From the NCBI GenBank assembly GCA_029948255.1, contig JALIZF010001585.1, positions 62,001 to 126,000 on the forward strand: 64,000 nucleotides of DNA. Reading direction: 5' to 3'. The translations under genes were made by a program, and so were the position numbers. Source of the stretch: Telmatactis stephensoni (taxonomy: Eukaryota > Cnidaria > Anthozoa > Actiniaria > Isophelliidae). This document shows, piece by piece, positions 1 to 64,000 of the stretch (position 1 is its first letter; every line of letters begins with the position of its first letter). The notes beneath the pieces were generated by a model, which worked only from the letters and a program-made list of their open reading frames with translations, ran no database searches and was not told the DNA's origin.

Positions 1-265
1 ACCCTCTAGGTCACTAGTGTCTCTCCCGTCCCCAAGTCCCCTTGGGGATTGTCTGGGACATCCCCTAACTGTCCCCTGTCCCTGGTCAACCCTCTAGGTC
101 ACTAGTGTCTCTCCCGTCCCCAAGTCCCCTTGGGGATTGTCTGGGACATCCCCTAACTGTCCCCTGTCCCTGGTCAACCCTCTAGGTCACTAGTGTCTCT
201 CCCGTCCCCAAGTCCCCTTGAGGATTGTCTGGGACATCCCCTAACTGTCCCCTGTCCCTGGTCAA
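1..265. repeat. 88-bp tandem repeat, left arm of a foldback
   Basis: Three head-to-tail units begin at 1, 89 and 177, each opening ACCCTCTAGGTCACTAGTG and closing with a CCCTGTCCCTGGTCA-type end. The units are nearly identical. Inverted copies of the same unit lie at 1274-1465, so this is one arm of a foldback-like structure. The array may continue off the left edge of the window. Confidence 0.9.
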
Positions 266-1273
266 CAATGAAATATTTCCGAGATTTAGGTAAGAAATTT
301 ATATCAACCATGTCTATTGGTGTTCCACGTTTTTATACCAACATAGCGGCTTGCATACTTGCATAACAGGAGTTAAACCTAGCAATTTTTTTTCAAAAGA
401 GAAGTGCCAGAAGTGCTGCGAGCAGTATACACATAATTCATGTAACTCTGAAGGAGTGTTTTGCAAATACAACATATTTATGATTGGTTAGCTATTTAAA
501 GTACTAGAGTAATAAACAAAGACAATAAGTCACTCCAGGCGGTCAATCCAAACAGCTTTAATGACGAAGCAAAACCTTTTATTGTAAAACTTTATAAATC
601 TTCGGAACAGTTTAAGTTCACTCAATCAATATCCGATATACAATATATAAACCGACTCTAATCATTTTCGCCAACGGAATAGAATTGAACACAATTATTA
701 ACAGTATAAATACGTTTGAAAGTTTGTGACTTTAATGACTCCTGACAGGAACGAATAATGTTTCTTCGTGTTTATAAATAAAACTGACAATCAAACTTAC
801 CAAGAATGTGTACTGCAAAACATTCAGCTCTAACGACATGTAAAGAGTCCAATCAAAGATCGAAAGATGCTCTTATTATAAAATGCATCACAGCACGCTT
901 GAGTACTGAAAATTAAGAGTTTCTTTACTTAATCAGTCGTCATCAATGGTAAATATAGCAGCATCGCCGCCTCACTCCAAGCACCAAACGTAAAAAATAG
1001 AGCTTTAGAACAACTATAATCGAAAACAATCAGCTCTAACGAGATCCCACGCTGTATACATGAACATCGTTGTCTCTTTTGCCCCCTTATTTTGATAGTC
1101 CCTCATTTTGATGACGTAAGTGCATGTGAAGTAAATTATTCGTTCTCTGCGAGACCCACCGCGATTAGTGTCGACTCGCTCGCTCGCTCGCATGAATCGA
1201 AACTGCATCTAAATGGCTTTTTCTGGTAACTTGTTTATAAAACAAAACTTGTTTCAATCCCACCCACTACTTG
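266..1273. other. AT-rich interior of the foldback, no gene seen
   Basis: About 1 kb of AT-rich sequence between the inverted 88-bp arms. The open frames are short and show no recognisable motif. A GCTCGCTCGCTCGC stretch near 1178 is the only notable local feature. If the arms are the ends of a mobile element, this is its noncoding core. Confidence 0.6.
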
Positions 1274-1465
1274 CCTAGAGGGTTGACCAGGGACAGGGGA
1301 CAGTTGGGGGATGTCCCAGACAATCCCCAAGGGGACTTGGGGACGGGAGAGACACTAGTAGCCTAGAGGGTAGATCAGGGACAGGGGACAGTTAGGGGAT
1401 GTCTTACGAACTCCCACTGGAGACTTGGGGATTGTCCCATGTGGACAGGGGACACCATAGGCCAG
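1274..1465. repeat. Inverted copies of the 88-bp unit, right arm of the foldback
   Basis: Two units in reverse orientation to 1-265. The first (1274-1362) is close to the left-arm units. The second (1363-1465) is more diverged after its first half. The two arms make a foldback element of roughly 1.46 kb. Confidence 0.85.
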
Positions 1466-2314
1466 TCCTGGACATCCCTCCCGTACTGTCAAGACCTCGG
1501 TCTGATATTTTCCAATACAGACCTCGCGCTCGGTTAATAACCCTTTATTATTCGCAAACACGAATTGTTTATTCATAATTGTCATAGCATTGGTATTATT
1601 TTTACATTAGGAATGTCTTGGTAACAAGAAAATCTGGAACAAAAAATTAGGGTAATATAACAGTATGTTTTGGAGGTCCATTAATCTAATTTATCGTAAT
1701 CTCTATGAGTAAATGAACTATAATTCGATTTTGGTTGATTACTTAGGCTTGTCGAGAGACAAAAAAATAATCATTAGGCAGAAAAATATAAATAACCCTG
1801 ACACTCTGAAGTGGTTTTAAAAATCTTGTAATGACTGAATCCGATAAGAAATAATCGAGATCAACACGTAAGCTTTATAAATGTCAAGAAATCCGGCTCA
1901 ATTTCACTGACTCAAATACACAACAAAGCCAAATAACGTCGAAAAACGAAATTTTGTATGAAAACACTTACAGTTATGCAAGAGATACAAACAAATTTCG
2001 TTTTTTGAAAATTCGTATCTCCTTGATTTTTCAACTGATATCCTTCAAACTTCACAGTTTTACTGATTTTGATATGCTCTTTCCAGCCATGGTAATTGTT
2101 TTTAAGTTTAGGAACTTTTGGAATTACACGAAAAAGCCGTTAGTATGAAATGAGTGCAGCAATTCACAAAATACGTCATTTACACGTATAAGATTGCAGA
2201 ATACGTCCGTTGGTAACAGTCACATTCGGATTCAGCATGAAAAATTAGTTTAGAATAGTTATGTTACCAACCTCTACCCCAAAATGCCTTCTGCACTTTT
2301 TGCGATCGACTTTT
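1466..2314. other. Noncoding AT-rich stretch
   Basis: No coding region, tRNA or clear terminal repeat was seen here. The longest open frame, at 1954-2148, has no recognisable domain. Confidence 0.5.
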
Positions 2315-2862
2315 TCAGTTTTGCGCCTTGCTTTGTTGTTTGAGCTGTCTTGTACTCAACAGGAAATTCTCAAAAACAATTTTGTAAAATGAAACTGAGG
2401 CATCAATAGAAATTAAGACCCATTGTTATTATTTTGTAGTGATATTTTTCTTCTTTTTTGTGAAATTTGGGTTTTGTTAAAATCCCAGTGAATCATACAC
2501 TGATGTGTCTTCGCACTTTATGCTTCCCAAAATAGTGCGGATTTCGTATGAGTGTGAAAAGGCCGCGGCACGGTCGCGGCGCGGTAACGCCAGAATTTTC
2601 GAGTGTTTTGATAGGAAACACGGCCTAGCACTGACACGGTCACGGCATGGCGCGGTCCTTTTCAAACTCATACGAAATCTGCACCAGACAGGACTACATG
2701 CTTAGTAACCGCACTACATGCTTGTCCAATTTGAAAATAGTTGACGTCGATAGCAGAAAATTTGACAAAGGAAAAGTACGACGATTTTATTTTCTTAAGT
2801 GGACATAAAAGTAACAAATGTACAATTTTATATTTTTATTTTAATTACCAACTTAAACATTT
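2315..2862. repeat. Dispersed repeat shared with 52705-53235
   Basis: Nearly identical in the same orientation to 52705-53235, for example CTGTCTTGTACTCAACAGGA and the stretch with AATCATACACTGATGTGTC. This copy carries a 150-bp MITE at 2535-2684 that the other lacks. It lacks the 121-bp MITE that the other carries at 53099-53219, and shows the uninterrupted site ACTTAAACAT at 2850-2860. Confidence 0.85.
2535..2684. mobile_element. 150-bp MITE with GTGCRGATTTCG termini
   Basis: Inverted ends of about 27 bp: GTGCGGATTTCGTATGAGT on the left, and GTGCAGATTTCGTATGAGT as the reverse complement of the right end. The core is GC-rich. The paralogous sequence near 52970 reads AAAATAGACAGGAC without the insert, so the borders are visible directly. 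The duplicated target seems to be an imperfect 3 bp (TAG on the left, CAG on the right). No coding capacity. Confidence 0.8.
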
Positions 2863-2960
2863 TTTATGCACGAGTTGAGAAGTATCAGAAAATGAACGAG
2901 TAGTGAGCGCAAGCGAGCGAGTGAGTTTTCTGATACGCATCAACGAGTGCATAAAAATCG
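2862..2960. repeat. Hairpin repeat, about 100 bp
   Basis: Starts TTTTTATGCACGAGTTGAGA and ends with the inverted GCATCAACGAGTGCATAAAA. Inner arms AGTATCAGAAAA and TTTTCTGATAC pair around a core of GAGCGCAAGCGAGCGAGTGAG. This is a palindromic MITE-like hairpin. Confidence 0.75.
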
Positions 2961-3079
2961 TACAAGCATTTTCCACTGTGTAATTTATTTATACCATATA
3001 TACTGAGATTTTGAAAATCAAAACACAAGATCATTAATAATGCTGTTTGGATAAGACTTTGATTTAAGATGTCTTTCGA

Positions 3080-3342
3080 AACTGGACAACATTCCTCGTA
3101 GCGACGATGGTTCGTACTCTTGTCCTTCCTTGGTTCGCACACACACACAATGAACTCACTTAAAAGCTCACAATGTCGGCTTGCTTCATGTTTCACCTTT
3201 GATTTTAAGAACGTCTGTCTACAAAGAGACATCTCTTGTTGTCTAGCTTTTTCACAGTATTTGGATTTTCTTGTTTCTGAATAAATGACTCCACTGAACC
3301 GTCGAACAACACAAACCTTGAGCTTTCTGACTCTGCAGCCAT
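3080..3342 (-). pseudogene. Possible relic of a KIAA1958/QRICH1-type (Crypton-derived) gene
   Basis: A short frame opens at 3342 and stops at 3205. It contains FIQKQENPNTVKKLDNKRC, which resembles the N-terminal QENxNTxKK block that I associate with KIAA1958/QRICH1-like, Crypton-derived proteins. A second frame further along contains ELLSEFIVCV, like the next conserved block of such proteins (LxxFxxxxR). The two blocks are in different frames with intervening stops, so if the resemblance is real this is a degraded piece. No recombinase catalytic residues are present. The assignment rests on two short motifs. Confidence 0.3.
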
Positions 3343-3375
3343 TTTCGCTTTTAGCAAGACATTCCAAAGGCGCCA

Positions 3376-3715
3376 AAAAATTTGTTTACAGTGAGTATTC
3401 GTCGTTCGCGTTTCCGATTGGACGAACTATATCTTTTCACTAGGAAAAAAATGGTTCGTCCAATCAGAGACGTGAACGACGTTTTTCACTAGTGAAAATA
3501 CATCGTTCACGTTTCTGATTGGCTGCTACTAGCGCACAAATGAAAATTTACTAAATGAAATTTTAGTGCGTAAATCTCAATATCTATGAAACAAAAAAAC
3601 GATACGTGCATTCTGATTGGCTGAGAGCAATGAACGAACGAGAATTTACTAAATAGAATTTTAGTGAGTAAATCTCGATATGTATAAAATAAAAACCTGT
3701 ACGCAGCACTTTCTA
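3376..3715. repeat. Palindrome plus about 105-bp tandem duplication with CCAAT-type motifs
   Basis: GTTCGCGTTTCCGATTGGACG (3400-3425) is answered by an inverted GTCCAATCAGAGACGTGAAC near 3452. Two direct units follow, near 3519 and 3614. Each has CTGATTGGCTG, then AATTTACTAAAT, then AATTTTAGTG and GTAAATCTC. The repeated ATTGG boxes could be promoter-like, but no gene follows. Confidence 0.6.
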
Positions 3716-6112
3716 TGAAGTAATCTCTATTTTTTAATAGTTTACGTACCTGTATTTTGTTCTCAAAATAATTGTGTTATATTTCATTTTAATTTTGCCA
3801 ACAAACATAATAAATATGCGAAAGACGCCTCGATAATGAGGCAAGTAACTCGATAATGAGAGGAAAATTTACAAAGAAAAGTGCAAAATTGGCACACAGA
3901 TTATGACCTCTAAAATTACATCTGGTCAATATTTCGACCTATTACCAGAGGGCTTTGATCGACGAAATGTTCAACTACCTTCAACATTAAGTTTTACTTT
4001 CTTGTCTGTGATTTGAATTCACGATGGGAATAAATATGACCTATTGTAGTTTTTGAATGATTTTGTATGTGATCAGTCATACCGTGTCATGTATTTTAGC
4101 CTTCGGGGGGGAGGGGAAGGATTCTAGAATGAACTCAAGCTGCTTTATTCCGTTTCAATAAATTGTATCTCGAGTCAAACGGCAAGCGATCGCATATTTT
4201 GGTTCTGCTCTGTTGTTCTCTGTACCAATAGCGGGATTATAAAGGATTTTTTGGCTAAGAATGTTCTTTTCTTCCATTTCTTCCAGCATTTGTAAATTCA
4301 TTTGAAGTGCTTGTCGAGTTTGTCAAAAATGTTTTTAATATTAGTTATAAAGCTTGTTTCCGTAAATAAACCTCTTTTGCAATTACCTTGCCCTTCCTTC
4401 AAAAAGACAGCGCGCGTGACCAAATTCCATCGTGACGAACAAACTAAATCCCTTAATCCTTCATGTCAATAATGCACCAATTCTATCGTCCTTAAACTAA
4501 TTCCTGAATTATTCTAGATTTTGGCGGTGTTTTCGAAATTGTAAAGCCGCATTAGCCAGCAGTCGATATTCAAACGACATTTTTTTACAAATTCCTCTGC
4601 CAAATCTTATTCCTACGTGCAATTTCTTTGAAACTTCCTTGACGGGCTTTTTTGGTCCCTATAGCAATGTTTTGACAGAGCAAAAAGAAAATCATTCGAA
4701 CCGATTTTACGTCAATGTCGGTGCAAAAAAATGAAAACAAAAATGTTTACGCGCAAACGCTGCATCGCGGAGCAGCAACGGTTTGAAGAGGGTTATGATG
4801 ATAATTCAAAAACTACTTTTTCCCAAATGATACACATATATACAGTATATAGATATATAATTATATACGTTTAGAATTTAAAGTAATTATGTGTGTGTAC
4901 TGACTCCAATGAAGAATAATGAATAATTAAAACTTCCTTATCTGTGATGCATTTCGTTCATGAAATGAGTTAATCTGCATAAAGTTTTATACCACTGCTA
5001 AGTACATGCATGTTTAACTTGTGAAATGGAATGGGCAGTTTTATTGGTGAAAATATGTTTCCTTTTCTGTTATGAATTCTATTCATAGTGTATATGTCAA
5101 TATGTCTCAGTGATGAGAATCCGTTCTTGAACCGCTACGTTCGGCTTGGATGAACAAGTGAGTTCACTGCAATTTTGTATTTAATCATTCAAAACTAATG
5201 AAATAAACTTGAGAACAGTCTTCGTGTTGATTTTAAAGTATTCAGGATATTTGGCTAAGGACGCTAAGTTGTATTTTGGTAGTTGGAAGAGATTCTTCTT
5301 ACCTGACTATGTGGACACAGAGGGAAACCTTTTACAAGTTCAATGTTGATCTTCAGTGACCATTTATATGCTAAACCGAACTACAAACGTTCCACATGAT
5401 ATAGCTACAATAGCTTCGAGGAGTAAACGATCCCAACTATATCATTAGGAAACTATCTAGCAATACAGATCAGTACCTATGGCCGAAAACCACTTTCTGA
5501 ACGTAGCTCGAAAGCAATTCGTTTGATAATGCTTAAATATCGAACTTACATCAACATCTGTCTCATTATTACTAATGAATTACCCCATGGATGGAAAACA
5601 CGTCCAAGAAAGTGATTATTACCGCTCTACGAACTACAAATATGTACTAAACTTAATTTACCTTAGTTTTCGCAGCTCAGAATTAGATGAAAACTGTCAT
5701 AATCATACAGACACACTATACATTTCCGACATTCATATCGTCCCACTTTTTATAGTGCATTCTGTCGCACGAATATTTTAGCGCCAAGTTTTTTCATGGT
5801 CAAATGACCAAGTTGAGTGATGTGATCCAAAGTACTTTTAATCAATCAAAATTGATCCATTATTCATTTACGATTCTTAAAAGCCGGGCTCCCTGTGCGT
5901 TATCATTGAAGTGCGACCTGTGAAGCTCGGAGTCTCGTTTGGAAACTTGCATTCAGACGGCGTCAATCAAATTACTCGACCGATACAAATTGTGATTCCC
6001 AAGAAAAAGTGCCTCAAATTGATGATAAAAGTTAATTATACATTTAAAGTTGATATTTATAAATATATAAATTTCGTTGCCGACTGAACTGAGTCCACAA
6101 CCAACCACAACC
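3716..6112. other. Noncoding stretch
   Basis: AT-rich sequence with no supported gene. The segment 4157-4245 (CAATAAATTG, TCTCGAGTCAAAC, TTTTGGTTCTG, CAATAGCGGGATTA) closely resembles 25535-25620, so both are probably copies of a dispersed repeat. TA-rich microsatellite sequence lies near 4840-4870. The 68-residue frame at 5575-5781 has no motif. Confidence 0.45.
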
Positions 6113-6114
6113 TA

Positions 6115-6270
6115 CAGCGGCGGCCAAAAATAGTTCGAACACCCCCGCTCCCCCAAATCAATGTTGGTTACCTTCTGGAAGTCCAGCGCCACGGCAAACC
6201 AGCCAACATTGGATAGGGGGAAAGGGGGTCATTACACAGGGAAGTGTTCGAAACCTTTTGTCCCCCGCTG
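6115..6270. mobile_element. 156-bp MITE with CAGCGG termini and TA flanks
   Basis: The left end is CAGCGGCGGCCAAAAATAGT followed by TCGAACAC. The right end, reverse-complemented, is CAGCGGGGGACAAAAGGTTT followed by CGAACACTT. Both ends are flanked directly by TA, consistent with a 2-bp TA target duplication. The interior has a second inverted pair around CAATGTTGG and CCAACATTG. Noncoding. Confidence 0.7.
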
Positions 6271-6396
6271 TAGATGCTTTTGTTGTGATCTATGAATAGT
6301 CCAGTCTTGATCTTTCGCTTTTGCCTTCATTGTTTTTGTTGCTGCCAGCAATGGGTCAAAGGGGGAACCCATCGCGACTCCATCCGTTTGTTCATG

Positions 6397-6865
6397 TAGA
6401 GGCTTTGCACCATCACGTGATGGCAGCCATGACAGGAGGCACAACAATAGAGTCTTTTCCCCCTTGGGAACTGAACTCTTTCTCATAGACCTTTTTGCCG
6501 TAACACTATTTTCCAACGTCGTGCATCTTGAAACAAAGAACTGCATCGTAGAAAGTGCGGAATGTTAACTTCTTTTGTTTGAAATAAACTTCCCTTTGTC
6601 TTCGAATCAAGAAAACATTAATGTGGCTCCAAGTTCTGTTGCTCGGAGCCTTATTTTTATGCGTTCTTAATTGGAAGACAAAGGGAAGTTCTATTTCAAA
6701 CAAAATAAGTTCTGTTCACATTCCGCACATTCTACGATGCAGTTCTTTGTTTCAAGATCAAAATAGTGTTACGGCAAAAAGGTCTCATGTAAACAAGATT
6801 AGTCCAGACTCCTTTGTTCTTACCTCCTGTCATGGCTGCCGTCTCGTGATGGTGCAAAGCCTCTA
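6397..6865. repeat. Large imperfect palindrome of about 470 bp
   Basis: The left arm (6397-6613) and right arm (6666-6865) are inverted copies: AGAGGCTTTGCACCATCACG against the reverse of CGTGATGGTGCAAAGCCTCT, and CTTCCCTTTGTCTTC against GAAGACAAAGGGAAG. The arms differ by several indels. The loop carries its own small hairpin (GGCTCC...GGAGCC). Open frames on both strands here are side effects of the palindrome. Confidence 0.8.
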
Positions 6866-7054
6866 TAGTTCTCGCATGCAAAAACTCTACAACTTGCTTA
6901 CAACTGTTGTAAGGTTTTATAACATGTAAAATAATTATCAACAGCGCACTAGCGGTAGGTAGACTGCTCATTTCTCAGTTGTCTCAGTATTTCGGTAATT
7001 GAACATAATTTTGAAGAACGAGATAGCCAGCCAAATGCTCCGTGTCAACATAAA

Positions 7055-7286
7055 GGCGATGTTACACGGGTCGATTGGCAACAACGATTTTCCGCGCAAC
7101 AAATGTTGCCCGTAGAGTTTATGCCGTGGAAAATACAAAACGCAACTATTTTTAGTAATATTTTTGCTTAGTGAACAAGTTGCAAATATTTGATATAAAT
7201 TGTAAAAACTTTTAGCGCAATATTATCAACCTGACCAAGTGTTACGCGGAAACTCGTTGTTGCCAATCGACCCGTGTAACATCACC
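7055..7286. mobile_element. TTAA-type MITE, GGTGATGTTACACGGG family
   Basis: Left terminus GGCGATGTTACACGGGTCGA after TAAA. Right terminus reverse-complements to GGTGATGTTACACGGGTCGA and is followed by TTAA at 7287-7290. The inverted ends extend about 45 bp through TTGGCAACAACGA. The TTAA flank suggests piggyBac-type mobilisation. Noncoding. Confidence 0.75.
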
Positions 7287-7477
7287 TTAAGGCATCATGT
7301 AAGTGAAGTTCCTGTATACCTCAGATCTCAAAAAAGGTTGTGCTTTCATTTGTTGCATACTGCGTATTACATAGTGCATACCAAGAACAAAATGTATTGT
7401 GAATTTAAAATTTTCATGATTTTTCATGCCTGAAATAAACCCAAGCACAGTGTCTACTTTGTTACATACATACTACG

Positions 7478-7546
7478 TATCAATACTATCAACATGGCCA
7501 AGTGTTGCGCGGAAAATCGTTGCCAATCGAACCTTGTAACATCACC
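7478..7546. mobile_element. Right-end fragment of the same TTAA MITE family
   Basis: CCAAGTGTTGCGCGGAAAAT through GTAACATCACC, then TTAA, repeats the right half of the element at 7055-7286 with several substitutions. No matching left terminus is nearby, so it is truncated, or half of a pair whose left end has decayed. Confidence 0.65.
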
Positions 7547-7930
7547 TTAAAATTTCTTGCATTTTATATGCAATTATATTTCAAGTCCAAAACACAGACA
7601 TGTGCAGACATGCGCAGACAAGTTTTGTTTAGCATGCGAAACCCCCAATCAAATGGGCAGAATTTTAGCATAGAGCCTAATATCCTTGGATGATTCAGGA
7701 ACTTTGTACCTTAAACTACACAATTGCAAGCTGTGGAGGAAGCAAAATACATAGAAATTACACAAATATATAAAAACAGTAGTCCAACGAAACTGATAGC
7801 CATTACGTTTACATTTCCACAGGAAGCCTTCAAGCTCAAATTCAGTTTTTAGAAACACATGTGCAGACAATTTGCCATCTGCTCAGAGAAGCCATTTGAA
7901 ACACTCGTGCTCTTGTTTCATCGTAAATTT

Positions 7931-8074
7931 GTATTAACCGAGCTTGGTCGGTCTGTACGGGAGAATCTTGACTCTGCCTTACCGAAGCGGAGCGAGTCTG
8001 GACTAGTACAGACCGAGCACATTCCGATCTTGATCACGATTCTCCCGTACAGACCGACCAAGCTCGGTTAATAC
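7931..8074. repeat. 144-bp hairpin MITE (also at 42744-42887)
   Basis: The two 37-bp ends are perfect inverted repeats, beginning GTATTAACCGAGCTTGGTCG and running through GTCTGTACGGGAGAATC. A roughly 70-bp loop lies between them. The copy in the second duplication differs by a single base in the loop (TTGATCACG against TTGGTCACG). It lies downstream of the CLN3-like gene. Confidence 0.85.
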
Positions 8075-8359
8075 GACCTAAGTAACTTGTTGCTTCCCTA
8101 TTCATATCATGGATTGATTTGCTTATATAGCTGTACGTAACGAATTTTACTACGTCAGAACTCTGGCATTAAAGCGCGTTCGAGAATATCGGGCATTTTC
8201 AGTGTTTTATAAACATTAACATTACTTTATAAATAAACATTGCTCTTTAATGGCTTGTCTGGTGGGCGATGAGTACTTTTACTAGCTAGGCAGACATAAA
8301 GTCACCGTTTCGTTGTCATTTGAGGTTCGTGGTTATTATTTTCAGAGTACAAGGGGTGC

Positions 8360-8720
8360 CTAAGGCCCCGTTCAAACGAGAACGCAAGTCGATGCAAGTT
8401 TAATTGCGTCCTCGTTTGAACACCTCTCAACGCAAGTCGATGGAAAATTCTCAGAAACTTTAAAGAAAAAAACAGCTAGCTGAAGGACAGCGAGAAAATC
8501 AGATTTGTTTTATTTGTAGGAGAGAAAATGTGCAGAAATTCGGACAAAAAAATAGGACAAACAACTTGTGAAGTTAAGCGTGGTGCGACTGTTCAAACGA
8601 GCCAAAACTTGCATCAACTTGCGATCAAATTTGAGTACGCTCAAACTGCTCGCAAGTCAATGAAAGTAGACGCAAGTCGATGCAAGTTGGTGCAAGTTGA
8701 TTGAGTTTCATGATGATTTA
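8360..8720. repeat. MITE-like repeat with GTTCAAACGAG termini
   Basis: GGCCCCGTTCAAACGAGAACGCAAGTCGATG is followed by inverted and direct echoes: CCTCGTTTGAAC near 8413, GTTCAAACGAG near 8591 and GACGCAAGTCGATGCAAG near 8668. The CGCAAGTCGATG core recurs at least three times. The same block occurs in copy B at 43180-43515. This is a composite of small inverted repeats with no coding potential. Confidence 0.55.
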
Positions 8721-8829
8721 TCAACATGCTAAATTGCAGCGATTTTTCATATATTTGCAGTTCCCCGCCAACGTCCTTAAAGGTATCATAACATATCAGC
8801 CTAGTATTTGAGGGCTACAGGTTTGTTAG

Positions 8830-8895
8830 TGCTATAATACGCACTATTATGTACTACCCTCTTAAAATAAAGTCTGTCTATCTATCTATCTAGCC
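8830..8895. repeat. Possible retroposon 3' tail with CTAT microsatellite
   Basis: ACCCTCTTAAAATAAAGTCTGTCTATCTATCTATC has an AATAAA-like box followed by a short tetranucleotide run, as at the 3' end of many LINE/SINE copies. The same sequence is at about 43670-43705. No coding part of a retroposon is attached. Confidence 0.4.
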
Positions 8896-9088
8896 AACAG
8901 ACAAGCTACTAATCTATTTTTGTGGCGCATATGTTTTTTGCAAATTATGACAAAAGGACAAAGTAGTAGCAAAGTCTAATAGAATGGACAATTATTACAA
9001 CGTTTCAGTGATCGCTATTGACTTACACCATTATAATATGTCATTAGACAACGCTTTATGAAATGTCATGTTGCGTACCGTTAAGTTT

Positions 9089-12000
9089 CTATAGCTTACA
9101 GTGCTTGCTTGTACTCCACTGGCTAAGTTCAGTGTGTCGTGCTAAGCAGTACACTCCTAGTAATAAGCGATTTGTACAATGATCTCTAAGATATCTCTCA
9201 ACAAAAAGACCTAAAAAGGCTGCTGCAATTCGGCCACTTGAGAATCCAATTTCAACAGCCATCATGGCTACAACTTTATTTTCTGGCTTTGTGAAAAGAG
9301 TGGCAGTACGACCAATACAATTAACACCAGTAGTACCTTGAAGTAATCCAACAAACAAAACCAGTCCAAAAACAATGTAGACGTTGGGAAGAAACCGATA
9401 CCACGATGCAAACACGAATAAGAACGTACAGCAAACATTCAAGGAAACAGGAATCCACAGTTTTCGAATTTTGAAAAATTCGACCCACTGACTGCATAAG
9501 CAGGATACGACCACAAGCTCAACACCTCCCAGTAGATACCCTAAGTCACTTAGTAATCGGTAATACTGGTAGTGATCACGAGGAGGGAATGGAGAGTTGT
9601 GGAATGTGAGAGTTGAGAGGATCGCTAACATGGAAAGCTGTAGAGAGAAGTTCCCAATGAAGACGTATATACCATAAGGTAAAACTTTGAAGACACTCAA
9701 CAATGTGACAACCGTTTGAGACTTTTCTGTTTGATCTGTTAAAGCAGTGTATTTGATACTTTGATGCAGGCAGTGAACTGGTTGACGATCTCTTAGCGGC
9801 TCTTTGTCGAGTAAAGCGTAGACAAGAAGAGGCAACAAGCAAAGCGGTATCATGATAGCCACTGTCATTCGTGGTGAAACACAAAACCATGTGGTTAACC
9901 CTGAAAGTCATTGTAAAGAGTTAAAGAATATTTGGTACTTGAGTAAATTGGCATAATAATTCCGCGCTTTGTAACAATTGAATGGCTATTTTAGTTAGAA
10001 ACTGGGAGTCTTGTAAGACACCCTCTACAATATGGTTGCATCATGGGTGCGTATGTTTTTTATTTATTTTCAATTTATTTTTGTTTTCTTTTTATTTTGT
10101 TTTTGTTTGTTTGTTTTTGCTTTGTTTTGTTTTGAAAATTTCCTATGTTTGTTTTCACTCGGGCTATCTAATTGCTAGACCACTTTAGAGAGAGAAATGC
10201 AAATCTTGCAAAAATGCAAAATGTTTTGGAATGCAAATCTGATTTTTTTTTCCAGGTACTTAATTTTAGTTTCCTCGAGCCGGTTGTACGAAGTCTGGAT
10301 ATAAATTATCCACCAGATAAGAGCTATAAATTATATCTGCTGGATAAGGATTTATCCTATGGATAGCGCTTATCAAGGCTTCCTGATGTTTAATATTAGT
10401 AATTGAGCCGAAAAACATTTATGATATATTTTGTAGATTTAGAAAAGAGTTGGTTTTGGAAGAAATTTTTAACTTTACAGTTTTCGTTTTGGCGACGCTC
10501 TGTGTACTAGAAATGAAATCTTTAAAAACGCGTTGTGCATTTAAATTGTGCAAAAATGAAAGGCGTGGGCCAGCAAGTGAAATCCAGTTTGAAAGATTAG
10601 GTTAAAGGTATTTCAAATCAGTTTGTTTGCAGTTGACCATCCGGTGGGTGCGGCCGTAAGGCCGCTCTTTTGGTATTTTGAGCAAGAAGCACAGGAAGCC
10701 CAATTCAAGCTTTTTTTGACAAAACTGCAAATTAAGTTAGTGTGCGTGTTAAAACTCAACATATGTTGATGACGTAATGACTCAACGCTCTTAATATTGG
10801 CTTCATCAAAGGGTAGTCTTGTGTCTTGAAGACATGCATGAAATCACCGCCAAACACAACCGCGTAAGCATTAACTTTTCTGTTCACAATAATATTTTTC
10901 GGTGCACACATGAATTAACTTTAGTACTTCAATGAACACATACAAGTCATCCAATTTTCAACGTGAAGCGTTGTAGAAGAGAAAATCGAAAGGAAAAGAT
11001 TTTATCTATTTTCTTCATATTTCGTTTGTGTAATATAAAACAGCTATATTTTGTAATAATGACTTTATTTAATCTACATAAAAATGGGTCAGGAACATGT
11101 CCATTTTCGCAAAAGAGAAAATCGAATTTTCTCTTTTGGCAATAAGAACGCCAATTTCCCATAAATTCGATTTCTAATTTACGAAAATACCCATATTAAA
11201 AGCGTCATATCTTTAAACCGAAAGCGTGGACGTTATTTGCCGCGATGGATTCATAAAATATAGTTGTTATACATTACACAAACGAAATGTGAAGAAAATA
11301 GATAAAGTCTTTACCTTTCCATTAAAAACAAATAAGATATTTAGCTCAGGTTGACTTACAAGCACTTTTTGAGAGATGATAATTTGTAATTTTATCGTAT
11401 GACAGTTCACGACCCCTTTACAATGAATAGCATATTTATATTAACTAATTATAACAAAACATCCTGATCAACTTGGAGAATTCGTCAGTGGAAGAAGTAC
11501 GTACTTGTCTTTTTTTCTGTGTTAGATTCAGTGTTACCCTTCAGTGCTCTCGCTAAATCTAAGCATTTGATTGGCTAACTTTTTGCCCAGCATGCTTTAC
11601 GCTCAGTGTTCAACACCACCTGGTGCTGGTCTCTATTTTGATTCTAATCCACGAGTAAGTTAGTTCTTAAACTAAAGAGTTAATGATTTGCAAAATGGTA
11701 AAATCTGTTGTAAATAAAGAATGCTGGCGATGCCATATGTCTTGTAAAAATCTTGCCAAATCCCTACTTACGTTTTGCTGAGGATAAACAAAACTGAAAA
11801 AAGCACTTACTATCAGAAACTCTGCTTGAGAGACCAGATTACATGTACTCTATTTGTTTATTTGTTCTTGTTGTTGTGCTTGTTGTTTTTTGTTTGTTTG
11901 TTTGTTTGTTTGTTTGCTTTTCTTTCTAAAGAAAACATAGCTGAGTTTTATCTGTCGGGTTGCAGAGGAAAGTTGGCGGTACAAGAGGGGGTCCTGGTAA

Positions 12001-15000
12001 CCCTGGAAGTACCTCTGTTACTCTCCTGCATATGTGGGGTACTGGTGCCAATAGTTACTTGCAATCGTTTGAAAGCCTTACTTGACAAATGATTTTTACT
12101 GGGTGTTACAAAGTCAATATAGTTGACTCTTGAAAGCAAACGCGGTTAGCTAGTAATCTCCAAGCCTTAAAGTGCTAATAAAGCCTAGCCAAATCCTTTT
12201 CAATCTAGAAATACATCATATAAATAAACGTTTGATATAAATTTTTCTGAATAAAATCAACTTCTCTGAGAATTAAGCAATTCAAATCTGAAAATGCAAA
12301 TGAAATGACGTCAAAGCAGGAATTTGCTTGATTTGGATTCTAGTTCTGAAACAGGTGTATTCAAGAGACCATAATACTAATAGAGTGAAACCAAGAGAGC
12401 ATAAATAAGAGAGGAAAACTTGTTAATTATGGGGCGCGCGTCGTGATGATTCCCATCATAATTTGACACTTCCGGACCCAGAGAACCGTTTAGTGCAGAT
12501 TTCAGTTTTCAAAAACAGCGTTAAAATCAAAGTTATCTTAAAGCTTCTGTTGTTCATATTATCTACCATCAAAAGTGTGTACTTTCTGATTACAAAGGAA
12601 CGCTTAGTTGGGGAAACAAGGTAAAAACGTTGAGAATTTTGTTGTGTTCTTGAAAGAAATTCTAGCGGAAATGCGCGCGCTACTGACGCATCACATGTCA
12701 TCGAGCTCGCGCTTAGGTTCATTCAAACATTTTCGCTCATTTAGATGAGAAAAACTCGTTTCTTTCTATAATTTTTTGATGTATGTTATTAATTGGACAT
12801 CATCAGATGGCTTTTTCGTGGAATCTAGAATAAATGTGGTATCGATTGTGTGATTTTATGAAGCTTAAATCGCGAAATTCTACTTGTTCAAATTTTCGAC
12901 GCACGGGAGTAGGGTAAGACGAAAATTAAACTGCATCCGGTTACTAAAAAAAGTGAAAATAGCACAGATGGGAATCATCACGGCGCGCGCCCCATTTACA
13001 AGTTTCCCTCTCTTATTTATGCTCTCTTGGCGAAACTCAGTACTGATGTTTTTGCAATGTTCGTGGCGGCTAAGGCTATTTTTAGTAACTTCGCGCGCGC
13101 AAGGCTCTCAAACAATAGAATTTGATTTTTGACGTGCGCGCGGACGTAACTATTTGCTTTCGGCCTTTGAATAGGCGATATGTACTAACAGGTCAGATGA
13201 CCCTATCTAAATCAAGCAACACCGTAAAAATGAACTCCAGAAAAGGAAAGAGCGTCTCAATATTAGTATAGTAGCAAAGTTTCAGCTCATAAGATGTAAT
13301 ACAGGACAAATGACAGTGAATTTAAGATTGAAGATTTTCTTAAGATTCGTTTGGAAAAACACGCTGCAGGGCAAGCTCGTGCCATCCAACGCGTTTTCGC
13401 AAAGGAATCTTAAGAAAATATCTCACCTTAAATTTGCTGTCATTTTTTCTCTCATCTTATAAACTGAAACTTTGTATTTAAACTGATATAAAGGTGCTCT
13501 TTCTATTTTTGGAGTTCATTTTGACGGTGCTGCTTGATTTAGGGGAGATAGGGTCATGTGACCTGTTAGTGCATAACGCCTATTCTCTGTTTAAGAGCCT
13601 TGCGCGCGCGATGGCGAAATTACTAAAAATAGCCTTAGCTGCAAAGAACATCGCACAGACATCAATACTGAGTTTCGCTCTCTTAGTATTATGGTCTCTT
13701 GGTGCATTTCAGGTAAGGACGGTACCCTCTATTGTCAGCGCGCACTGCGTTCTGCGCATGGCCCTTCGTAGTAAAAACATCGTAAAAACAAAGCAGTTTT
13801 GCGATATTTGGATAAATAAAAATATCACATATCATATTTAGCAATCATAGACTAGAACATCCTAAAACCAAGTAAATATTCAAAAAAAACCATTATTTTC
13901 TTTGTTTTCGCGGGTTTATGGTATTGCCCTACCAGAGAATTATGCTTAGAGTGTTTTAGAGAAAAAAACGTTTGAAACTTATTGGAAGTATAGAGGATTT
14001 TTAATTTGTTTTCTTTGGGTCGTCAAAAATGCATTTTCCGCAACATTTGATGACGTATAACTCATTAAAATGCGTGGTGACCCCCAATTTTTTTCTTGGA
14101 TTCTAACAGCCTACAATGGGTTCTTTCACACCCATATAGATTTTAGAGAAAATAATTACTTTCACATTAGAGGGCTCCGTCCTTAAGTACCAAAAATACT
14201 TACCATACCTTGTACTTTAGCAATGAGATTGTTTCGCAAATAGGAAAATAGTATTAAATTCGTATATAGTTAATTTGTATATTTAATAATTCCTGCTTTG
14301 ACGTCATCTAATTTGCATTTTCAGATTTGAATTGCTTAATTCTCAGAGAGAACAGCAAGTGAGAACATGACGCTCATAGTTACTTCACTTATGGTACTTG
14401 AAAACTCCTGAGATTTTCTAATATATTCTCACGTATTTCCATAGACTCCCAGGAGTCTATAGGAGTACAAGGGAGTCTATGGGAGTAAGTGAGAATATCT
14501 CAGAAAATCTCAGGAGTTTTCAAGTACCATAAGTGAAGTAACTACCGACGAATATGCGCGAACCGCTGGACAGAAGTGCCTCAATTACGGTTTTAACCTG
14601 GCGGCTACCTCTCTCATAAAGAGAGTCGTATATAGTCTCCCCAAAATTTTTTGGAGCATTAGATTCGAGTGCAGAAGTACGAACAGCTAGAAATCATCCT
14701 TTCAAAATTATCCATTAGTCCAAGACAATAGAAGTTGGAGACATGCGCAGATGTTATCACTTGCTGCTCTTAGAGAGGAGTTAATTCTATTCAGAAATAT
14801 TTATATAAAACGTTTATTGATCTGATGATTTATTTCTAGATTCAAAAGGATTTGGCTAGGCTTTATTGGCACTTTAATCAGTGTGTTATTTTACGTTTAC
14901 CTGTATAAGCAAGTGAGGAGAAAAAAGCAGACATGTTTATACCGAGCTTATAAGCACTGGCGATGTCGTCAGACGTTTGGTAGTAAGCAAGCATCACATA

Positions 15001-15342
15001 ACATGTTACCAAACCAAAACCGCGACCAACGCCAAGGAAAGCTACTCCGATGACTCGAACTGTCACATCGTTGAAAAGCACGATGACAAGTAAAGAGCCA
15101 GCCACCAGCAAGGTCTGCGCAACCATTGCACACAAAAACGGTAGTCTTCTGACGATAAAGGGACATATGAATTTACTGGTGATCTCTGGGATGGAGAAAG
15201 CAACGAATACGATTGCAGTAGACCATGTAGTGCCAGCAAGGATGTCCTCAGTAGCAATCCATGAAACAGTAAATGACAAAAGGGAGATGCAGAAACCAAA
15301 GGAAAAGAAACAAAGTTTCGTCAGACGATCTTTCTGTTCCAT
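9089..15342 (-). CDS. CLN3-like (battenin-like) multi-pass membrane protein, copy A, two exons
   Basis: Exon 1 is 15342-14901 and exon 2 is 9900-9089. The intron is about 5 kb, with donor CAG|GTAAAC and acceptor TTTCAG|GG. The joined frame is 417 residues plus stop, against 438 in human CLN3. Exon 1 encodes four hydrophobic segments and the LAYTG that aligns with the LSYLG block of CLN3. Exon 2 opens with LTTWFCVSPRMTVAIMIPL, matching the LTQAGLSPQQTLLSMLGIP region, and continues with WYRFLPNVYIVFGLVL, like WFGFLPSIYLVFLIIL. In the family, CLN3 is a lysosomal/endosomal membrane protein linked to glycerophosphodiester clearance. The part equivalent to ASRSS of vertebrate CLN3 is not conserved and the C-terminus lacks a CaaX box, so a divergent paralogue is more likely than a strict orthologue. 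The start is the first ATG before the first hydrophobic segment; an upstream exon cannot be excluded. Confidence 0.78.
12362..13701. repeat. Nested inverted-repeat complex of about 1.34 kb inside the intron
   Basis: The outer ends CAAGAGACCATAATACTAA (12362) and TTAGTATTATGGTCTCTTG (to 13701) are inverted. Inside, 12391-13030 is a TIR element with arms of about 65 bp: CCAAGAGAGCATAAATAAGA against its inverse TCTTATTTATGCTCTCTTGG. A second foldback at about 13019-13690 has arms of about 300 bp centred near 13370. CG-rich blocks such as GCGCGCGC sit in the arms. The whole complex is repeated in copy B at 47241-48583. Confidence 0.8.
13717..14182. mobile_element. TTAA element, GGACGG family, internally deleted copy
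   Basis: Left end GGACGGTACCCTCTATTG and right end (reversed) GGACGGAGCCCTCTAATG. The right flank is TTAA (14183-14186) and the left flank is a mutated GTAA. Compared with the full 798-bp copy at 48598-49395, about 330 bp are missing between two ATAAAA tracts, consistent with a microhomology-mediated deletion. No transposase is encoded. PiggyBac-type mobilisation is inferred from the TTAA. Confidence 0.8.
14378..14543. repeat. 166-bp hairpin MITE (also at 49591-49756)
   Basis: Arms of about 55 bp start AGTTACTTCACTTATGGTAC and end with GTACCATAAGTGAAGTAACT. The loop holds a smaller palindrome of CCATAGACTCCC and GGGAGTCTATGG. A related uninterrupted sequence at 38150-38185 reads CATGACGAGTATGCGCGAAC and shows what the locus looks like without it. 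Confidence 0.8.
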
Positions 15343-15546
15343 AGTACTTCCCTCTGAGTCACTGCAAATAAAACAGCGAGATTTTGTTGGCTATATTATT
15401 CAAAACCTGTTTAGTTTTGTGAGATTCCTAATGTATACAATTCTCTTAATTGGTAAACATGTTTCTTTGTTTAAAATCCTTGGATAAGGAACTGACACAA
15501 ATATTCACCTCGAACTGAAAGAAGCCTATTCCCAAAGAGGATTTAA
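15343..15546. promoter_or_regulatory. Probable 5' flank of CLN3-like copy A
   Basis: The 200 bp directly upstream of the ATG on the minus strand, before a TTAA MITE begins. No TATA box or clear initiator could be fixed. The matching flank of copy B (50556-50759) is almost identical, so proximal sequence is preserved. Beyond 15546 the two copies differ by the large retrotransposon inserted in A. Confidence 0.35.
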
Positions 15547-16160
15547 GGGTGTACTGACATATATCGTTGCTGTGCAACAGTTGCTATGCAAAATAGGGTC
15601 TTATTTTGGCCGGCAAAATTGAATAGACGCACGCGCGCGCGTTTTTGGCGAGAATCATTTAACTTCCGGTAGAGCGACGCACACCTGACAAAAAGGACTC
15701 ATTTTCGTTCTTATTGCGCATGCGCGGGACACTTTACTTCCGGTTTCTTTAAAAAGCTATAATCTTTGGCGAATTTCATCAGAACGAAGTGTTTTTCAAT
15801 ATTTATATTCTTTTCAGCCTCTTCTTCAAAGCCGAGCATGGGATTTGCGAAAAATTGAGAAATACGAAAGTTATTGGCATAAGTCGAGTCATTTTTGACT
15901 TTCAAAAAATCCTAAAAGGCTTAATTGGAAACCATTCTTAAAACCCATGCTCGATTCTATGCACCTTGGTCTCAAGATTAAAATAATGCATTTTAAATTC
16001 TCAAATATACAGTGCTGAAAAAAATTATAGCTTTTTGCTGTATCTATGACGTCACATGATGACGTCATGCAATGGCGTCATAAAATGCGAAAGTTCCCTC
16101 AGGGAAGACAAACTACAAAATATAAAAGCGATATGACAATTTGGTGGCATTTTATAGAAT

Positions 16161-16316
16161 ATGTATTTTGCTTCGGTATGAAGAGTTAGATAAGCATTCT
16201 TTACCGCGGCACGTGCGCTATTCCCTGGGGTCCTCGTTCATTACTTAAGCGAAAATTCGCAATTACGCCTCACTCATGCTTGTGGACCAGCATCCTAATA
16301 ACTCTAGAGGTTTACT
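16161..16316 (+). repeat. Split direct repeat A1, left terminus
   Basis: 156 bp starting ATGTATTTTGCTTCGGTATG and ending GAGGTTTACT. Repeated at 17146-17301 with a single noticed change (CATGCTTGTG against CACGCTTGTG). The Gag start codon follows after 9 bp. Confidence 0.9.
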
Positions 16317-16325
16317 ACTATCAAG

Positions 16326-17644
16326 ATGGCTGAAGAAGAACAAGACCTCGAGAGACAACCCCAGATTTCCACTAAGAGATCCAGAAGGTCCTCGGCCCGC
16401 ACATCTAAGACCAAGACAAGTTCCCCAGAAGAAGTCCTATCATTGCTAAAGTCTTATTTGGAAGATAAATTGGAAGACAAAGATAAAAGATACCGAGAGA
16501 AGGCCAAAGTCGACAAACAGGCATCTAAACTGAAGAGTAAAGGAAACCAAAAGCAGTTCGAATTCAACGCGGAGTTAGAAGATTTATTCTGCAGAATCTT
16601 CGAATCAGACGATAAGGATAACATAGAGTCCTTTGCTAAAGAAGGCATCGACAAGATCAAGAGAAGGCAGAAACTTATCAAGATAGCGGATAAGGAACCG
16701 AGAGATGGATGGAAGGTAGTTGATGAATATTTGTCAGATGAGCTGGCATCGGATTCTGAAGACGACAAGAAGTTAAAGAAGGCTAGGAAGGCCGTCGCCG
16801 AGAAAAGAAAGAAGGATGAACATTCTAAGAGCTCTAGGCTGGCTAAGCGACCACGATACACTGGTGAATCGGAAAAGCGGCTTTTTCGAGGTAAGAAAAG
16901 TTTGTTCTCAATACTTAAGAGATTTTAGTACGGATTATAAACAATTACTTAGAAGACGATTGCTCACGATCTGGTACTTAAAATGTATTCTAACTCAGAA
17001 CCTGACTACTTTGTGAATTCTCAGAGTAATGGTCCGCAAGCGAACCTACCATATACAACTACGTCTGTTGTTATTACTTTAATATCTTCGAAATATAGAA
17101 GATAAATATTTTACGTTCGTTTGAACGAAGTGAATTAGAACGTAAATGTATTTTGCTTCGGTATGAAGAGTTAGATAAGCATTCTTTACCGCGGCACGTG
17201 CGCTATTCCCTGGGGTCCTCGTTCATTACTTAAGCGAAAATTCGCAATTACGCCTCACTCACGCTTGTGGACCAGCATCCTAATAACTCTAGAGGTTTAC
17301 TTTCCCACCCGACGGCAGCGGCTTTGACTATAGGGTACTAGATAGGATTAGACAAGATTAACAACCCATAAAGAGCCCATTAAAATATGACCGGATTGAA
17401 TAATAATAATAATAATAATAAATAAATAAATTAAAAAAATAATAAATTCCTAGATACTGCTCTCATTATCTCTTTTTTAGGCTATAAAGAAGACAGGATG
17501 GACGCCGCAAGATGTTACAGATGCATGAGTATCGGCCACTGGGCAAAAGACTGCTGGAAAGTCAACAGATATCCAACAAAGCCAACCTATGGCAACTATA
17601 CCTACAAGACCTCCACCTACGCACACCCCGGATCAAGCAAATAA
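16326..17644 (+). CDS. Gag-like protein of the PAT-like element, predicted two exons
   Basis: Exon 1 is 16326-16890: a highly charged Lys/Glu/Asp/Ser-rich segment of about 188 residues, starting at the ATG 9 bp after repeat A1. Unspliced, the frame would run 200 residues to a stop at 16928. A strong donor (CGAG|GTAAGA at 16891) and an acceptor after a pyrimidine tract (CTCTTTTTTAG ending at 17480) bound a 590-nt intron. Joining these keeps frame and adds a CCHC zinc knuckle, CYRCMSIGHWAKDC (CX2CX4HX4C), near 17512-17553, with a stop at 17644. Such knuckles bind nucleic acid in Gag proteins. The intron contains the whole internal B1-A2 repeat. The splicing is predicted from signals and frame agreement, not observed. 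The pol frame overlaps the 3' end. Confidence 0.7.
17027..17301 (+). repeat. Internal B1-A2 junction of the split direct repeats
   Basis: B1 (17027-17145) ends GAACGTAA and is joined directly to A2 (17146-17301), which starts ATGTATTTTG. B contains the near-palindrome ACGTTCGTTTGAACGAA. The junction equals the sequence expected where the two element ends meet in a circle, so it is the likely template for restoring termini. It lies wholly in the predicted gag intron. Confidence 0.85.
17396..17450. repeat. AAT/AAAT microsatellite
   Basis: (AAT)n followed by AAATAAATAAATTAAAAAAA, inside the predicted gag intron and 30 bp before the acceptor. Confidence 0.8.
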
Positions 17645-18980
17645 GGATTTGATAGACCGCGATTTATTATCACAGGTACATTTATTAGAGGATTCATTTG
17701 AATACGAATGTAATGGACACAATATTGCCCAAGTCAAAGGGAATCTTAAAAATAACTTAGAGTTTTGGAAAACCATAGGGGCTTCAAGATACATTTTAGA
17801 CGTTGTAGAACATGGATACAGATTGCCTTTCACACACTTGCCCCCTGAACCTATCCAGCTTAAAAACAACAATTCCGCACTCGTCCATCATAAATTTGTT
17901 CACGAAGCGATAGAAGAACTGTTCCAATCTGACCGCGTCATCGAAGTACGGGAACCTCCACTGGTAATCAATCCCCTCTCAGTTTCAGTGCAATGAAACG
18001 GGAAGAAAAGGCTCATTTTAGACTTAAGGCACGTTAACAAAACACTCCAAAAACTACGTATAAAATATGACGATTAGAAAGTGGCAATGAGCTATTTTGC
18101 TAAAGATTCGTACATGCTCTCATTTGATTTAAAAAGTGGGTATCACCACATTGAAATTGCAGCAAATGACCAAACATACCTAGGCTTCGCATGGCAATCC
18201 GAAAATCAGGAAACTAAGTTCTATGTATTTACAGTTCTTCCATTTGGCCTATCTACAGCTCCCCACATATTCACGAAATCATTAAAACCACTTGTAAAAC
18301 ACTGGCGACACCAAGGGATTTGTATTGCGCTTTTCCTGGACGACGGTTGGCTCACAGAGAACTCTTACGAATCAGCATGTAATTTGGCCGTAAAAATCAA
18401 AAACGATTTGAACGCCGCGGGTTTTATAACAAATGACGAAAAATCCAGCTGGGACCCTACTCAGAGATTAACATGGCTGGGCTTAGTTTGGGACTCAGCC
18501 CAGGGTACATTGGAAATCACTAGCTCGAGAATCAACAAAATTCTCGCAACAATAGATAACATGACCAAACACGACTCGACGCTCACTGCTAGACGCTTGG
18601 CCGCATTCACAGGACAGATTATCTCTATAGGTCCAGTAGCAGGAAACGTTACACGTATAATGACTAGACACTGTTGCCTCACGATAGCTTGCGCAGAACA
18701 TTGGGATTTAGCCCTAGAATTAGACACTTATTGTTTAGACGAAATCTCGTTCTGGAAAAGCCACCTAAACTCACTAAAGGCAAGAGATTGGTTTTTAGTC
18801 AAAAAACCCCACTGTTTCGTTTACTCCGACGCAAGTTCCACAGGCTGTGGGGCCAAGCTTACTCTAGATAAGACACATATTAGCCACGAATCATGGAAAG
18901 AAGAAGATAGAGAAAAAAGCTCCACGTGGAGAGAATTATCGGCTATAAGTTTTTCACTGGAGGCATTTAGTAAGCTATGA
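17589..18980 (+). pseudogene. RT and partial RNase H of the PAT-like element, with premature stops
   Basis: One frame from about 17589 to 18980, broken by TGA at 17994-17996 and TAG at about 18075. After the second stop: SFDLKSGYHHIEI (first RT aspartate, residue 16 from the ATG at 18081), TVLPFGLSTAPHIF, and the catalytic LFLDDGW (LDD, residues 86-88). The start of RNase H follows: YSDASSTGCGAKL (D250) and WRELSA (E285). The remaining RNase H aspartates are missing because the sequence jumps to the recombinase. In the family the protein copies element RNA into DNA before recombinase-mediated insertion. Stops in the fingers region and loss of half of RNase H mean this copy cannot make an active polyprotein. 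Confidence 0.85.
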
Positions 18981-18983
18981 GCT

Positions 18984-19562
18984 ATGATTAAACAGATGAT
19001 AGACAGATACGCAGAGGACAAGTGCACTTTGAAAGATGTGCGGACAGCAGCAATGTGCGCAATTGGTTTTGCGGGATTCGTACGCTACAGCGAGCTGTCG
19101 AACATAAAACCGAGGCATATTTCATTTTGTAAAGACTGTATAGTAATTTTCATTGCTAATAGTAAAACTGATGTTTATCGCGAAGGAAACAAAGTTTCTA
19201 TTGCAAAAACTCGGACAAAATACTGCCCCGTAGCATTACTAGAAAAGTATGTAGATATGGCAAATATTACCAGAAAGAGTGAAGTATACTTGTTCAGAAG
19301 ATTAACAAAAACTAAGTCAGGATATGTTCTAAGAAAGGAAAGATTGTCCTCCACAAGATGTGGAGAAATGTTCCTAGAGTGTTTAGTTGCACTAGGTTTT
19401 GATGCCAAAGATTACGGCGTCCACAGCTTAAGATCAGGGGGTATGACCACTACAATTCATCCCGACAGTTGGATTTCAGAGAGACTCTTAAAACTTGACG
19501 GGCGGTGGAAAACGGACACAGCAAAGACATATATGTCGTTGAATGTAAGCAGAATCGAGTAA
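18984..19562 (+). pseudogene. Tyrosine recombinase domain of the PAT-like element, N-terminally truncated
   Basis: 192 residues in the same frame as the upstream RT, separated by one TGA. Catalytic motifs are present: first Arg in FAGFVRYSELSNI (R34), HSLR (H147, R150), GRW (W175) and the nucleophile in AKTYMSL (Y183). The N-terminal core-binding part normally present (about 100 residues) is missing, together with the end of RNase H. The join reads AAGCTATGAGCTATG, with a repeated AGCTATG that may mark the deletion point. Family members cut and rejoin DNA through a 3'-phosphotyrosine, which fits the absence of a target duplication at this insertion. Confidence 0.85.
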
Positions 19563-19845
19563 GAATAACTAAAAGCCTAGGATTCTGATTTAATGATGAC
19601 AAATGTATTTGTTCACTATCGAATCAATGAAGGATATCTAAATGCGAGTCATTTGGTATTTTTGTACAAATATTACAATATATAATATATATAGTATAAC
19701 TTAAGAGTTTGACCGTATCTGTAAGTGACCTACGCATATATATATATTTCCAATTTATTAAGTATCATTTACTATTACATATATCAAATCAAGCACTTTA
19801 CCTTAACTATGATTTATGTACGAGTTAATTATTATCACCAATAAA
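19563..19845. other. 3' noncoding part of the PAT-like element
   Basis: About 280 bp of AT-rich sequence with TATATATATA runs between the recombinase stop and repeat B2. No further frame is present. Confidence 0.6.
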
Positions 19846-19964
19846 TAATGGTCCGCAAGCGAACCTACCATATACAACTACGTCTGTTGTTATTACTTTA
19901 ATATCTTCGAAATATAGAAGATAAATATTTTACGTTCGTTTGAACGAAGTGAATTAGAACGTAA
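19846..19964 (+). repeat. Split direct repeat B2, right terminus
   Basis: 119 bp starting TAATGGTCCGCAAGCGAACC and ending GAATTAGAACGTAA; matches B1 at 17027-17145 by eye. The flank TTTCAAATTT starts directly afterwards. Confidence 0.9.
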
Positions 19965-20416
19965 TTTCAAATTTCCCTAGCAACGGGCCATTTTTATATG
20001 TCAGTACACCCTTAATGGAAAAACATCGAGGAAAGCGAAATAAGGCCCATCTGGAGGACATTTTCGTGGACTATCCAATTTCTCAGTAATTGGATAGTTT
20101 TGTCTCAGCCAATGAAATTCAAGAAAACAAAAAGAAATATATTTCAATGCAACCAATCAGCGTGCAGCATTTTATCAGAACAACTGCATGAGAAACAAAC
20201 CAAATCTTGAGAGAAAAATGGCGGATTGTTTTGGACTGTTGTAAACTTGTTTTTCTCAGGTACTTCTTTACATTTCCCTGACTTTCAGTGTTAGTAATTG
20301 AGTAGAGAAAAATATTTATGATAAACTTTAGCAGTTTTTTCTGAGAACAGTTGATTTTACGGGATTTTTTCAACCTTGAAGTTTTGGCTTTTGCGAGTGT
20401 TGGTAACGCTCTTTAA

Positions 20417-20742
20417 GGTGATTCCTCTGTTTTGCATCACGCACGTCTACCGCCCATGGTTCAGAAAGCATAGTATTACGACTGTCAGCATTTTCATTCA
20501 AATTATGACTAAAAAAGGTTAAAACACAATTTGAAACAATTGTGCAAGTTTTGGTGAGACAAATAGTGAGTTTTGTAAAACTCGCCCCAGTACTTTCTCG
20601 GAAAAGTGCCGATTTTAACACAAATTTGATGGTAATTTTGAAAATAACTCTCTAATGAGCACGGTGACCCCCATTTTCTATTTCAAATTTTGCTTTCTTG
20701 TTATGATTTACAAAACATATTTGAAAATTAAGAAAAGTTATA
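20417..20742. mobile_element. Left part of a TTAA element (GGTGATTC family), cut by the next transposon
   Basis: Begins GGTGATTCCTCTG after TTAA (20413-20416). The full copy is 51825-52558 in duplication B and ends with the inverted AATCACCT before TTAA. Here it stops at the TA flanking the DM-domain transposon, and its right half is absent on the other side. It contains AATGAGCACGGTGACCCCCA, a motif shared with the GGACGG family. Confidence 0.65.
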
Positions 20743-20769
20743 GAGTGCACGCACTTAATCCGTGAAACA
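20743..20769. repeat. Left terminal inverted repeat of the DM-domain transposon
   Basis: 27 bp starting GAGTGCACGCAC, adjacent to TA. Pairs with 23857-23883 with one mismatch (G against A at the fifth base). Confidence 0.9.
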
Positions 20770-21199
20770 TAATTATTAATATTTATTACTAAGTGTGAAC
20801 ATACTAATTAGACAATATAAGGAATTAGTGATGCGTAAAAACTGTAACAACACTTTATTCATGTATGATATGAAGAAATGAAGAGATTTCTTTTCAAAAC
20901 AAAAACACAACACATTTTTATTAATGATAATCAACGACTAAAATAACGTTTGAACTTTGTAGATTCAGTTTAATGGTCGAAATACGTTAAGACCATATAT
21001 GGTTGTCTATGAAAATACGTAATTTTTATTTAACGCTACACTGAATGTTTATGTACATCATTTTTTTCCTTCAAGCTATCACTCTATCCCGGCCTGCCTA
21101 CAAGATATGATTGTATTACAGTCTCATACAACTGGAACAAAATTATTTTAACAATCGCTATGCTACGAAATAAGGCCAAATCTATGAACCTATCAAATG
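20770..21199. other. Noncoding left arm of the DM-domain transposon
   Basis: About 430 bp of AT-rich sequence between the left TIR and the stop codon of the DM-domain gene; presumably its 3' untranslated region. No additional frame seen. Confidence 0.6.
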
Positions 21200-22301
21200 T
21201 TATAATCGACGGTAGTTCTTCTTAACAAGAGCTCCACAGTATGGACAAAAATTAAAATCGTCGCTCGGGATATGCTTAGTACAGGAAGAACATAACGGCA
21301 TTACGCCCTTCGGCATGCAGTCTTTCTTCTTTTCACCAAGAAATGCGGGTACGGTATTCTTTTCCGGCCGATGGAAGGATAGTATTTTACCTGGCACGGA
21401 TGGTTGGACAAGCCGTTCATTTTCCTGCACGCCAGCGAGGATTTTCTTTAAAGACGTGGACGAAAGTGTCGTCTTCGCTGCGATGGTTTTAGCCATGTCC
21501 ACGTCGGCTGTGGCAGCTTGACAAGCCTCACCGACTGTCATATAGTCATCACACTCGTCATGAGCTTCAATTTCTTGTTGACTCAGCACGTGGTTGACTA
21601 CAGCATTAATATCGCCTTTCATTTGTGTTAGCATGGCAGCAAGGTATGGTCTTGCCACATCTGGTAAGACATTGCCGAGGTGCTCTAGCTGGGCGCCAAA
21701 TTCAACTATACTAGTGCCATGACCAGATGCTGGAGGTTGGCTGGGCATAACGCACACACGTTCTTTGGACTGTGCAGCGTTTACAGGCTTTAACTGATGT
21801 AGCTGTATAGCTGTTTTCATGACTTGAAGGGGTGAAAGATCAGGCGCAGCACTGACAATGTCTCTTGAATAGTCGTTGATCTTGTTGTAGAGCTCCCGGT
21901 GCTTTTGTAACTGCTTCTTCTTTTGTTCTGTGGTTAAACAATTAAAACTTTTCAAAAAAAAAAACAATTATGTTGGAGCCATTATATTGAGCGTAAATTA
22001 TATTATCAAGCTTACCAACTCTTTTCTCTTCGACAGTGAGACCTTTTAAAGTCTTTAGGCCTGCTTGTTCGTAGTTTGCAATAGCAAGAACCTCATCAGT
22101 GTTAACCGTAGGTTTTGCACACGCCGGGAAGGATTGTGGAGTTAAATCGATATTATTTTGACACTGACGAGCTTTAGTGTGACTTGCACACTTGTCGCAA
22201 GAGCATTCCTTGTAAGGACAAACCTTTTTATGGCCACGTAAAGGAGCAATTTTGCCATGTAAACGGCACTTTGCACACGTACGACCTATTATCCGCTCCA
22301 T
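21200..22301 (-). CDS. DM-domain (DMRT-like) protein with C-terminal zinc ribbon, encoded in a transposon
   Basis: Exon 1 is 22301-22016 and exon 2 is 21927-21200. The 88-nt intron has donor G|GTAAGC and acceptor CCACAG|AA; the joined frame gives 337 residues. Residues about 8-35 carry all eight ligands of the intertwined DM zinc module: CAKCRLHG, GHKKVC and ECSCDKC, matching DMRT proteins position for position (CARCRNHG, GHKRFC, DCQCKKC). DM domains bind the DNA minor groove in animal sex-determination factors. The middle has a charged helical stretch (EEKRV, then EQKKKQLQKHREL) and an acidic region. The C-terminus has CSSCTKHIPSDDFNFCPYCG, a CxxC-x12-CxxC zinc ribbon. It lies inside the TIRs, divergent from the transposase with about 340 bp between starts. 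Possible roles are binding transposon ends or regulating its expression (inference). An ancient host exon captured by the element is an alternative origin. Confidence 0.85.
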
Positions 22302-22638
22302 ACTTCATATGCATGTGAATGAATGTTTGCACTCTTGAATCAAACAACACGCGAGTAGTCAGCCTTCTCGCCTTCTGATTGGCTGACCGTTCAGGGGGCG
22401 GCAATTTAAATTAGACACATTCCGTAACGCACGCCATATCCTAATTTAGACAAGTGCATTCAGCTTTCTGATTGGTTGGTCTTTTAGTGGGCGGCACATT
22501 TAAATTACGCTCGTGTCTAATAAATCAATCTTGTGAATAAAAAAAAATTATGCTTTTACTCTCGCGCTTTCCGTTTGGTGAAGAGAAGTGTTTTGTTTTT
22601 CTGTTGTTCCAAAGATATTTAAAGTTTACGTAAACGTG
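22302..22638. promoter_or_regulatory. Probable bidirectional promoter between DM-domain gene and transposase
   Basis: Two similar direct blocks: CTTCTGATTGGCTGACC with GGGGGCGGCAATTTAAATTA (near 22371-22412) and TTTCTGATTGGTTGGTC with GTGGGCGGCACATTTAAATT (near 22463-22506). Each combines an inverted CCAAT box (ATTGG), a GC box-like GGGCGG and an AT-rich TTTAAAT. Such paired boxes between divergent starts fit a shared promoter. Not tested. Confidence 0.55.
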
Positions 22639-23622
22639 ATGTCGTGGAGAGTGAACCGTCAGGGGGGACATTATTCCTATGGAACTGCATATCCACTGCA
22701 AAAGAGAATTGAAATCATTGTCACCTATATAAATTCTGGGTCGTATTACGCCACATCTTACATCTGTAAAGTAAGCTACAATAGTGTTAGAAAGCTCGTG
22801 GAAGTATTTCGGCAAAAGGCCACAATGCTGCCTCAGTTCCATGCGAATTCCCGACCAAATGAAATACCTTGTTGGTTGGAAACATATGTAGAGGCTATTC
22901 TGGTGCTCTATCCGACACTGTACATAAAAGAAGTACAACAGCTTGTAGTGGACGACTTTGGTCTGACACCACAAGAAACACCGTCATGTTCGTGGATACG
23001 AAAACTACTGAGGAAGTCACATATCACGAGGAAGAAGTGCACTGTTGTAGCAATAGAAAGGTTTACACCGTATATTCAACTACAACGACAGAACTTTTTC
23101 CAATGGCGACAAGCTATTGATCCAAGGCTAGTTTATTTCTTCGATGAAAGCTCTTTTTCGTCAGAAACCGATCAGCGCAAATATGGATACAACGAGTGTG
23201 GTTTTGCTTTGCCAGCATACCGGAATAAGAGACAAACATCAAGTAGTTCAGTTTTAAGTGCTATAGGTTATCGAGAGGGAGTTCTCATGGCCATACCCGT
23301 TCAGGGTAGTTTCAATATTGAGCTCGTAAACGACGTCATTGAGTATCAAATTTTGCCTCTACTTCCTAACAATTGCTACCTGGTAGCGGATAATGCAAGT
23401 GTGCATAATGAGGCGAGTTTAGCAGCAATTCTTTACCCCAAGAACATAACACTGGTGATGTTGCCCGCCTATAGCTATGACCTCAATCCAATAGAGATGG
23501 TGTTTGGTTTGGCCAAGGCACTAGCCCAGAAGACACCAGGAGCAATACAAGAAAATATGCTGCTAGCTGTGGTAAACGCGTTCGTCCAAATGCCCGTCTT
23601 AAGTGTTGTTTTTAAAATATAA
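22639..23622 (+). CDS. Tc1/mariner-like (IS630-type, DD34E) transposase
   Basis: About 327 residues from the ATG at 22639 (MSWRVNRQGG). An earlier in-frame ATG at 22588 adds 17 residues that look untranslated. The N-terminal half has helix-turn-helix-like sequence (RIEIIVTYINSGSYYATSYI through NSVRKLVEVF). The DDE catalytic core has VYFFDESSF (D186 counted from 22588), YLVADNASVHN (D268) and LPAYSYDLNPIE (E303), giving 34 residues between the second D and E. The PxYSxxLNPIE box is typical of this superfamily. The enzyme would excise and insert the element at TA. The frame is open and all three acidic residues are present. The C-terminus after the E is short and may be completed by splicing. 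Confidence 0.88.
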   Translation: MSWRVNRQGGHYSYGTAYPLQKRIEIIVTYINSGSYYATSYICKVSYNSVRKLVEVFRQKATMLPQFHANSRPNEIPCWLETYVEAILVLYPTLYIKEVQQLVVDDFGLTPQETPSCSWIRKLLRKSHITRKKCTVVAIERFTPYIQLQRQNFFQWRQAIDPRLVYFFDESSFSSETDQRKYGYNECGFALPAYRNKRQTSSSSVLSAIGYREGVLMAIPVQGSFNIELVNDVIEYQILPLLPNNCYLVADNASVHNEASLAAILYPKNITLVMLPAYSYDLNPIEMVFGLAKALAQKTPGAIQENMLLAVVNAFVQMPVLSVVFKI

Positions 23623-23856
23623 TTGTGCTTTATTTAGTATATTTGAAATAAAGAAAATAACTTCGGATTGCTCATGAGTGATTATATATGGTGTGCACAG
23701 TGTATTTATTGAGTCTGATTTCAATATTTTGTGTTATACGTGGTGGGAAACTTTAATAAAACGTTTTGCATCTTTACATGTTGTCTCTTTCATTCATAAA
23801 ATAGTAAATCTCTAATTAGATCTACTATTTAGTAATTAGTAGTAATTAGTACTATT
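23623..23856. other. Noncoding right arm of the DM-domain transposon
   Basis: AT-rich sequence with two AATAAA-like signals (TTGAAATAAAGAAAATAA near 23643 and TTTAATAAAACG near 23752), likely polyadenylation sites for the transposase. Short subterminal repeats of TAATTAGTAGTAATTAG lie near 23832. Confidence 0.55.
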
Positions 23857-23883
23857 TGTTTCACGGATTAAGTGCGTGTACTC
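23857..23883. repeat. Right terminal inverted repeat of the DM-domain transposon
   Basis: TGTTTCACGGATTAAGTGCG through GTACTC, followed by TA. Inverse of 20743-20769 with one mismatch. Confidence 0.9.
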
Positions 23884-23885
23884 TA

Positions 23886-26430
23886 TCGCAAAAAGGTCTA
23901 TTCTTGAAGAATTAATCGCTCGCTGGAATTAGCATGTTGACTTGAGTAAATATGTGCTTGAAACCACGCTTCCAAAACTGCTTCCAATCTTACCCGCGGA
24001 CCACGTTTTATGTCCGAGAAAGCTTTGAGTTACAAAAATTAAACATGGAAAAAGCTCGTGTTTTAATAATTTTTTTTTGTGCACGCTCTACAAGTTCTTG
24101 TATTTCGAGTTTGAATATGCGACATTTGCTCTGCGCTAAGTTTATTTAAAACTTCAATCTTATCCTCATATTTGGTGTAGAAACCAAGTCCATTGGTGCT
24201 CATTAAGTTGTTAAGGTGACTCGATATAGTTGTTTTCAGACCGCACCGCACATTTTCATCTGGCGCCATGGACAACTTAATGCGCACCAATCGACTTGGT
24301 TTCTACACCAAATATGAGGATAAGATTGAAGTTTTAAATGATGTTATAATTAAATCGATCAACGTTTTTAAAATAGCGAAAATCGAACATCGTCAAAAAT
24401 GGTTTTCCTCTAATATCTCGCAAAATTGATGAGCTTCAGACAAGCGGTAAACTGCATAGAAAAATTCAGACAAATGCACAACATTTCAAAGTGATTTTAA
24501 GAGATTTAATCTGTTTGATTTTCTTTAAATCACCAAAGTTTCCACAGATGCTGTATTTCTATTCTTGGATATAACGACAGCGTAAACAATACTCGAAGTA
24601 CGCAAAACACCACGAGAACACTTTGCAAATATTACCAAAATAGACAATTACCTTACGTGAAAAAGCCGACTTTCAACTCTTCATCGATGTCTAGATATAT
24701 CTTTTTCTTTCCAAGTCTCTTGTGAGACATTTTCTCCGCAACTTTGTACATCAGAAGTTGTTTTTGAAAATCTCAAAAACGCTGCAGGCTTATTTTTGCT
24801 TGGCGTTTAAGTAGGGCATTACTTGTTCTATACACAGCAATATTGCAACAGCTCATTCAAATACAAGCACTAAAACGACCCAAAACTTAAACCTGATGTA
24901 GACCCAAACGCCAGCTCAAAACTTGCATTGAGACAACCATTCGACTCGCTAATTAGCATATTGCACTCGCAAATTGTTCACAGCATGTGCACGTGCATAG
25001 CATAGAGTTCCACGCTTCATGCATCAGGAACCGGAAATATAGAATTCGCTTTAGAATAACTTTCACTTCTAATATTTGTATGTTTTTAGGTTGGGAAGAC
25101 ATGATATTTTTTTAAAAAAAGAGCAAGCATAATATTTGGGAAATAATATTAACTAATTAGCAGTAAACATAACCAAATAAACAAAAGAAAAGAATTTAAT
25201 CTTATTTCCGGTTCCTGATGCATGTAGCGAATGTAGCGTGGAACTGTAGTAGTTTATTACACTCTTTACCTATCTGAAACGTTTGGAGACCATTCCTTTA
25301 TTTTTGGCGGTAGTAGAGCCTCGGAAAGAAAGATGACTTTTTCGCACAAGTGTCCACAAATTGAGAAACCGGAGTCAGACTCTCTTTTCTCAAAACTGAC
25401 TCCAACAATTCCTTTCCAAACTTCTGCATAGGAAATTTAATCCTTTCCAATTCAACATTATTTAAAAACTTCATTTGGCTGGAAATTCTAGAACGAGCGC
25501 AACAGCAGAAACAAAATCGGCTCCATTGCCTTTCAATAAATTGCGTCTCGAGTCAAACGAACAGCCTTCGAATGTTTTGGTTCTGTCCTATTGTTCTCTG
25601 TAACAATAGCGGGATTAAGGGATTAGTGTGTCTTTTATCTAATCAAATTAAAACTAACTGACTTGAATTGTAATGTTTCATCTTTTTTATCTTATTCAGA
25701 CTACTCCCTTTTTTTATTAACTCGTGGATATGCGAAGCATAGAAAGGAGTTATTGTGGGGACTCGGTGTCACTCGCTCACTCAGGTGTTAGCAGATACCC
25801 GTTAGAGTCTGGGTACGAGACTCCGCTCGACTCCGCTCGCCGCTCGGTACTGAGCCGAAGTTCAGGAAATGTTGTAAGGCAATTTTGTGATCATGTTATT
25901 CGATCTTTTCTAATCATTTATTTATTCCGGGACTCTCGAACTATTCATAGATCAATGATATTCGCTTTTCACGATTTATGTTGAAATCAGACTAGACAAA
26001 ATATATATTTAGTTAACTGAACATTATAGCTTGAAATAGCATTGACTAGAAGCACTCCCAGACATGTCCAATACACACGAAAAATTAAATACAGACATTG
26101 TTTAAAGAAGAAGAAGCCTTTTAGATCATTAAATTCCTAGTATTAGCGCAAGCTATTTCAGGAGTAAAACCATCGAACAGTACCGAAGCAAGTTTAGCCA
26201 TGACTTTAATACGCAACAGAATATTGCATTGCAGTCGATACTGACGAGTAAAAACCTTGCTGAATGCCGGACTTTGTACATCGCTGTCAAGCAACAAAAA
26301 TCTTTTCAAGTCCAACATCAAAGTCATCCAAGCTTTTATTAATTAGTGTTCGTACTCTATCATCACAAGAGCCAAAGTAGATAAACGAACGAAAACATTT
26401 TGAAAGCCACCGTCCCAAGCGCCGTGAAGG
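23886..26430. other. Noncoding stretch with small inverted repeats
   Basis: No supported gene. A roughly 200-bp palindromic repeat at 24140-24340 has the arms AAACTTCAATCTTATCCTCA and TGAGGATAAGATTGAAGTTT. A pair of inverted CCGGTTCCTGATGCATG-type motifs lies at 25020 and 25210. The segment 25535-25620 resembles 4157-4245. CTCGACTCCGCTCGCCGCTC near 25828 is GC-rich. The open frames are short and motif-free. Confidence 0.5.
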
Positions 26431-26434
26431 CCAT

Positions 26435-26577
26435 AGCCCAGACGCTGGGCCCTCCTTCACCGCTCCTCTTTTTTATTTGGGCTTCCTGTGTCGCGGAAAG
26501 GAGGGTCCCTCCTTTTTGCGACACAGGAAGCCCATATAAAAAAGAGGAGCGGCGAAGGAGGGCCCAGCGTCTGGACT
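26435..26577. repeat. 143-bp GC-rich palindrome
   Basis: Left arm AGCCCAGACGCTGGGCCCTC, then CTTCACCGCTCC; right arm returns GAGGGCCCAGCGTCTGG. Arms are about 60 bp. A GGAGGGTCCCTCC inner loop lies between GGGCTTCCTGTGTCGC and GCGACACAGGAAGCCC. Predicted to form a strong hairpin; probably a MITE. Confidence 0.8.
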
Positions 26578-27339
26578 GTGAAGGCCATCGAGTCCGCTAG
26601 CCGAAAACAGCAACAAAAAGGCGCATTGAGTTAGTTTACTGGCTTATTTAGTGTTTTATGAAGCAATTTCTTTTATATTTATAGCGACATTTTGCTACAG
26701 AGAGAAGCATTTTTGCATTTGTTTTGTTTGTAACCACACATTGAATAAATACACAAAATTTACTAGTGGAAGACATGCAACTTCTCGATGGTCAAGAGGA
26801 TATACCCATGGCTTTTCAAACGAAAGGCCCGGAGCCGGAGCTCGAGTCTCGGCCAGGCGGTGATCAAATTTTTTTTCATGCACTTTTTGTTTTCTTTTTG
26901 ACACATTTTTTTTCTTCTTCTTTTATAGCTAAAGACTCTTTTTCGCTAAAGAAATTATTAATTTATTGAGATTTTTGTCTTCAAATGAAAACTCGTTATT
27001 TTACTAAAATATATTGCTTGGGCTTCCTGTGGTCATTTCGGTCAATGCACGACATTATTTCAAGTTATATGATAGAGTGAAGCAGTTTGCAGTGTACGCA
27101 GTGGGACATTACTTTTATTAGGTACATATCTATTCACGATATATACACGAGTTAGCCATAGGGGCCTTTGATTTTGGCATAAGGTGTTATCAGCTTTAAC
27201 CTTTTTCAATGTCATTTAAAAAGATTTTGTATAACTTAACTCAACTAGGGGCTAACTAGAAAACGTCATGTTAACTTAGCCCCTAGGCACTAAACTATAT
27301 TCAAACATAATGCTGCATCTTTCTCCCGAATTTATTATT
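26578..27339. other. Noncoding stretch
   Basis: No gene supported. A box at 26785-26860 (TGGTCAAGAGG, then GAGCTCGAGTCTCG) resembles tRNA A/B boxes but does not fold into a good tRNA. Poly-T runs near 26868 and 26907 and the GGGCTTCCTGTGG motif at 27020 are the only other landmarks. Confidence 0.45.
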
Positions 27340-27419
27340 ATACATATTCTAGGCTATTATTTCTGTATAATTTTGTAAATAACTGTGTGTGTGCCAATAA
27401 AGTTGTTGTTGTTGTTGAT
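27340..27419 (+). mobile_element. 3' tail of a LINE-type retroposon
   Basis: TGTGTGTGCCAATAAAGTTGTTGTTGTTG is a polyadenylation-like signal running into a GTT simple repeat, the usual 3' end of many invertebrate LINE families. No coding part is attached, so this is a 5'-truncated copy. Confidence 0.55.
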
Positions 27420-27683
27420 TTCCCTTAAAACTTTTTATTGACAAAATGATTCTAAAATATTTCAATCACTTGGTAACTTTACCTTTACACTTCTTTTGAA
27501 ACTAACAAGCTTTATTGGGATCAGAATCGTCACAGAAAAACAATAAACAATGTTATCATTCCCATCTCAACGGAATGCTAAAGTGATATAAAATTGAGAT
27601 GTCCAATTTTTCAAATTTAATAACTAACTCTAAATGACAAGATTATTAGAATAAGTAAAGCTACATATAAATTGATTGAATAA

Positions 27684-28066
27684 GTGATAACTCCACGTTA
27701 AAAAACACACAACAACCACTACAGAAAAATCTGAGCCCCAGGTGGGAACCGAACCCACGACCTTCCGATTAACTAGACGGATGCTCTACCACTGAGCTAC
27801 TGGAAACTCGTATGATTATCTGAGGGTTGAGTGTGAATATATAGCACTGAAATCCATCAGTGACGTGACATATACTGAAATCCATCAGTTATTAAATGTC
27901 GGAATATATATAATATTGATGTATACGCGGAATAGTGCATATTGCATAGAATAAGTAAAGCTACATATAAATTGATTGAATAAGTGATAACTCCAGGTTC
28001 CCACCTGGGGCTCAGATTTTTCTGTAGTGGTTGTTGTGTGTTTTTTAACGTGGAGTTATCACTTAT
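27684..28066. mobile_element. Inverted-repeat element built around a tRNA-like sequence
   Basis: Arms of about 70 bp: AAGTGATAACTCCACGTTAA through CTGAGCCCCAGGTGGGAACC on the left, returning inverted as GGTTCCCACCTGGGGCTCAG through TTAACGTGGAGTTATCACTT. The inner end of each arm is the T-arm and acceptor part of the tRNA-like gene at 27733-27807. A 50-bp direct repeat (ATAAGTAAAGCTACATATAA) also lies at about 27650 and 27950. It looks like a MITE or a SINE pair that has taken a tRNA 3' end into its termini. Confidence 0.7.
27733..27807 (-). tRNA. tRNA-like sequence, probably tRNA-derived and non-functional
   Basis: The minus strand has an A box (AGTAGCTCAGTGGTAGAGC) and a B box (GTGGGTTCGGTTCCCAC), with 6 bp of acceptor pairing (TTCCAG/CTGGGG). 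The anticodon arm TCCG...CGGA closes a loop that is one or more bases too long, so the anticodon cannot be assigned. Its 3' end is duplicated in inverted form at 27993-28012. It is better read as a pol-III promoter module of a retroposon than as a translation tRNA. Confidence 0.5.
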
Positions 28067-28108
28067 TCAAACAAGATTATTACCAATTAATGAAGAAAAA
28101 ATATATTA

Positions 28109-28450
28109 ATGAGTGGAAATCTTATGTTGTCGAGGTCAAGAAAATTACAATTGTATAATTCGATAAAGGAAAGTTGTGAATTAGAAAATTATGTAGATAT
28201 CATCAGAACGTTTGAACAAAGAAGAAATTTCACAAAATTGAGAATCAATAACTATAGATTAGCAATCGAAACAGGGAAATATGAAAAACAAATGGTCGAG
28301 AAAAGACTCTTCTTTCTGCACTCAAAATCAAAAACAGAGGAGAAACAGAGGAGCATTTTCTTTTTCAAACGTTCCCTGTACTCTGATTTACGTTGGCAAT
28401 TTTTCAATAAGTTAGTCAATAAAATAGATATATACAAACAACATGGATAG
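28109..28450 (+). pseudogene. C-terminal relic of a LINE reverse transcriptase ORF
   Basis: 113 residues. The stretch NFTKLRINNYRLAIETGKYE resembles the conserved LTKLRISNHxLxIExGRY block near the C-terminus of many invertebrate LINE ORF2 proteins. The following region has the right spacing (RLFF...KTEEKQRSIFFF...LRWQFFNKL). The zinc-knuckle cysteines and histidine expected there (CPxC...EDExHFLxxC) are replaced by F, H or R. No RT or endonuclease domain lies upstream. A decayed fragment; the family call rests on this block alone. Confidence 0.45.
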
Positions 28451-28451
28451 T

Positions 28452-28866
28452 TCAAATTTATCAAAATCAGAAAACGACACCGGCCTGCTTCTATGTATCC
28501 AAATTTTATACAACAAAAGACCTTAAAAAGGTCATGTGGTTACTGGTAAAATATGCAAACGTTTTGAGTATATAGAACTAATTATTGCAAAGTAAATAAA
28601 AGAAATGACACATGCAATGATTTCTACATTGATTCTTTATTATAATAGTCGAGAGATCAGCCTAGTCCCCAGGCTATCCCGTTTCGCGAGAGATGTTGTT
28701 CGTTGTTCAGCTTTCTTGGCAATTGTCTTGTGAAAGAGGTTGATTATATTTATACAACTGCATAATATATACTATAGTGGCCGTTTGAGTTGCGTGACAA
28801 CTCAGATCGTCTTACTAATATACAAATATCATGACATCCCCCTTTCTGTAAGAGATTATAAACATT
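28452..28866. other. Noncoding flank left of the gypsy element
   Basis: No gene or repeat recognised. The last four bases (CATT, 28863-28866) are the left target duplication of the Ty3/gypsy element. Confidence 0.5.
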
Positions 28867-29007
28867 TGTAACGGCGGGTTCCCTGTGCACCAGGGGCCGC
28901 AAGGCATTACTGGGGCGAAGTTGTTGTTTGTAAAACACTGTTGTTAGTCGCTCCGAAATAAAGACATTTTAACAAGTAATATGCAAGCGTAGTCTTTGAG
29001 TTCTACA
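28867..29007 (+). repeat. Left LTR of the gypsy element
   Basis: 141 bp, TG...CA termini, with an AATAAA polyadenylation signal near 28957. Unusually short for a gypsy LTR. The primer-binding site starts 1 bp after its end. Confidence 0.95.
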
Positions 29008-29130
29008 TTGGTGACCCCGACGAAAGAACGAACAACATCGCAGCACAGTAAACTGGCTACACAACGCCTGCAAAACTGATTATTTTCACACCGATTCTTC
29101 GTTGTCTTCGTTACTCGTCAATCCTGCAAA

Positions 29131-29904
29131 ATGCCTGATCCAGAGGAAAACAAAACCGACGCTATCTGCAATACCGTGGCTTTAAAGCTACCTCAATTCT
29201 GGCCTGCCGATCCACAAATATGGTTCGCTCAAGTGGAGGCACAGTTCGCTACCCGAAAGATTACAAATCAAGACACAAAATTTTATTATGTTGTAGCATC
29301 CCTTTCACCCGAAGTCGCCGCAGATATTCGTGATCTGCTCATCCAAAAGCCGGCAGAAAACGCATATGATGAGTTAAAAAAGAAACTTCTAGAGAGAACA
29401 ACGACAACCAAGGCTCAGAAGCTGCAGCAGTTATTGGCAACAGAAGAATTAGGCGACCGTAAACCTTCCCAGCTCCTTAGGCGATTCCAACAGCTATTAG
29501 ATGATAGTCCCGCTGACCATCCATTAGTTCGTGAGTTATTTTTACAACGGTTACCTCAGCATGTACGTCAATTATTGGCTGTAACAACCAAGTCTACAAC
29601 ACCGCTAGAGGAGTTGGCAAAGCTCGCCGACAAAGCTATGGAAGTGCAAACTTTCAATGTGAACTCTGTTCAACGTCCGCCCGAGTCAACCGCTTTCAAC
29701 AACCTACAAGCTCAATTGAATGAGATAAACAAGACTTTGGCCACATTGTCTAAAAAGCAGGAAAAACCAGCCAACCAACCCAATGCAGCCTCATCAATTG
29801 GTAAACAGCCTCTGTGTTTTTACCACCAGCGATTTGGAAACAAGGCTCGTAAGTGTCAACAACCCTGTAGCCACTCCCAGGAAAACGACAGAGTCAGCAC
29901 GTGA
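29131..29904 (+). CDS. Gag protein of the gypsy element
   Basis: 257 residues. The N-terminal [20 protein letters not shown] block is typical of Gag in invertebrate Ty3/gypsy elements. A helical capsid-like region follows ([36 protein letters not shown]). The C-terminus has a CHCC zinc motif, [18 protein letters not shown] (CX2HX9CX3C), in place of the usual CCHC knuckle; this unusual motif was described for CsRn1-type Gag. The stop at 29902-29904 overlaps the start of the pol frame, which is -1 relative to gag. The start is the first ATG after the primer-binding site and is followed by MPDPEENK. Gag would package element RNA into virus-like particles. Confidence 0.9.
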
Positions 29905-32900
29905 ATGCGGCCGACCTGCTGACTGAAACAAAGAGCCGTTTATTTTTCGTTAAAGACAGGAATTCAGACAAACAGTTTTTAGTTGACACTGGAGCAGAAG
30001 TCAGCGTTTTACCGTTCAATAAACAGGGACCACCCCTGCCACCAAGTTCATTTTCTCTAGAAGCTGCCAATCATAGCAGAATTAAAACTTTTGGAACTCG
30101 TTCACTTAAGTTAGACTTCGGGCTACACCGAAAGTTTAATTGGAAGTTTATTGTAGCAGATGTTAAATTTCCTATACTTGGAACTGATTTCTTACGTCAC
30201 TATGGTTTACTTGTTGATGTTTCTAAATGCAGACTACTTGATGCTACAACCTACTTAAGCGCTCAAGGCTTAACAGCTCAGGTACCTTCAATCAGCCCAA
30301 TAACTATGGGATCACAATCCAAGTATCATAAAATTCTTAACGACTTCCCATCACTTACCAGGGTTACCCAGGACATGAACGTTAAACACAAGGTAACCCA
30401 TCACATTGTCACGAAAGGTCAACCTGTGCATGCAAGACCCAGGCGTTTAGCCCCAGAGAAGATGAAAATAGCACGTACTGAATTTAACAATCTATTGGAC
30501 CTTGGTATCATTCAACCCTCAAAAAGCAACTGGTTGTCACCCTTACACATGGTACCAAAGAAAAATCCAGGAGAATGGAGACCATGTGGGGATTACAGAG
30601 CACTTAATGATATAACCGTACCAGACAGGTACCCAATCCCACATATTCAAGATTTTACATCAAGCCTCCATGGTACCACTGTCTATTCCAAGGTTGATTT
30701 AGTTCGAGCTTATCATCAGATTCCGGTAGAACCCGACGATGCGCACAAAACAGCTCTGACTACACCTTTTGGACTGTTCGAGTTCACCAGAATGCCCTTT
30801 GGTTTACGCAACGCCGCTCAAACATTTCAAAGGTTCATTGATCAGGTCATTCAAGGACTGGACTTTTGTTATGGATATATTGATGATATTCTTATAGCAA
30901 GTGCAACACCACAAGAGCATGAAGAACACCTGAGATTGTTATTTCGTAGGTTGGATCAGTATGGACTCATTATCAACCCGGATAAATGCGAGTTTGGAAA
31001 GACCGAGTTAACCTTCTTGGGACATCATATCAGCAAGGACGGCATACGACCATTGCAAGAGAAAGTTCACGCAGTTCTAGATTTTCCCCTACCAGAATCT
31101 ACCAAGAAGCTTAGAGAATTCCTTGGTTTGATAAACTTTTATCATAGATTCATACCTGAGTGTGCTACCTTACAGACCCCTCTCCTTGGTTGTCTAACGG
31201 AAGCAGATCGACGCAGAGGATCGTTACATTGGACTGATCAACTCATCAAGCATTTCAATGATCTCAAAAGAGCTTTAGCAGCAGCAGCACACCTCTCGCA
31301 CTGGCACCCAACAGCAGAAACCTGTCTTATTGTAGATGCTTCAGATATTGCGGTCGGAGCAGTAATTCAACAGAAAGTCAATGGTGATTGGCAACCACAT
31401 GGATTCTTTTCTAAGAAGCTTAAACCAGCTGAAACTCGCTACAGTACTTTTGGAAGAGAACTGCTGGGGATTTACCTGGCAATCAAGCACTTTCGACACC
31501 TTTTAGAAGGCAGAAACTTTTATGTTCATACCGATCATAAACCGTTAACCTACATCTTCAGAAGTAATTCAGATAAGTACTCACCACGAGAAGTCCGGCA
31601 AATGGCCTACATTTCAGAATTCACCACAGATGTCCGTCATGTGAAGGGTAGCTCAAATGCAGCAGCTGATGCACTCTCACGGTTAGATATCAACTCCTTA
31701 GAGGAAAACCCAAGTTTAGACTATGATCTACTTGCCGAAGCTCAAGCTGAAGATCCTGAAATACAACGTATGAAACACAGCAACAACACGATACAGTTCC
31801 AAGAAGTGCATTTTACTGGTACTACAAAACCAGTTTTGTGTGACATCTCTACTGGTACTCCAAGACCGTTTTTACCAAAGGAGTATAGAAGGCCAATGTT
31901 TAATTTGCTGCATGGACTGTCACACCCAGGAATACGTGCTTCACAGAAGCTGATCACATCTCGTTTTATTTGGCCAAGAATGAATACTGACGTACGGAAA
32001 TGGTCTAAAGAATGTGTGGCATGCCAGCGATCGAAAGTTTATCGGCACACAGTTACGCCACTTGGAACATTTGACCTCCCAAAGCGTAGATTTGACAACG
32101 TTCATATTGATCTGGTTGGTCCTTTGCCGTCAGCAGAAGGATATACCTACGTACTTACATGTATCGATCGCTACACACGTTGGCCAGAAGCTATACCTAT
32201 AACTGGTATTACAGCAGAAGCTGTCGCTAAAGCCTTTGTCTCAGGATGGATATCACGATTTGGCGTCCCTTCAACAGTAACTACAGACAGAGGAAGGCAG
32301 TTTGAGTCACATCTGTGGAAGGAACTTAGCAAACTTCTGGGAACCAAGCAAGTTCGTACAACTGCGTACCATCCAATTGCAAATGGAATCATTGAACGGT
32401 TTCATCGACAACTCAAAGCCTCCCTCAAGGCTAAAACTGGAAGCACCTGGTTGGATGCACTACCCTTAATCCTCCTAGGAGTGAGAAGTGCGTTCAAGGA
32501 AGAACTGCAAGCTTGCACTGCTGAGCTTGTTTATGGAACTGTTTTGACTTTACCAGGACAATTGCTTAACTATGAGTCGCAAGACTCAGCTGTTTCAACT
32601 TCAGAATTTGTTAACAAGTTGAAGGCTTGCATGCAGTCACTTAAAGCTAAACCTACGAAACATCGTACACGTCCTGTCTACATCCACAAGGCATTGGACA
32701 CGTGCACACATGTTTTTGTCAGGCAAGATCACTTAACAAAGCCACTGGAGCCACCTTACAGGGGACCGTACCGTATATTACAGCGATACCCAAAGTGTTT
32801 CAAGCTTGATCTTGATGGGCGTCAAGATACAGTATCGCTGGATCGACTCAAACCCGCATTTATAGAGTCACCCCAGGACAGTGAGTTGGAATGCAACAAA

Positions 32901-33041
32901 GACCTTAAAAGGCAGCACAGCCAGCAACAAGAAGTACACCTACCTACGCCGCAAGCAGCAAAGGATATGGAACGTTTCCCTGCGTCTCGTAAAACACGCA
33001 GTGGAAGACTTGTCAAAACACCGCAACGTTACATGTTGTAA
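29901..33041 (+). CDS. Pol polyprotein of the gypsy element (PR-RT-RH-IN)
   Basis: Up to 1046 residues, open throughout. Domains in order: aspartic protease ([13 protein letters not shown], residues 27-38; ILGTDF, 92-97); reverse transcriptase ([12 protein letters not shown], first D at 266; YIDD 326-329); RNase H (VDAS, D479; E520; TDHKPL, D545; [10 protein letters not shown]590); integrase HHCC zinc finger (H671, H675, C705, C708); integrase core with D737, D796 and E832, 35 residues between the last two; a GPY/F-type module ([10 protein letters not shown]) near residue 955. All catalytic residues are present. The frame is -1 to gag with an overlap of about 36 nt and no obvious canonical slippery heptamer. 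The real first residue is uncertain because this frame opens with GTG and probably depends on frameshifting. Confidence 0.95.
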
Positions 33042-33056
33042 CTAGAGGGGGGGTAC

Positions 33057-33197
33057 TGTAACGGCGGGTTCCCTGTGCACCAGGGGCCGCAAGGCATTAC
33101 TGGGGCGAAGTTGTTGTTTGTAAAACACTGTTGTTAGTCGCTCCGAAATAAAGACATTTTAACAAGTAATATGCAAGCGTAGTCTTTGAGTTCTACA
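33057..33197 (+). repeat. Right LTR of the gypsy element
   Basis: 141 bp, identical by eye to the left LTR, followed by the CATT duplication at 33198-33201. Confidence 0.95.
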
Positions 33198-34040
33198 CAT
33201 TGATTATGGTTGTTTTCTTAAATCGTCAAGAGTGATCTGAGTGGTTGGATCGTAGCTACATGGCTGTCAAACAAACACCGTGTTTTCATGTCCATCTTTC
33301 TGGTTAAAAACTTTCGTAAATCTACTGGAATTCTGAAAAATTCCTTATTAAAATACACACTTCGAATAAACTTTGCAAAACCTGTGCCTGATTACATTGA
33401 TAAAAGAGAAGGAAAACATTGCTCACTTACAAAAACCTCTTGTTGAAGCGATGGTGAGCACATGGAAAGGTGATTGGGTTTCATGTCAGTCGTTCCGAAT
33501 GGCGTCCCGAATGGAGTCAGAGAAGCCATGTTTATCAAACATTGTCAAAGTTACGCCTTAACGAACATTTCCATGAAAGAAAAACAATTAATTGTTCTAA
33601 AAGGGCACCAAAAAGTCTATAATTTATTATCGATAATCGAATAATTGAGCAAAAAAGCTTCGGACGAAGTTCGAATATTTTCGTCAAGACACTTCGTTTC
33701 AACTTCGGAAATTTCCGAATTACACACCCTCACGCATACCCGATGACATAGTGCGTTACTGGCTTTAAAAGCCAGTAACCACAAAAATCTAGGCCGCGCG
33801 CGCCGAGAATTGAACCGCGAGAAAAAGGAATTTAGTATGCTAATTGTATGCAAAACCAAAAAAAAAAAAAAAAAAATCGACCATGCATCCAGACAAATCG
33901 CTGAATCATCGCATGTTACGTATAGGAAGATGATTTCGGCCCCTTCCGCGCTATCGGTAGAACGCAGCAAGCTAGCTTCGCGGTCAAAAAGGGAGGAAAC
34001 AGTCGGATCCTAGGCACTAGGCTAACTGGTCTAATATTGC
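33198..34040. other. Noncoding stretch right of the gypsy element
   Basis: No supported gene. A poly-A tract is at 33858-33877 and a GCGCGCGCG patch near 33795. The 62- to 117-residue frames here have no motif. Confidence 0.45.
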
Positions 34041-34044
34041 TTAA

Positions 34045-34832
34045 GGACGGAGCCCTCTAATGTGAAAGTAATTATTTTCTCTAAAATCTATATGGGTGTG
34101 AAAGAACCCATTGTAGACTGTTAGAATCCAAGAAAAAATTGGGGGTCACCACGCATTTTAATGAGTTATACGTCATCAAATGTTGCGGAAAATGCATTTT
34201 TGACGACCTAAAGAAAAAAATTAAAAATCCTCTATACTTCCAATAAGTTTCAAACATTTTTTTCCTAAAACACTCTAAGCATAATTCTCTGGTAGGGCAA
34301 TACCATAAAACCGCGAAAAAAAAAGAAAATATATTTTTTTTGAATATTTACTTGGTCTTAGGATGTTCTAGTCTATGATTGCTAAATATAATATGTGATA
34401 TTTTCTATCATTCTTCAATTATAAATTTATAAAAAGCTTATATAATTCTAGATTTTTCTTTGGTTTATAATTTACAAAAGGAAAAAAGAGGGGTATCCAG
34501 GCGATTTAAGAAGTTATTTACCGATAAACGCACGAAATACGATGAAATCCCTAGCCCTCCATACAGAGTATAGACAGATTTTACAAAGCATTATGGGACA
34601 TTTCCAAGATGGCGGCCAATAGGCAAATCTAGTCCTTGTGATCAAAACAGTGGTTTTTAAGCGAGTTTTATTCATCAATACTGAATTTAATTCTACTACA
34701 GGAACAGTCAAATGTTTTTTCTACAAGCAAGTAAGTTTTATTTATCCAAATATCGCAAAACTGCTTTGTTTTTACGATGTTTTTACTACGAAGGGCCATG
34801 CGCAGAACGCCGCAGTGCGCGCTGACAATAGG
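34045..34832 (-). mobile_element. Third copy of the GGACGG TTAA element, inverted and right-truncated
   Basis: Reverse complement of most of 48598-49395. It begins after TTAA (34041-34044) with GGACGGAGCCCTCTAATGTG and ends near GCGCGCTGACAATAG, lacking the last bases of the other terminus. It retains the 330-bp central part that copy A has lost, including CCAAGATGGCGGCCAATAGG (34602-34621). Noncoding, apart from a shared motif-free frame of about 68-70 residues. Confidence 0.85.
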
Positions 34833-34944
34833 GTATATACTTCATGTTAATATGCCATATACTCACCTCAACATTTATTTACTGTAGGTACTTTGTTCAC
34901 ATATGATTAATATAATGTACTTGAAATTTGTTCTACTGCATTCT

Positions 34945-35230
34945 AATAAGTCCTTATCCATCCTAGTTTGTCCTTATCCTTCCTAGTACGTCCTTATCCA
35001 TATCCTAGTACGTCCTTGTCTGTCCTACTACGAGACATACTAGGATAGATAAGGACGTACTAGGATGGGTAAGGACGTACTAGGATGAGTCAGGACGTAA
35101 TAGGACAGACAAGGACCTTCTAGGACGGACAAGGACGTACTAGGATGGGTAAGGACGTACAAGGATTGATGAGGACGTATTAGGATAGATAAGGACGTAC
35201 TAGGATGGGTTAGGACGTACAATTATGAAT
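34945..35230. repeat. Minisatellite of about 20-bp units with an orientation switch
   Basis: From 34945 to about 35030 the units read TCCTTATCCATCCTAGTACG. From about 35036 they read in inverse as AGGACGTACTAGGATGGGTA, about nine copies with variable bases. The two blocks form an unequal inverted repeat and create a spurious repetitive frame on the minus strand. Confidence 0.85.
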
Positions 35231-35271
35231 AAGTACGCACTATGATCAGCATGCGAAGTGCCTATTATAAG

Positions 35272-35345
35272 TAATACTATGACCCTGAGGGATATTAGTG
35301 ATTAAATGTCCCCGAAGCCGAGGGAGGTTTAGTGGAAGGTTTAGT
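35272..35345. repeat. Half copy of the TAATACCATGA palindromic MITE
   Basis: AGTAATACTATGACCCTGAG through CCCCGAAGCCGAGGGAGGTT matches the left arm of the full element at 39540-39715. The right arm is absent. Confidence 0.75.
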
Positions 35346-36229
35346 GCTTTTGAGTCATGTCGCTGGGCCAATTAAAGCGTATATAAAGCCTAAAGAAAAG
35401 AAAAGAACATTATAAAATCCAGACAACGCAATTAACAGTAAAAAAATTGAAAATACACGCTACTCACCATAACATAAAATATTGTATTCCATGATTTTTT
35501 GATTGCTTAGAGTCCTCAGTAACACTCGACATGGTGACCTTCTACATAAGCTCATTAACACTGGTCCCATCAACTAATGGTGCACATGTAACGTTAAACT
35601 CGCTTTGTTTCAGCCCTTCTCTCTTCTTGACTGTTACTAAGAGAGTGCGTTACACTGATACGTTAGATTTGAATTTCAAACTGCTCTCAAGTTATCCCAT
35701 GTAATCTCCTCAGCTCAGGTTACTGGCATTTACGATTACCGGAAACTCGCTATTATTAGCGTCTCGTTTCAAATCTCAACACAGGAAACCCAAAATACTA
35801 ATTGATTTATTCTTTTATTTATGACTCTTAAAAGCCGGGCTCCCTGTGTCTGAATCTGAATAAATATCACTGTATGAATAAAGGTGACTAAGCTTGAAAT
35901 CTTATAATTAAAATCAAATGCTAAAAAGCTTGATCTATAATCTTTATTTCAACTTTTTCAATAAAATGCAATCTTTGTTTGCCTATTTCCACAGGAAGCC
36001 CAATTCATTTGAATCAAAAACGTCAAAAAAAGTATTTAAAATTATTATTATTATTTAAATGGGAGCTCCGCTATTAGGTAGTACCTAATTTTGATATCAA
36101 TTTACACTGTAATTCAAATAAAAGCTTGACTTTTGATTCATTTTGTAAACTCAACCGTGACCTTTCTTGCGTGACTTTGAATACTAATTTAGTTGGGGGC
36201 GGAACGGTTTTCTCCAAAGGATGCTTACA
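35346..36229. other. Noncoding stretch
   Basis: No gene supported. Contains AAAAGCCGGGCTCCCTGTG (35829), which also occurs at 5879, and two CACAGGAARCCC motifs (35780 and 35990). No further repeat structure recognised. Confidence 0.45.
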
Positions 36230-36235
36230 GGCTCT

Positions 36236-36338
36236 CCCCTTCCCCTCTTCCCTCCCCCTCCCCTCCCCTTCCCTTTCCCTCCCCTTCCCTTTCCCTCCCC
36301 TTCCCTTTCCCTCCCCTTCCCTTTCCCTCCCTTTCCCC
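36236..36338. repeat. CCCTTCC/CCCTCC polypyrimidine microsatellite
   Basis: About 100 bp of pure C/T on the plus strand with a repeating TTTCCCTCCCCTTCCC unit. Open frames here on both strands are low-complexity artefacts. Such mirror-symmetric C/T tracts can form triplex or other non-B DNA. Confidence 0.9.
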
Positions 36339-36498
36339 AAGAGAGCCTGTTCACAGGCTACTTGTTACACAGGCTAAAACCTAGCTATTTGGTAACAAGC
36401 TTTTTGGTAAGCAAACACAGGAAACCTGTGCAAACAAAAAGCCCGAACCAAAAGAGCATATTACACATTTATGCTCTCCTGTCCTTTCCCACAGAATG

Positions 36499-36744
36499 TA
36501 TATATTTATATTTATATTTATATTTATATTTATATTTATATTTATATTTATATTTATATTTATATTTATATTTATATTTATATTTATATTTATATTTATA
36601 TTTATATTTATATTTATATTTATATTTATATTTATATTTATATTTATATTTATATTTATATTTATATTTATATTTATATTTATATTTATATTTATATTTA
36701 TATTTATTTATTTTTATATTTATTTATTTATTTATTTATATTTA
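36499..36744. repeat. (TTTATA)n hexanucleotide microsatellite
   Basis: About 245 bp of near-perfect TTTATA repeats, ending in (TTTA)n variants. It keeps all three plus-strand frames open, giving false proteins of YLYL, YIYI and FIFI repeats. Confidence 0.98.
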
Positions 36745-38379
36745 CACAGAATATTAGTTTACTCGATCTGTTCGCATTATTTCGAAAGTTGCTGTAAATG
36801 AAAGTTCCAAATGGCTTGTACTGAATACTTGTTTTTATATCCGGAGCGACTAATTTGTAACTGAAAATTCATGACACAACAAATGCCTGAAGGATATTTT
36901 GTTGAAATATTTTCAAGTGAAATACGATATTCTTAGTGATCACTGATGACTATAAACACACGTGTGGAAGATCCGAAGATGAGAAGATATTACTTCATAT
37001 AAAGAACACCACATAGGTTTAAGCTATACGATATATGCGGCAATCAGCAATCCCTTACCCAAATCACTTCTTTTGACCAAAAAGTATCTCCTTTTGCAAG
37101 ACTTTAGAAGTTCTTCCGCTCTTGGAAGCACTTCGAACAGGCGGTCAAAGGTGGCTCCCACTCGAATTGGAGCGAAACTGGGATCCTCAACCTAGAACGA
37201 ACACCTACGGGTTAGCACATATTCAGTATAATAGAACAGATATTTACAATTACTTACTCATTGGCCTTAATGCCCTTCAGGTGGATTGGAAAGCTAGCCT
37301 TCTGCTGGTCAAGGAGTATCGCGAGTTATAAATTGGTAAATCCTCACGCACTCTGCCCACATGCTTTATTAGCGATCGTATATCAAGAAATACAAATCCG
37401 CCAATCAAAGCGAAGGTACCATTTTACTTGACATTTGAAATGACAATTTTGATTGACATTGCTGAACAAATTATCTGATAGAAACCAGTCAAGGACCTCC
37501 AGCTAGGAATAAATGTTTGCTTATATGTGACAAATGGCATGTTTTTACAACTTGAAGAACTACATCCTCAAAAAGTATCGACGATTTTTCCAAATCCACA
37601 ATCATTTCGTTTTAGGGAAAACCATAAAGTTAACAGATAGTTGCACTTCCTTCCTTAGCGCTCCCTAGAATTTTCCGGTTTGTCACTTAAAAATTAATCC
37701 GTCCTAAAACAAGAGTTGTGCTTTTCGTCGCGGGTCGCGGGTAGGAGGGTGCGGGTGCTGGTATGAAGTCGCGGGTACAAAAAAAAAATGAAATTTTCAA
37801 AAATAAATCACTAAACAGTAATTACTAAATGATAAATTTAATGATGAAAATGAACAAATGATCAAATATATGAAAAAATAAATTGAATTCTTTCATGGCA
37901 CATGTGAGATTCGACGTTTGAACTAAGTCTTCAAAACTGTGTATTTCACATCTATATCATTACAATAATAATAATTGTTTATAATATAGTAATTTTTCCA
38001 CTGTTATCAAAAATTTGTACCTTTTTTAACAATAGTGCAACGGTAACTGCGTACAAAAACGTAAAATCCTGTGACGTTAGCAATTATTCAACATAAAAAC
38101 TATAGAATGCAAGCAATATAGAGTGATTTTCTTAAACCCGTGAAATAAACAGCAAGTGATAGCATGACGAGTATGCGCGAACCGCTGGACGGAAGTGGCC
38201 TCAATTACGGTTTTAACCTGGCTTAGGGACGGACCATTTGATATTTGTAGGGGGGATGGGTTAAATCCCCCAAAAAATATCGTGCAAGCTTATCTGCCAT
38301 TAAAAAAAAATATCGAGCAAGCATGGAAGTCAGTGATGTGCTTGAAGACTCAGCTTTAAATTACTTGGAATCTAAATAT
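36745..38379. other. Noncoding stretch with a small match to the CLN3 intron
   Basis: No gene supported. The segment 38145-38223 (ACAGCAAGTG, ATGCGCGAACCGCTGGACGG, AATTACGGTTTTAACCTGG) matches 14350-14603 and 49560-49815 without the hairpin MITE those copies contain. GGGTCGCGGGTAGGAGGGTGC lies near 37732. Confidence 0.5.
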
Positions 38380-38990
38380 ATTGTTGGAAGTGAACTGTTA
38401 TGAGAGACCGACATTCAACTCCTTTGCAATGCACAATTTCTGCCAAGCGGCTCGCGCTTCGCGCTCGCCATAAGTAACAAATAGTCTGGGGATAGCAAGT
38501 AGCACAAATCTTTGTGGAAGGATCAATTATTTAATCCTTAAGAAAATTGTAAAGGCACAGGATATTCACTTGAAAGTAGTGACTACACAGACATCTACAC
38601 GACTGAATTTTTACCGAGTGGCTCGCGCTTCGCGCTCGCATAGGCAGAAATGAATAGCACCATAGGCTAATTCATCTTGTTACTTTAGTCTTTCTTTACT
38701 AATGCTAATATGCACTGCAAGAGCATCCCATGTCCACAGGAAAGTGGTCTCTGTAATTATCTATATTTTAATTTTTACAGAGCGGCTCGCGCTACGCGCT
38801 CGCATTTTAAACATAAATAAACAACAATGCAGGACAAATTATCTTAACAGGTTAGTCTTTCTCGAGTAATGCTCACGTGCAGCATTACAAAAACATCCAG
38901 CGTCTATGGGAAAGTGCTGGAGTGAGTTGTTGTGATCACCTGTAGCTCAATTTTTGATGAGTGGCTCGCGCTCCGCGCTCGCAACTATAG
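38380..38990. repeat. Degenerate tandem repeat of about 170 bp with a GGCTCGCGCTTCGCGCTCGC core
   Basis: Four cores start near 38448, 38618, 38783 and 38963. Each reads GCGGCTCGCGCTTCGCGCTC or a one- to two-base variant, and forms an imperfect GCGCTNCGCGC hairpin. The sequence between cores is AT-rich and only loosely similar (GGAAAGTG, AGCATC, TTTTTAC). Confidence 0.8.
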
Positions 38991-39539
38991 ATGGATACTA
39001 TCATATTCTGCCTTTACAACACTTTCACTAGTATATATAATATATTTTTCTCAGGGTGGGTGGTTGCTTACGTCAAACGTAAAAAACCTCCCTAAAGTGC
39101 TGTCAAAAAACCAAGCTTTGAACTTTTTGGTTGCCGATCAGTTTTCCCATGGAACAATTCCATTTCGATTCCCGTGCTCAATATACGGATTCAATCAGTA
39201 CGGAGACTGTTTTACATACTTCGGAAGAAGATATACCTTGAGTTCCGTTAACCAACTTGCAAATGAAACTTTAGTCTGTTTTCGTTGAGATATGTAGATA
39301 TATACTAACTATGCCACACTATATGCCACGTTTATAGTAGTAAATGCACAACTATGCTTTGTACATCTGATGTATATAGACTATAAATGAAAAATTAGAC
39401 AATTGTTCTGTATATATGAACTATCAAAAATTTAGCGGCACTGGCACAAGGTATGCCAGACTTGTAATTGACATAAGTTAAAGCCGATTCAAAGTTATTG
39501 TCTTGGACCCATTCATTTTAACAAAAGGCTTGGAGATTA
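38991..39539. other. Mostly noncoding stretch with one unassigned open frame
   Basis: The frame 38932-39288 (118 residues) starts inside the satellite and contains a hydrophobic patch followed by SIYGFNQYGDCFTYFG. No family is recognised and no splice context is clear. Otherwise AT-rich. Confidence 0.3.
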
Positions 39540-39715
39540 TTATAAGTAATACCATGACCCTGAGGGATATTAGTGATTAAATGTCCCCGAAGCCGAGGGA
39601 GGTTTAGTGGAAGTCCCGAGGCCGTAGGCCGAGGGACTTTTACTAAACCTCCCGAGGCTGAGGGGACATTTAATCACTAATATCCCGAAGAAGTCATGGT
39701 ATTACTTTGTAATAC
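39540..39715. mobile_element. 176-bp palindromic MITE, TAATACCATGA family
   Basis: The left arm AGTAATACCATGACCCTGAG through AAGCCGAGGGAGGTTTAGT is mirrored by ACTAAACCTCCCGAGGCTGA through TCATGGTATTACT. The loop is a second small palindrome, GAGGCCGTAGGCC. Related partial copies lie at 35272-35345 and about 40235-40290. Confidence 0.85.
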
Positions 39716-40074
39716 CATGATCACCGAGGAAATAAACGAAAATATACTTCGCTGTTTGTTCATCCAAAACTTGAAAATATTACTGACAATTCTTTTACCA
39801 ATTGTGCGTAACCCTGTTCTCTGGGGAGTTTCGAAAATAGGTTTCTTTGTTATATACTTACAATGAACAAGTATTTATAGGTTGTTAATCAATTCGAAAG
39901 CTAAATTGTTTTTCATAATACTTTCTTTGCTTCGTTATGCCCATGCGCAAAATAGAATGCATAGATCCCACACGCGTAAGAGTGTGCAGTGGTAAGAGGT
40001 ATCGGTGCGTTAGAAAGTTATAGAGTTTCGGGACAGCGTGCAAAGTTGTCCCGATCGTCCCGATGATTGATATA

Positions 40075-40290
40075 TGAGGGACTGTACCTCATGAATAACA
40101 TGAGGGACGATTAGTTCTAATCGTCACTCATTAATTATGGATGAGGGACGATTAGTTCTAATCATCCCTCATTCATAATTAATGAGGGAATATTAGAACT
40201 AATTTTCCCTCTTTCTATTCATGAGGGAGGGATGTTAGCGATTAAACGTCCCTCCAAAAACAATAGATCCCGAGGTGATCATGGTATTAT
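40075..40290. repeat. Cluster of short ATGAGGGACGATTAG palindromes
   Basis: ATGAGGGACGATTAGTTCTA and its inverse AATCATCCCTCATTCATAAT alternate several times, ending in a GATTAAACGTCCCTCC and ATCATGGTATTA segment related to the 39540 MITE. Confidence 0.7.
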
Positions 40291-41039
40291 CAACAATAGA
40301 GAGGTTTTTTTATTGAATTTCCATCCCGTCCAAGTGCGAAGTGCAATTTTGGCCATTGTAATGCTGCCATATACTTTAATTTTCCACATTTTCGATTTCC
40401 AGTTATGGGGAAATTATTATCAAAATTTGAAGTACTTTTTTGATGTAAAATGTGAAGAATTAATTCGTGATTACATTCATGTTGCCGTCGTCGTTTCATT
40501 TTAATTTTTCCCCCTTTTTTCTTCTTGCCATCCGAGCATTTCTGTAATGGTGTGGAAAGTCATGTCCGGGTAAACTATTACTAGTTGAGCATTTCAGCTT
40601 TAGAAAACTGTTGTCCTTTTCCAGTTTCCCGTTTGGCGTATGGACGTGACAGCTGTCATGCATGCTCTTTGCATGGTTGGTTTGCACTTCAAAGAAAGAA
40701 TTTGACAGAAAACTGTAATATCAGTGTGAACAGAAAACTGCGTATTTTGTTTCTTGCATAACTTTGACTTTGAGATGAAATTTTGTTGAACCACTTCATG
40801 TAAGGAAAGACTTCTAGCAAAGCTAAAGATTACAAACAATTTACGGGGTACGCGCGACAAACCTTGTACACCTTGAGAAGGGTGACAAAAGCTCTGTTTA
40901 TTACATGGTCAGCTATGGTCTTTGGTACCCAAGACAGCCTCACCAGAGGGAGAGCTTATCTTGTCCGGTAGAATAGAATTATCCGGATTGCCGACAGGCA
41001 TATTCATTATTTCCTTGCCGTTTTGGTATAAATTAAACG
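40291..41039. other. Noncoding stretch
   Basis: Nothing recognised; short frames only. Confidence 0.45.
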
Positions 41040-41345
41040 GGTGCGTTCTCACGGGACGGTCGAATTTTTGACCGGTTGAAAAATCGACCTGGATATGCTG
41101 TTGGTACGAAAATTTAACCGGTCAAGCTGTTCACATGATAAGACCTCGATACCAGTCAATATATCGACCGTGCCGGCTAAAAATTCGTTCTCATGAATAT
41201 CATTTTGCAAGTTGAATATTTGCTGTGGTTCAAATTTTCGTGCGATTATCACGGACCCAGGTGCATAACAAAACGACTATTAAATAAAACGTGCCAATTT
41301 TGTTTTGACCGGTCAAAAATTTGACCAGTTTAGTATGAACTGTAC
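41040..41345. mobile_element. MITE of about 300 bp with imperfect GTTCTCACGGGACGGTCGAA ends
   Basis: Left GTTCTCACGGGACGGTCGAA then TTTTTGACCGG. The right end, reverse-complemented, is GTTCATACTAAACTGGTCAAA then TTTTTGACCGG. About 40 bp of imperfect inverted ends; interior has several TTGACCGGT/ACCGGTCAA echoes. Noncoding. Confidence 0.5.
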
Positions 41346-42534
41346 GTGAGAAACTCAATGAAAATTAGTCAAATCTTTTATTTCTATCATTTGCATTTAA
41401 TTGCGCACATGTGAGATGCAAAACACGCTATAATTCTCTGCTACGCTGGCAAAACTAACAATAACAATGACTACCTAGACTGGGTTTTAGCGCTTACGTG
41501 ATACATGTGCAAAGACATTAGAAGAGATTCAACGCTTCGAATGGAAATAAAAAACTTGCAGGCATGAATATGTTGAGCCTTCTAAATACGTTTGTGGCTT
41601 TGAAGTCTGCAGAAAAAAAAACTTACTGAAATTAGAGAGTTCTTGATTATATTAATTAACAAACAGAAGACGTAGTTGCGAGCAAATCTGCTCCAAATCA
41701 AAGCTACGAAAACAAGCAAAAAAACGGTAAAGGAATATAGGGACTGATGTGGAGCTGAAATGCAAACAGCATCGACAGCATCACTTATCGTTCAAGTAAT
41801 ATACAGGGCGCGTAATTCTCTGTCGCAAGTCAGCGTTATATCTGTGTAAAGATCCGGAACTGAAGGCAAACCGGTAAAGCGCGCGCCATCGAGTTCCTCG
41901 GCTCCGTATTTTTTGAACTCAGTCAAATGACAAACTTTTCGTATTGAATACAAACAAGAGAATATTAATTCGCAAGTAAAAATTTTGAACATAACCTCCT
42001 GCAAAAAAGGAACTATGATAACTAATCTGAATTTGACTATGAAATAATTCTCCGTATTTTCCGCACATAAACATGGCAGGGTCCGGTTATAAGTTAGGAT
42101 ATGTTTGAAAATTAAAAACAACATTTCCCCTCCAAAAATGTGGAAAGATCTTAGTTTTACATTTTTCCTATGCTTGCTATCAATCAGCTGATGAATCTCA
42201 TTATTTTTGTCTTGACTGGATGACAAAACCGGTTTGACTCGGGGGCAAAAGCTCTCATCCAGAATAAGTCCTTTTGTAAACTTGTAATTCAGCTGGTAAA
42301 AATTCTGCACGAGACAGGATATGACGCCTATTGATAGCAGGCAGTTTGTGCTATTTTCCAAGTTTCAGTATTACACGATGATCAGTGTTGGTATTTTTAC
42401 TGGTATCCTTATTGGTCTTTAGTGTTTTTATGATAAAGAGAGAACAATGGCTTGAAAGTTGAGGTGTGACTTTGAAACAATAGTCCCTTATTTTGTGCCA
42501 AACTCGCTGATGTGCCGCTAAAACGGACATCCCT
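41346..42534. other. Stretch without a supported gene; one unassigned 189-residue frame
   Basis: The minus-strand frame 42361-41792 has 189 codons but no recognised domain and mixed composition. Its upstream part (42183-42325) resembles 63262-63390, where the frame is broken, suggesting a dispersed repeat and not a gene. No other feature recognised. Confidence 0.35.
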
Positions 42535-42743
42535 AATTGCAAGCTGTGGAGGAAGCAAAATACATAGAAATTACACAAATATATAAAAACAGTAGTCCAA
42601 CGAAACTGATAGCCATTACGTTTACATTTCCACAGGAAGCCTTCAAGCTCAAATTCAGTTTTTAGAAACACATGTGCAGACAATTTGCCATCTGCTCAGA
42701 GAAGCCATTTGAAACACTCGTGCTCTTGTTTCATCGTAAATTT

Positions 42744-42887
42744 GTATTAACCGAGCTTGGTCGGTCTGTACGGGAGAATCTTGACTCTGCCTTACCGAAG
42801 CGGAGCGAGTCTGGACTAGTACAGACCGAGCACATTCCGATCTTGGTCACGATTCTCCCGTACAGACCGACCAAGCTCGGTTAATAC
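42744..42887. repeat. 144-bp hairpin MITE, copy B
   Basis: Counterpart of 7931-8074, with perfect 37-bp inverted ends starting GTATTAACCGAGCTTGG. Confidence 0.85.
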
Positions 42888-43897
42888 GACCTAAGTAACT
42901 TGTTGCTTCCCTATTCATATCATGGATTGATTTGCTTATATAGCTGTACGTAACGAATTTTACTACGTCAGAACTCTGGCATTAAAGCGCGTTCGAGAAT
43001 ATCGGGCATTTTCAGTGTTTTATAAACATTAACATTACTTTATAAATAAACATTGCTCTTTAATGGCTTGTCTGGTGGGCGATGAGTACTTTTACTAGCT
43101 AGGCAGACATAAAGTCACCGTTTTGTTGTCATTTGAGGTTCGTGGTTATTATTTTCAGAGTACAAGGGGTGCCTAAGGCCCCGTTCAAACGAGAACGCAA
43201 GTCGATGCAAGTTTAATTGCGTCCTCGTTTGAACACCTCTCAACGCAAGTCGATGGAAAATTCTCAGAAACTTTAAAGAAAAAAAACAGCTAGCTGAAGG
43301 ACAGCGAGGAAATCAGATTTGTTTTATTTGTAGGAGAGAAAATGTGCAGAAATTCGGACAAAAAAATAGGACAAACAGCTTATGAAGTTAAGCGTGGTGC
43401 GACTGTTCAAACGAGCCAAAACTTGCATCAACTTGCGATCAAATTTGAGTACGCTCAAACTGCTCGCAAGTCAATGAAAGTAGACGCAAGTCGATGCAAG
43501 TTGGTGCAAGTTGATTGAGTTTCATGATGATTTATCAACATGCTAAATTGCAGCGATTTTTCATATATTTGCAGTTCCCCGCCAACGTCCTTAAAGGTAT
43601 CATAACATATCAGCCTAGTATTTGAGGGCTACAGGTTTGTTAGTGCTATAATACGCACTATTATGTACTACCCTCTTAAAATAAAGTCTGTCTATCTATC
43701 TATCTAGCCAACAGACAAGCTACTAATCTATTTTTGTGTCGCATATGTTTTTTGCAAATTATGACAAAAGGACAAAGTAGTAGCAAAGTCTAATAGAATG
43801 GACAATTATTACAACGTTTCAGTGATCGCTATTGACTTACACCATTATAATATGTCATTAGACAACGCTTTATGAAATGTCATGTTGCGTACCGTTT

Positions 43898-46800
43898 CTA
43901 TAGCTTACAGTGCTTGCTTGTACTCCACTGGCTAAGTTCAGTGTGTCGTGCTAAGCAGTACACTCCTAGTAATAAGCGATTTGTACAATGATCTCTAAGA
44001 TATCTCTCAACAAAAAGACCTAAAAAGGCTGCTGCAATTCGGCCACTTGAGAGTCCAATTTCAACAGCCATCATGGCTACAACTTTATTTTCTGGCTTTG
44101 TGAAAAGAGTGGCAGTACGACCAATACAATTAACACCAGTAGTACCTTGAAGTAATCCAACAAACAAAACCAGTCCGAAAACAATGTAGACGTTGGGAAG
44201 AAACCGATACCACGATGCAAACACGAATAATAATGTACAGTAAACATTCAAGGAAACAGGAATCCACAGTTTTCGAATTTTGAAAAATTCGACCCACTGA
44301 CTGCATAAGCAGGATACGACCACAAGCTCAATACCTCCCAGTAGATACCCTAAGTCACTTAGTAATCGGTAATACTGGTAGTGATCACGGGGAGGGAATG
44401 GAGAGTTGTGGAATGTGAGAGTTGAGAGGATCGCTAACATGGAAAGCTGTAGAGAGAAGTTCCCAATGAAGACGTATATACCATAAGGTAAAACTTTGAA
44501 GACACTCAACAATGTGACAACCGTTTGAGGCTTTTCTGTTTGATCTGTTAAAGCAGTGTATTTGATACTTTGATGCAGGCAGTGAACTGGTTGACGATCT
44601 CTTAGCGGCTCTTTGTCGAGTAAAGCGTAGACAAGAAGAGGCAACAAGCAAAGCGGTATCATGATAGCCACTGTCATTCGTGGTGAAACACAAAACCATG
44701 TGGTTAACCCTGAAAGTCATTGTAAAGAGTTAAAGAATATTTGGTACTTGAGTAAATTGGCATAATAATTCCGCGCTTTGTGACAATTGAATGGCTATTC
44801 TAGTTAGAAACTGGGAGTCTTGTAAGACACCCTCTACAATATGGTTGCATCATGTGTGCGTATGTTTTTTATTTATTTTCAATTTATTTTTGTTTTGTTT
44901 TTGTTTTTGTTTGTTTGTTTTTGCTTTGTTTTGTTTTGAAAATTTCCTATGTTTGTTTTCACTCGGGCTATCTAATTGCTAGACCACTTTAGAGAGAGAA
45001 ATGCAAATCTTGCAAAAATGCAAAATGTTTTGGAATGCAAATCTGATTTTTTTGCTCAATATACAAATCCTAACTAAATCATATAAATCAAACATAAATG
45101 GATTAAGAATCCCAACTGGCAAGGAGACAAACCAGTTGGCTATATTACAAGCATGGCCGGAACAAATTCAGTCTCAGCTAGTGGCCAGAGCGGGAATCGA
45201 ACCTGGGACCGCCAGATTGCGAGACCAACGCTCTGACCACTCGGCCATGCTGCCTCCTATTATCCTATGGATAGCGCTTATCCAGGCTTCCTGATGTTTA
45301 ATATTAGTAATTGAGCCGAAAAACATTTATGATATATTTTGTAGTTTTAGAAAAGAGTTGGTTTTGGAAGAAATTTTTAACTTTACAGTTTTCGTTTTGG
45401 CAACGCTCTGTGTACTAGAAATGAAATCTTTAAAAACGCGTTGTGCATTTAAATTGTGCAAAAATGAATGGCGTGGGCCAGCAAGTGAAATCCAGTTTGA
45501 AAGATTAGGTTAAGGCTATTTCAAATCAGGTTGTTTGCCGGTTGACCATCCGGTGGGTGCGGCCGTACGGCCGCTTTTTTGGTATTTTGAGCAAGAAGCA
45601 CAGGAAGCCAAAATCAAGCTTTTTTTGACAAAACTGCAAATTAAATTAGTGTGCGTGTTATAACTCAACATATGTTGATGACGTAATGACTCAACGCTCT
45701 TAATATTGGCTTCATCAAAGGGTAGTCTTGTGTCTTGAAGACATGCATGAAATCACCGCCAAACACAACCGCGTAAGCATTAACTTTTCTGTTCACAATA
45801 ATATTTTTCGGTGCACACATGAATTAACTTTAGTACTTCAATGAACACATACAAGTCATCCAATTTTCAACGTGAAGCGTTGTAGAAGAGAAAATCGAAA
45901 GGTAAAGATTTTATCTATTTTCTTCATATTTCGTTTGTGTAATATAAAACAACTATATTTTGTAATAATGACTTTATTTAATCTACATAAAAATGGGTCA
46001 GGAACATGTCCATTTTCGCAATTTGGCAATAAGAACGCCAATTTCCCATAAATTCTATTTCTAATTAACGAAAATACCCATATTAAAAGCGTCATATCTC
46101 TAGACCGAAAGCGTGGACGTTATTTGCCGCGATGGATTCATAAAATATAGTTGTTATACATTACACAAACGAAATGTGAAGAAAATAGATAAAGTCTTTA
46201 CCTTTTCATTAAAAACAAATAAGATATTTAGCTCAGGTTGACTTACAAGCACTTTTTGAGAGATGATAATTTGTAATTTTATCGTATGACAGTTCACGAC
46301 CCCTTTACAATGAATAGCATATTTATATTAACTAATTATAACAAAACATCCTGATCAACTTGGAGAATTCGTCAGTGGAAGAAGTACGTACTTGTCTTTT
46401 TGTCTGTGTTAGATTCAGTGTTACCCTTCAATGCTCTCGCTAAATCTAAGCATTTGATTGGCTAACTTTTTGCCCAGCATGCTTTACGCTCAGTGTTCAA
46501 CACCACCTAGTGCTGGTCTCTATTTTGATTCTAATCCACGAGTAAGTTAGTTCTTAAACTAAAGAGTTAATGATTTGCAAAATGGTAAAATCTGTTGTAA
46601 ATAAAGAATGCTGGCGATGCCATATGTCTTGTAAAAATCTTGCCAAATCCCTACTTACGTTTTGCTGAGGATAAACAAAACTGAAAAAAGCACTTACTAT
46701 CAGAGACTCTGCTTGAGAGACCAGATTACATGTACTCTATTTGTTTATTTGTTCTTGTTGTTGTGCTTGTTGTTTTTTGTTTGTTTGTTTGTTTGCTTTT

Positions 46801-49800
46801 CTTTCTAAAGAAAACATAGCTGAGTTTTATCTGTCGGGTTGCAGAGGAAAGTTGGCGGTACAAGAGGGGGTCCTGGTAACCCTGGAAGTACCTCTGTTAC
46901 GCTCCTGCATATGTGGGGTACTGGTGCCAATAGTTACTTGCAATCGTTTGAAAGCCTTACTTGACAAATGATTTTTACTGGGTGTTACAAAGTCAATATA
47001 GTTGACTCTTGAAAGCAAACGCGGTTAGCTAGTAATCTCCAAGCCTTAAAGTGCTAATAAAGCCTAGCCAAATCCTTTTCAATCTAGAAATACATCATAT
47101 AAATAAACGTTTGATATAAATTTTTCTGAATAAAATCAACTTCTCTGAGAATTAAGCAATTCAAATCTGAAAATGCAAATGAAATGACGTCAAAGCAGGA
47201 ATTTGCTTGATTTTGATTCTAGTTCTGAAACAGGTGTATTCAAGAGACCATAATACTAATAGAGTGAAACCAAGAGAGCATAAATAAGAGAGGAAAACTT
47301 GTTAATTATGGGGCGCGCGTCGTGATGATTCCCATCATAATTTGACACTTCCGGACCCAGAGAACCGTTTAGTGCAGATTTCAGTTTTCAAAAACAGCGT
47401 TAAAATCAAAGTTATCTTAAAACTTCTGTTCATATTATCTACCATCAAAAGTGTGTACTTAAGGATTACAAAGGAACGATTTGATGGGGAAACAAGGTAA
47501 AAACGTTGAGGATTTTTTTGTGTTTTTGAAAGAAATTCTAGCGGAAATGCGCGCGCTACTGACGCATCACATGTCATCGAGCTCGCGCTTAGGTTCATTC
47601 AAACATTTTCGCTCATTTAGATGAGAAAAACTCGTTTGTTTCTATAAGTTTTTGATGTATGTTATTAATTGGACATCATCAGATGGCTTTTTCGTGGAAT
47701 CTAGAATAAATGTGGTATCGATTGTGCGATTTTATGAAGCTTAAATCGCGAAATTCTACTTGTTCAAATTTTCGACGCACGGGAGTAGGGTAAGATGAAA
47801 ATTAAACTGTATCCGGTTACTAAAAAAAGTGAAAATAGCACAGATGGGAATCATCACGGCGCGCACCCCATTTACAAGTTTCCCTCTCTTATTTATGCTC
47901 TCTTGGCGAAACTCAGTACTGATGTTTTTGCAATGTTCGTGGCGGCTAAGGCTATTTTTAGTAACTTCGCGCGCGCAAGGCTCTCAAACAATAGAATTTG
48001 ATTTTTGACGTGCGCGTGGACGTAATCGTTTGCTTTCGGCCTTTGAATAGGCGATATGTACTAACAGGTCAGATGACCCTATCTAAATCAAGCAACACCG
48101 TAAAAATGAACTCCAGAAAAGGAAAGAGCGTCTCAATATTAGTACAGTAGCAAAGTTTCAGCTCATAAGATTTAATACAGGACAAATGACAGCGAATTTA
48201 ATTTAAGATTGAAGATTTTCTTAAGATTCGTTTGGAAAAACACGCTGGATGGTAAGCTCGTGCCATCCAACGCGTTTTCGCAAAGGAATCTTAAGAAAAT
48301 ATTTCACCTTAAATTTGCTGTCATTTTTTCTCTCATCTTATAAACTGAAACTTTGTATTTAAACTGATATAAAGGTGCTCTTTCTATTTTTGGAGTTCAT
48401 TTTGATGGTGCTGCTTGATTTAGGGGAGATAGGGTCATGTGACCTGTTAGTGCATAACGCCTATTCTCTGTTTAAGAGCCTTGCGCGCGCGATGGCGAAA
48501 TTACTAAAAAAAGCCTTAGCTGCAAAGAACATCGCACAGACATCAATACTGAGTTTCGCTCTCTTAGTATTATGGTCTCTTGGTGCATTTCAGTTAAGGA
48601 CGGTGCCCTCTATTGTCAGCGCGCACTGCGTTCTGCGCATGGCCCTTCGTAGTAAAAACATCGTAAAAACAAAGCAGTTTTGCGATATTTGGATAAATAA
48701 AACTTACTTGCTTGTAGAAAAAACATTTGACTGTTCCTGTAGTAGAATTAAATTCAGTATTGATGAATAAAACTCGCTTAAAAACTACTGTTTTGATCAC
48801 AAGGACTAGATTTGCCTATTGGCCGCCATCTTGGAAATGTCCCATAATGCTTTGTAAAATCTGTCTATACTCTGTATGGAGGGCTAGGGATTTCATCGTA
48901 TTTCGTGCGTTTATCGGTAAATAACTTCTTAAATCGCCTGGATACCCCTCTTTTTTCCTTTTGTAAATTATAAACCAAAGAAAAATCTAGAATTATATAA
49001 GCTTTTTATAAATTTATAATTGAAGAATGATAAAAATATCACATATTATATTTAGCAATCATAGACTAGAACATCCTAAAACCAAGTAAATATTCAAAAA
49101 AAACATTATTTTCTTTGTTTTCGCGGTTTTATGGTATTGCCCTACCAGAGAATTATGCTTAGAGTGTTTTAGAGAAAAAAACGTTTGAAACTTATTGAAA
49201 GTATAGAGGATTTTTAATTTTTTTTCTTTGGGTCGTCAAAAATGCATTTTCCGCAACATTTGATGACGTATAACTCATTAAAATGCGTGGTGACCCCCAA
49301 TTTTTTTCTTGGATTCTAACAGCCTACAATTGGTTCTTTCACACCCATATAGATTTGAGAGAAAATAATTACTTTCACATTAGAGGGCTCCGTCCTTAAG
49401 TACCAAAAATACTTACCATACCTTGTACTTTAGCAATGAGATTGTTTCGCAAATAGGAAAATAGTATTAAATTCGTATATAGTTAATTTGTATATTTCAT
49501 AATTCCTGCTTTGACGTCATCTAATTTGCATTTTCAGATTTGAATTGCTTAATTCTCAGAGAGAACAGCAAGTGAGAACATGACGCTCATAGTTACTTCA
49601 CTTATGGTACTTGAAAACTCCTGAGATTTTCTAATATATTCTCACGTATTTCCATAGACTCCCAGGAGTCTATGGGAGTACAAGGGAGTCTATGGGAGTA
49701 CGTGAGAATATATCAGAAAATCTCAGGAGTTTTCACGTACCATAAGTGAAGTAACTACCGACGAATATGCGCGAACCGCTGGACAGAAGTGCCTCAATTA

Positions 49801-50555
49801 CGGTTTTAACCTGGCGGCTACCTCTCTCATAAAGAGAGTCGTATATAGTCTCCCCAAAATATTTTGGAGCATTAGATTCGAGTGCAGAAGTACGAACAGC
49901 TAGAAATCATCCTTTCAAAATTATCCATTAGTCCAAGACAATAGAAGTTGGAGACATGCGCAGATGTTATCACTTGCTGCTCTTAGAGAGGAGTTAATTC
50001 TATTCAGAAATATTTATATAAAACGTTTATTGATCTGATGATTTATTTCTAGATTCAAAAGGATTTGGCTAGGCTTTATTGGCACTTTAATCGGTGTGTT
50101 ATTTTACGTTTACCTGTATAAGCAAGTGAGGAGAAAAAAGCAGACATGTTTATACCGAGCTTATAAGCACTGGCGATGTCGTCAGACGTTTCGTAGTAAG
50201 CAAGCATCACATAACATGTTACCAAACCAAAACCGCGACCAACGCCAAGGAAAGCTACTCCGATGACTCGAACTGTCACATCGTTGAAAAGCACGATGAC
50301 AAGTAAAGAGCCAGCCACCAGCAAGGTCTGCGCAACCATTGCACACAAAAACGGTAGTCTTCTGACGATAAAGGGACATATGAATTTACTGGTGATCTCT
50401 GGGATGGAGAAAGCAACGAATACGATTGTAGTAGACCATGTAGTGCCAGCAAGGATGTCCTCAGTAGCAATCCATGAAACAGTAAATGACAAAAGGGAGA
50501 TGCAGAAACCAAAGGAAAAGAAACAAAGTTTCGTCAGACGATCTTTCTGTTCCAT
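43898..50555 (-). CDS. CLN3-like (battenin-like) multi-pass membrane protein, copy B, two exons
   Basis: Exon 1 is 50555-50114 (442 nt) and exon 2 is 44709-43898 (812 nt), with the same splice sites and lengths as copy A, giving 417 residues. Compared with copy A there are seven substitutions: two in exon 1 (STA to STT, YYQ to YYE) and five in exon 2 (KSQ to KPQ, GVE to GIE, VCCTF to VYCTL counting two, IGF to IGL). No stop, frameshift or splice damage separates the two. Hydrophobic segments are all retained. Intact reading of both copies suggests a young duplication or continued constraint. Family function as for copy A: an endolysosomal membrane protein of the CLN3 type. The proximal 5' flank matches copy A up to the TTAA MITE. 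Confidence 0.78.
45047..45257 (-). mobile_element. tRNA-derived SINE, specific to copy B
   Basis: Minus-strand head (45257-45183) has canonical pol-III boxes TGGCCGAGTGG and GGTTCGATTCC, with an anticodon-type stem GTTGG/TCTGGC around an oversized loop. A body of about 120 bp follows, ending in an A-run (poly-T on the plus strand at 45047-45053). Copy A has different sequence at this place (10252-10346), so insertion was accompanied or followed by loss of about 95 bp. Confidence 0.7.
47241..48583. repeat. Nested inverted-repeat complex, copy B
   Basis: Counterpart of 12362-13701, with the same outer CAAGAGACCATAATAC ends, an inner TIR element (47270-47906) and a foldback. A few small indels distinguish it. 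Confidence 0.8.
48598..49395. mobile_element. Full-length TTAA element, GGACGG family (798 bp)
   Basis: TTAA at 48594-48597 and 49396-49399. Termini GGACGGTGCCCTCTATTGTC and, reversed, GGACGGAGCCCTCTAATGTG. The interior has GGCCGCCATCTTGGAAATG, the inverse of an AAGATGGCGGC (YY1-type) box next to a CCAAT box, and AATGCGTGGTGACCCCCAAT, shared with the GGTGATTC family. No transposase frame, so mobilisation must be in trans. Confidence 0.85.
49591..49756. repeat. 166-bp hairpin MITE, copy B
   Basis: Counterpart of 14378-14543, with arms AGTTACTTCACTTATGG and inverse, and a few substitutions in the loop. Confidence 0.8.
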
Positions 50556-50759
50556 AGTACTTCCCTCTGAGTCACTGCAAATAAAACAGCGAGATTTTGT
50601 TGGCTATATTATTCAAAACCTGTTTAGTTTTGTGAGATTCCTAATGTATACAATTCTGTTAATTGGTAAACATGTTTCTTTGTTTAAAATCCTTGGATAA
50701 GGAACTGACACAAATATTCACCTCGAACTGAAAGAATCCTATTCCCAAAAAGGATTTAA

Positions 50760-51419
50760 GGGTGTACTGACATATATCGTTGCTGTGCAACAGTTGCTAT
50801 GCAAAATAGGGTCTTATTTTGGCCGGCAAAATTGAATTGACGCACGCGCGCGCGTTTTTGGCGAGAATCATTTAACTTCCGGTAGAGCGACGCACACCTG
50901 ACAAAAGGACTCATTTTCGTTCTTATTGCGCATGCGCGGGACACTTTACTTCCGGTTTCTTTAAAAAGCTATAATCTTTGGCGAATTTCATCAGAACGAA
51001 GTGTTTTTCAATATTTATATTCTTTTCAGCCTCTTCTTCAAAGCCGAGCATGGAATTTGCGAAAAATTGAGAAATACGAAAGTTATTGGCATAAGTCGAG
51101 TCATTTTTGACTTTCAAAAAATCCTAAAAGGCTTATTTGGAAACCATTCTTAAAACCCATGCTCGATTCTATGCACCTTGGTCTCAAGATTAAAATAATG
51201 CATTTTAAATTCTCAAATATACAGTGCTGAAAAAAATTATAGCTTTTTGCTGTATCTATGACGTCATATGATGACGTCATGCAATGGCGTCATAAAATGC
51301 GAAAGTTCCCTCAGGGAAGACAAACTACAAAATATAAAAGCGATATGACAATTTGGTGGCATTTTATAGAATTTTCAAATTTCCCTAGCAACGGGCCATT
51401 TTTATATGTCAGTACACCC
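50760..51419. mobile_element. Uninterrupted TTAA MITE (GGGTGTACTGACATAT family)
   Basis: 660 bp between TTAA at 50756-50759 and TTAA at 51420-51423, with 16-bp perfect terminal inverted repeats. It holds the pre-insertion target of the PAT-like element: TTTATAGAAT joined to TTTCAAATTT at 51370. Lies about 200 bp upstream of the CLN3-like start. Confidence 0.88.
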
Positions 51420-51824
51420 TTAATGGAAAAACATCGAGGAAAGCGAAATAGGCCCATCTGGAGGACATTTTGGTGGATTATCCAATTTCTCAGTAATTGG
51501 ATAGTTTTGTCTCAGCCAATGAAATTCAAGAAAACAAAAAGAAATATATTTCAATGCAACCAATCAGCGTGCAGCATTTTATCAGAACAACTGCATGAGA
51601 AACAAACCAAATCTTGAGAGAAAAATGGCGGATTGTTTTGGACTGTTGTAAACTTGATTTTTCTCAGGTACTTCTTTACATTTCCCTGACTTTCAGTGTT
51701 AGTAATTGAGTAGAGAAAAATATTTATGATATACTTTAGCAGTTTTTTCTGAGAACAGTTGATTTTACGGGATTTTTTCAACCTTGAAGTTTTGGCTTTT
51801 GCGAGTGTTGGTAACGCTCTTTAA

Positions 51825-52558
51825 GGATGATTCCTCTGTTTTGCATCGCGCACGTCTACCGCCCATGGTTCAGAAAGCATAGTATTACGACTGTCAGCAT
51901 TTTCATTCAAATTATGACTAAAAAAGCTTAAAACACAATTTGAAACAAGTTGTGCAAGTTTTGGTGAGACAAATAGTTAGTTTTGTAAAACTCGCCCCAG
52001 TACCTTCTCGGAAAAGTGCCGATTTTAACACAAATTTGATGGTAATTTTGAAAATAACTCTCTAATGAGCACGGTGACCCCCATTTTCTATTTCAAATTT
52101 TGCTTTCTTGTTATGATTTACAAAACATATTTGAAAATTAAGAAAAGTTATAGCTGGAAACATTGAAAAAATGACGTTTTCGTGCGTATTTAAGCACTAA
52201 ATTGTCCAAACTCGAACGTTTCCTGCGCGAAAGTGGTTTCTTAAAATTTGTAAAAAAAAGTCCAAATCTTAAAAATATGGTCTTTCTTAAGAGAGACAAC
52301 TCGCCATTTAATTTTATTCTACTACAATGCTGCTAACTCTGAGTCTATCAATTTATTTCTGAGACCCCGGAATTAGCCGGAATACATCGAACGTGCGCGC
52401 GAAATCGCTAAAACACCCTTGCCTTTAAGCCAAATATTTCTCATAAAAGAGCACGGTGACCCACTCGTTTTTTGTTAGTTAAAAAATAAGTAACTCAAAA
52501 TCTACAAAATATCCAATTTCTAGCGATATTTATAGGTAGGATCAATTAAGAATCACCT
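51825..52558. mobile_element. TTAA element, GGTGATTC family, full copy
   Basis: TTAA at 51821-51824 and 52559-52562. Ends GGATGATTCC and, reversed, AGGTGATTCTTAATTGATCC. Interior has GAGCACGGTGACCC twice (near 52068 and 52449). Noncoding. Copy A retains only its left part. Confidence 0.65.
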
Positions 52559-52704
52559 TTAAGTGGTATGAAACCTTTTAGTTTCTAAAAGCGCTTTGTT
52601 AAAAGAAAATTATTAGATGAAGTCAATAATCAGATAAAAAATCTTATAAACTTTTCAGCGAACATTGTTATTCTTGTTAGGAAACTTTTGCATTCACAAA
52701 CACT

Positions 52705-53235
52705 GAATTTCATGTGTTGCCTTGCGACTGCTTTGTTGCCAAGTGAACTGTCTTGTACTCAACAGGAAATCTCTCAAAAACATTTTTGTAAAATGAAACT
52801 GAAAAAAAAAAATGGTTATACAGAGGCATCAATAGAAATTAAGACCCATTGTTATTATTTTGCAGTGGTATCTTTCTTTTTTTGTTGTTGTTGTTGCGAA
52901 ATTTGGGATTTTTTAAAATCCCAGTGAATCATACACTGATGTGTCATCGCACTTTATGCTTCCCAAAATAGACAGGACAACATGCTTAGTAACAGCACTA
53001 CATGCTTGTCCAATTTGAAAATAATTGACGTTGATAGCAGAAAATTTGACAAAGGAAAAGTACGACGATTTTATTTTTTCATTTTAATTACCAACTTAGG
53101 CCCAGTTCAAACGTCGAACTTTTGCCGCGTCGAATGCATTGAAGACAATGGATAATTAGACGGCCTTCTTTGATATTATTAGATTCGGCGCGGCAAAAGT
53201 TCGACGTCTGAACTGGGCCTTAAACATGTTAATCT
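52705..53235. repeat. Dispersed repeat shared with 2315-2862
   Basis: Same orientation as 2315-2862. Carries a poly-A and TTGTTG expansion not seen in the other copy, plus a 121-bp MITE at 53099-53219. Confidence 0.85.
53099..53219. mobile_element. 121-bp MITE with GGCCCAGTTC termini
   Basis: Perfect inverted outer ends GGCCCAGTTCA, then inverted CGTCGAACTTTTGCCGCG-type arms of about 40 bp. Flanked by TTA on both sides (53096-53098 and 53220-53222). The paralogue at 2850 shows the undisturbed ACTTAAACAT. A 3-bp TTA duplication fits PIF/Harbinger-type elements; TTAA with one lost base is the alternative. Confidence 0.85.
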
Positions 53236-54814
53236 TAAATTGTCATTATAATCTGCATCATTTAACACTTATTGACTGGGACCGAGGAAAACAGTATGTT
53301 TTGTGGTCCCGAGAGGCCGCCAATGTTTCTCGAGGTCCCAGGCAGTAAGTGTTTTGTTATATACCAACTGTCAAAGAACAAAATAAAAAGCAAAACGTCG
53401 CTGCCTACAGTTAAAGTTTTTAATCAAAATTCACTCAAAACTGACCTTTTTTCACACATAGTTTTTCGGAGAATTGTTGCAGCTCTCTTGGTGACATTCC
53501 TGGTTGGTTATAATCTTTTTCTCGGAATAAATGTTGTATATTGGTCTTAAAAGTTTGACAATAAACACGAGTTTTGCCTCATGTTCGAATGAATGAATTT
53601 GTAAACTCGCGCTGCCAAAAACGTGCCTTCAAAGCTCAATCAACTTCCGGTTTTGTTATTACCGGTCAATAAAACTCACTGTTGCCCGCTGAGAGTTGTT
53701 GCTAAGGAAACAGCAAAATTTGTTGACGTTCACGTGATGCGCTCTCGCCCAATCAGAGCACGGAAAAAATTGACTTTGACAGTTGGTATATGACAATCTT
53801 CTCTATATTTCTTCTCATTTCTATTCTTTTGTAACTCTGTCATGTATAGTTGACTCTGCATTGTAATCTTTACACTGATGATGGTAGCAGGACTGTGGAA
53901 ACATGTCTGTAAAAATTCAAATCGTCGTACTTTTCCTGAAAATTATTTTTTATCGGTTGCAGCTTAATTCAGTGAATAAATCAGAATATAATTATTGACA
54001 TGCCATGCACCATTTCGGTCTCAGCTTCTATGTTTTTAGACCCGACAACTTGTCTTCAATTGACTATATATACACCTATTTCAAAAAAGGTTGTCGTAGT
54101 AGTAAGTTAGCCGATTCAAAAAAGGTCTTTACGGTTAACTATTTCCCGGGATGGTGAAGAATGCGTGAAACGGCTCTGGGGAAGAGTACGAACGGGGCCG
54201 GTCCGGCATTGAAGCCTCTCCTAAAAGGGGCTCCCGGGGCACGAGTGAACGCACGTGTGCGTCTAGTTTTCTTCATAAAGTGATTCTCTTACAATGTGTT
54301 TACTTTAATTTTGAGTATGAATACCATTTCTGATTCTACTACACGAATAAGTATTATATTTGAGCATCGATCAAACTAGCAAGCGGCCATAATTACGAAG
54401 TAAACAAAGCAAGTGTTTTGGATAAGCTGGTAAATCAGGCCTTAAAACTGACTCCTGATCAATAATTCTCTCTCCACTTACTTTCCGCTTATTCTTTATT
54501 GTTTTTTAAAATATGAATCTAACACTAACAAATAATAATAATGTGATGAATTGTCGAGGCACCCAGTCGAGTCCTTAACAAACGTTGAGCGGGAAATTCA
54601 AGTCTCTTCATGAGTTTTGTTCAGTGTTTCCTTACAGAAGATAAAACAAACACAATGAGAACCCTACGAAGGTAGATATTTTTTCGATTAGTCGCCAGAA
54701 TTAAGATGTGTTCTTGAAATACGTTAGGTAGTAAAATACATTCGAGTGCACTGAACGATATGCAAATGACCAATGGAGACCTAAAAGCCGGGACTAAAAA
54801 AAATGTAACACAAA
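53236..54814. other. Noncoding stretch
   Basis: No gene supported. An inverted pair, ATATACCAACTGTCAAAG (53360) and TTTGACAGTTGGTATAT (53778), bounds about 430 bp with a 92-residue motif-free frame inside. GC-rich patch GGGGCCGGTCCGGC lies near 54197. Confidence 0.45.
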
Positions 54815-54961
54815 AAGGATATGGAATTTTTTTTTTTTTTTTTTTTGGCCGAACATCAAACTTACGGGTGCAAAATAATTGTTATATATATATATTTGTT
54901 TTGTGCCTTCAGCCTCACTAAAAAGTCGTCGTGCTGATCAGTAAATAAAGCATTTTTTATT
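54815..54961. repeat. Repeat X1, left flanking direct repeat (147 bp)
   Basis: AAGGATATGGAA, about 20 T, GCCGAACATCAAACTT, then TATATATATATTTG and GCATTTTTTATT. Same orientation as X2 at 60882-61028 and nearly identical, including its length. Confidence 0.9.
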
Positions 54962-55148
54962 CTTCGTACTTTAGTTAATGGCCGCGTGCTCCAGGTAGCG
55001 TCGCACTAGTTTGTTGAAGAGAGATGACACAGACATGATTGTTTGGAATATAATTTGGCCACTGGTGTGACGGTTTTATTTCAAAGCGAACACTAATCAA
55101 ATGTTGATATTAACTCTCTTCAGCAAAGGTGGGGAGAGCATAACCGCC
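54953..55148. repeat. Repeat Y1
   Basis: TTTTTTATTCTTCGTACTTT through CAAAGGTGGGGAGAGCATAA and CCGCC. Repeated in the same orientation at 55480-55676 with two or three noticed substitutions; the 332-bp spacer between them contains Z1. Confidence 0.9.
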
Positions 55149-55244
55149 CACCACCTGCTGAAGTAAGACTGAATAATAGCAAACAGCTATGTTCTAATGC
55201 ACATTATATATATTCCACAGGGAGGAGCCCGGGGAAGGAGGCGG

Positions 55245-55294
55245 GAAAAATGTTTCGCGTGCTGATGATAGCTAGGCTATTGCTCGAGCGATGA
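55245..55294. repeat. Repeat Z1
   Basis: 50 bp, GAAAAATGTTTCGCGTGCTG through TATTGCTCGAGCGATGA, identical to 60833-60882. In a split-repeat model this is the internal A2 copy. Confidence 0.9.
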
Positions 55295-55479
55295 GATTAA
55301 GGAAGGGCGAGTGGCCTTTATAGTCGCCCAAGTGCCACGTGGTAGCTATTAACTCATCGCGTGACTCCTGCGGCCCGAAGGCCCCACCCTGTAAGGCATC
55401 GTTGACATATTGATTGCTAAGTTGATATTAGGTAGCTATACGTTACATAAAAATTCCATTATATTGACATATAAGGGTT

Positions 55480-55676
55480 ATTTTTTATTCCTCGTACTTT
55501 AGTTAATGGCCGCGTGCTCCAGGTAGCGTCGCACTAGTTTGTTGAAGAGAGATGACACAGACATGATAGTTTGGAATATAATTTGGCCACTGGTGTGACG
55601 GTTTTATTTCAAAGCGAACACTAATCAAATGTTGATATTAACTCTCTTCAGCAAAGGTGGGGAGAGCATAACCGCC
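55480..55676. repeat. Repeat Y2
   Basis: Second copy of Y, closest to the recombinase gene. In a split-repeat model this is B1 and Y1 is B2. Confidence 0.9.
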
Positions 55677-56088
55677 ACATGCCACTACAGTGTGGCAGCC
55701 CCACCAAGACGATACACAGAGCTCGGGCCACGCGTGGATGCGTCAAATGTCTAAATATATATTTGGCTATGAAATAAATGAAAGTGATGAAGCATGAATT
55801 TGCAGCCCTTGACTGACCAAGTTCATAATTCATACAATACGACCGACAACTCGGCATGTCCAAGTGCAGCCCCTTACTGACCACTAGGACAGGGACACAA
55901 TTGCTGAGCTAATCAATGCCTAAGAAGATAACCAGAAACTGTTGAAAAACGAGGTAGCGGCCCATGTCCGACCTAACTCGGTTACCAAAGCTTCATGGAA
56001 TTAAATGCGCTGATGTAAACTTTTAAGGTTTATGAAGAAAACGCGATCATTAGCGACTAGTGAAGTGGCGGCCCTTGTCCGACCCACG
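55677..56088. other. 3' noncoding region after the recombinase
   Basis: About 410 bp between Y2 and the recombinase stop. Two similar GTAGCGGCCCATGTCCGACC and GTGGCGGCCCTTGTCCGACC segments lie at 55954 and 56066. No gene. Confidence 0.5.
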
Positions 56089-57016
56089 TCAATTGACGCT
56101 AGCGCTTAGAGTTTCTGACCTTATGTAGGTTTTGAAGGCATCGGATTTCCAGCGCCCTAGCGTTCGAATTTGAGAATCTGAAAATCCTTGTTCCGCGGCG
56201 TGGCAAGCCGCACCTATACGAAAACTATGACTCTTATACCTGCTTGTATCAAGACCACAAAAAACCAAGCAGCGTTGAAGTTCGGTGTTAAACGACCTCA
56301 CAGTGATGGGTTTCAAATCGAGCGTGCAGAAGAAGGGGTTGACTTCCCCGCTTTTTACAATAGTCACATATCGCCTGCACAGGGCAATACGGTTCTAACG
56401 CTTCCTTGTCAATAAGAATATTAAACGGCTTATTCCCAATATTGTGCTTGAACTTTCTGATAGTAATTTTGACTCTGTGAATTTGACCGTCATTAACGAG
56501 GAATGTGACATCACTATACTGAATAACGTCAGCAGGGCCACTTGCATCGTTAGTCGCTAGTTCACCGATGCGGAAAAAACCGTAAAAGGCGGTGAGAAAC
56601 ATTGTGGAATATAGTATGCGTTGCGAAGCCGAAGAGTTGGTGTTATTAAGGGATCTAACAAGCTCATATAGCACGGGTCTAGAAATTGGTAGGCGTACGT
56701 CAGCTACTCGATTGCGCTTTACAGCTGTCAACAACTTCTGAATCATAAAAGCTTTTGTGGGATCGGGGAAGTTCCTCATCTTGTGAACATACCCCAGGGC
56801 GGACATGTAAGATGTAATGGTTGCTGGCGATAATTTCAGTGCGCTAAGATAGGAAATGAAAAGGGCTACATGGTTTGTTGACACTGGAAATTTGTGGGCA
56901 GAGCCCCCATAGAAACGTGAGTGGAAATCGGTGTAAGCATCCCACGCGCGCTGATACATTTTACGAGAGCTTTTGGTTAAACCCGAGCTGATAAGGTCCC
57001 TTAGGTGATCGACCAA
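56089..57016 (-). pseudogene. Tyrosine recombinase of the Ngaro-like element, one frameshift
   Basis: Starts at 57016, overlapping the end of the RT frame by 16 nt. The first 242 codons (to 56288) have the N-terminal core-binding part and the first catalytic Arg in FYGFFRIGELA (R149). The remainder is in a different frame (56367-56089), with HSFR (H47, R50 of that frame), GRW (W73) and the nucleophile in FKTYIR (Y81). The frame change lies around 56320-56365, near a run of As and Gs (AAAAAGCGGGG), so a single-base indel or a sequencing error would explain it. All catalytic residues are otherwise present. The enzyme would insert circular cDNA by strand exchange at short homology. Confidence 0.85.
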
Positions 57017-58818
57017 CTCTTCGGTTGAAGGTTCTCGAGCACAGGCGTCGGCTCGTCGTCTATTTCGGGGGAGATTTGCTTGAACTCCTCCACCTGGAAA
57101 CGGGAAAGAAGATCGGCACGAGTATTGTGTACGCCGGGAATATGCCGTGCACGGAAAAGAATGTTATATCTAAGAGAGGTTAACACGAGGTCACGTATCA
57201 GGATCATTACTAATTGGTGCTTAGAGATTTGGTGATTGATGATGTCAACTAGCGCTACGTTATCAGTCGCGAATGAGACACATCTATTCGACATGTCACG
57301 TCCCCAGATATGCAATGCAATGGTTATGGGAAAAAGCTCTAAGAACGTGATGTTGAGAACTTTCCATGCTTCCGGCCATGCCCCACATAACCAATGCTTA
57401 CCAAAAATAGCACCATAACCTTTGGAACCCGCGGCATCTGTTATTAACTCAAATGAGGGCGTCGCTAGCCATTTTTCCTCCACAAAAAATGTCCTACCAT
57501 TAAAGTTGTCTAAAAACGATAGCCAAACGGACATATCACGCTTAGTTTCTTTGGTTAAGCGAATATGGTAGTGTGGGCGATGCACACCTTTGGTAAGGTC
57601 AATCATGCGGCGTAGGAAAGCTCGTCCCGGCAGAATGACTGAGCATGTAAAGTTCAGAAAACCTAGTAATGATTGTAGTTCCCGAAGCGTGACCTTGCGG
57701 CGCCGCGAAAAGGTTGTTAACATAATGCGACATTTCTGAAGTTTATCGTCCGGCAATCGGGCTTCCATTTTGATGGAATCAATTATAATGCCGGCAAATT
57801 GTAAGGTCGTCGCTGGGCCCATAGTCTTTTCGTGTGCAATGGGCACCCCGAGTGTCTCACAAAGATTCAAAAATTGCGTTAAGTCGGCTTGACACTTAAA
57901 TTGATCCTTAGCGATAAACAAAAAATCATCGAGAATATGGAGAACTCCCGATGCGCCGAAATGATTTACAGCTATCCATTCGAGGGCTGTACTAAACTTT
58001 TCGAAAATAGCGCAAGATGAAGAACAACCCATAGGCAGGCAACGATCAAAATAGTACAAATCATCCCATTTCATCCCTAATAATGGATAATCGGTGGGAT
58101 GAATTGGAATAATCCGGAAAGCAGATTTGATATCAGTTTTAGCCATAAAACAACCAGCCCCAATCTGTTTTATGACAGCTATGGCGTCAAGAATGGATGC
58201 ATAATGAACTGTTGAGCAATCGTTGGGAATAAAATCATTTACCGAGGACCCCTCGGGGTAAGAAAGATGATGTATAAGGCGAAATTCGTTAGGAGCTTTC
58301 TTGGGGACGATGCCTAAAGGCGATATGACGCAGTCAGGGAAAGGAGGCGCCTTAAATGGCCCAGCAATTCGTCCAGCTTGAACCTCTTTATTCAATTTGG
58401 CGAAAGTAATCCTTGGTTGTTGGCGCGCACTCAACAGATTCGGTGACTCGAAAGCGCGCCGCTCCCCGATGTGATTAACATAAAACCCGTGTGTAAAACC
58501 AAATATCAGAAAATCTCGAAGGGTAGGATTGTACGAAGTTAACAGAATTTTAAGACGGTCCACCCTTACGGGGGTTGGTAGTTGGCTCCTTAGAATTTGC
58601 CGAAGCCGTGCTACGTCCGTTGTTGGACGTGGCGGTGCGCTTTTGGGAGTCACACTGCGTAGCCGAGTGCTTTGCTCCGCAAAAGGAGCACTTGTGCTCA
58701 AATCTGCAGCCTGAACAGGACCTGCCGGCGTTGTATGTCCAGCAGGTCCCTCTTGCAAAGGGCTGACGGGGTTTCGCACGAGTGGCCTTTTTGTCTCCTG
58801 ATTGTGCTGTTCGCACAT
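57001..58818 (-). CDS. Reverse transcriptase/RNase H of the Ngaro-like element
   Basis: 605 codons, open. RT motifs: ISPLGIVPKKAPNEFRLIHH (166-184 region), TDIKSAFRIIP (D229), CLPMGCSSSCAIFEKF and HILDDFLF (LDD 296-298). RNase H has all four acidic residues: ITDAAGSKGYGA (D461), LELFPI (E494), FATDN (D519) and HNTRADLLSR (D569). The first 60-70 residues are low-complexity and overlap the Gag frame, so the functional start may be internal or reached by frameshift. It copies element RNA to cDNA and removes the RNA strand. Intact, unlike its neighbours. Confidence 0.92.
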   Translation of the reverse strand: MCEQHNQETKRPLVRNPVSPLQEGPAGHTTPAGPVQAADLSTSAPFAEQSTRLRSVTPKSAPPRPTTDVARLRQILRSQLPTPVRVDRLKILLTSYNPTLRDFLIFGFTHGFYVNHIGERRAFESPNLLSARQQPRITFAKLNKEVQAGRIAGPFKAPPFPDCVISPLGIVPKKAPNEFRLIHHLSYPEGSSVNDFIPNDCSTVHYASILDAIAVIKQIGAGCFMAKTDIKSAFRIIPIHPTDYPLLGMKWDDLYYFDRCLPMGCSSSCAIFEKFSTALEWIAVNHFGASGVLHILDDFLFIAKDQFKCQADLTQFLNLCETLGVPIAHEKTMGPATTLQFAGIIIDSIKMEARLPDDKLQKCRIMLTTFSRRRKVTLRELQSLLGFLNFTCSVILPGRAFLRRMIDLTKGVHRPHYHIRLTKETKRDMSVWLSFLDNFNGRTFFVEEKWLATPSFELITDAAGSKGYGAIFGKHWLCGAWPEAWKVLNITFLELFPITIALHIWGRDMSNRCVSFATDNVALVDIINHQISKHQLVMILIRDLVLTSLRYNILFRARHIPGVHNTRADLLSRFQVEEFKQISPEIDDEPTPVLENLQPKSWSIT

Positions 58819-59664
58819 TCGTAACCGCCTTTAGCCATAATTCCCAATGAACAACCTCCCACGGGTACTTATCTGGGGCTGATTGTCTCAGGTACCGAAA
58901 TTGCTCATCGTAATACAACCAGTCTCCGGATTTAGTAGCGATATCGCGCACGGTCTCACAAGGTTGGCCGCCTGGCCCGAGAACTTTTCGGTATAGATTG
59001 CAACAAAGGTATTAAATGCCGAAATCCATTGATTCAGTGTGGCGATTTTCTTGGCTTGGCATGGCTCCAAGGTTAGCTGGGGCTGCGTTCCAGAACCCGA
59101 GTCACTTGGTGCAAGCGATAGCGAAAAACGCTCTTGTTTTGCCGTCGGCTGAAGGAGTGACCCAAAATGCACGAATTCGTTTGCCCAAATTTTAGCTTTG
59201 ATTTTTGAGCTCAAGGGGGCGCCAAGCATAATCGCCGTGCTTGAGAAGAGCGGTGTCTGCGGCTCGGCCTTATCTGCATTTGCAACATTCAGAGAGGATT
59301 GCGATTGCGTTGAAGGGGTAGACTGAGTACCTGTACCCTGTGCTAACTCTGCCGTTCCCGACTGAACTGCTGCGGAGACGGCGTTGTCAACGTTGCCGTC
59401 GCCGGCTGTGGATGTTACGGCCGGAGCACTCCTTTGATGCTCAAGAGCTTGCTGTACAGCCTGTGCCACCGCTGTCGAAATAGTTGCCGTCAAGGCTTGG
59501 ACATCGATTGACACCAGGTTAGAAGTGGACGAGCTAGTCGAGCTGGTTGACTGTGCTTCGCCTTCAGGATTGGTAGCATGTGGGGGGCGTTCTGCCAAAT
59601 TGGGTCGTACACGTCGGCGAGAAATTCTGACTGGTGGCATTGCTTGAGAAAGAAGTAAAAACAC
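58550..59664 (-). pseudogene. Gag-like protein of the Ngaro-like element, one frameshift
   Basis: The first frame (59664-58888, 258 codons) is Ser/Thr/Gln/Ala-rich with an AVAQAVQQALEHQ helix. Its continuation, in another frame, runs 58951-58550 and includes GDWLYYDEQFRYLRQ and a Cys/His-rich cluster: CWTYNAGRSCSGCRFEHKC followed by CSFCGAKHSATQC. That CxxC...HxxxxC set is a plausible nucleic-acid-binding zinc knuckle. The frame change is around 58955-59000. A typical Gag would be about 380 residues, which the two parts together match. Overlaps the RT frame at its 3' end. Confidence 0.7.
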
Positions 59665-60121
59665 AGAATGACACGGAAACTCTCAACACCATTTATTCCG
59701 TTTCAATATATTCGAGGTGAGGGAGGCGGCCCGTAATAATTGTTCTCTATGAATCCCCTAACACTAACATTAGAGATATGCCTAAGTGAGTAAGCCCAAG
59801 CGCGCGGCAGTTCCTACTAAAACGGTGCAAGAATACCGAGTGAATAGAGCACACCTACACAGGCGGCCAAATGGGTTGTACACTCATGTGGTTTCTTGAT
59901 GCACACTTAACATGCCAAAGCCAATAATAATACGTGGCACACAGTGCTACACAAGTAATGTGGGATATTAAAACACATGGCCTGATTACCCAATACGATG
60001 CAATAAACATATTGTGCATCATGATAGTACTGAGTCGCTTGCCAAATATCCCAACACAAACAAACCGGCTAGGCAAAAACATTAAAAAGGAAACTGCCAA
60101 ACCGCAAATTAACTGGCTCTC

Positions 60122-60715
60122 TCACTCAGTGCATTCTAAGGACATTTGAGATAAGAATCTCAAGGATTTTAGGGCCGCTCCCCTTAAACTACGATAAAAT
60201 TTAAACTGTCCCTTTTTGTTTAAATGCACGCCGTCGTGACAGTAAAAATGGCTCTTTGAGTTCCAAAACCCCCTATGACCCCAAAAGAAAGCATAGGGAA
60301 GTGGCTCCAGGACAACTCTCAAGTATCTGTTCAACATTTCCACACCCCTGTTGATCGCTCGTGTAGCTGGCTCTAGTCGAATGGTCTGGCATACACAAAT
60401 AATTTTCACTCCATAAAGATTGTGCAGTATCTGAACAAAATCCTCGATCTGTGAACCGACAGAGACGGGGTGACAGCTTGAAAGGTCGTTCGTCCCAAGC
60501 TGAAGGATCACAATGTCGGGCGCGGTGGACGTGACGATATGCACTTCGCGCTGAATTGCCTCACTGATGGTCAGACCACCTCTGCCGTGCCATTTGATAA
60601 AATTGGGTTCCGTGATGCCCATGTTGCAATCAAGAGTATTTGATTTTTGAGCAATAAACTCCTTCAGGCGCCGCACAAATGAGTGACCAAGTACTAAAAC
60701 TCGTGGTGTAGCCAT
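60122..60715 (-). CDS. SGNH/GDSL-type hydrolase encoded by the Ngaro-like element
   Basis: 197 residues, open. Blocks of the SGNH fold are present: VLVLGHSFVRRL with the nucleophile Ser12 (block I); HGRGG with the oxyanion Gly, 43-47 (block II); LQLGTNDLS with Asn76 (block III); and HDGVHLNKKGQ with Asp161 and His164 (block V). The family includes esterases and acetylhydrolases. In Ngaro-type retrotransposons a hydrolase ORF of this type has been reported, role unknown. It is the first gene after the element's 5' end, followed by about 460 bp before Gag. Substrate cannot be inferred; carbohydrate or lipid deacetylation is only a guess from the fold. Confidence 0.88.
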   Translation of the reverse strand: MATPRVLVLGHSFVRRLKEFIAQKSNTLDCNMGITEPNFIKWHGRGGLTISEAIQREVHIVTSTAPDIVILQLGTNDLSSCHPVSVGSQIEDFVQILHNLYGVKIICVCQTIRLEPATRAINRGVEMLNRYLRVVLEPLPYAFFWGHRGFWNSKSHFYCHDGVHLNKKGQFKFYRSLRGAALKSLRFLSQMSLECTE

Positions 60716-60832
60716 TACTATTCGAAGAGAAGAGCAGCAAAAAGAGGGGAGATAAGATAAGATTCAAAGCCTGACAAATAAAAAGTTGTACTTGCCTGTA
60801 AAAAGGATCTCTTGCGTTTCAGGAAATTTTGA

Positions 60833-60882
60833 GAAAAATGTTTCGCGTGCTGATGATAGCTAGGCTATTGCTCGAGCGATGA
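60833..60882. repeat. Repeat Z2, probable 5' terminus of the Ngaro-like element
   Basis: 50 bp identical to Z1 (55245-55294). On the minus strand it is the outermost unique element sequence before X2. Confidence 0.85.
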
Positions 60883-61028
60883 AGGATATGGAATTTTTTT
60901 TTTTTTTTTTTTTTGCCGAACATCAAACTTGCGGGTGCAAAATAATTGTTATATATATATATTTGTTTTGTGCCTTCAGCCTCACTAAAAAGTCGTCGTG
61001 CTGATCAGTAAATAAAGCATTTTTTATT
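60882..61028. repeat. Repeat X2, right flanking direct repeat (147 bp)
   Basis: Second copy of X (see 54815-54961), followed by TTTCGAGCTCC. Confidence 0.9.
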
Positions 61029-61321
61029 TTTCGAGCTCCATCCAAAAATGACCGTAAAATAGCTTTTTTTTTTTTTTAGTGTCGTCGTTTATATACATAT
61101 ATTGATATCAGTTGTTAGTTTATTACGTTTATTTGCGCATTCAGTCTGTGTTGGAAGAGATACAGAAAGCAATAAAACTGAGTACTACTTTTGATAGCCC
61201 ACTGACACCATATTGGCCGAATTTCTTTGAAAATTACAACATTCAAGAGTCACACTCAGATGAACATGGTTTGAGTCTAGCGCCAAAACAATAGAGAAAG
61301 TCCCGGATGTGTGCCTGAATT
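61029..61321. other. Noncoding flank
   Basis: Poly-T at about 61063-61077; no gene recognised. Confidence 0.45.
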
Positions 61322-61528
61322 CTAATGACGACTTTGAAAATCCCCTTTGAATGAGATGAAGCAGTCTTGTACGTCCACTCCAGTCTTGAGATAAGATAAG
61401 ATCTCCTCTCGCTTGGGCAGTCCCTGGAGGATCTCCTCCCACCGCGAAATGTGATTATGGAGTTCACCCACTTTAAACACGTTGGGGTAGCTGAATATCA
61501 GGTCACGCACCGAGGCTTTCGCTGACAA
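61322..61528 (-). pseudogene. Relic of a retrotransposon RT N-terminal region
   Basis: 68 residues including SRWEEILQGLPKREEILSYL and DVQDCFISFKGDFQ. The W...I..G/D.Q.F...F.G.F pattern resembles the segment before the RT fingers in cnidarian tyrosine-recombinase retrotransposons (recognised from memory of such proteins). No catalytic motif follows in frame. Read as a truncated fragment. Confidence 0.3.
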
Positions 61529-62300
61529 ATGCGAAACGAACTCGGGCGAGGGAACGGGGCTGCCACGCTTGGGTGCTCACCCTTCCAATCGATCGACCCA
61601 ATGAAGACACGCAGCTCTCGGGACTACCTCAGTTTCCAGTGCGAAGTTTGAAGTCTTTCGAAGCTTTGGAGACGGCTGGACAGATGATAAAAACATGGAA
61701 TGCAGCCGTCATGCATGATCGAGAGGTAGCCCTGAACAGAGCTGGAAATGGCAAAGGGTGAACGCCCGAGCGAAGCAGCCCCGAAATACCCCGTCCGGGG
61801 ACAGAGTAATGAAGGGTTTTAGACAACCCCATCGGGGAGGCTTTGCAGTGGGCGAAAAGGCTGGATGAGTGGGTGCGGTAGAGACGACGTCGTGACCCTG
61901 GGCGAAGAAAGCTAAATTTGGACGCAAATAGGCACTCGGCCTGCCCTCTCCAAAGAGGATCGAACGAGCGAAATTCCAAATTGTCTTGTGTATTTAAAGA
62001 TACAGACTATGGCAGAGTCCGAACAGGATCTCAAGGAGAGAATTCCAAAACTTCTCGTAAACCTACGGGGCCTTTGGCCTTCGATTCGAAATGCGCAAAG
62101 CACGAAAAATGAGGTCATGCTCGTGGATCCTCGGAGCTTTCTTTTCTGAGCAAAGTTAAGCGTCGAGCTTCCCCGGGAAAAGTGCCGATGAGCTTGCGCC
62201 CACCTGTGAAGTTCATTTCGTTTAAAGTAACAACGCTAGCGCTTGCCAGAGAATATGTCAGCAAGTCCATTGCTCCAAGAGATTCCCATTTCTCACCTGA
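61529..62300. other. GC-richer stretch with several short frames, no gene assigned
   Basis: Composition is distinctly more GC-rich than its surroundings, with CCCCGTCCGGGG and AACCCCATCGGGG. Frames of 62-116 residues on both strands have no recognisable domain. May be further retroelement relic on either strand. Confidence 0.35.
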
Positions 62301-63039
62301 GGACGGATTGGGTCTTACATACTAAAAGGAGAGATTTTTGTTGTTGTCACGTTCAAGTATTGGGCAACAAAAACCACTCACCTTAAAGGATAACCGTTGT
62401 ACAAAGCTGAAGTTATTACTTTCAGAATGTTTAGGTGGTTTGGTTATAATTAATAAAGGATAAAAGTGTTAATTCAGAGGAAAACTAAATTTCAATCAAA
62501 ACTGAGTTTTTGACCTTCTTTCACTCAAGTGCACTATAATTCTTTACATTGAGCTTGAAAGTTGCTAGATTTGGATAAAAACACGGGACAACCACTGTGC
62601 AGCTCAAAAAACAGTTTTAAACAGGCCTTGGATCTTAGTGGATCAATTCCTAACTGACAAAAATTGAGCGTGAATAAAAAACGAAAATTTGTGCAAGTTC
62701 GCGCTTTAATTTTTTGTCTTATTTATATGCACTGATATATATGTATATGTTGTATGTCCTTCCAACTTCTTCCTCTTGACGCGAAGACAGGCAACGAAGT
62801 GAAAATACATCTATTTTAATCAACGCTATCGGAAAATAGACTCAAGACTACGCGCTCACCCGAAATGGAGTATGGGTAGGAATTACTAAAAGCTATGAAA
62901 CCATATATCAACCACATAAATATCAGCATGCTTTAACGGAGTGAAATTTAAAAGGTTGAATTCAAGACTGGATTCCGGCAAAATTAATCACCGGTCGCTT
63001 TACAGACCGAAATTTTACACGCAGAGAAAAATTAAAACT
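62301..63039. other. Noncoding AT-rich stretch
   Basis: Nothing recognised. Confidence 0.5.
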
Positions 63040-64000
63040 GCAGGCTCTAGCTTGGTCAACCCGGTAGCTGTAAACAAACTAATAATATATTCAAATGAGG
63101 TCCTCACAGTCGCCTAAAACAATACTGGTAATTAGAATTAAATAAAAATTAGAAAATTAGAAATAAAAGAAAAACTGTAAATGCCGGCGGGGACAACCCG
63201 GTCGCTTTGATAGGTTAAACAACCACACATTCTAGCAAGGTCAATTGCTGGGTTTCAAACAGCTGTTGAATCTCATTATCTGCTTCAAATGGTGGTCAGT
63301 GTTTGACCACCATGTGCTCTCAACCAGAGAATATTCTATTGAAAACTTGTCTTTCAGCTGATGAAAATTCCAACGAGATTGAAAATGACGTCACATGAAA
63401 CCCAAGAATAGCCCGGTAGCTTCAAACCAACTGATAACACATTCGAGCGAGGTCAACCCAGTCGCTTTAAACAAACTGATAAGATATTCAAGCGAGGTCC
63501 TCCCGGTCGCCATAACAATACTGGTAATTAAAATTAAAAGAAAAACTACAAATTCCGCGGCGAGGTCGACCCGCCGGTCGCTTTGAAGCAACTGACCGTA
63601 TATTCAAGCGCGGTCCTCCTAGTCGCCATAAAAATACTGGTATTAGAAATGAAAAACTGCAAATGCCGGCGGTGACAACCCGGACGCTTTGACAGGCTAA
63701 TATAAGATTAAGAGAAACTATAAATTTCAGCGAGGTCAATAGCGGGGTCGCTTTAAGCCAACTGATAACACATTCGAGCAAGGCCAACCAGGTCGCTTTA
63801 AGCCAACTGATAACACATTCAAGCGAGGTCAACCCGGTCGCTTTAAGCCAACTGATAACACATTCGAGCGGGGTAAACCCGGTCGCTTAAGCCAACTGAT
63901 AACACATTAATTCGAGCGAGGTCAACCCGATCGCTTTAAGCCAACTGATAACACATTCGAGCGAGGTCAACCCGGTCGCTTTAAGCCAACTGATAACACA
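63040..64000. repeat. 45-bp satellite, running off the right edge
   Basis: From about 63405 the unit GGTCAACCCGGTCGCTTTAA then GCCAACTGATAACACATTCGAGCGA repeats, most regularly from 63725 onward. Diverged units (GGTCCTCCCGGTCGCCATAA, CAATACTGGTAATTA) form a related longer unit at 63060-63650. The segment 63262-63390 between early units resembles 42183-42325. Confidence 0.88.

Follow-up and report, generated by a model that had tools for sequence, protein, structure and literature searches.

A DD34E transposase gene and a gene encoding a DM-CUE-zinc-ribbon protein were found enclosed together within terminal inverted repeats (TIRs) in the genome of Telmatactis stephensoni; they usually lie head-to-head and have diverged in step with each other. 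Tc1/mariner elements are textbook single-gene transposons that normally carry a transposase only, and genes with the DM zinc module are known from animal sex-determination factors. The reading to which we give about an even chance is that these elements form a long-lived, diversified two-gene IS630-Tc1-mariner lineage in which the DM protein would serve as a second DNA-binding partner, like the Myb-like protein of PIF/Harbinger.

The element in the window (the whole 64,000-nucleotide stretch analyzed) occupies positions 20743-23883 and is a 3141-bp Tc1/mariner-type (DD34E) transposon with two divergent genes inside 27-bp TIRs (Table 1). The preliminary description had proposed TIRs with TA flanks around a transposase and a two-exon DM gene, and this arrangement was borne out by direct reading and by the match of the TIRs, which agree at 26 of 27 positions with no matches in 100 shuffles. 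The exact 27-mer of the window TIR occurred 270 times in the host assembly and its reversed control not at all.

Table 1. Features of the two-gene transposon, in window positions.
Feature	Position	Strand	Basis or remark
TA target dinucleotide, left	20741..20742		Read in window
Left 27-bp TIR	20743..20769	+	Inner part is TTTCACGG on the opposite strand
DM gene exon 2, including stop	21200..21927	-	Gene model and Pfam
DM gene intron, 88 nt, GT-AG, phase 1, predicted	21928..22015	-	Gene model
DM gene exon 1, with DM domain and all eight zinc ligands	22016..22301	-	
Gap between start codons, 337 bp	22302..22638		Contains 41-nt direct repeat
Transposase, DD34E, paired-like N-terminal part and DDE_3 domain	22639..23622	+	Pfam, catalytic residues
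Right 27-bp TIR	23857..23883	-	
TA target dinucleotide, right	23884..23885		Read in window

The DM gene is predicted to encode 337 residues in two exons on the minus strand. The eight zinc ligands ascribed earlier to its DM domain were all present, and the domain matched Pfam DM with an E-value of 1.3e-11. The exon 2 product contains a QKKKQL..LSPLQVMKTAIQLHQ stretch, a CUE-like domain, an SFHRPE motif and a C-terminal zinc ribbon (E 4.5e-4, not reaching the Pfam cut-off), and its final residues are NYRRL. CUE matches were obtained for 10 of 14 exon-2 rows at E-values up to 1 (best 4.2e-7), the window protein's own match being 0.094 only, and the predicted structure gave weak support to a CUE fold (best Foldseek E 0.28, mean pLDDT 67). 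CUE is a relative of DMA; the DM proteins had no match to DMA (PF03474) among the Pfam families listed (the best 25 of 48), and no match to Myb or MADF was listed in the Pfam search. All eight ligands were retained in 21 of 23 DM rows, a count that depends on the rows having been collected by a pattern tolerating few changes; nine of the 23 element-type rows, here and in the DM-domain tree, are database proteins whose location inside transposons is not established. The intron lay at the corresponding phase-1 place in 18 of 22 DM gene models, whose splice sites were picked partly by similarity, and the matching junction was spanned by proteins of two anemones, including for a related family. 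Sea anemones have related proteins, one of them annotated 'DMRT A1'.

DDE_3 was present in all 27 aligned transposases (E 2e-19 for that of the window). The catalytic residues of the window transposase are D169, D251 and E286, with 34 residues separating the last two, and Mos1 and the catalytic domain of Sleeping Beauty are among the best fold matches. The N-terminus matched Pfam PAX in 17 of 27 proteins at E-values up to 1 (best 6.1e-10). The PAX6 PAI site TTCACGC, as given in the available text of PMC7046147, resembles the inner motif of the TIR. A special tie between PAX and DM elements was rejected, as L095 and L096, two transposases from this superfamily that have no DM neighbor, match PAX better (1e-20 and 7.4e-17) than the DM-carrying C470 and C171 (2.3e-6 and 3.8e-6); a third, L098, gave 2.1e-4. 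The paired-like domain is thus a wider trait and not a marker of DM elements.

About 70 bp present in the sister copies C119 and C336 are missing from the window copy, whose transposase is without the conserved C-terminal end. The altered C-terminus weighs against the partner reading. At C400, the right flank of the window copy follows the left flank of C351, a copy identical to it, and the two flanks in the window are probably not original neighbors; this arrangement points to exchange between copies or to misassembly inside the element. The layout of the window transposon stood as first described, with the qualification that its transposase end is altered, these 70 or so bp are missing and its flanks are probably mismatched.

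A search of the 483.5-Mb host assembly identified 82 DM loci and 106 transposase loci. Fifty-two of the DM loci lay within 6 kb of a transposase locus, 49 of them head-to-head, compared with about 0.2 such pairs under an even spread. None of 21 distant transposases had a DM neighbor. Among transposase loci of at least 35% identity, 29 of 82 had no DM match inside 6 kb, which weighs against a partner role. Eighteen copies from five TIR families were read from TIR to TIR, and 17 contained sequence from the two genes, which was not intact in every copy; TA adjoins both ends in all 18, a result to be expected in part, as TA was required in the search for TIRs. For three insertions (C336, C59 and C470) there were empty-site counterparts, where the joined flanks with a single TA match uninterrupted sequence. 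Among related copies, 43 pairs were compared and had differing flanks, and C351 and C371 were 100% identical across 3141 bp. The gene pair was found in divergent and in convergent order. A one-off capture, which the preliminary description had allowed for, was rejected because the DM gene is present in other copies, and in other sequence families, with this TIR type. No relatives of the DM protein were found in phage records; in viral contigs, one scan found no relatives and the other gave four loci with distant matches. The CMITE elements of corals were also rejected as relatives, being piggyBac-type and unrelated according to the available text of PMC2872659.

Protein distances of the DM protein and the transposase agreed across eight families (Mantel r 0.82, exact P 0.0007), with C336 and C515 omitted as near-copies and the partial transposases of C528 (151 residues) and C180 (276 residues) and the poor DM model of C667 kept; the two trees conflict within the group of C171, C240 and C528. 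Families have diverged to 27-49% identity with open frames, zinc ligands and the C-terminal ribbon retained. Between families dN was 0.3-0.6 and dS was saturated (five comparisons); within families there were few changes in either gene, near neutral (pN/pS 0.74 and 0.63), a point against the partner reading. That several related families keep the same gene pair suggests that the DM protein has a job in the life of the element. Shared subterminal motifs were not convincing as DM binding sites, since the three 8-mers found in at least four of five families were within the shuffled range (mean 0.7, maximum 5).

In the comparison of DM domains with those of host DMRTs, proposed earlier, the DMRT rows were separated from 22 of the 23 element-type rows by a branch with support of 93/99, a value short of what the tool rates as strong. 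The remaining row was unplaced, on the DMRT side of the main branch, and all 23 were on one side in 31% of bootstrap trees. The alignment had 57 columns, and the tool warned of few columns and long branches; gene models C93, C222 and C650 were left out, identical rows were collapsed, and C110, a DM domain of the host, was dropped for failing to match the row pattern. This weak tree suggests that the DM domains of the elements mostly stand apart from host DMRTs, and the residues after the zinc module also differ between the two. Grouping of the DM protein inside a host DMRT orthologue, which the preliminary description had named as a refuting result, was not seen in this tree. By score, 13 of 87 DM-domain stretches in the host genome were host-DMRT-like, and none of the 13 was within 25 kb of a transposase match.

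If the DM protein is a second partner, its gene would most likely have been captured once from an ancient host DMRT, before the families split. The transposase would attach to the TIR (inner motif TTTCACGG/C) by its paired-like domain and carry out cutting and joining, while the DM domain may bind the element's own DNA, in AT-rich subterminal stretches or the promoter region. The CUE-like part could serve for dimerisation or make stability depend on ubiquitin, as has been reported of DMRT proteins. The many short non-autonomous relatives would be mobilized by ends of the same type.

A possible, if rather doubtful, alternative is that the DM protein is a transcription factor on the element's promoter region, tying transposase expression to germline or sexual state with no part in cutting. 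Host DMRTs act in gonads, and the DM domain itself is consistent with such a role, as are the divergent genes with a 41-nt direct repeat between them (22370-22410 and 22463-22503, with ATTGG and GGGCGG in both copies). In addition, DM with CUE resembles the DM and DMA of host DMRTs, where DMA, according to the available text of PMC7538159, binds ubiquitin and controls stability. However, no direct repeat was found in the intergenic region of three other copies, the convergent families have no shared upstream region, and the residues past the zinc module are unlike those of host DMRTs. We think it unlikely that the DM protein helps the element escape silencing or degradation by the host, the means to this being the CUE-like domain and, in certain families, a putative SUMO-interaction-like motif of the type VIDLTD. 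The CUE matches and the presence of [VIL][VIL]DLT in 11 of 18 DM models (within the zinc ribbon in C470) would fit this idea, but the pattern is missing from the window family, C180, C59 and C269.

There are single-gene copies, transposase-only and DM-only, that share 96-99% identity with parts of the two-gene copy C67, and the TIR form (TA-GAGT...TGAAA) occurs at 6570 places, far above the count of either gene. Both observations would be expected if the DM gene were a passenger, acquired from the host in a single capture and of no use to the element, a reading we nevertheless consider decidedly unlikely: frames, ligands and ribbon were retained across the divergence of the families, the pair survived a change of gene order, and the low dN against saturated dS argues against a passenger. 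Very improbable, in our estimation, is a reverse history, with gene flow from transposon to host: related Tc1/mariner-type elements in early animals would have been the source from which the DM-CUE module of DMRTs and the PAX paired domain were each domesticated, and the living DM elements and zinc-ribbon anemone 'Dmrt' genes would be remnants of it. The apparent swap of flanks between the window copy and C351 could be taken to indicate a chance insertion next to a DMRT gene of the host, or a join made in assembly; this explanation is refuted by the 18 TIR-bounded copies, the three empty sites and the absence of transposases near the host-like DM domains.

That a Tc1/mariner lineage has kept a DM gene while diversifying over a long time suggests that such elements can rely on a developmental DNA-binding module of animals or benefit from it, and DM elements offer a direct system for testing the role of a second protein in Tc1/mariner transposition. 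As so few of the DM-domain stretches here were host-DMRT-like by score, sex-determination studies may have included some transposon genes in their counts of cnidarian 'Dmrt' genes. Exaiptasia 'DMRT A1', annotated as a host Dmrt gene, has 87% identity over 163 residues with a C240-family protein. Nematostella NvDmrt F, published as a host Dmrt gene, has DMA and zf-ribbon-3 domains according to the available text of PMC4433094, and its likeness to the element DM protein is by description only.

The present elements resemble Sleeping Beauty and Mos1 of the IS630-Tc1-mariner group in their TA target, TIRs, DDE_3 domain, DD34E motif and paired-like N-terminus, and differ in the second, intron-bearing DM gene kept across families. 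No Tc1/mariner-type element with a DM gene was found in the literature searched. An additional protein gene (Fanzor1, endonuclease or methyltransferase) is likewise carried by some mariner-type elements, including four related single-copy ones, and none of those described in the available text of PMC3627910 has a DM protein. The DM protein shares with animal DMRT proteins (DM and DMA) an identical spacing of DM ligands and a CUE-like domain further on; unlike them it is transposon-encoded, has an extra C-terminal zinc ribbon and different residues past the zinc module, and falls on a separate branch in the weak tree. In PIF/Harbinger of rice and zebrafish, the transposase and a Myb-like protein are both required for transposition, according to the available text of PMC9710019. 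The DM elements are similar in having two genes, one catalytic and one DNA-binding (predicted for the DM protein), and differ in using a transposase of the DDE_3/ITm superfamily and a DM-CUE-zinc-ribbon protein in place of Myb/MADF.

The preliminary description of 27-bp TIRs with TA flanks, enclosing two divergent genes (a DD34E transposase and a two-exon DM gene), was borne out (see the table). The genes are separated by a gap of 337 bp, and the predicted DM protein has a DM domain at its start (Pfam 1.3e-11) and a zinc ribbon at its C-terminal end whose Pfam match is below its cut-off.

Features of the transposon in the window
Feature	Position	Strand	Details
Left and right TIR	ends of 20743-23883		27 bp, 26/27 positions alike
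TA	both outer sides of 20743-23883		read in the window sequence
Transposase gene	22639-23622	plus	Pfam DDE_3 2e-19; DD34E; D169, D251, E286
DM gene	exons 22301-22016 and 21927-21200	minus	337 residues
DM-gene intron, predicted	between the two DM exons	minus	88 nt, GT-AG

The right flank of the window element was also found after the left flank of an identical copy, C351 (C numbers denote host contigs and the copies on them), at C400:288411-288630, indicating that the window flanks were probably joined via exchange between copies or misassembly inside the element. A segmental duplicate of the left side at ~42.5-52.2 kb (7722-20743 against 42535-52153, mostly 97-99% identical), whose match ends at the left TA, contains frames that we take to be MFS-transporter-like; an extra stretch at 16161-19964 in the left duplicate copy is presumably a tyrosine-recombinase retroelement. 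Two further retroelements were observed. That at 28867-33197, which we take to be Ty3/gypsy-like, carries a pair of 141-bp direct repeats at 100% identity, which suggests a recent insertion; that at 56288-59682 (minus strand), presumably DIRS-like, has reverse-transcriptase-like and recombinase-like frames.

Searches of the host assembly (483.5 Mb, 1782 contigs, with the window at C371:62001-126000) indicated that the transposase/DM gene pair is conserved. With tblastn, at least 132 matches to the DM protein and at least 123 to the transposase were obtained, which clustered into at least 82 DM loci (at least two host-like) and at least 106 transposase loci. Among the matches listed, a transposase lay within 6 kb of 52 of the 82 DM loci (49 divergent, 3 convergent), compared with ~0.2 pairings expected under an even spread. 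Also among the matches listed, a DM neighbour within 6 kb was present at 53 of 82 transposase loci of at least 35% identity and at 0 of 21 of at most 32%, with three loci falling between these classes. A Pfam DM scan identified 87 stretches, 13 of which, with scores above 59 bits, resemble host DMRTs; no transposase match was found within 25 kb of these 13. Among the other 74, 52 were within 6 kb of a transposase match, 7 more were within 25 kb and 15 were not near any.

From 40 stretches built from 60 DM and transposase loci (L009-L068), with later pieces added, 18 copies could be read from TIR to TIR; the remaining stretches lacked a visible end on one side or on both. Sequence of both genes, disrupted in some copies, was inside the TIRs in 17 of these 18, the count that the preliminary description had proposed as a check. 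TA was present at both ends in all 18, having itself been a search requirement. By TIR sequence, the window copy (C371) belongs with C351, C119 and C336, nine copies of 3.86-3.92 kb form a second family, C59 pairs with C269 and C470 with C140, and C240 stands by itself. C140 retains DM exon 1 alone of the DM gene/transposase pair. Most pairs are head-to-head, C470 and C140 being tail-to-tail. Seven loci forming a second group, more distant than the first (transposase identity 38-41%, genes 2.7-18.9 kb apart), also had tail-to-tail order; L069 and L085, the two stretches of this group that were read, did not show the element ends. At L085 (C571:245900-251200) the DM exon is 2.7 kb from the transposase, which has a repeat-like frame upstream.

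Empty sites, in which the flanks are joined with one TA, were matched for C336 (four places, 97-99%), C59 (three places, 93-97%) and C470 (one place, 85%). Comparison of 43 pairs whose elements align over >1 kb found no matching flanks, except 60 bp at 73% in one pair. Some single-gene copies look like derivatives of two-gene copies, because the transposase-only C3:556866, C322:304289 and C900 and the DM-only C743 and C1063 match parts of C67 at 96-99% identity, and C67 holds DM and broken transposase pieces. The exact TIR 27-mer occurred at 270 places and none for the reversed control. At eight inspected places among the 270 the element body was absent in all, and six were 121-141-bp elements bounded by both TIRs; short non-autonomous elements with these TIRs are therefore common. 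The form TAGAGTGN{13,15}CGTGAAA occurred at 6570 places in the host assembly versus 5 for its reversed control; elements using these ends are numerous and mostly short.

Among DM genes modelled in 22 copies, the intron was in phase 1 in 19 and at the corresponding junction in 18 (C222 was aberrant; C667, C93 and C650 were phase 0), an agreement that is not independent, as splice sites were picked partly by similarity to other models. Outside support came from Exaiptasia and Actinostola proteins, which continue across the matching junction. Between families, identity was 27-49% for DM proteins and 46-74% for transposases, and the two distance matrices were correlated (Mantel r 0.82, exact P 0.0007, 8 families). 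The groups C371+C470, C171+C240+C528 and C180+C667+C59 fitted both trees, which conflicted on the order inside C171+C240+C528. Between families dS was saturated, with dN of 0.31 and 0.37 for transposases (2 pairs) and 0.55-0.60 for DM genes (3 pairs); within families changes were few and near neutral.

Shared across families are a DM domain, a basic helical stretch whose end is LKTAIQLHQ-like, a CUE-like domain, a motif resembling SFHRP and, C-terminally, a CxxC-CxxC ribbon. With E values of 1 or lower accepted, Pfam CUE matched 10 of 14 exon-2 rows; the best match reached 4.2e-7 and that of the window protein 0.094. In Foldseek searches with an exon-2 model of low confidence, CUE and UBA domains ranked first (best E 0.28) and a doublesex chain (2jz0) was at rank 21. 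The DMA domain of host DMRTs is described in part of PMC7538159 as CUE-like and ubiquitin-binding, and a passage of PMC4433094 describes DMA and zf-ribbon-3 domains in Nematostella NvDmrt F. A profile search identified at least 19 related proteins among the best 8000 candidates scored. These included Actinostola QZH41_018329 (46% over 256 aligned columns to the C59 protein) and an Exaiptasia diaphana protein annotated DMRT A1 (P0039; 87% over 163 aa to the C240 protein), the latter likeness being compatible with either horizontal transfer or strong constraint.

The DM-domain phylogeny against host DMRTs suggested in the preliminary description compared 23 element-type rows (13 from the main group of the host genome, one from the second group and 9 database proteins) with 11 DMRT rows over 57 columns, which are few. 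A branch with support 93/99 set 22 of the 23 apart, the second-group row being unplaced; in 31% of bootstrap trees all 23 grouped on a single side. From this separation we infer a single, ancient capture of a host DMRT-type gene.

The transposase would recognize the TIRs by its paired-like N-terminus via the inner TIR motif TTTCACGG/C, a reading that these sequences fit. PAX-likeness as a special property of DM-carrying elements was ruled out by a control with other transposases. L095 and L096, two of the genome's distant transposases of Tc1/mariner type, matched the paired domain of PAX at 1e-20 and 7.4e-17, respectively, and on these matches the source of PAX genes may have close living relatives in their elements.

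Among the papers listed by full-text searches of an open-licence library, no DM-carrying transposon was found, and our claim of novelty is limited to that set. The part of PMC3627910 concerned describes some Mariner elements that carry Fanzor1, endonuclease or methyltransferase genes, a known parallel to the second gene here. By analogy, the best reading is that the DM protein would bind DNA as a second partner of the transposase. The conservation of the pair is observed, and what the DM protein would bind, and whether it would be needed, is what we infer. The DM protein would resemble the Myb-like protein of PIF/Harbinger, in which, as described in part of PMC9710019, neither protein is dispensable and the Myb-like one binds to a subterminal motif.
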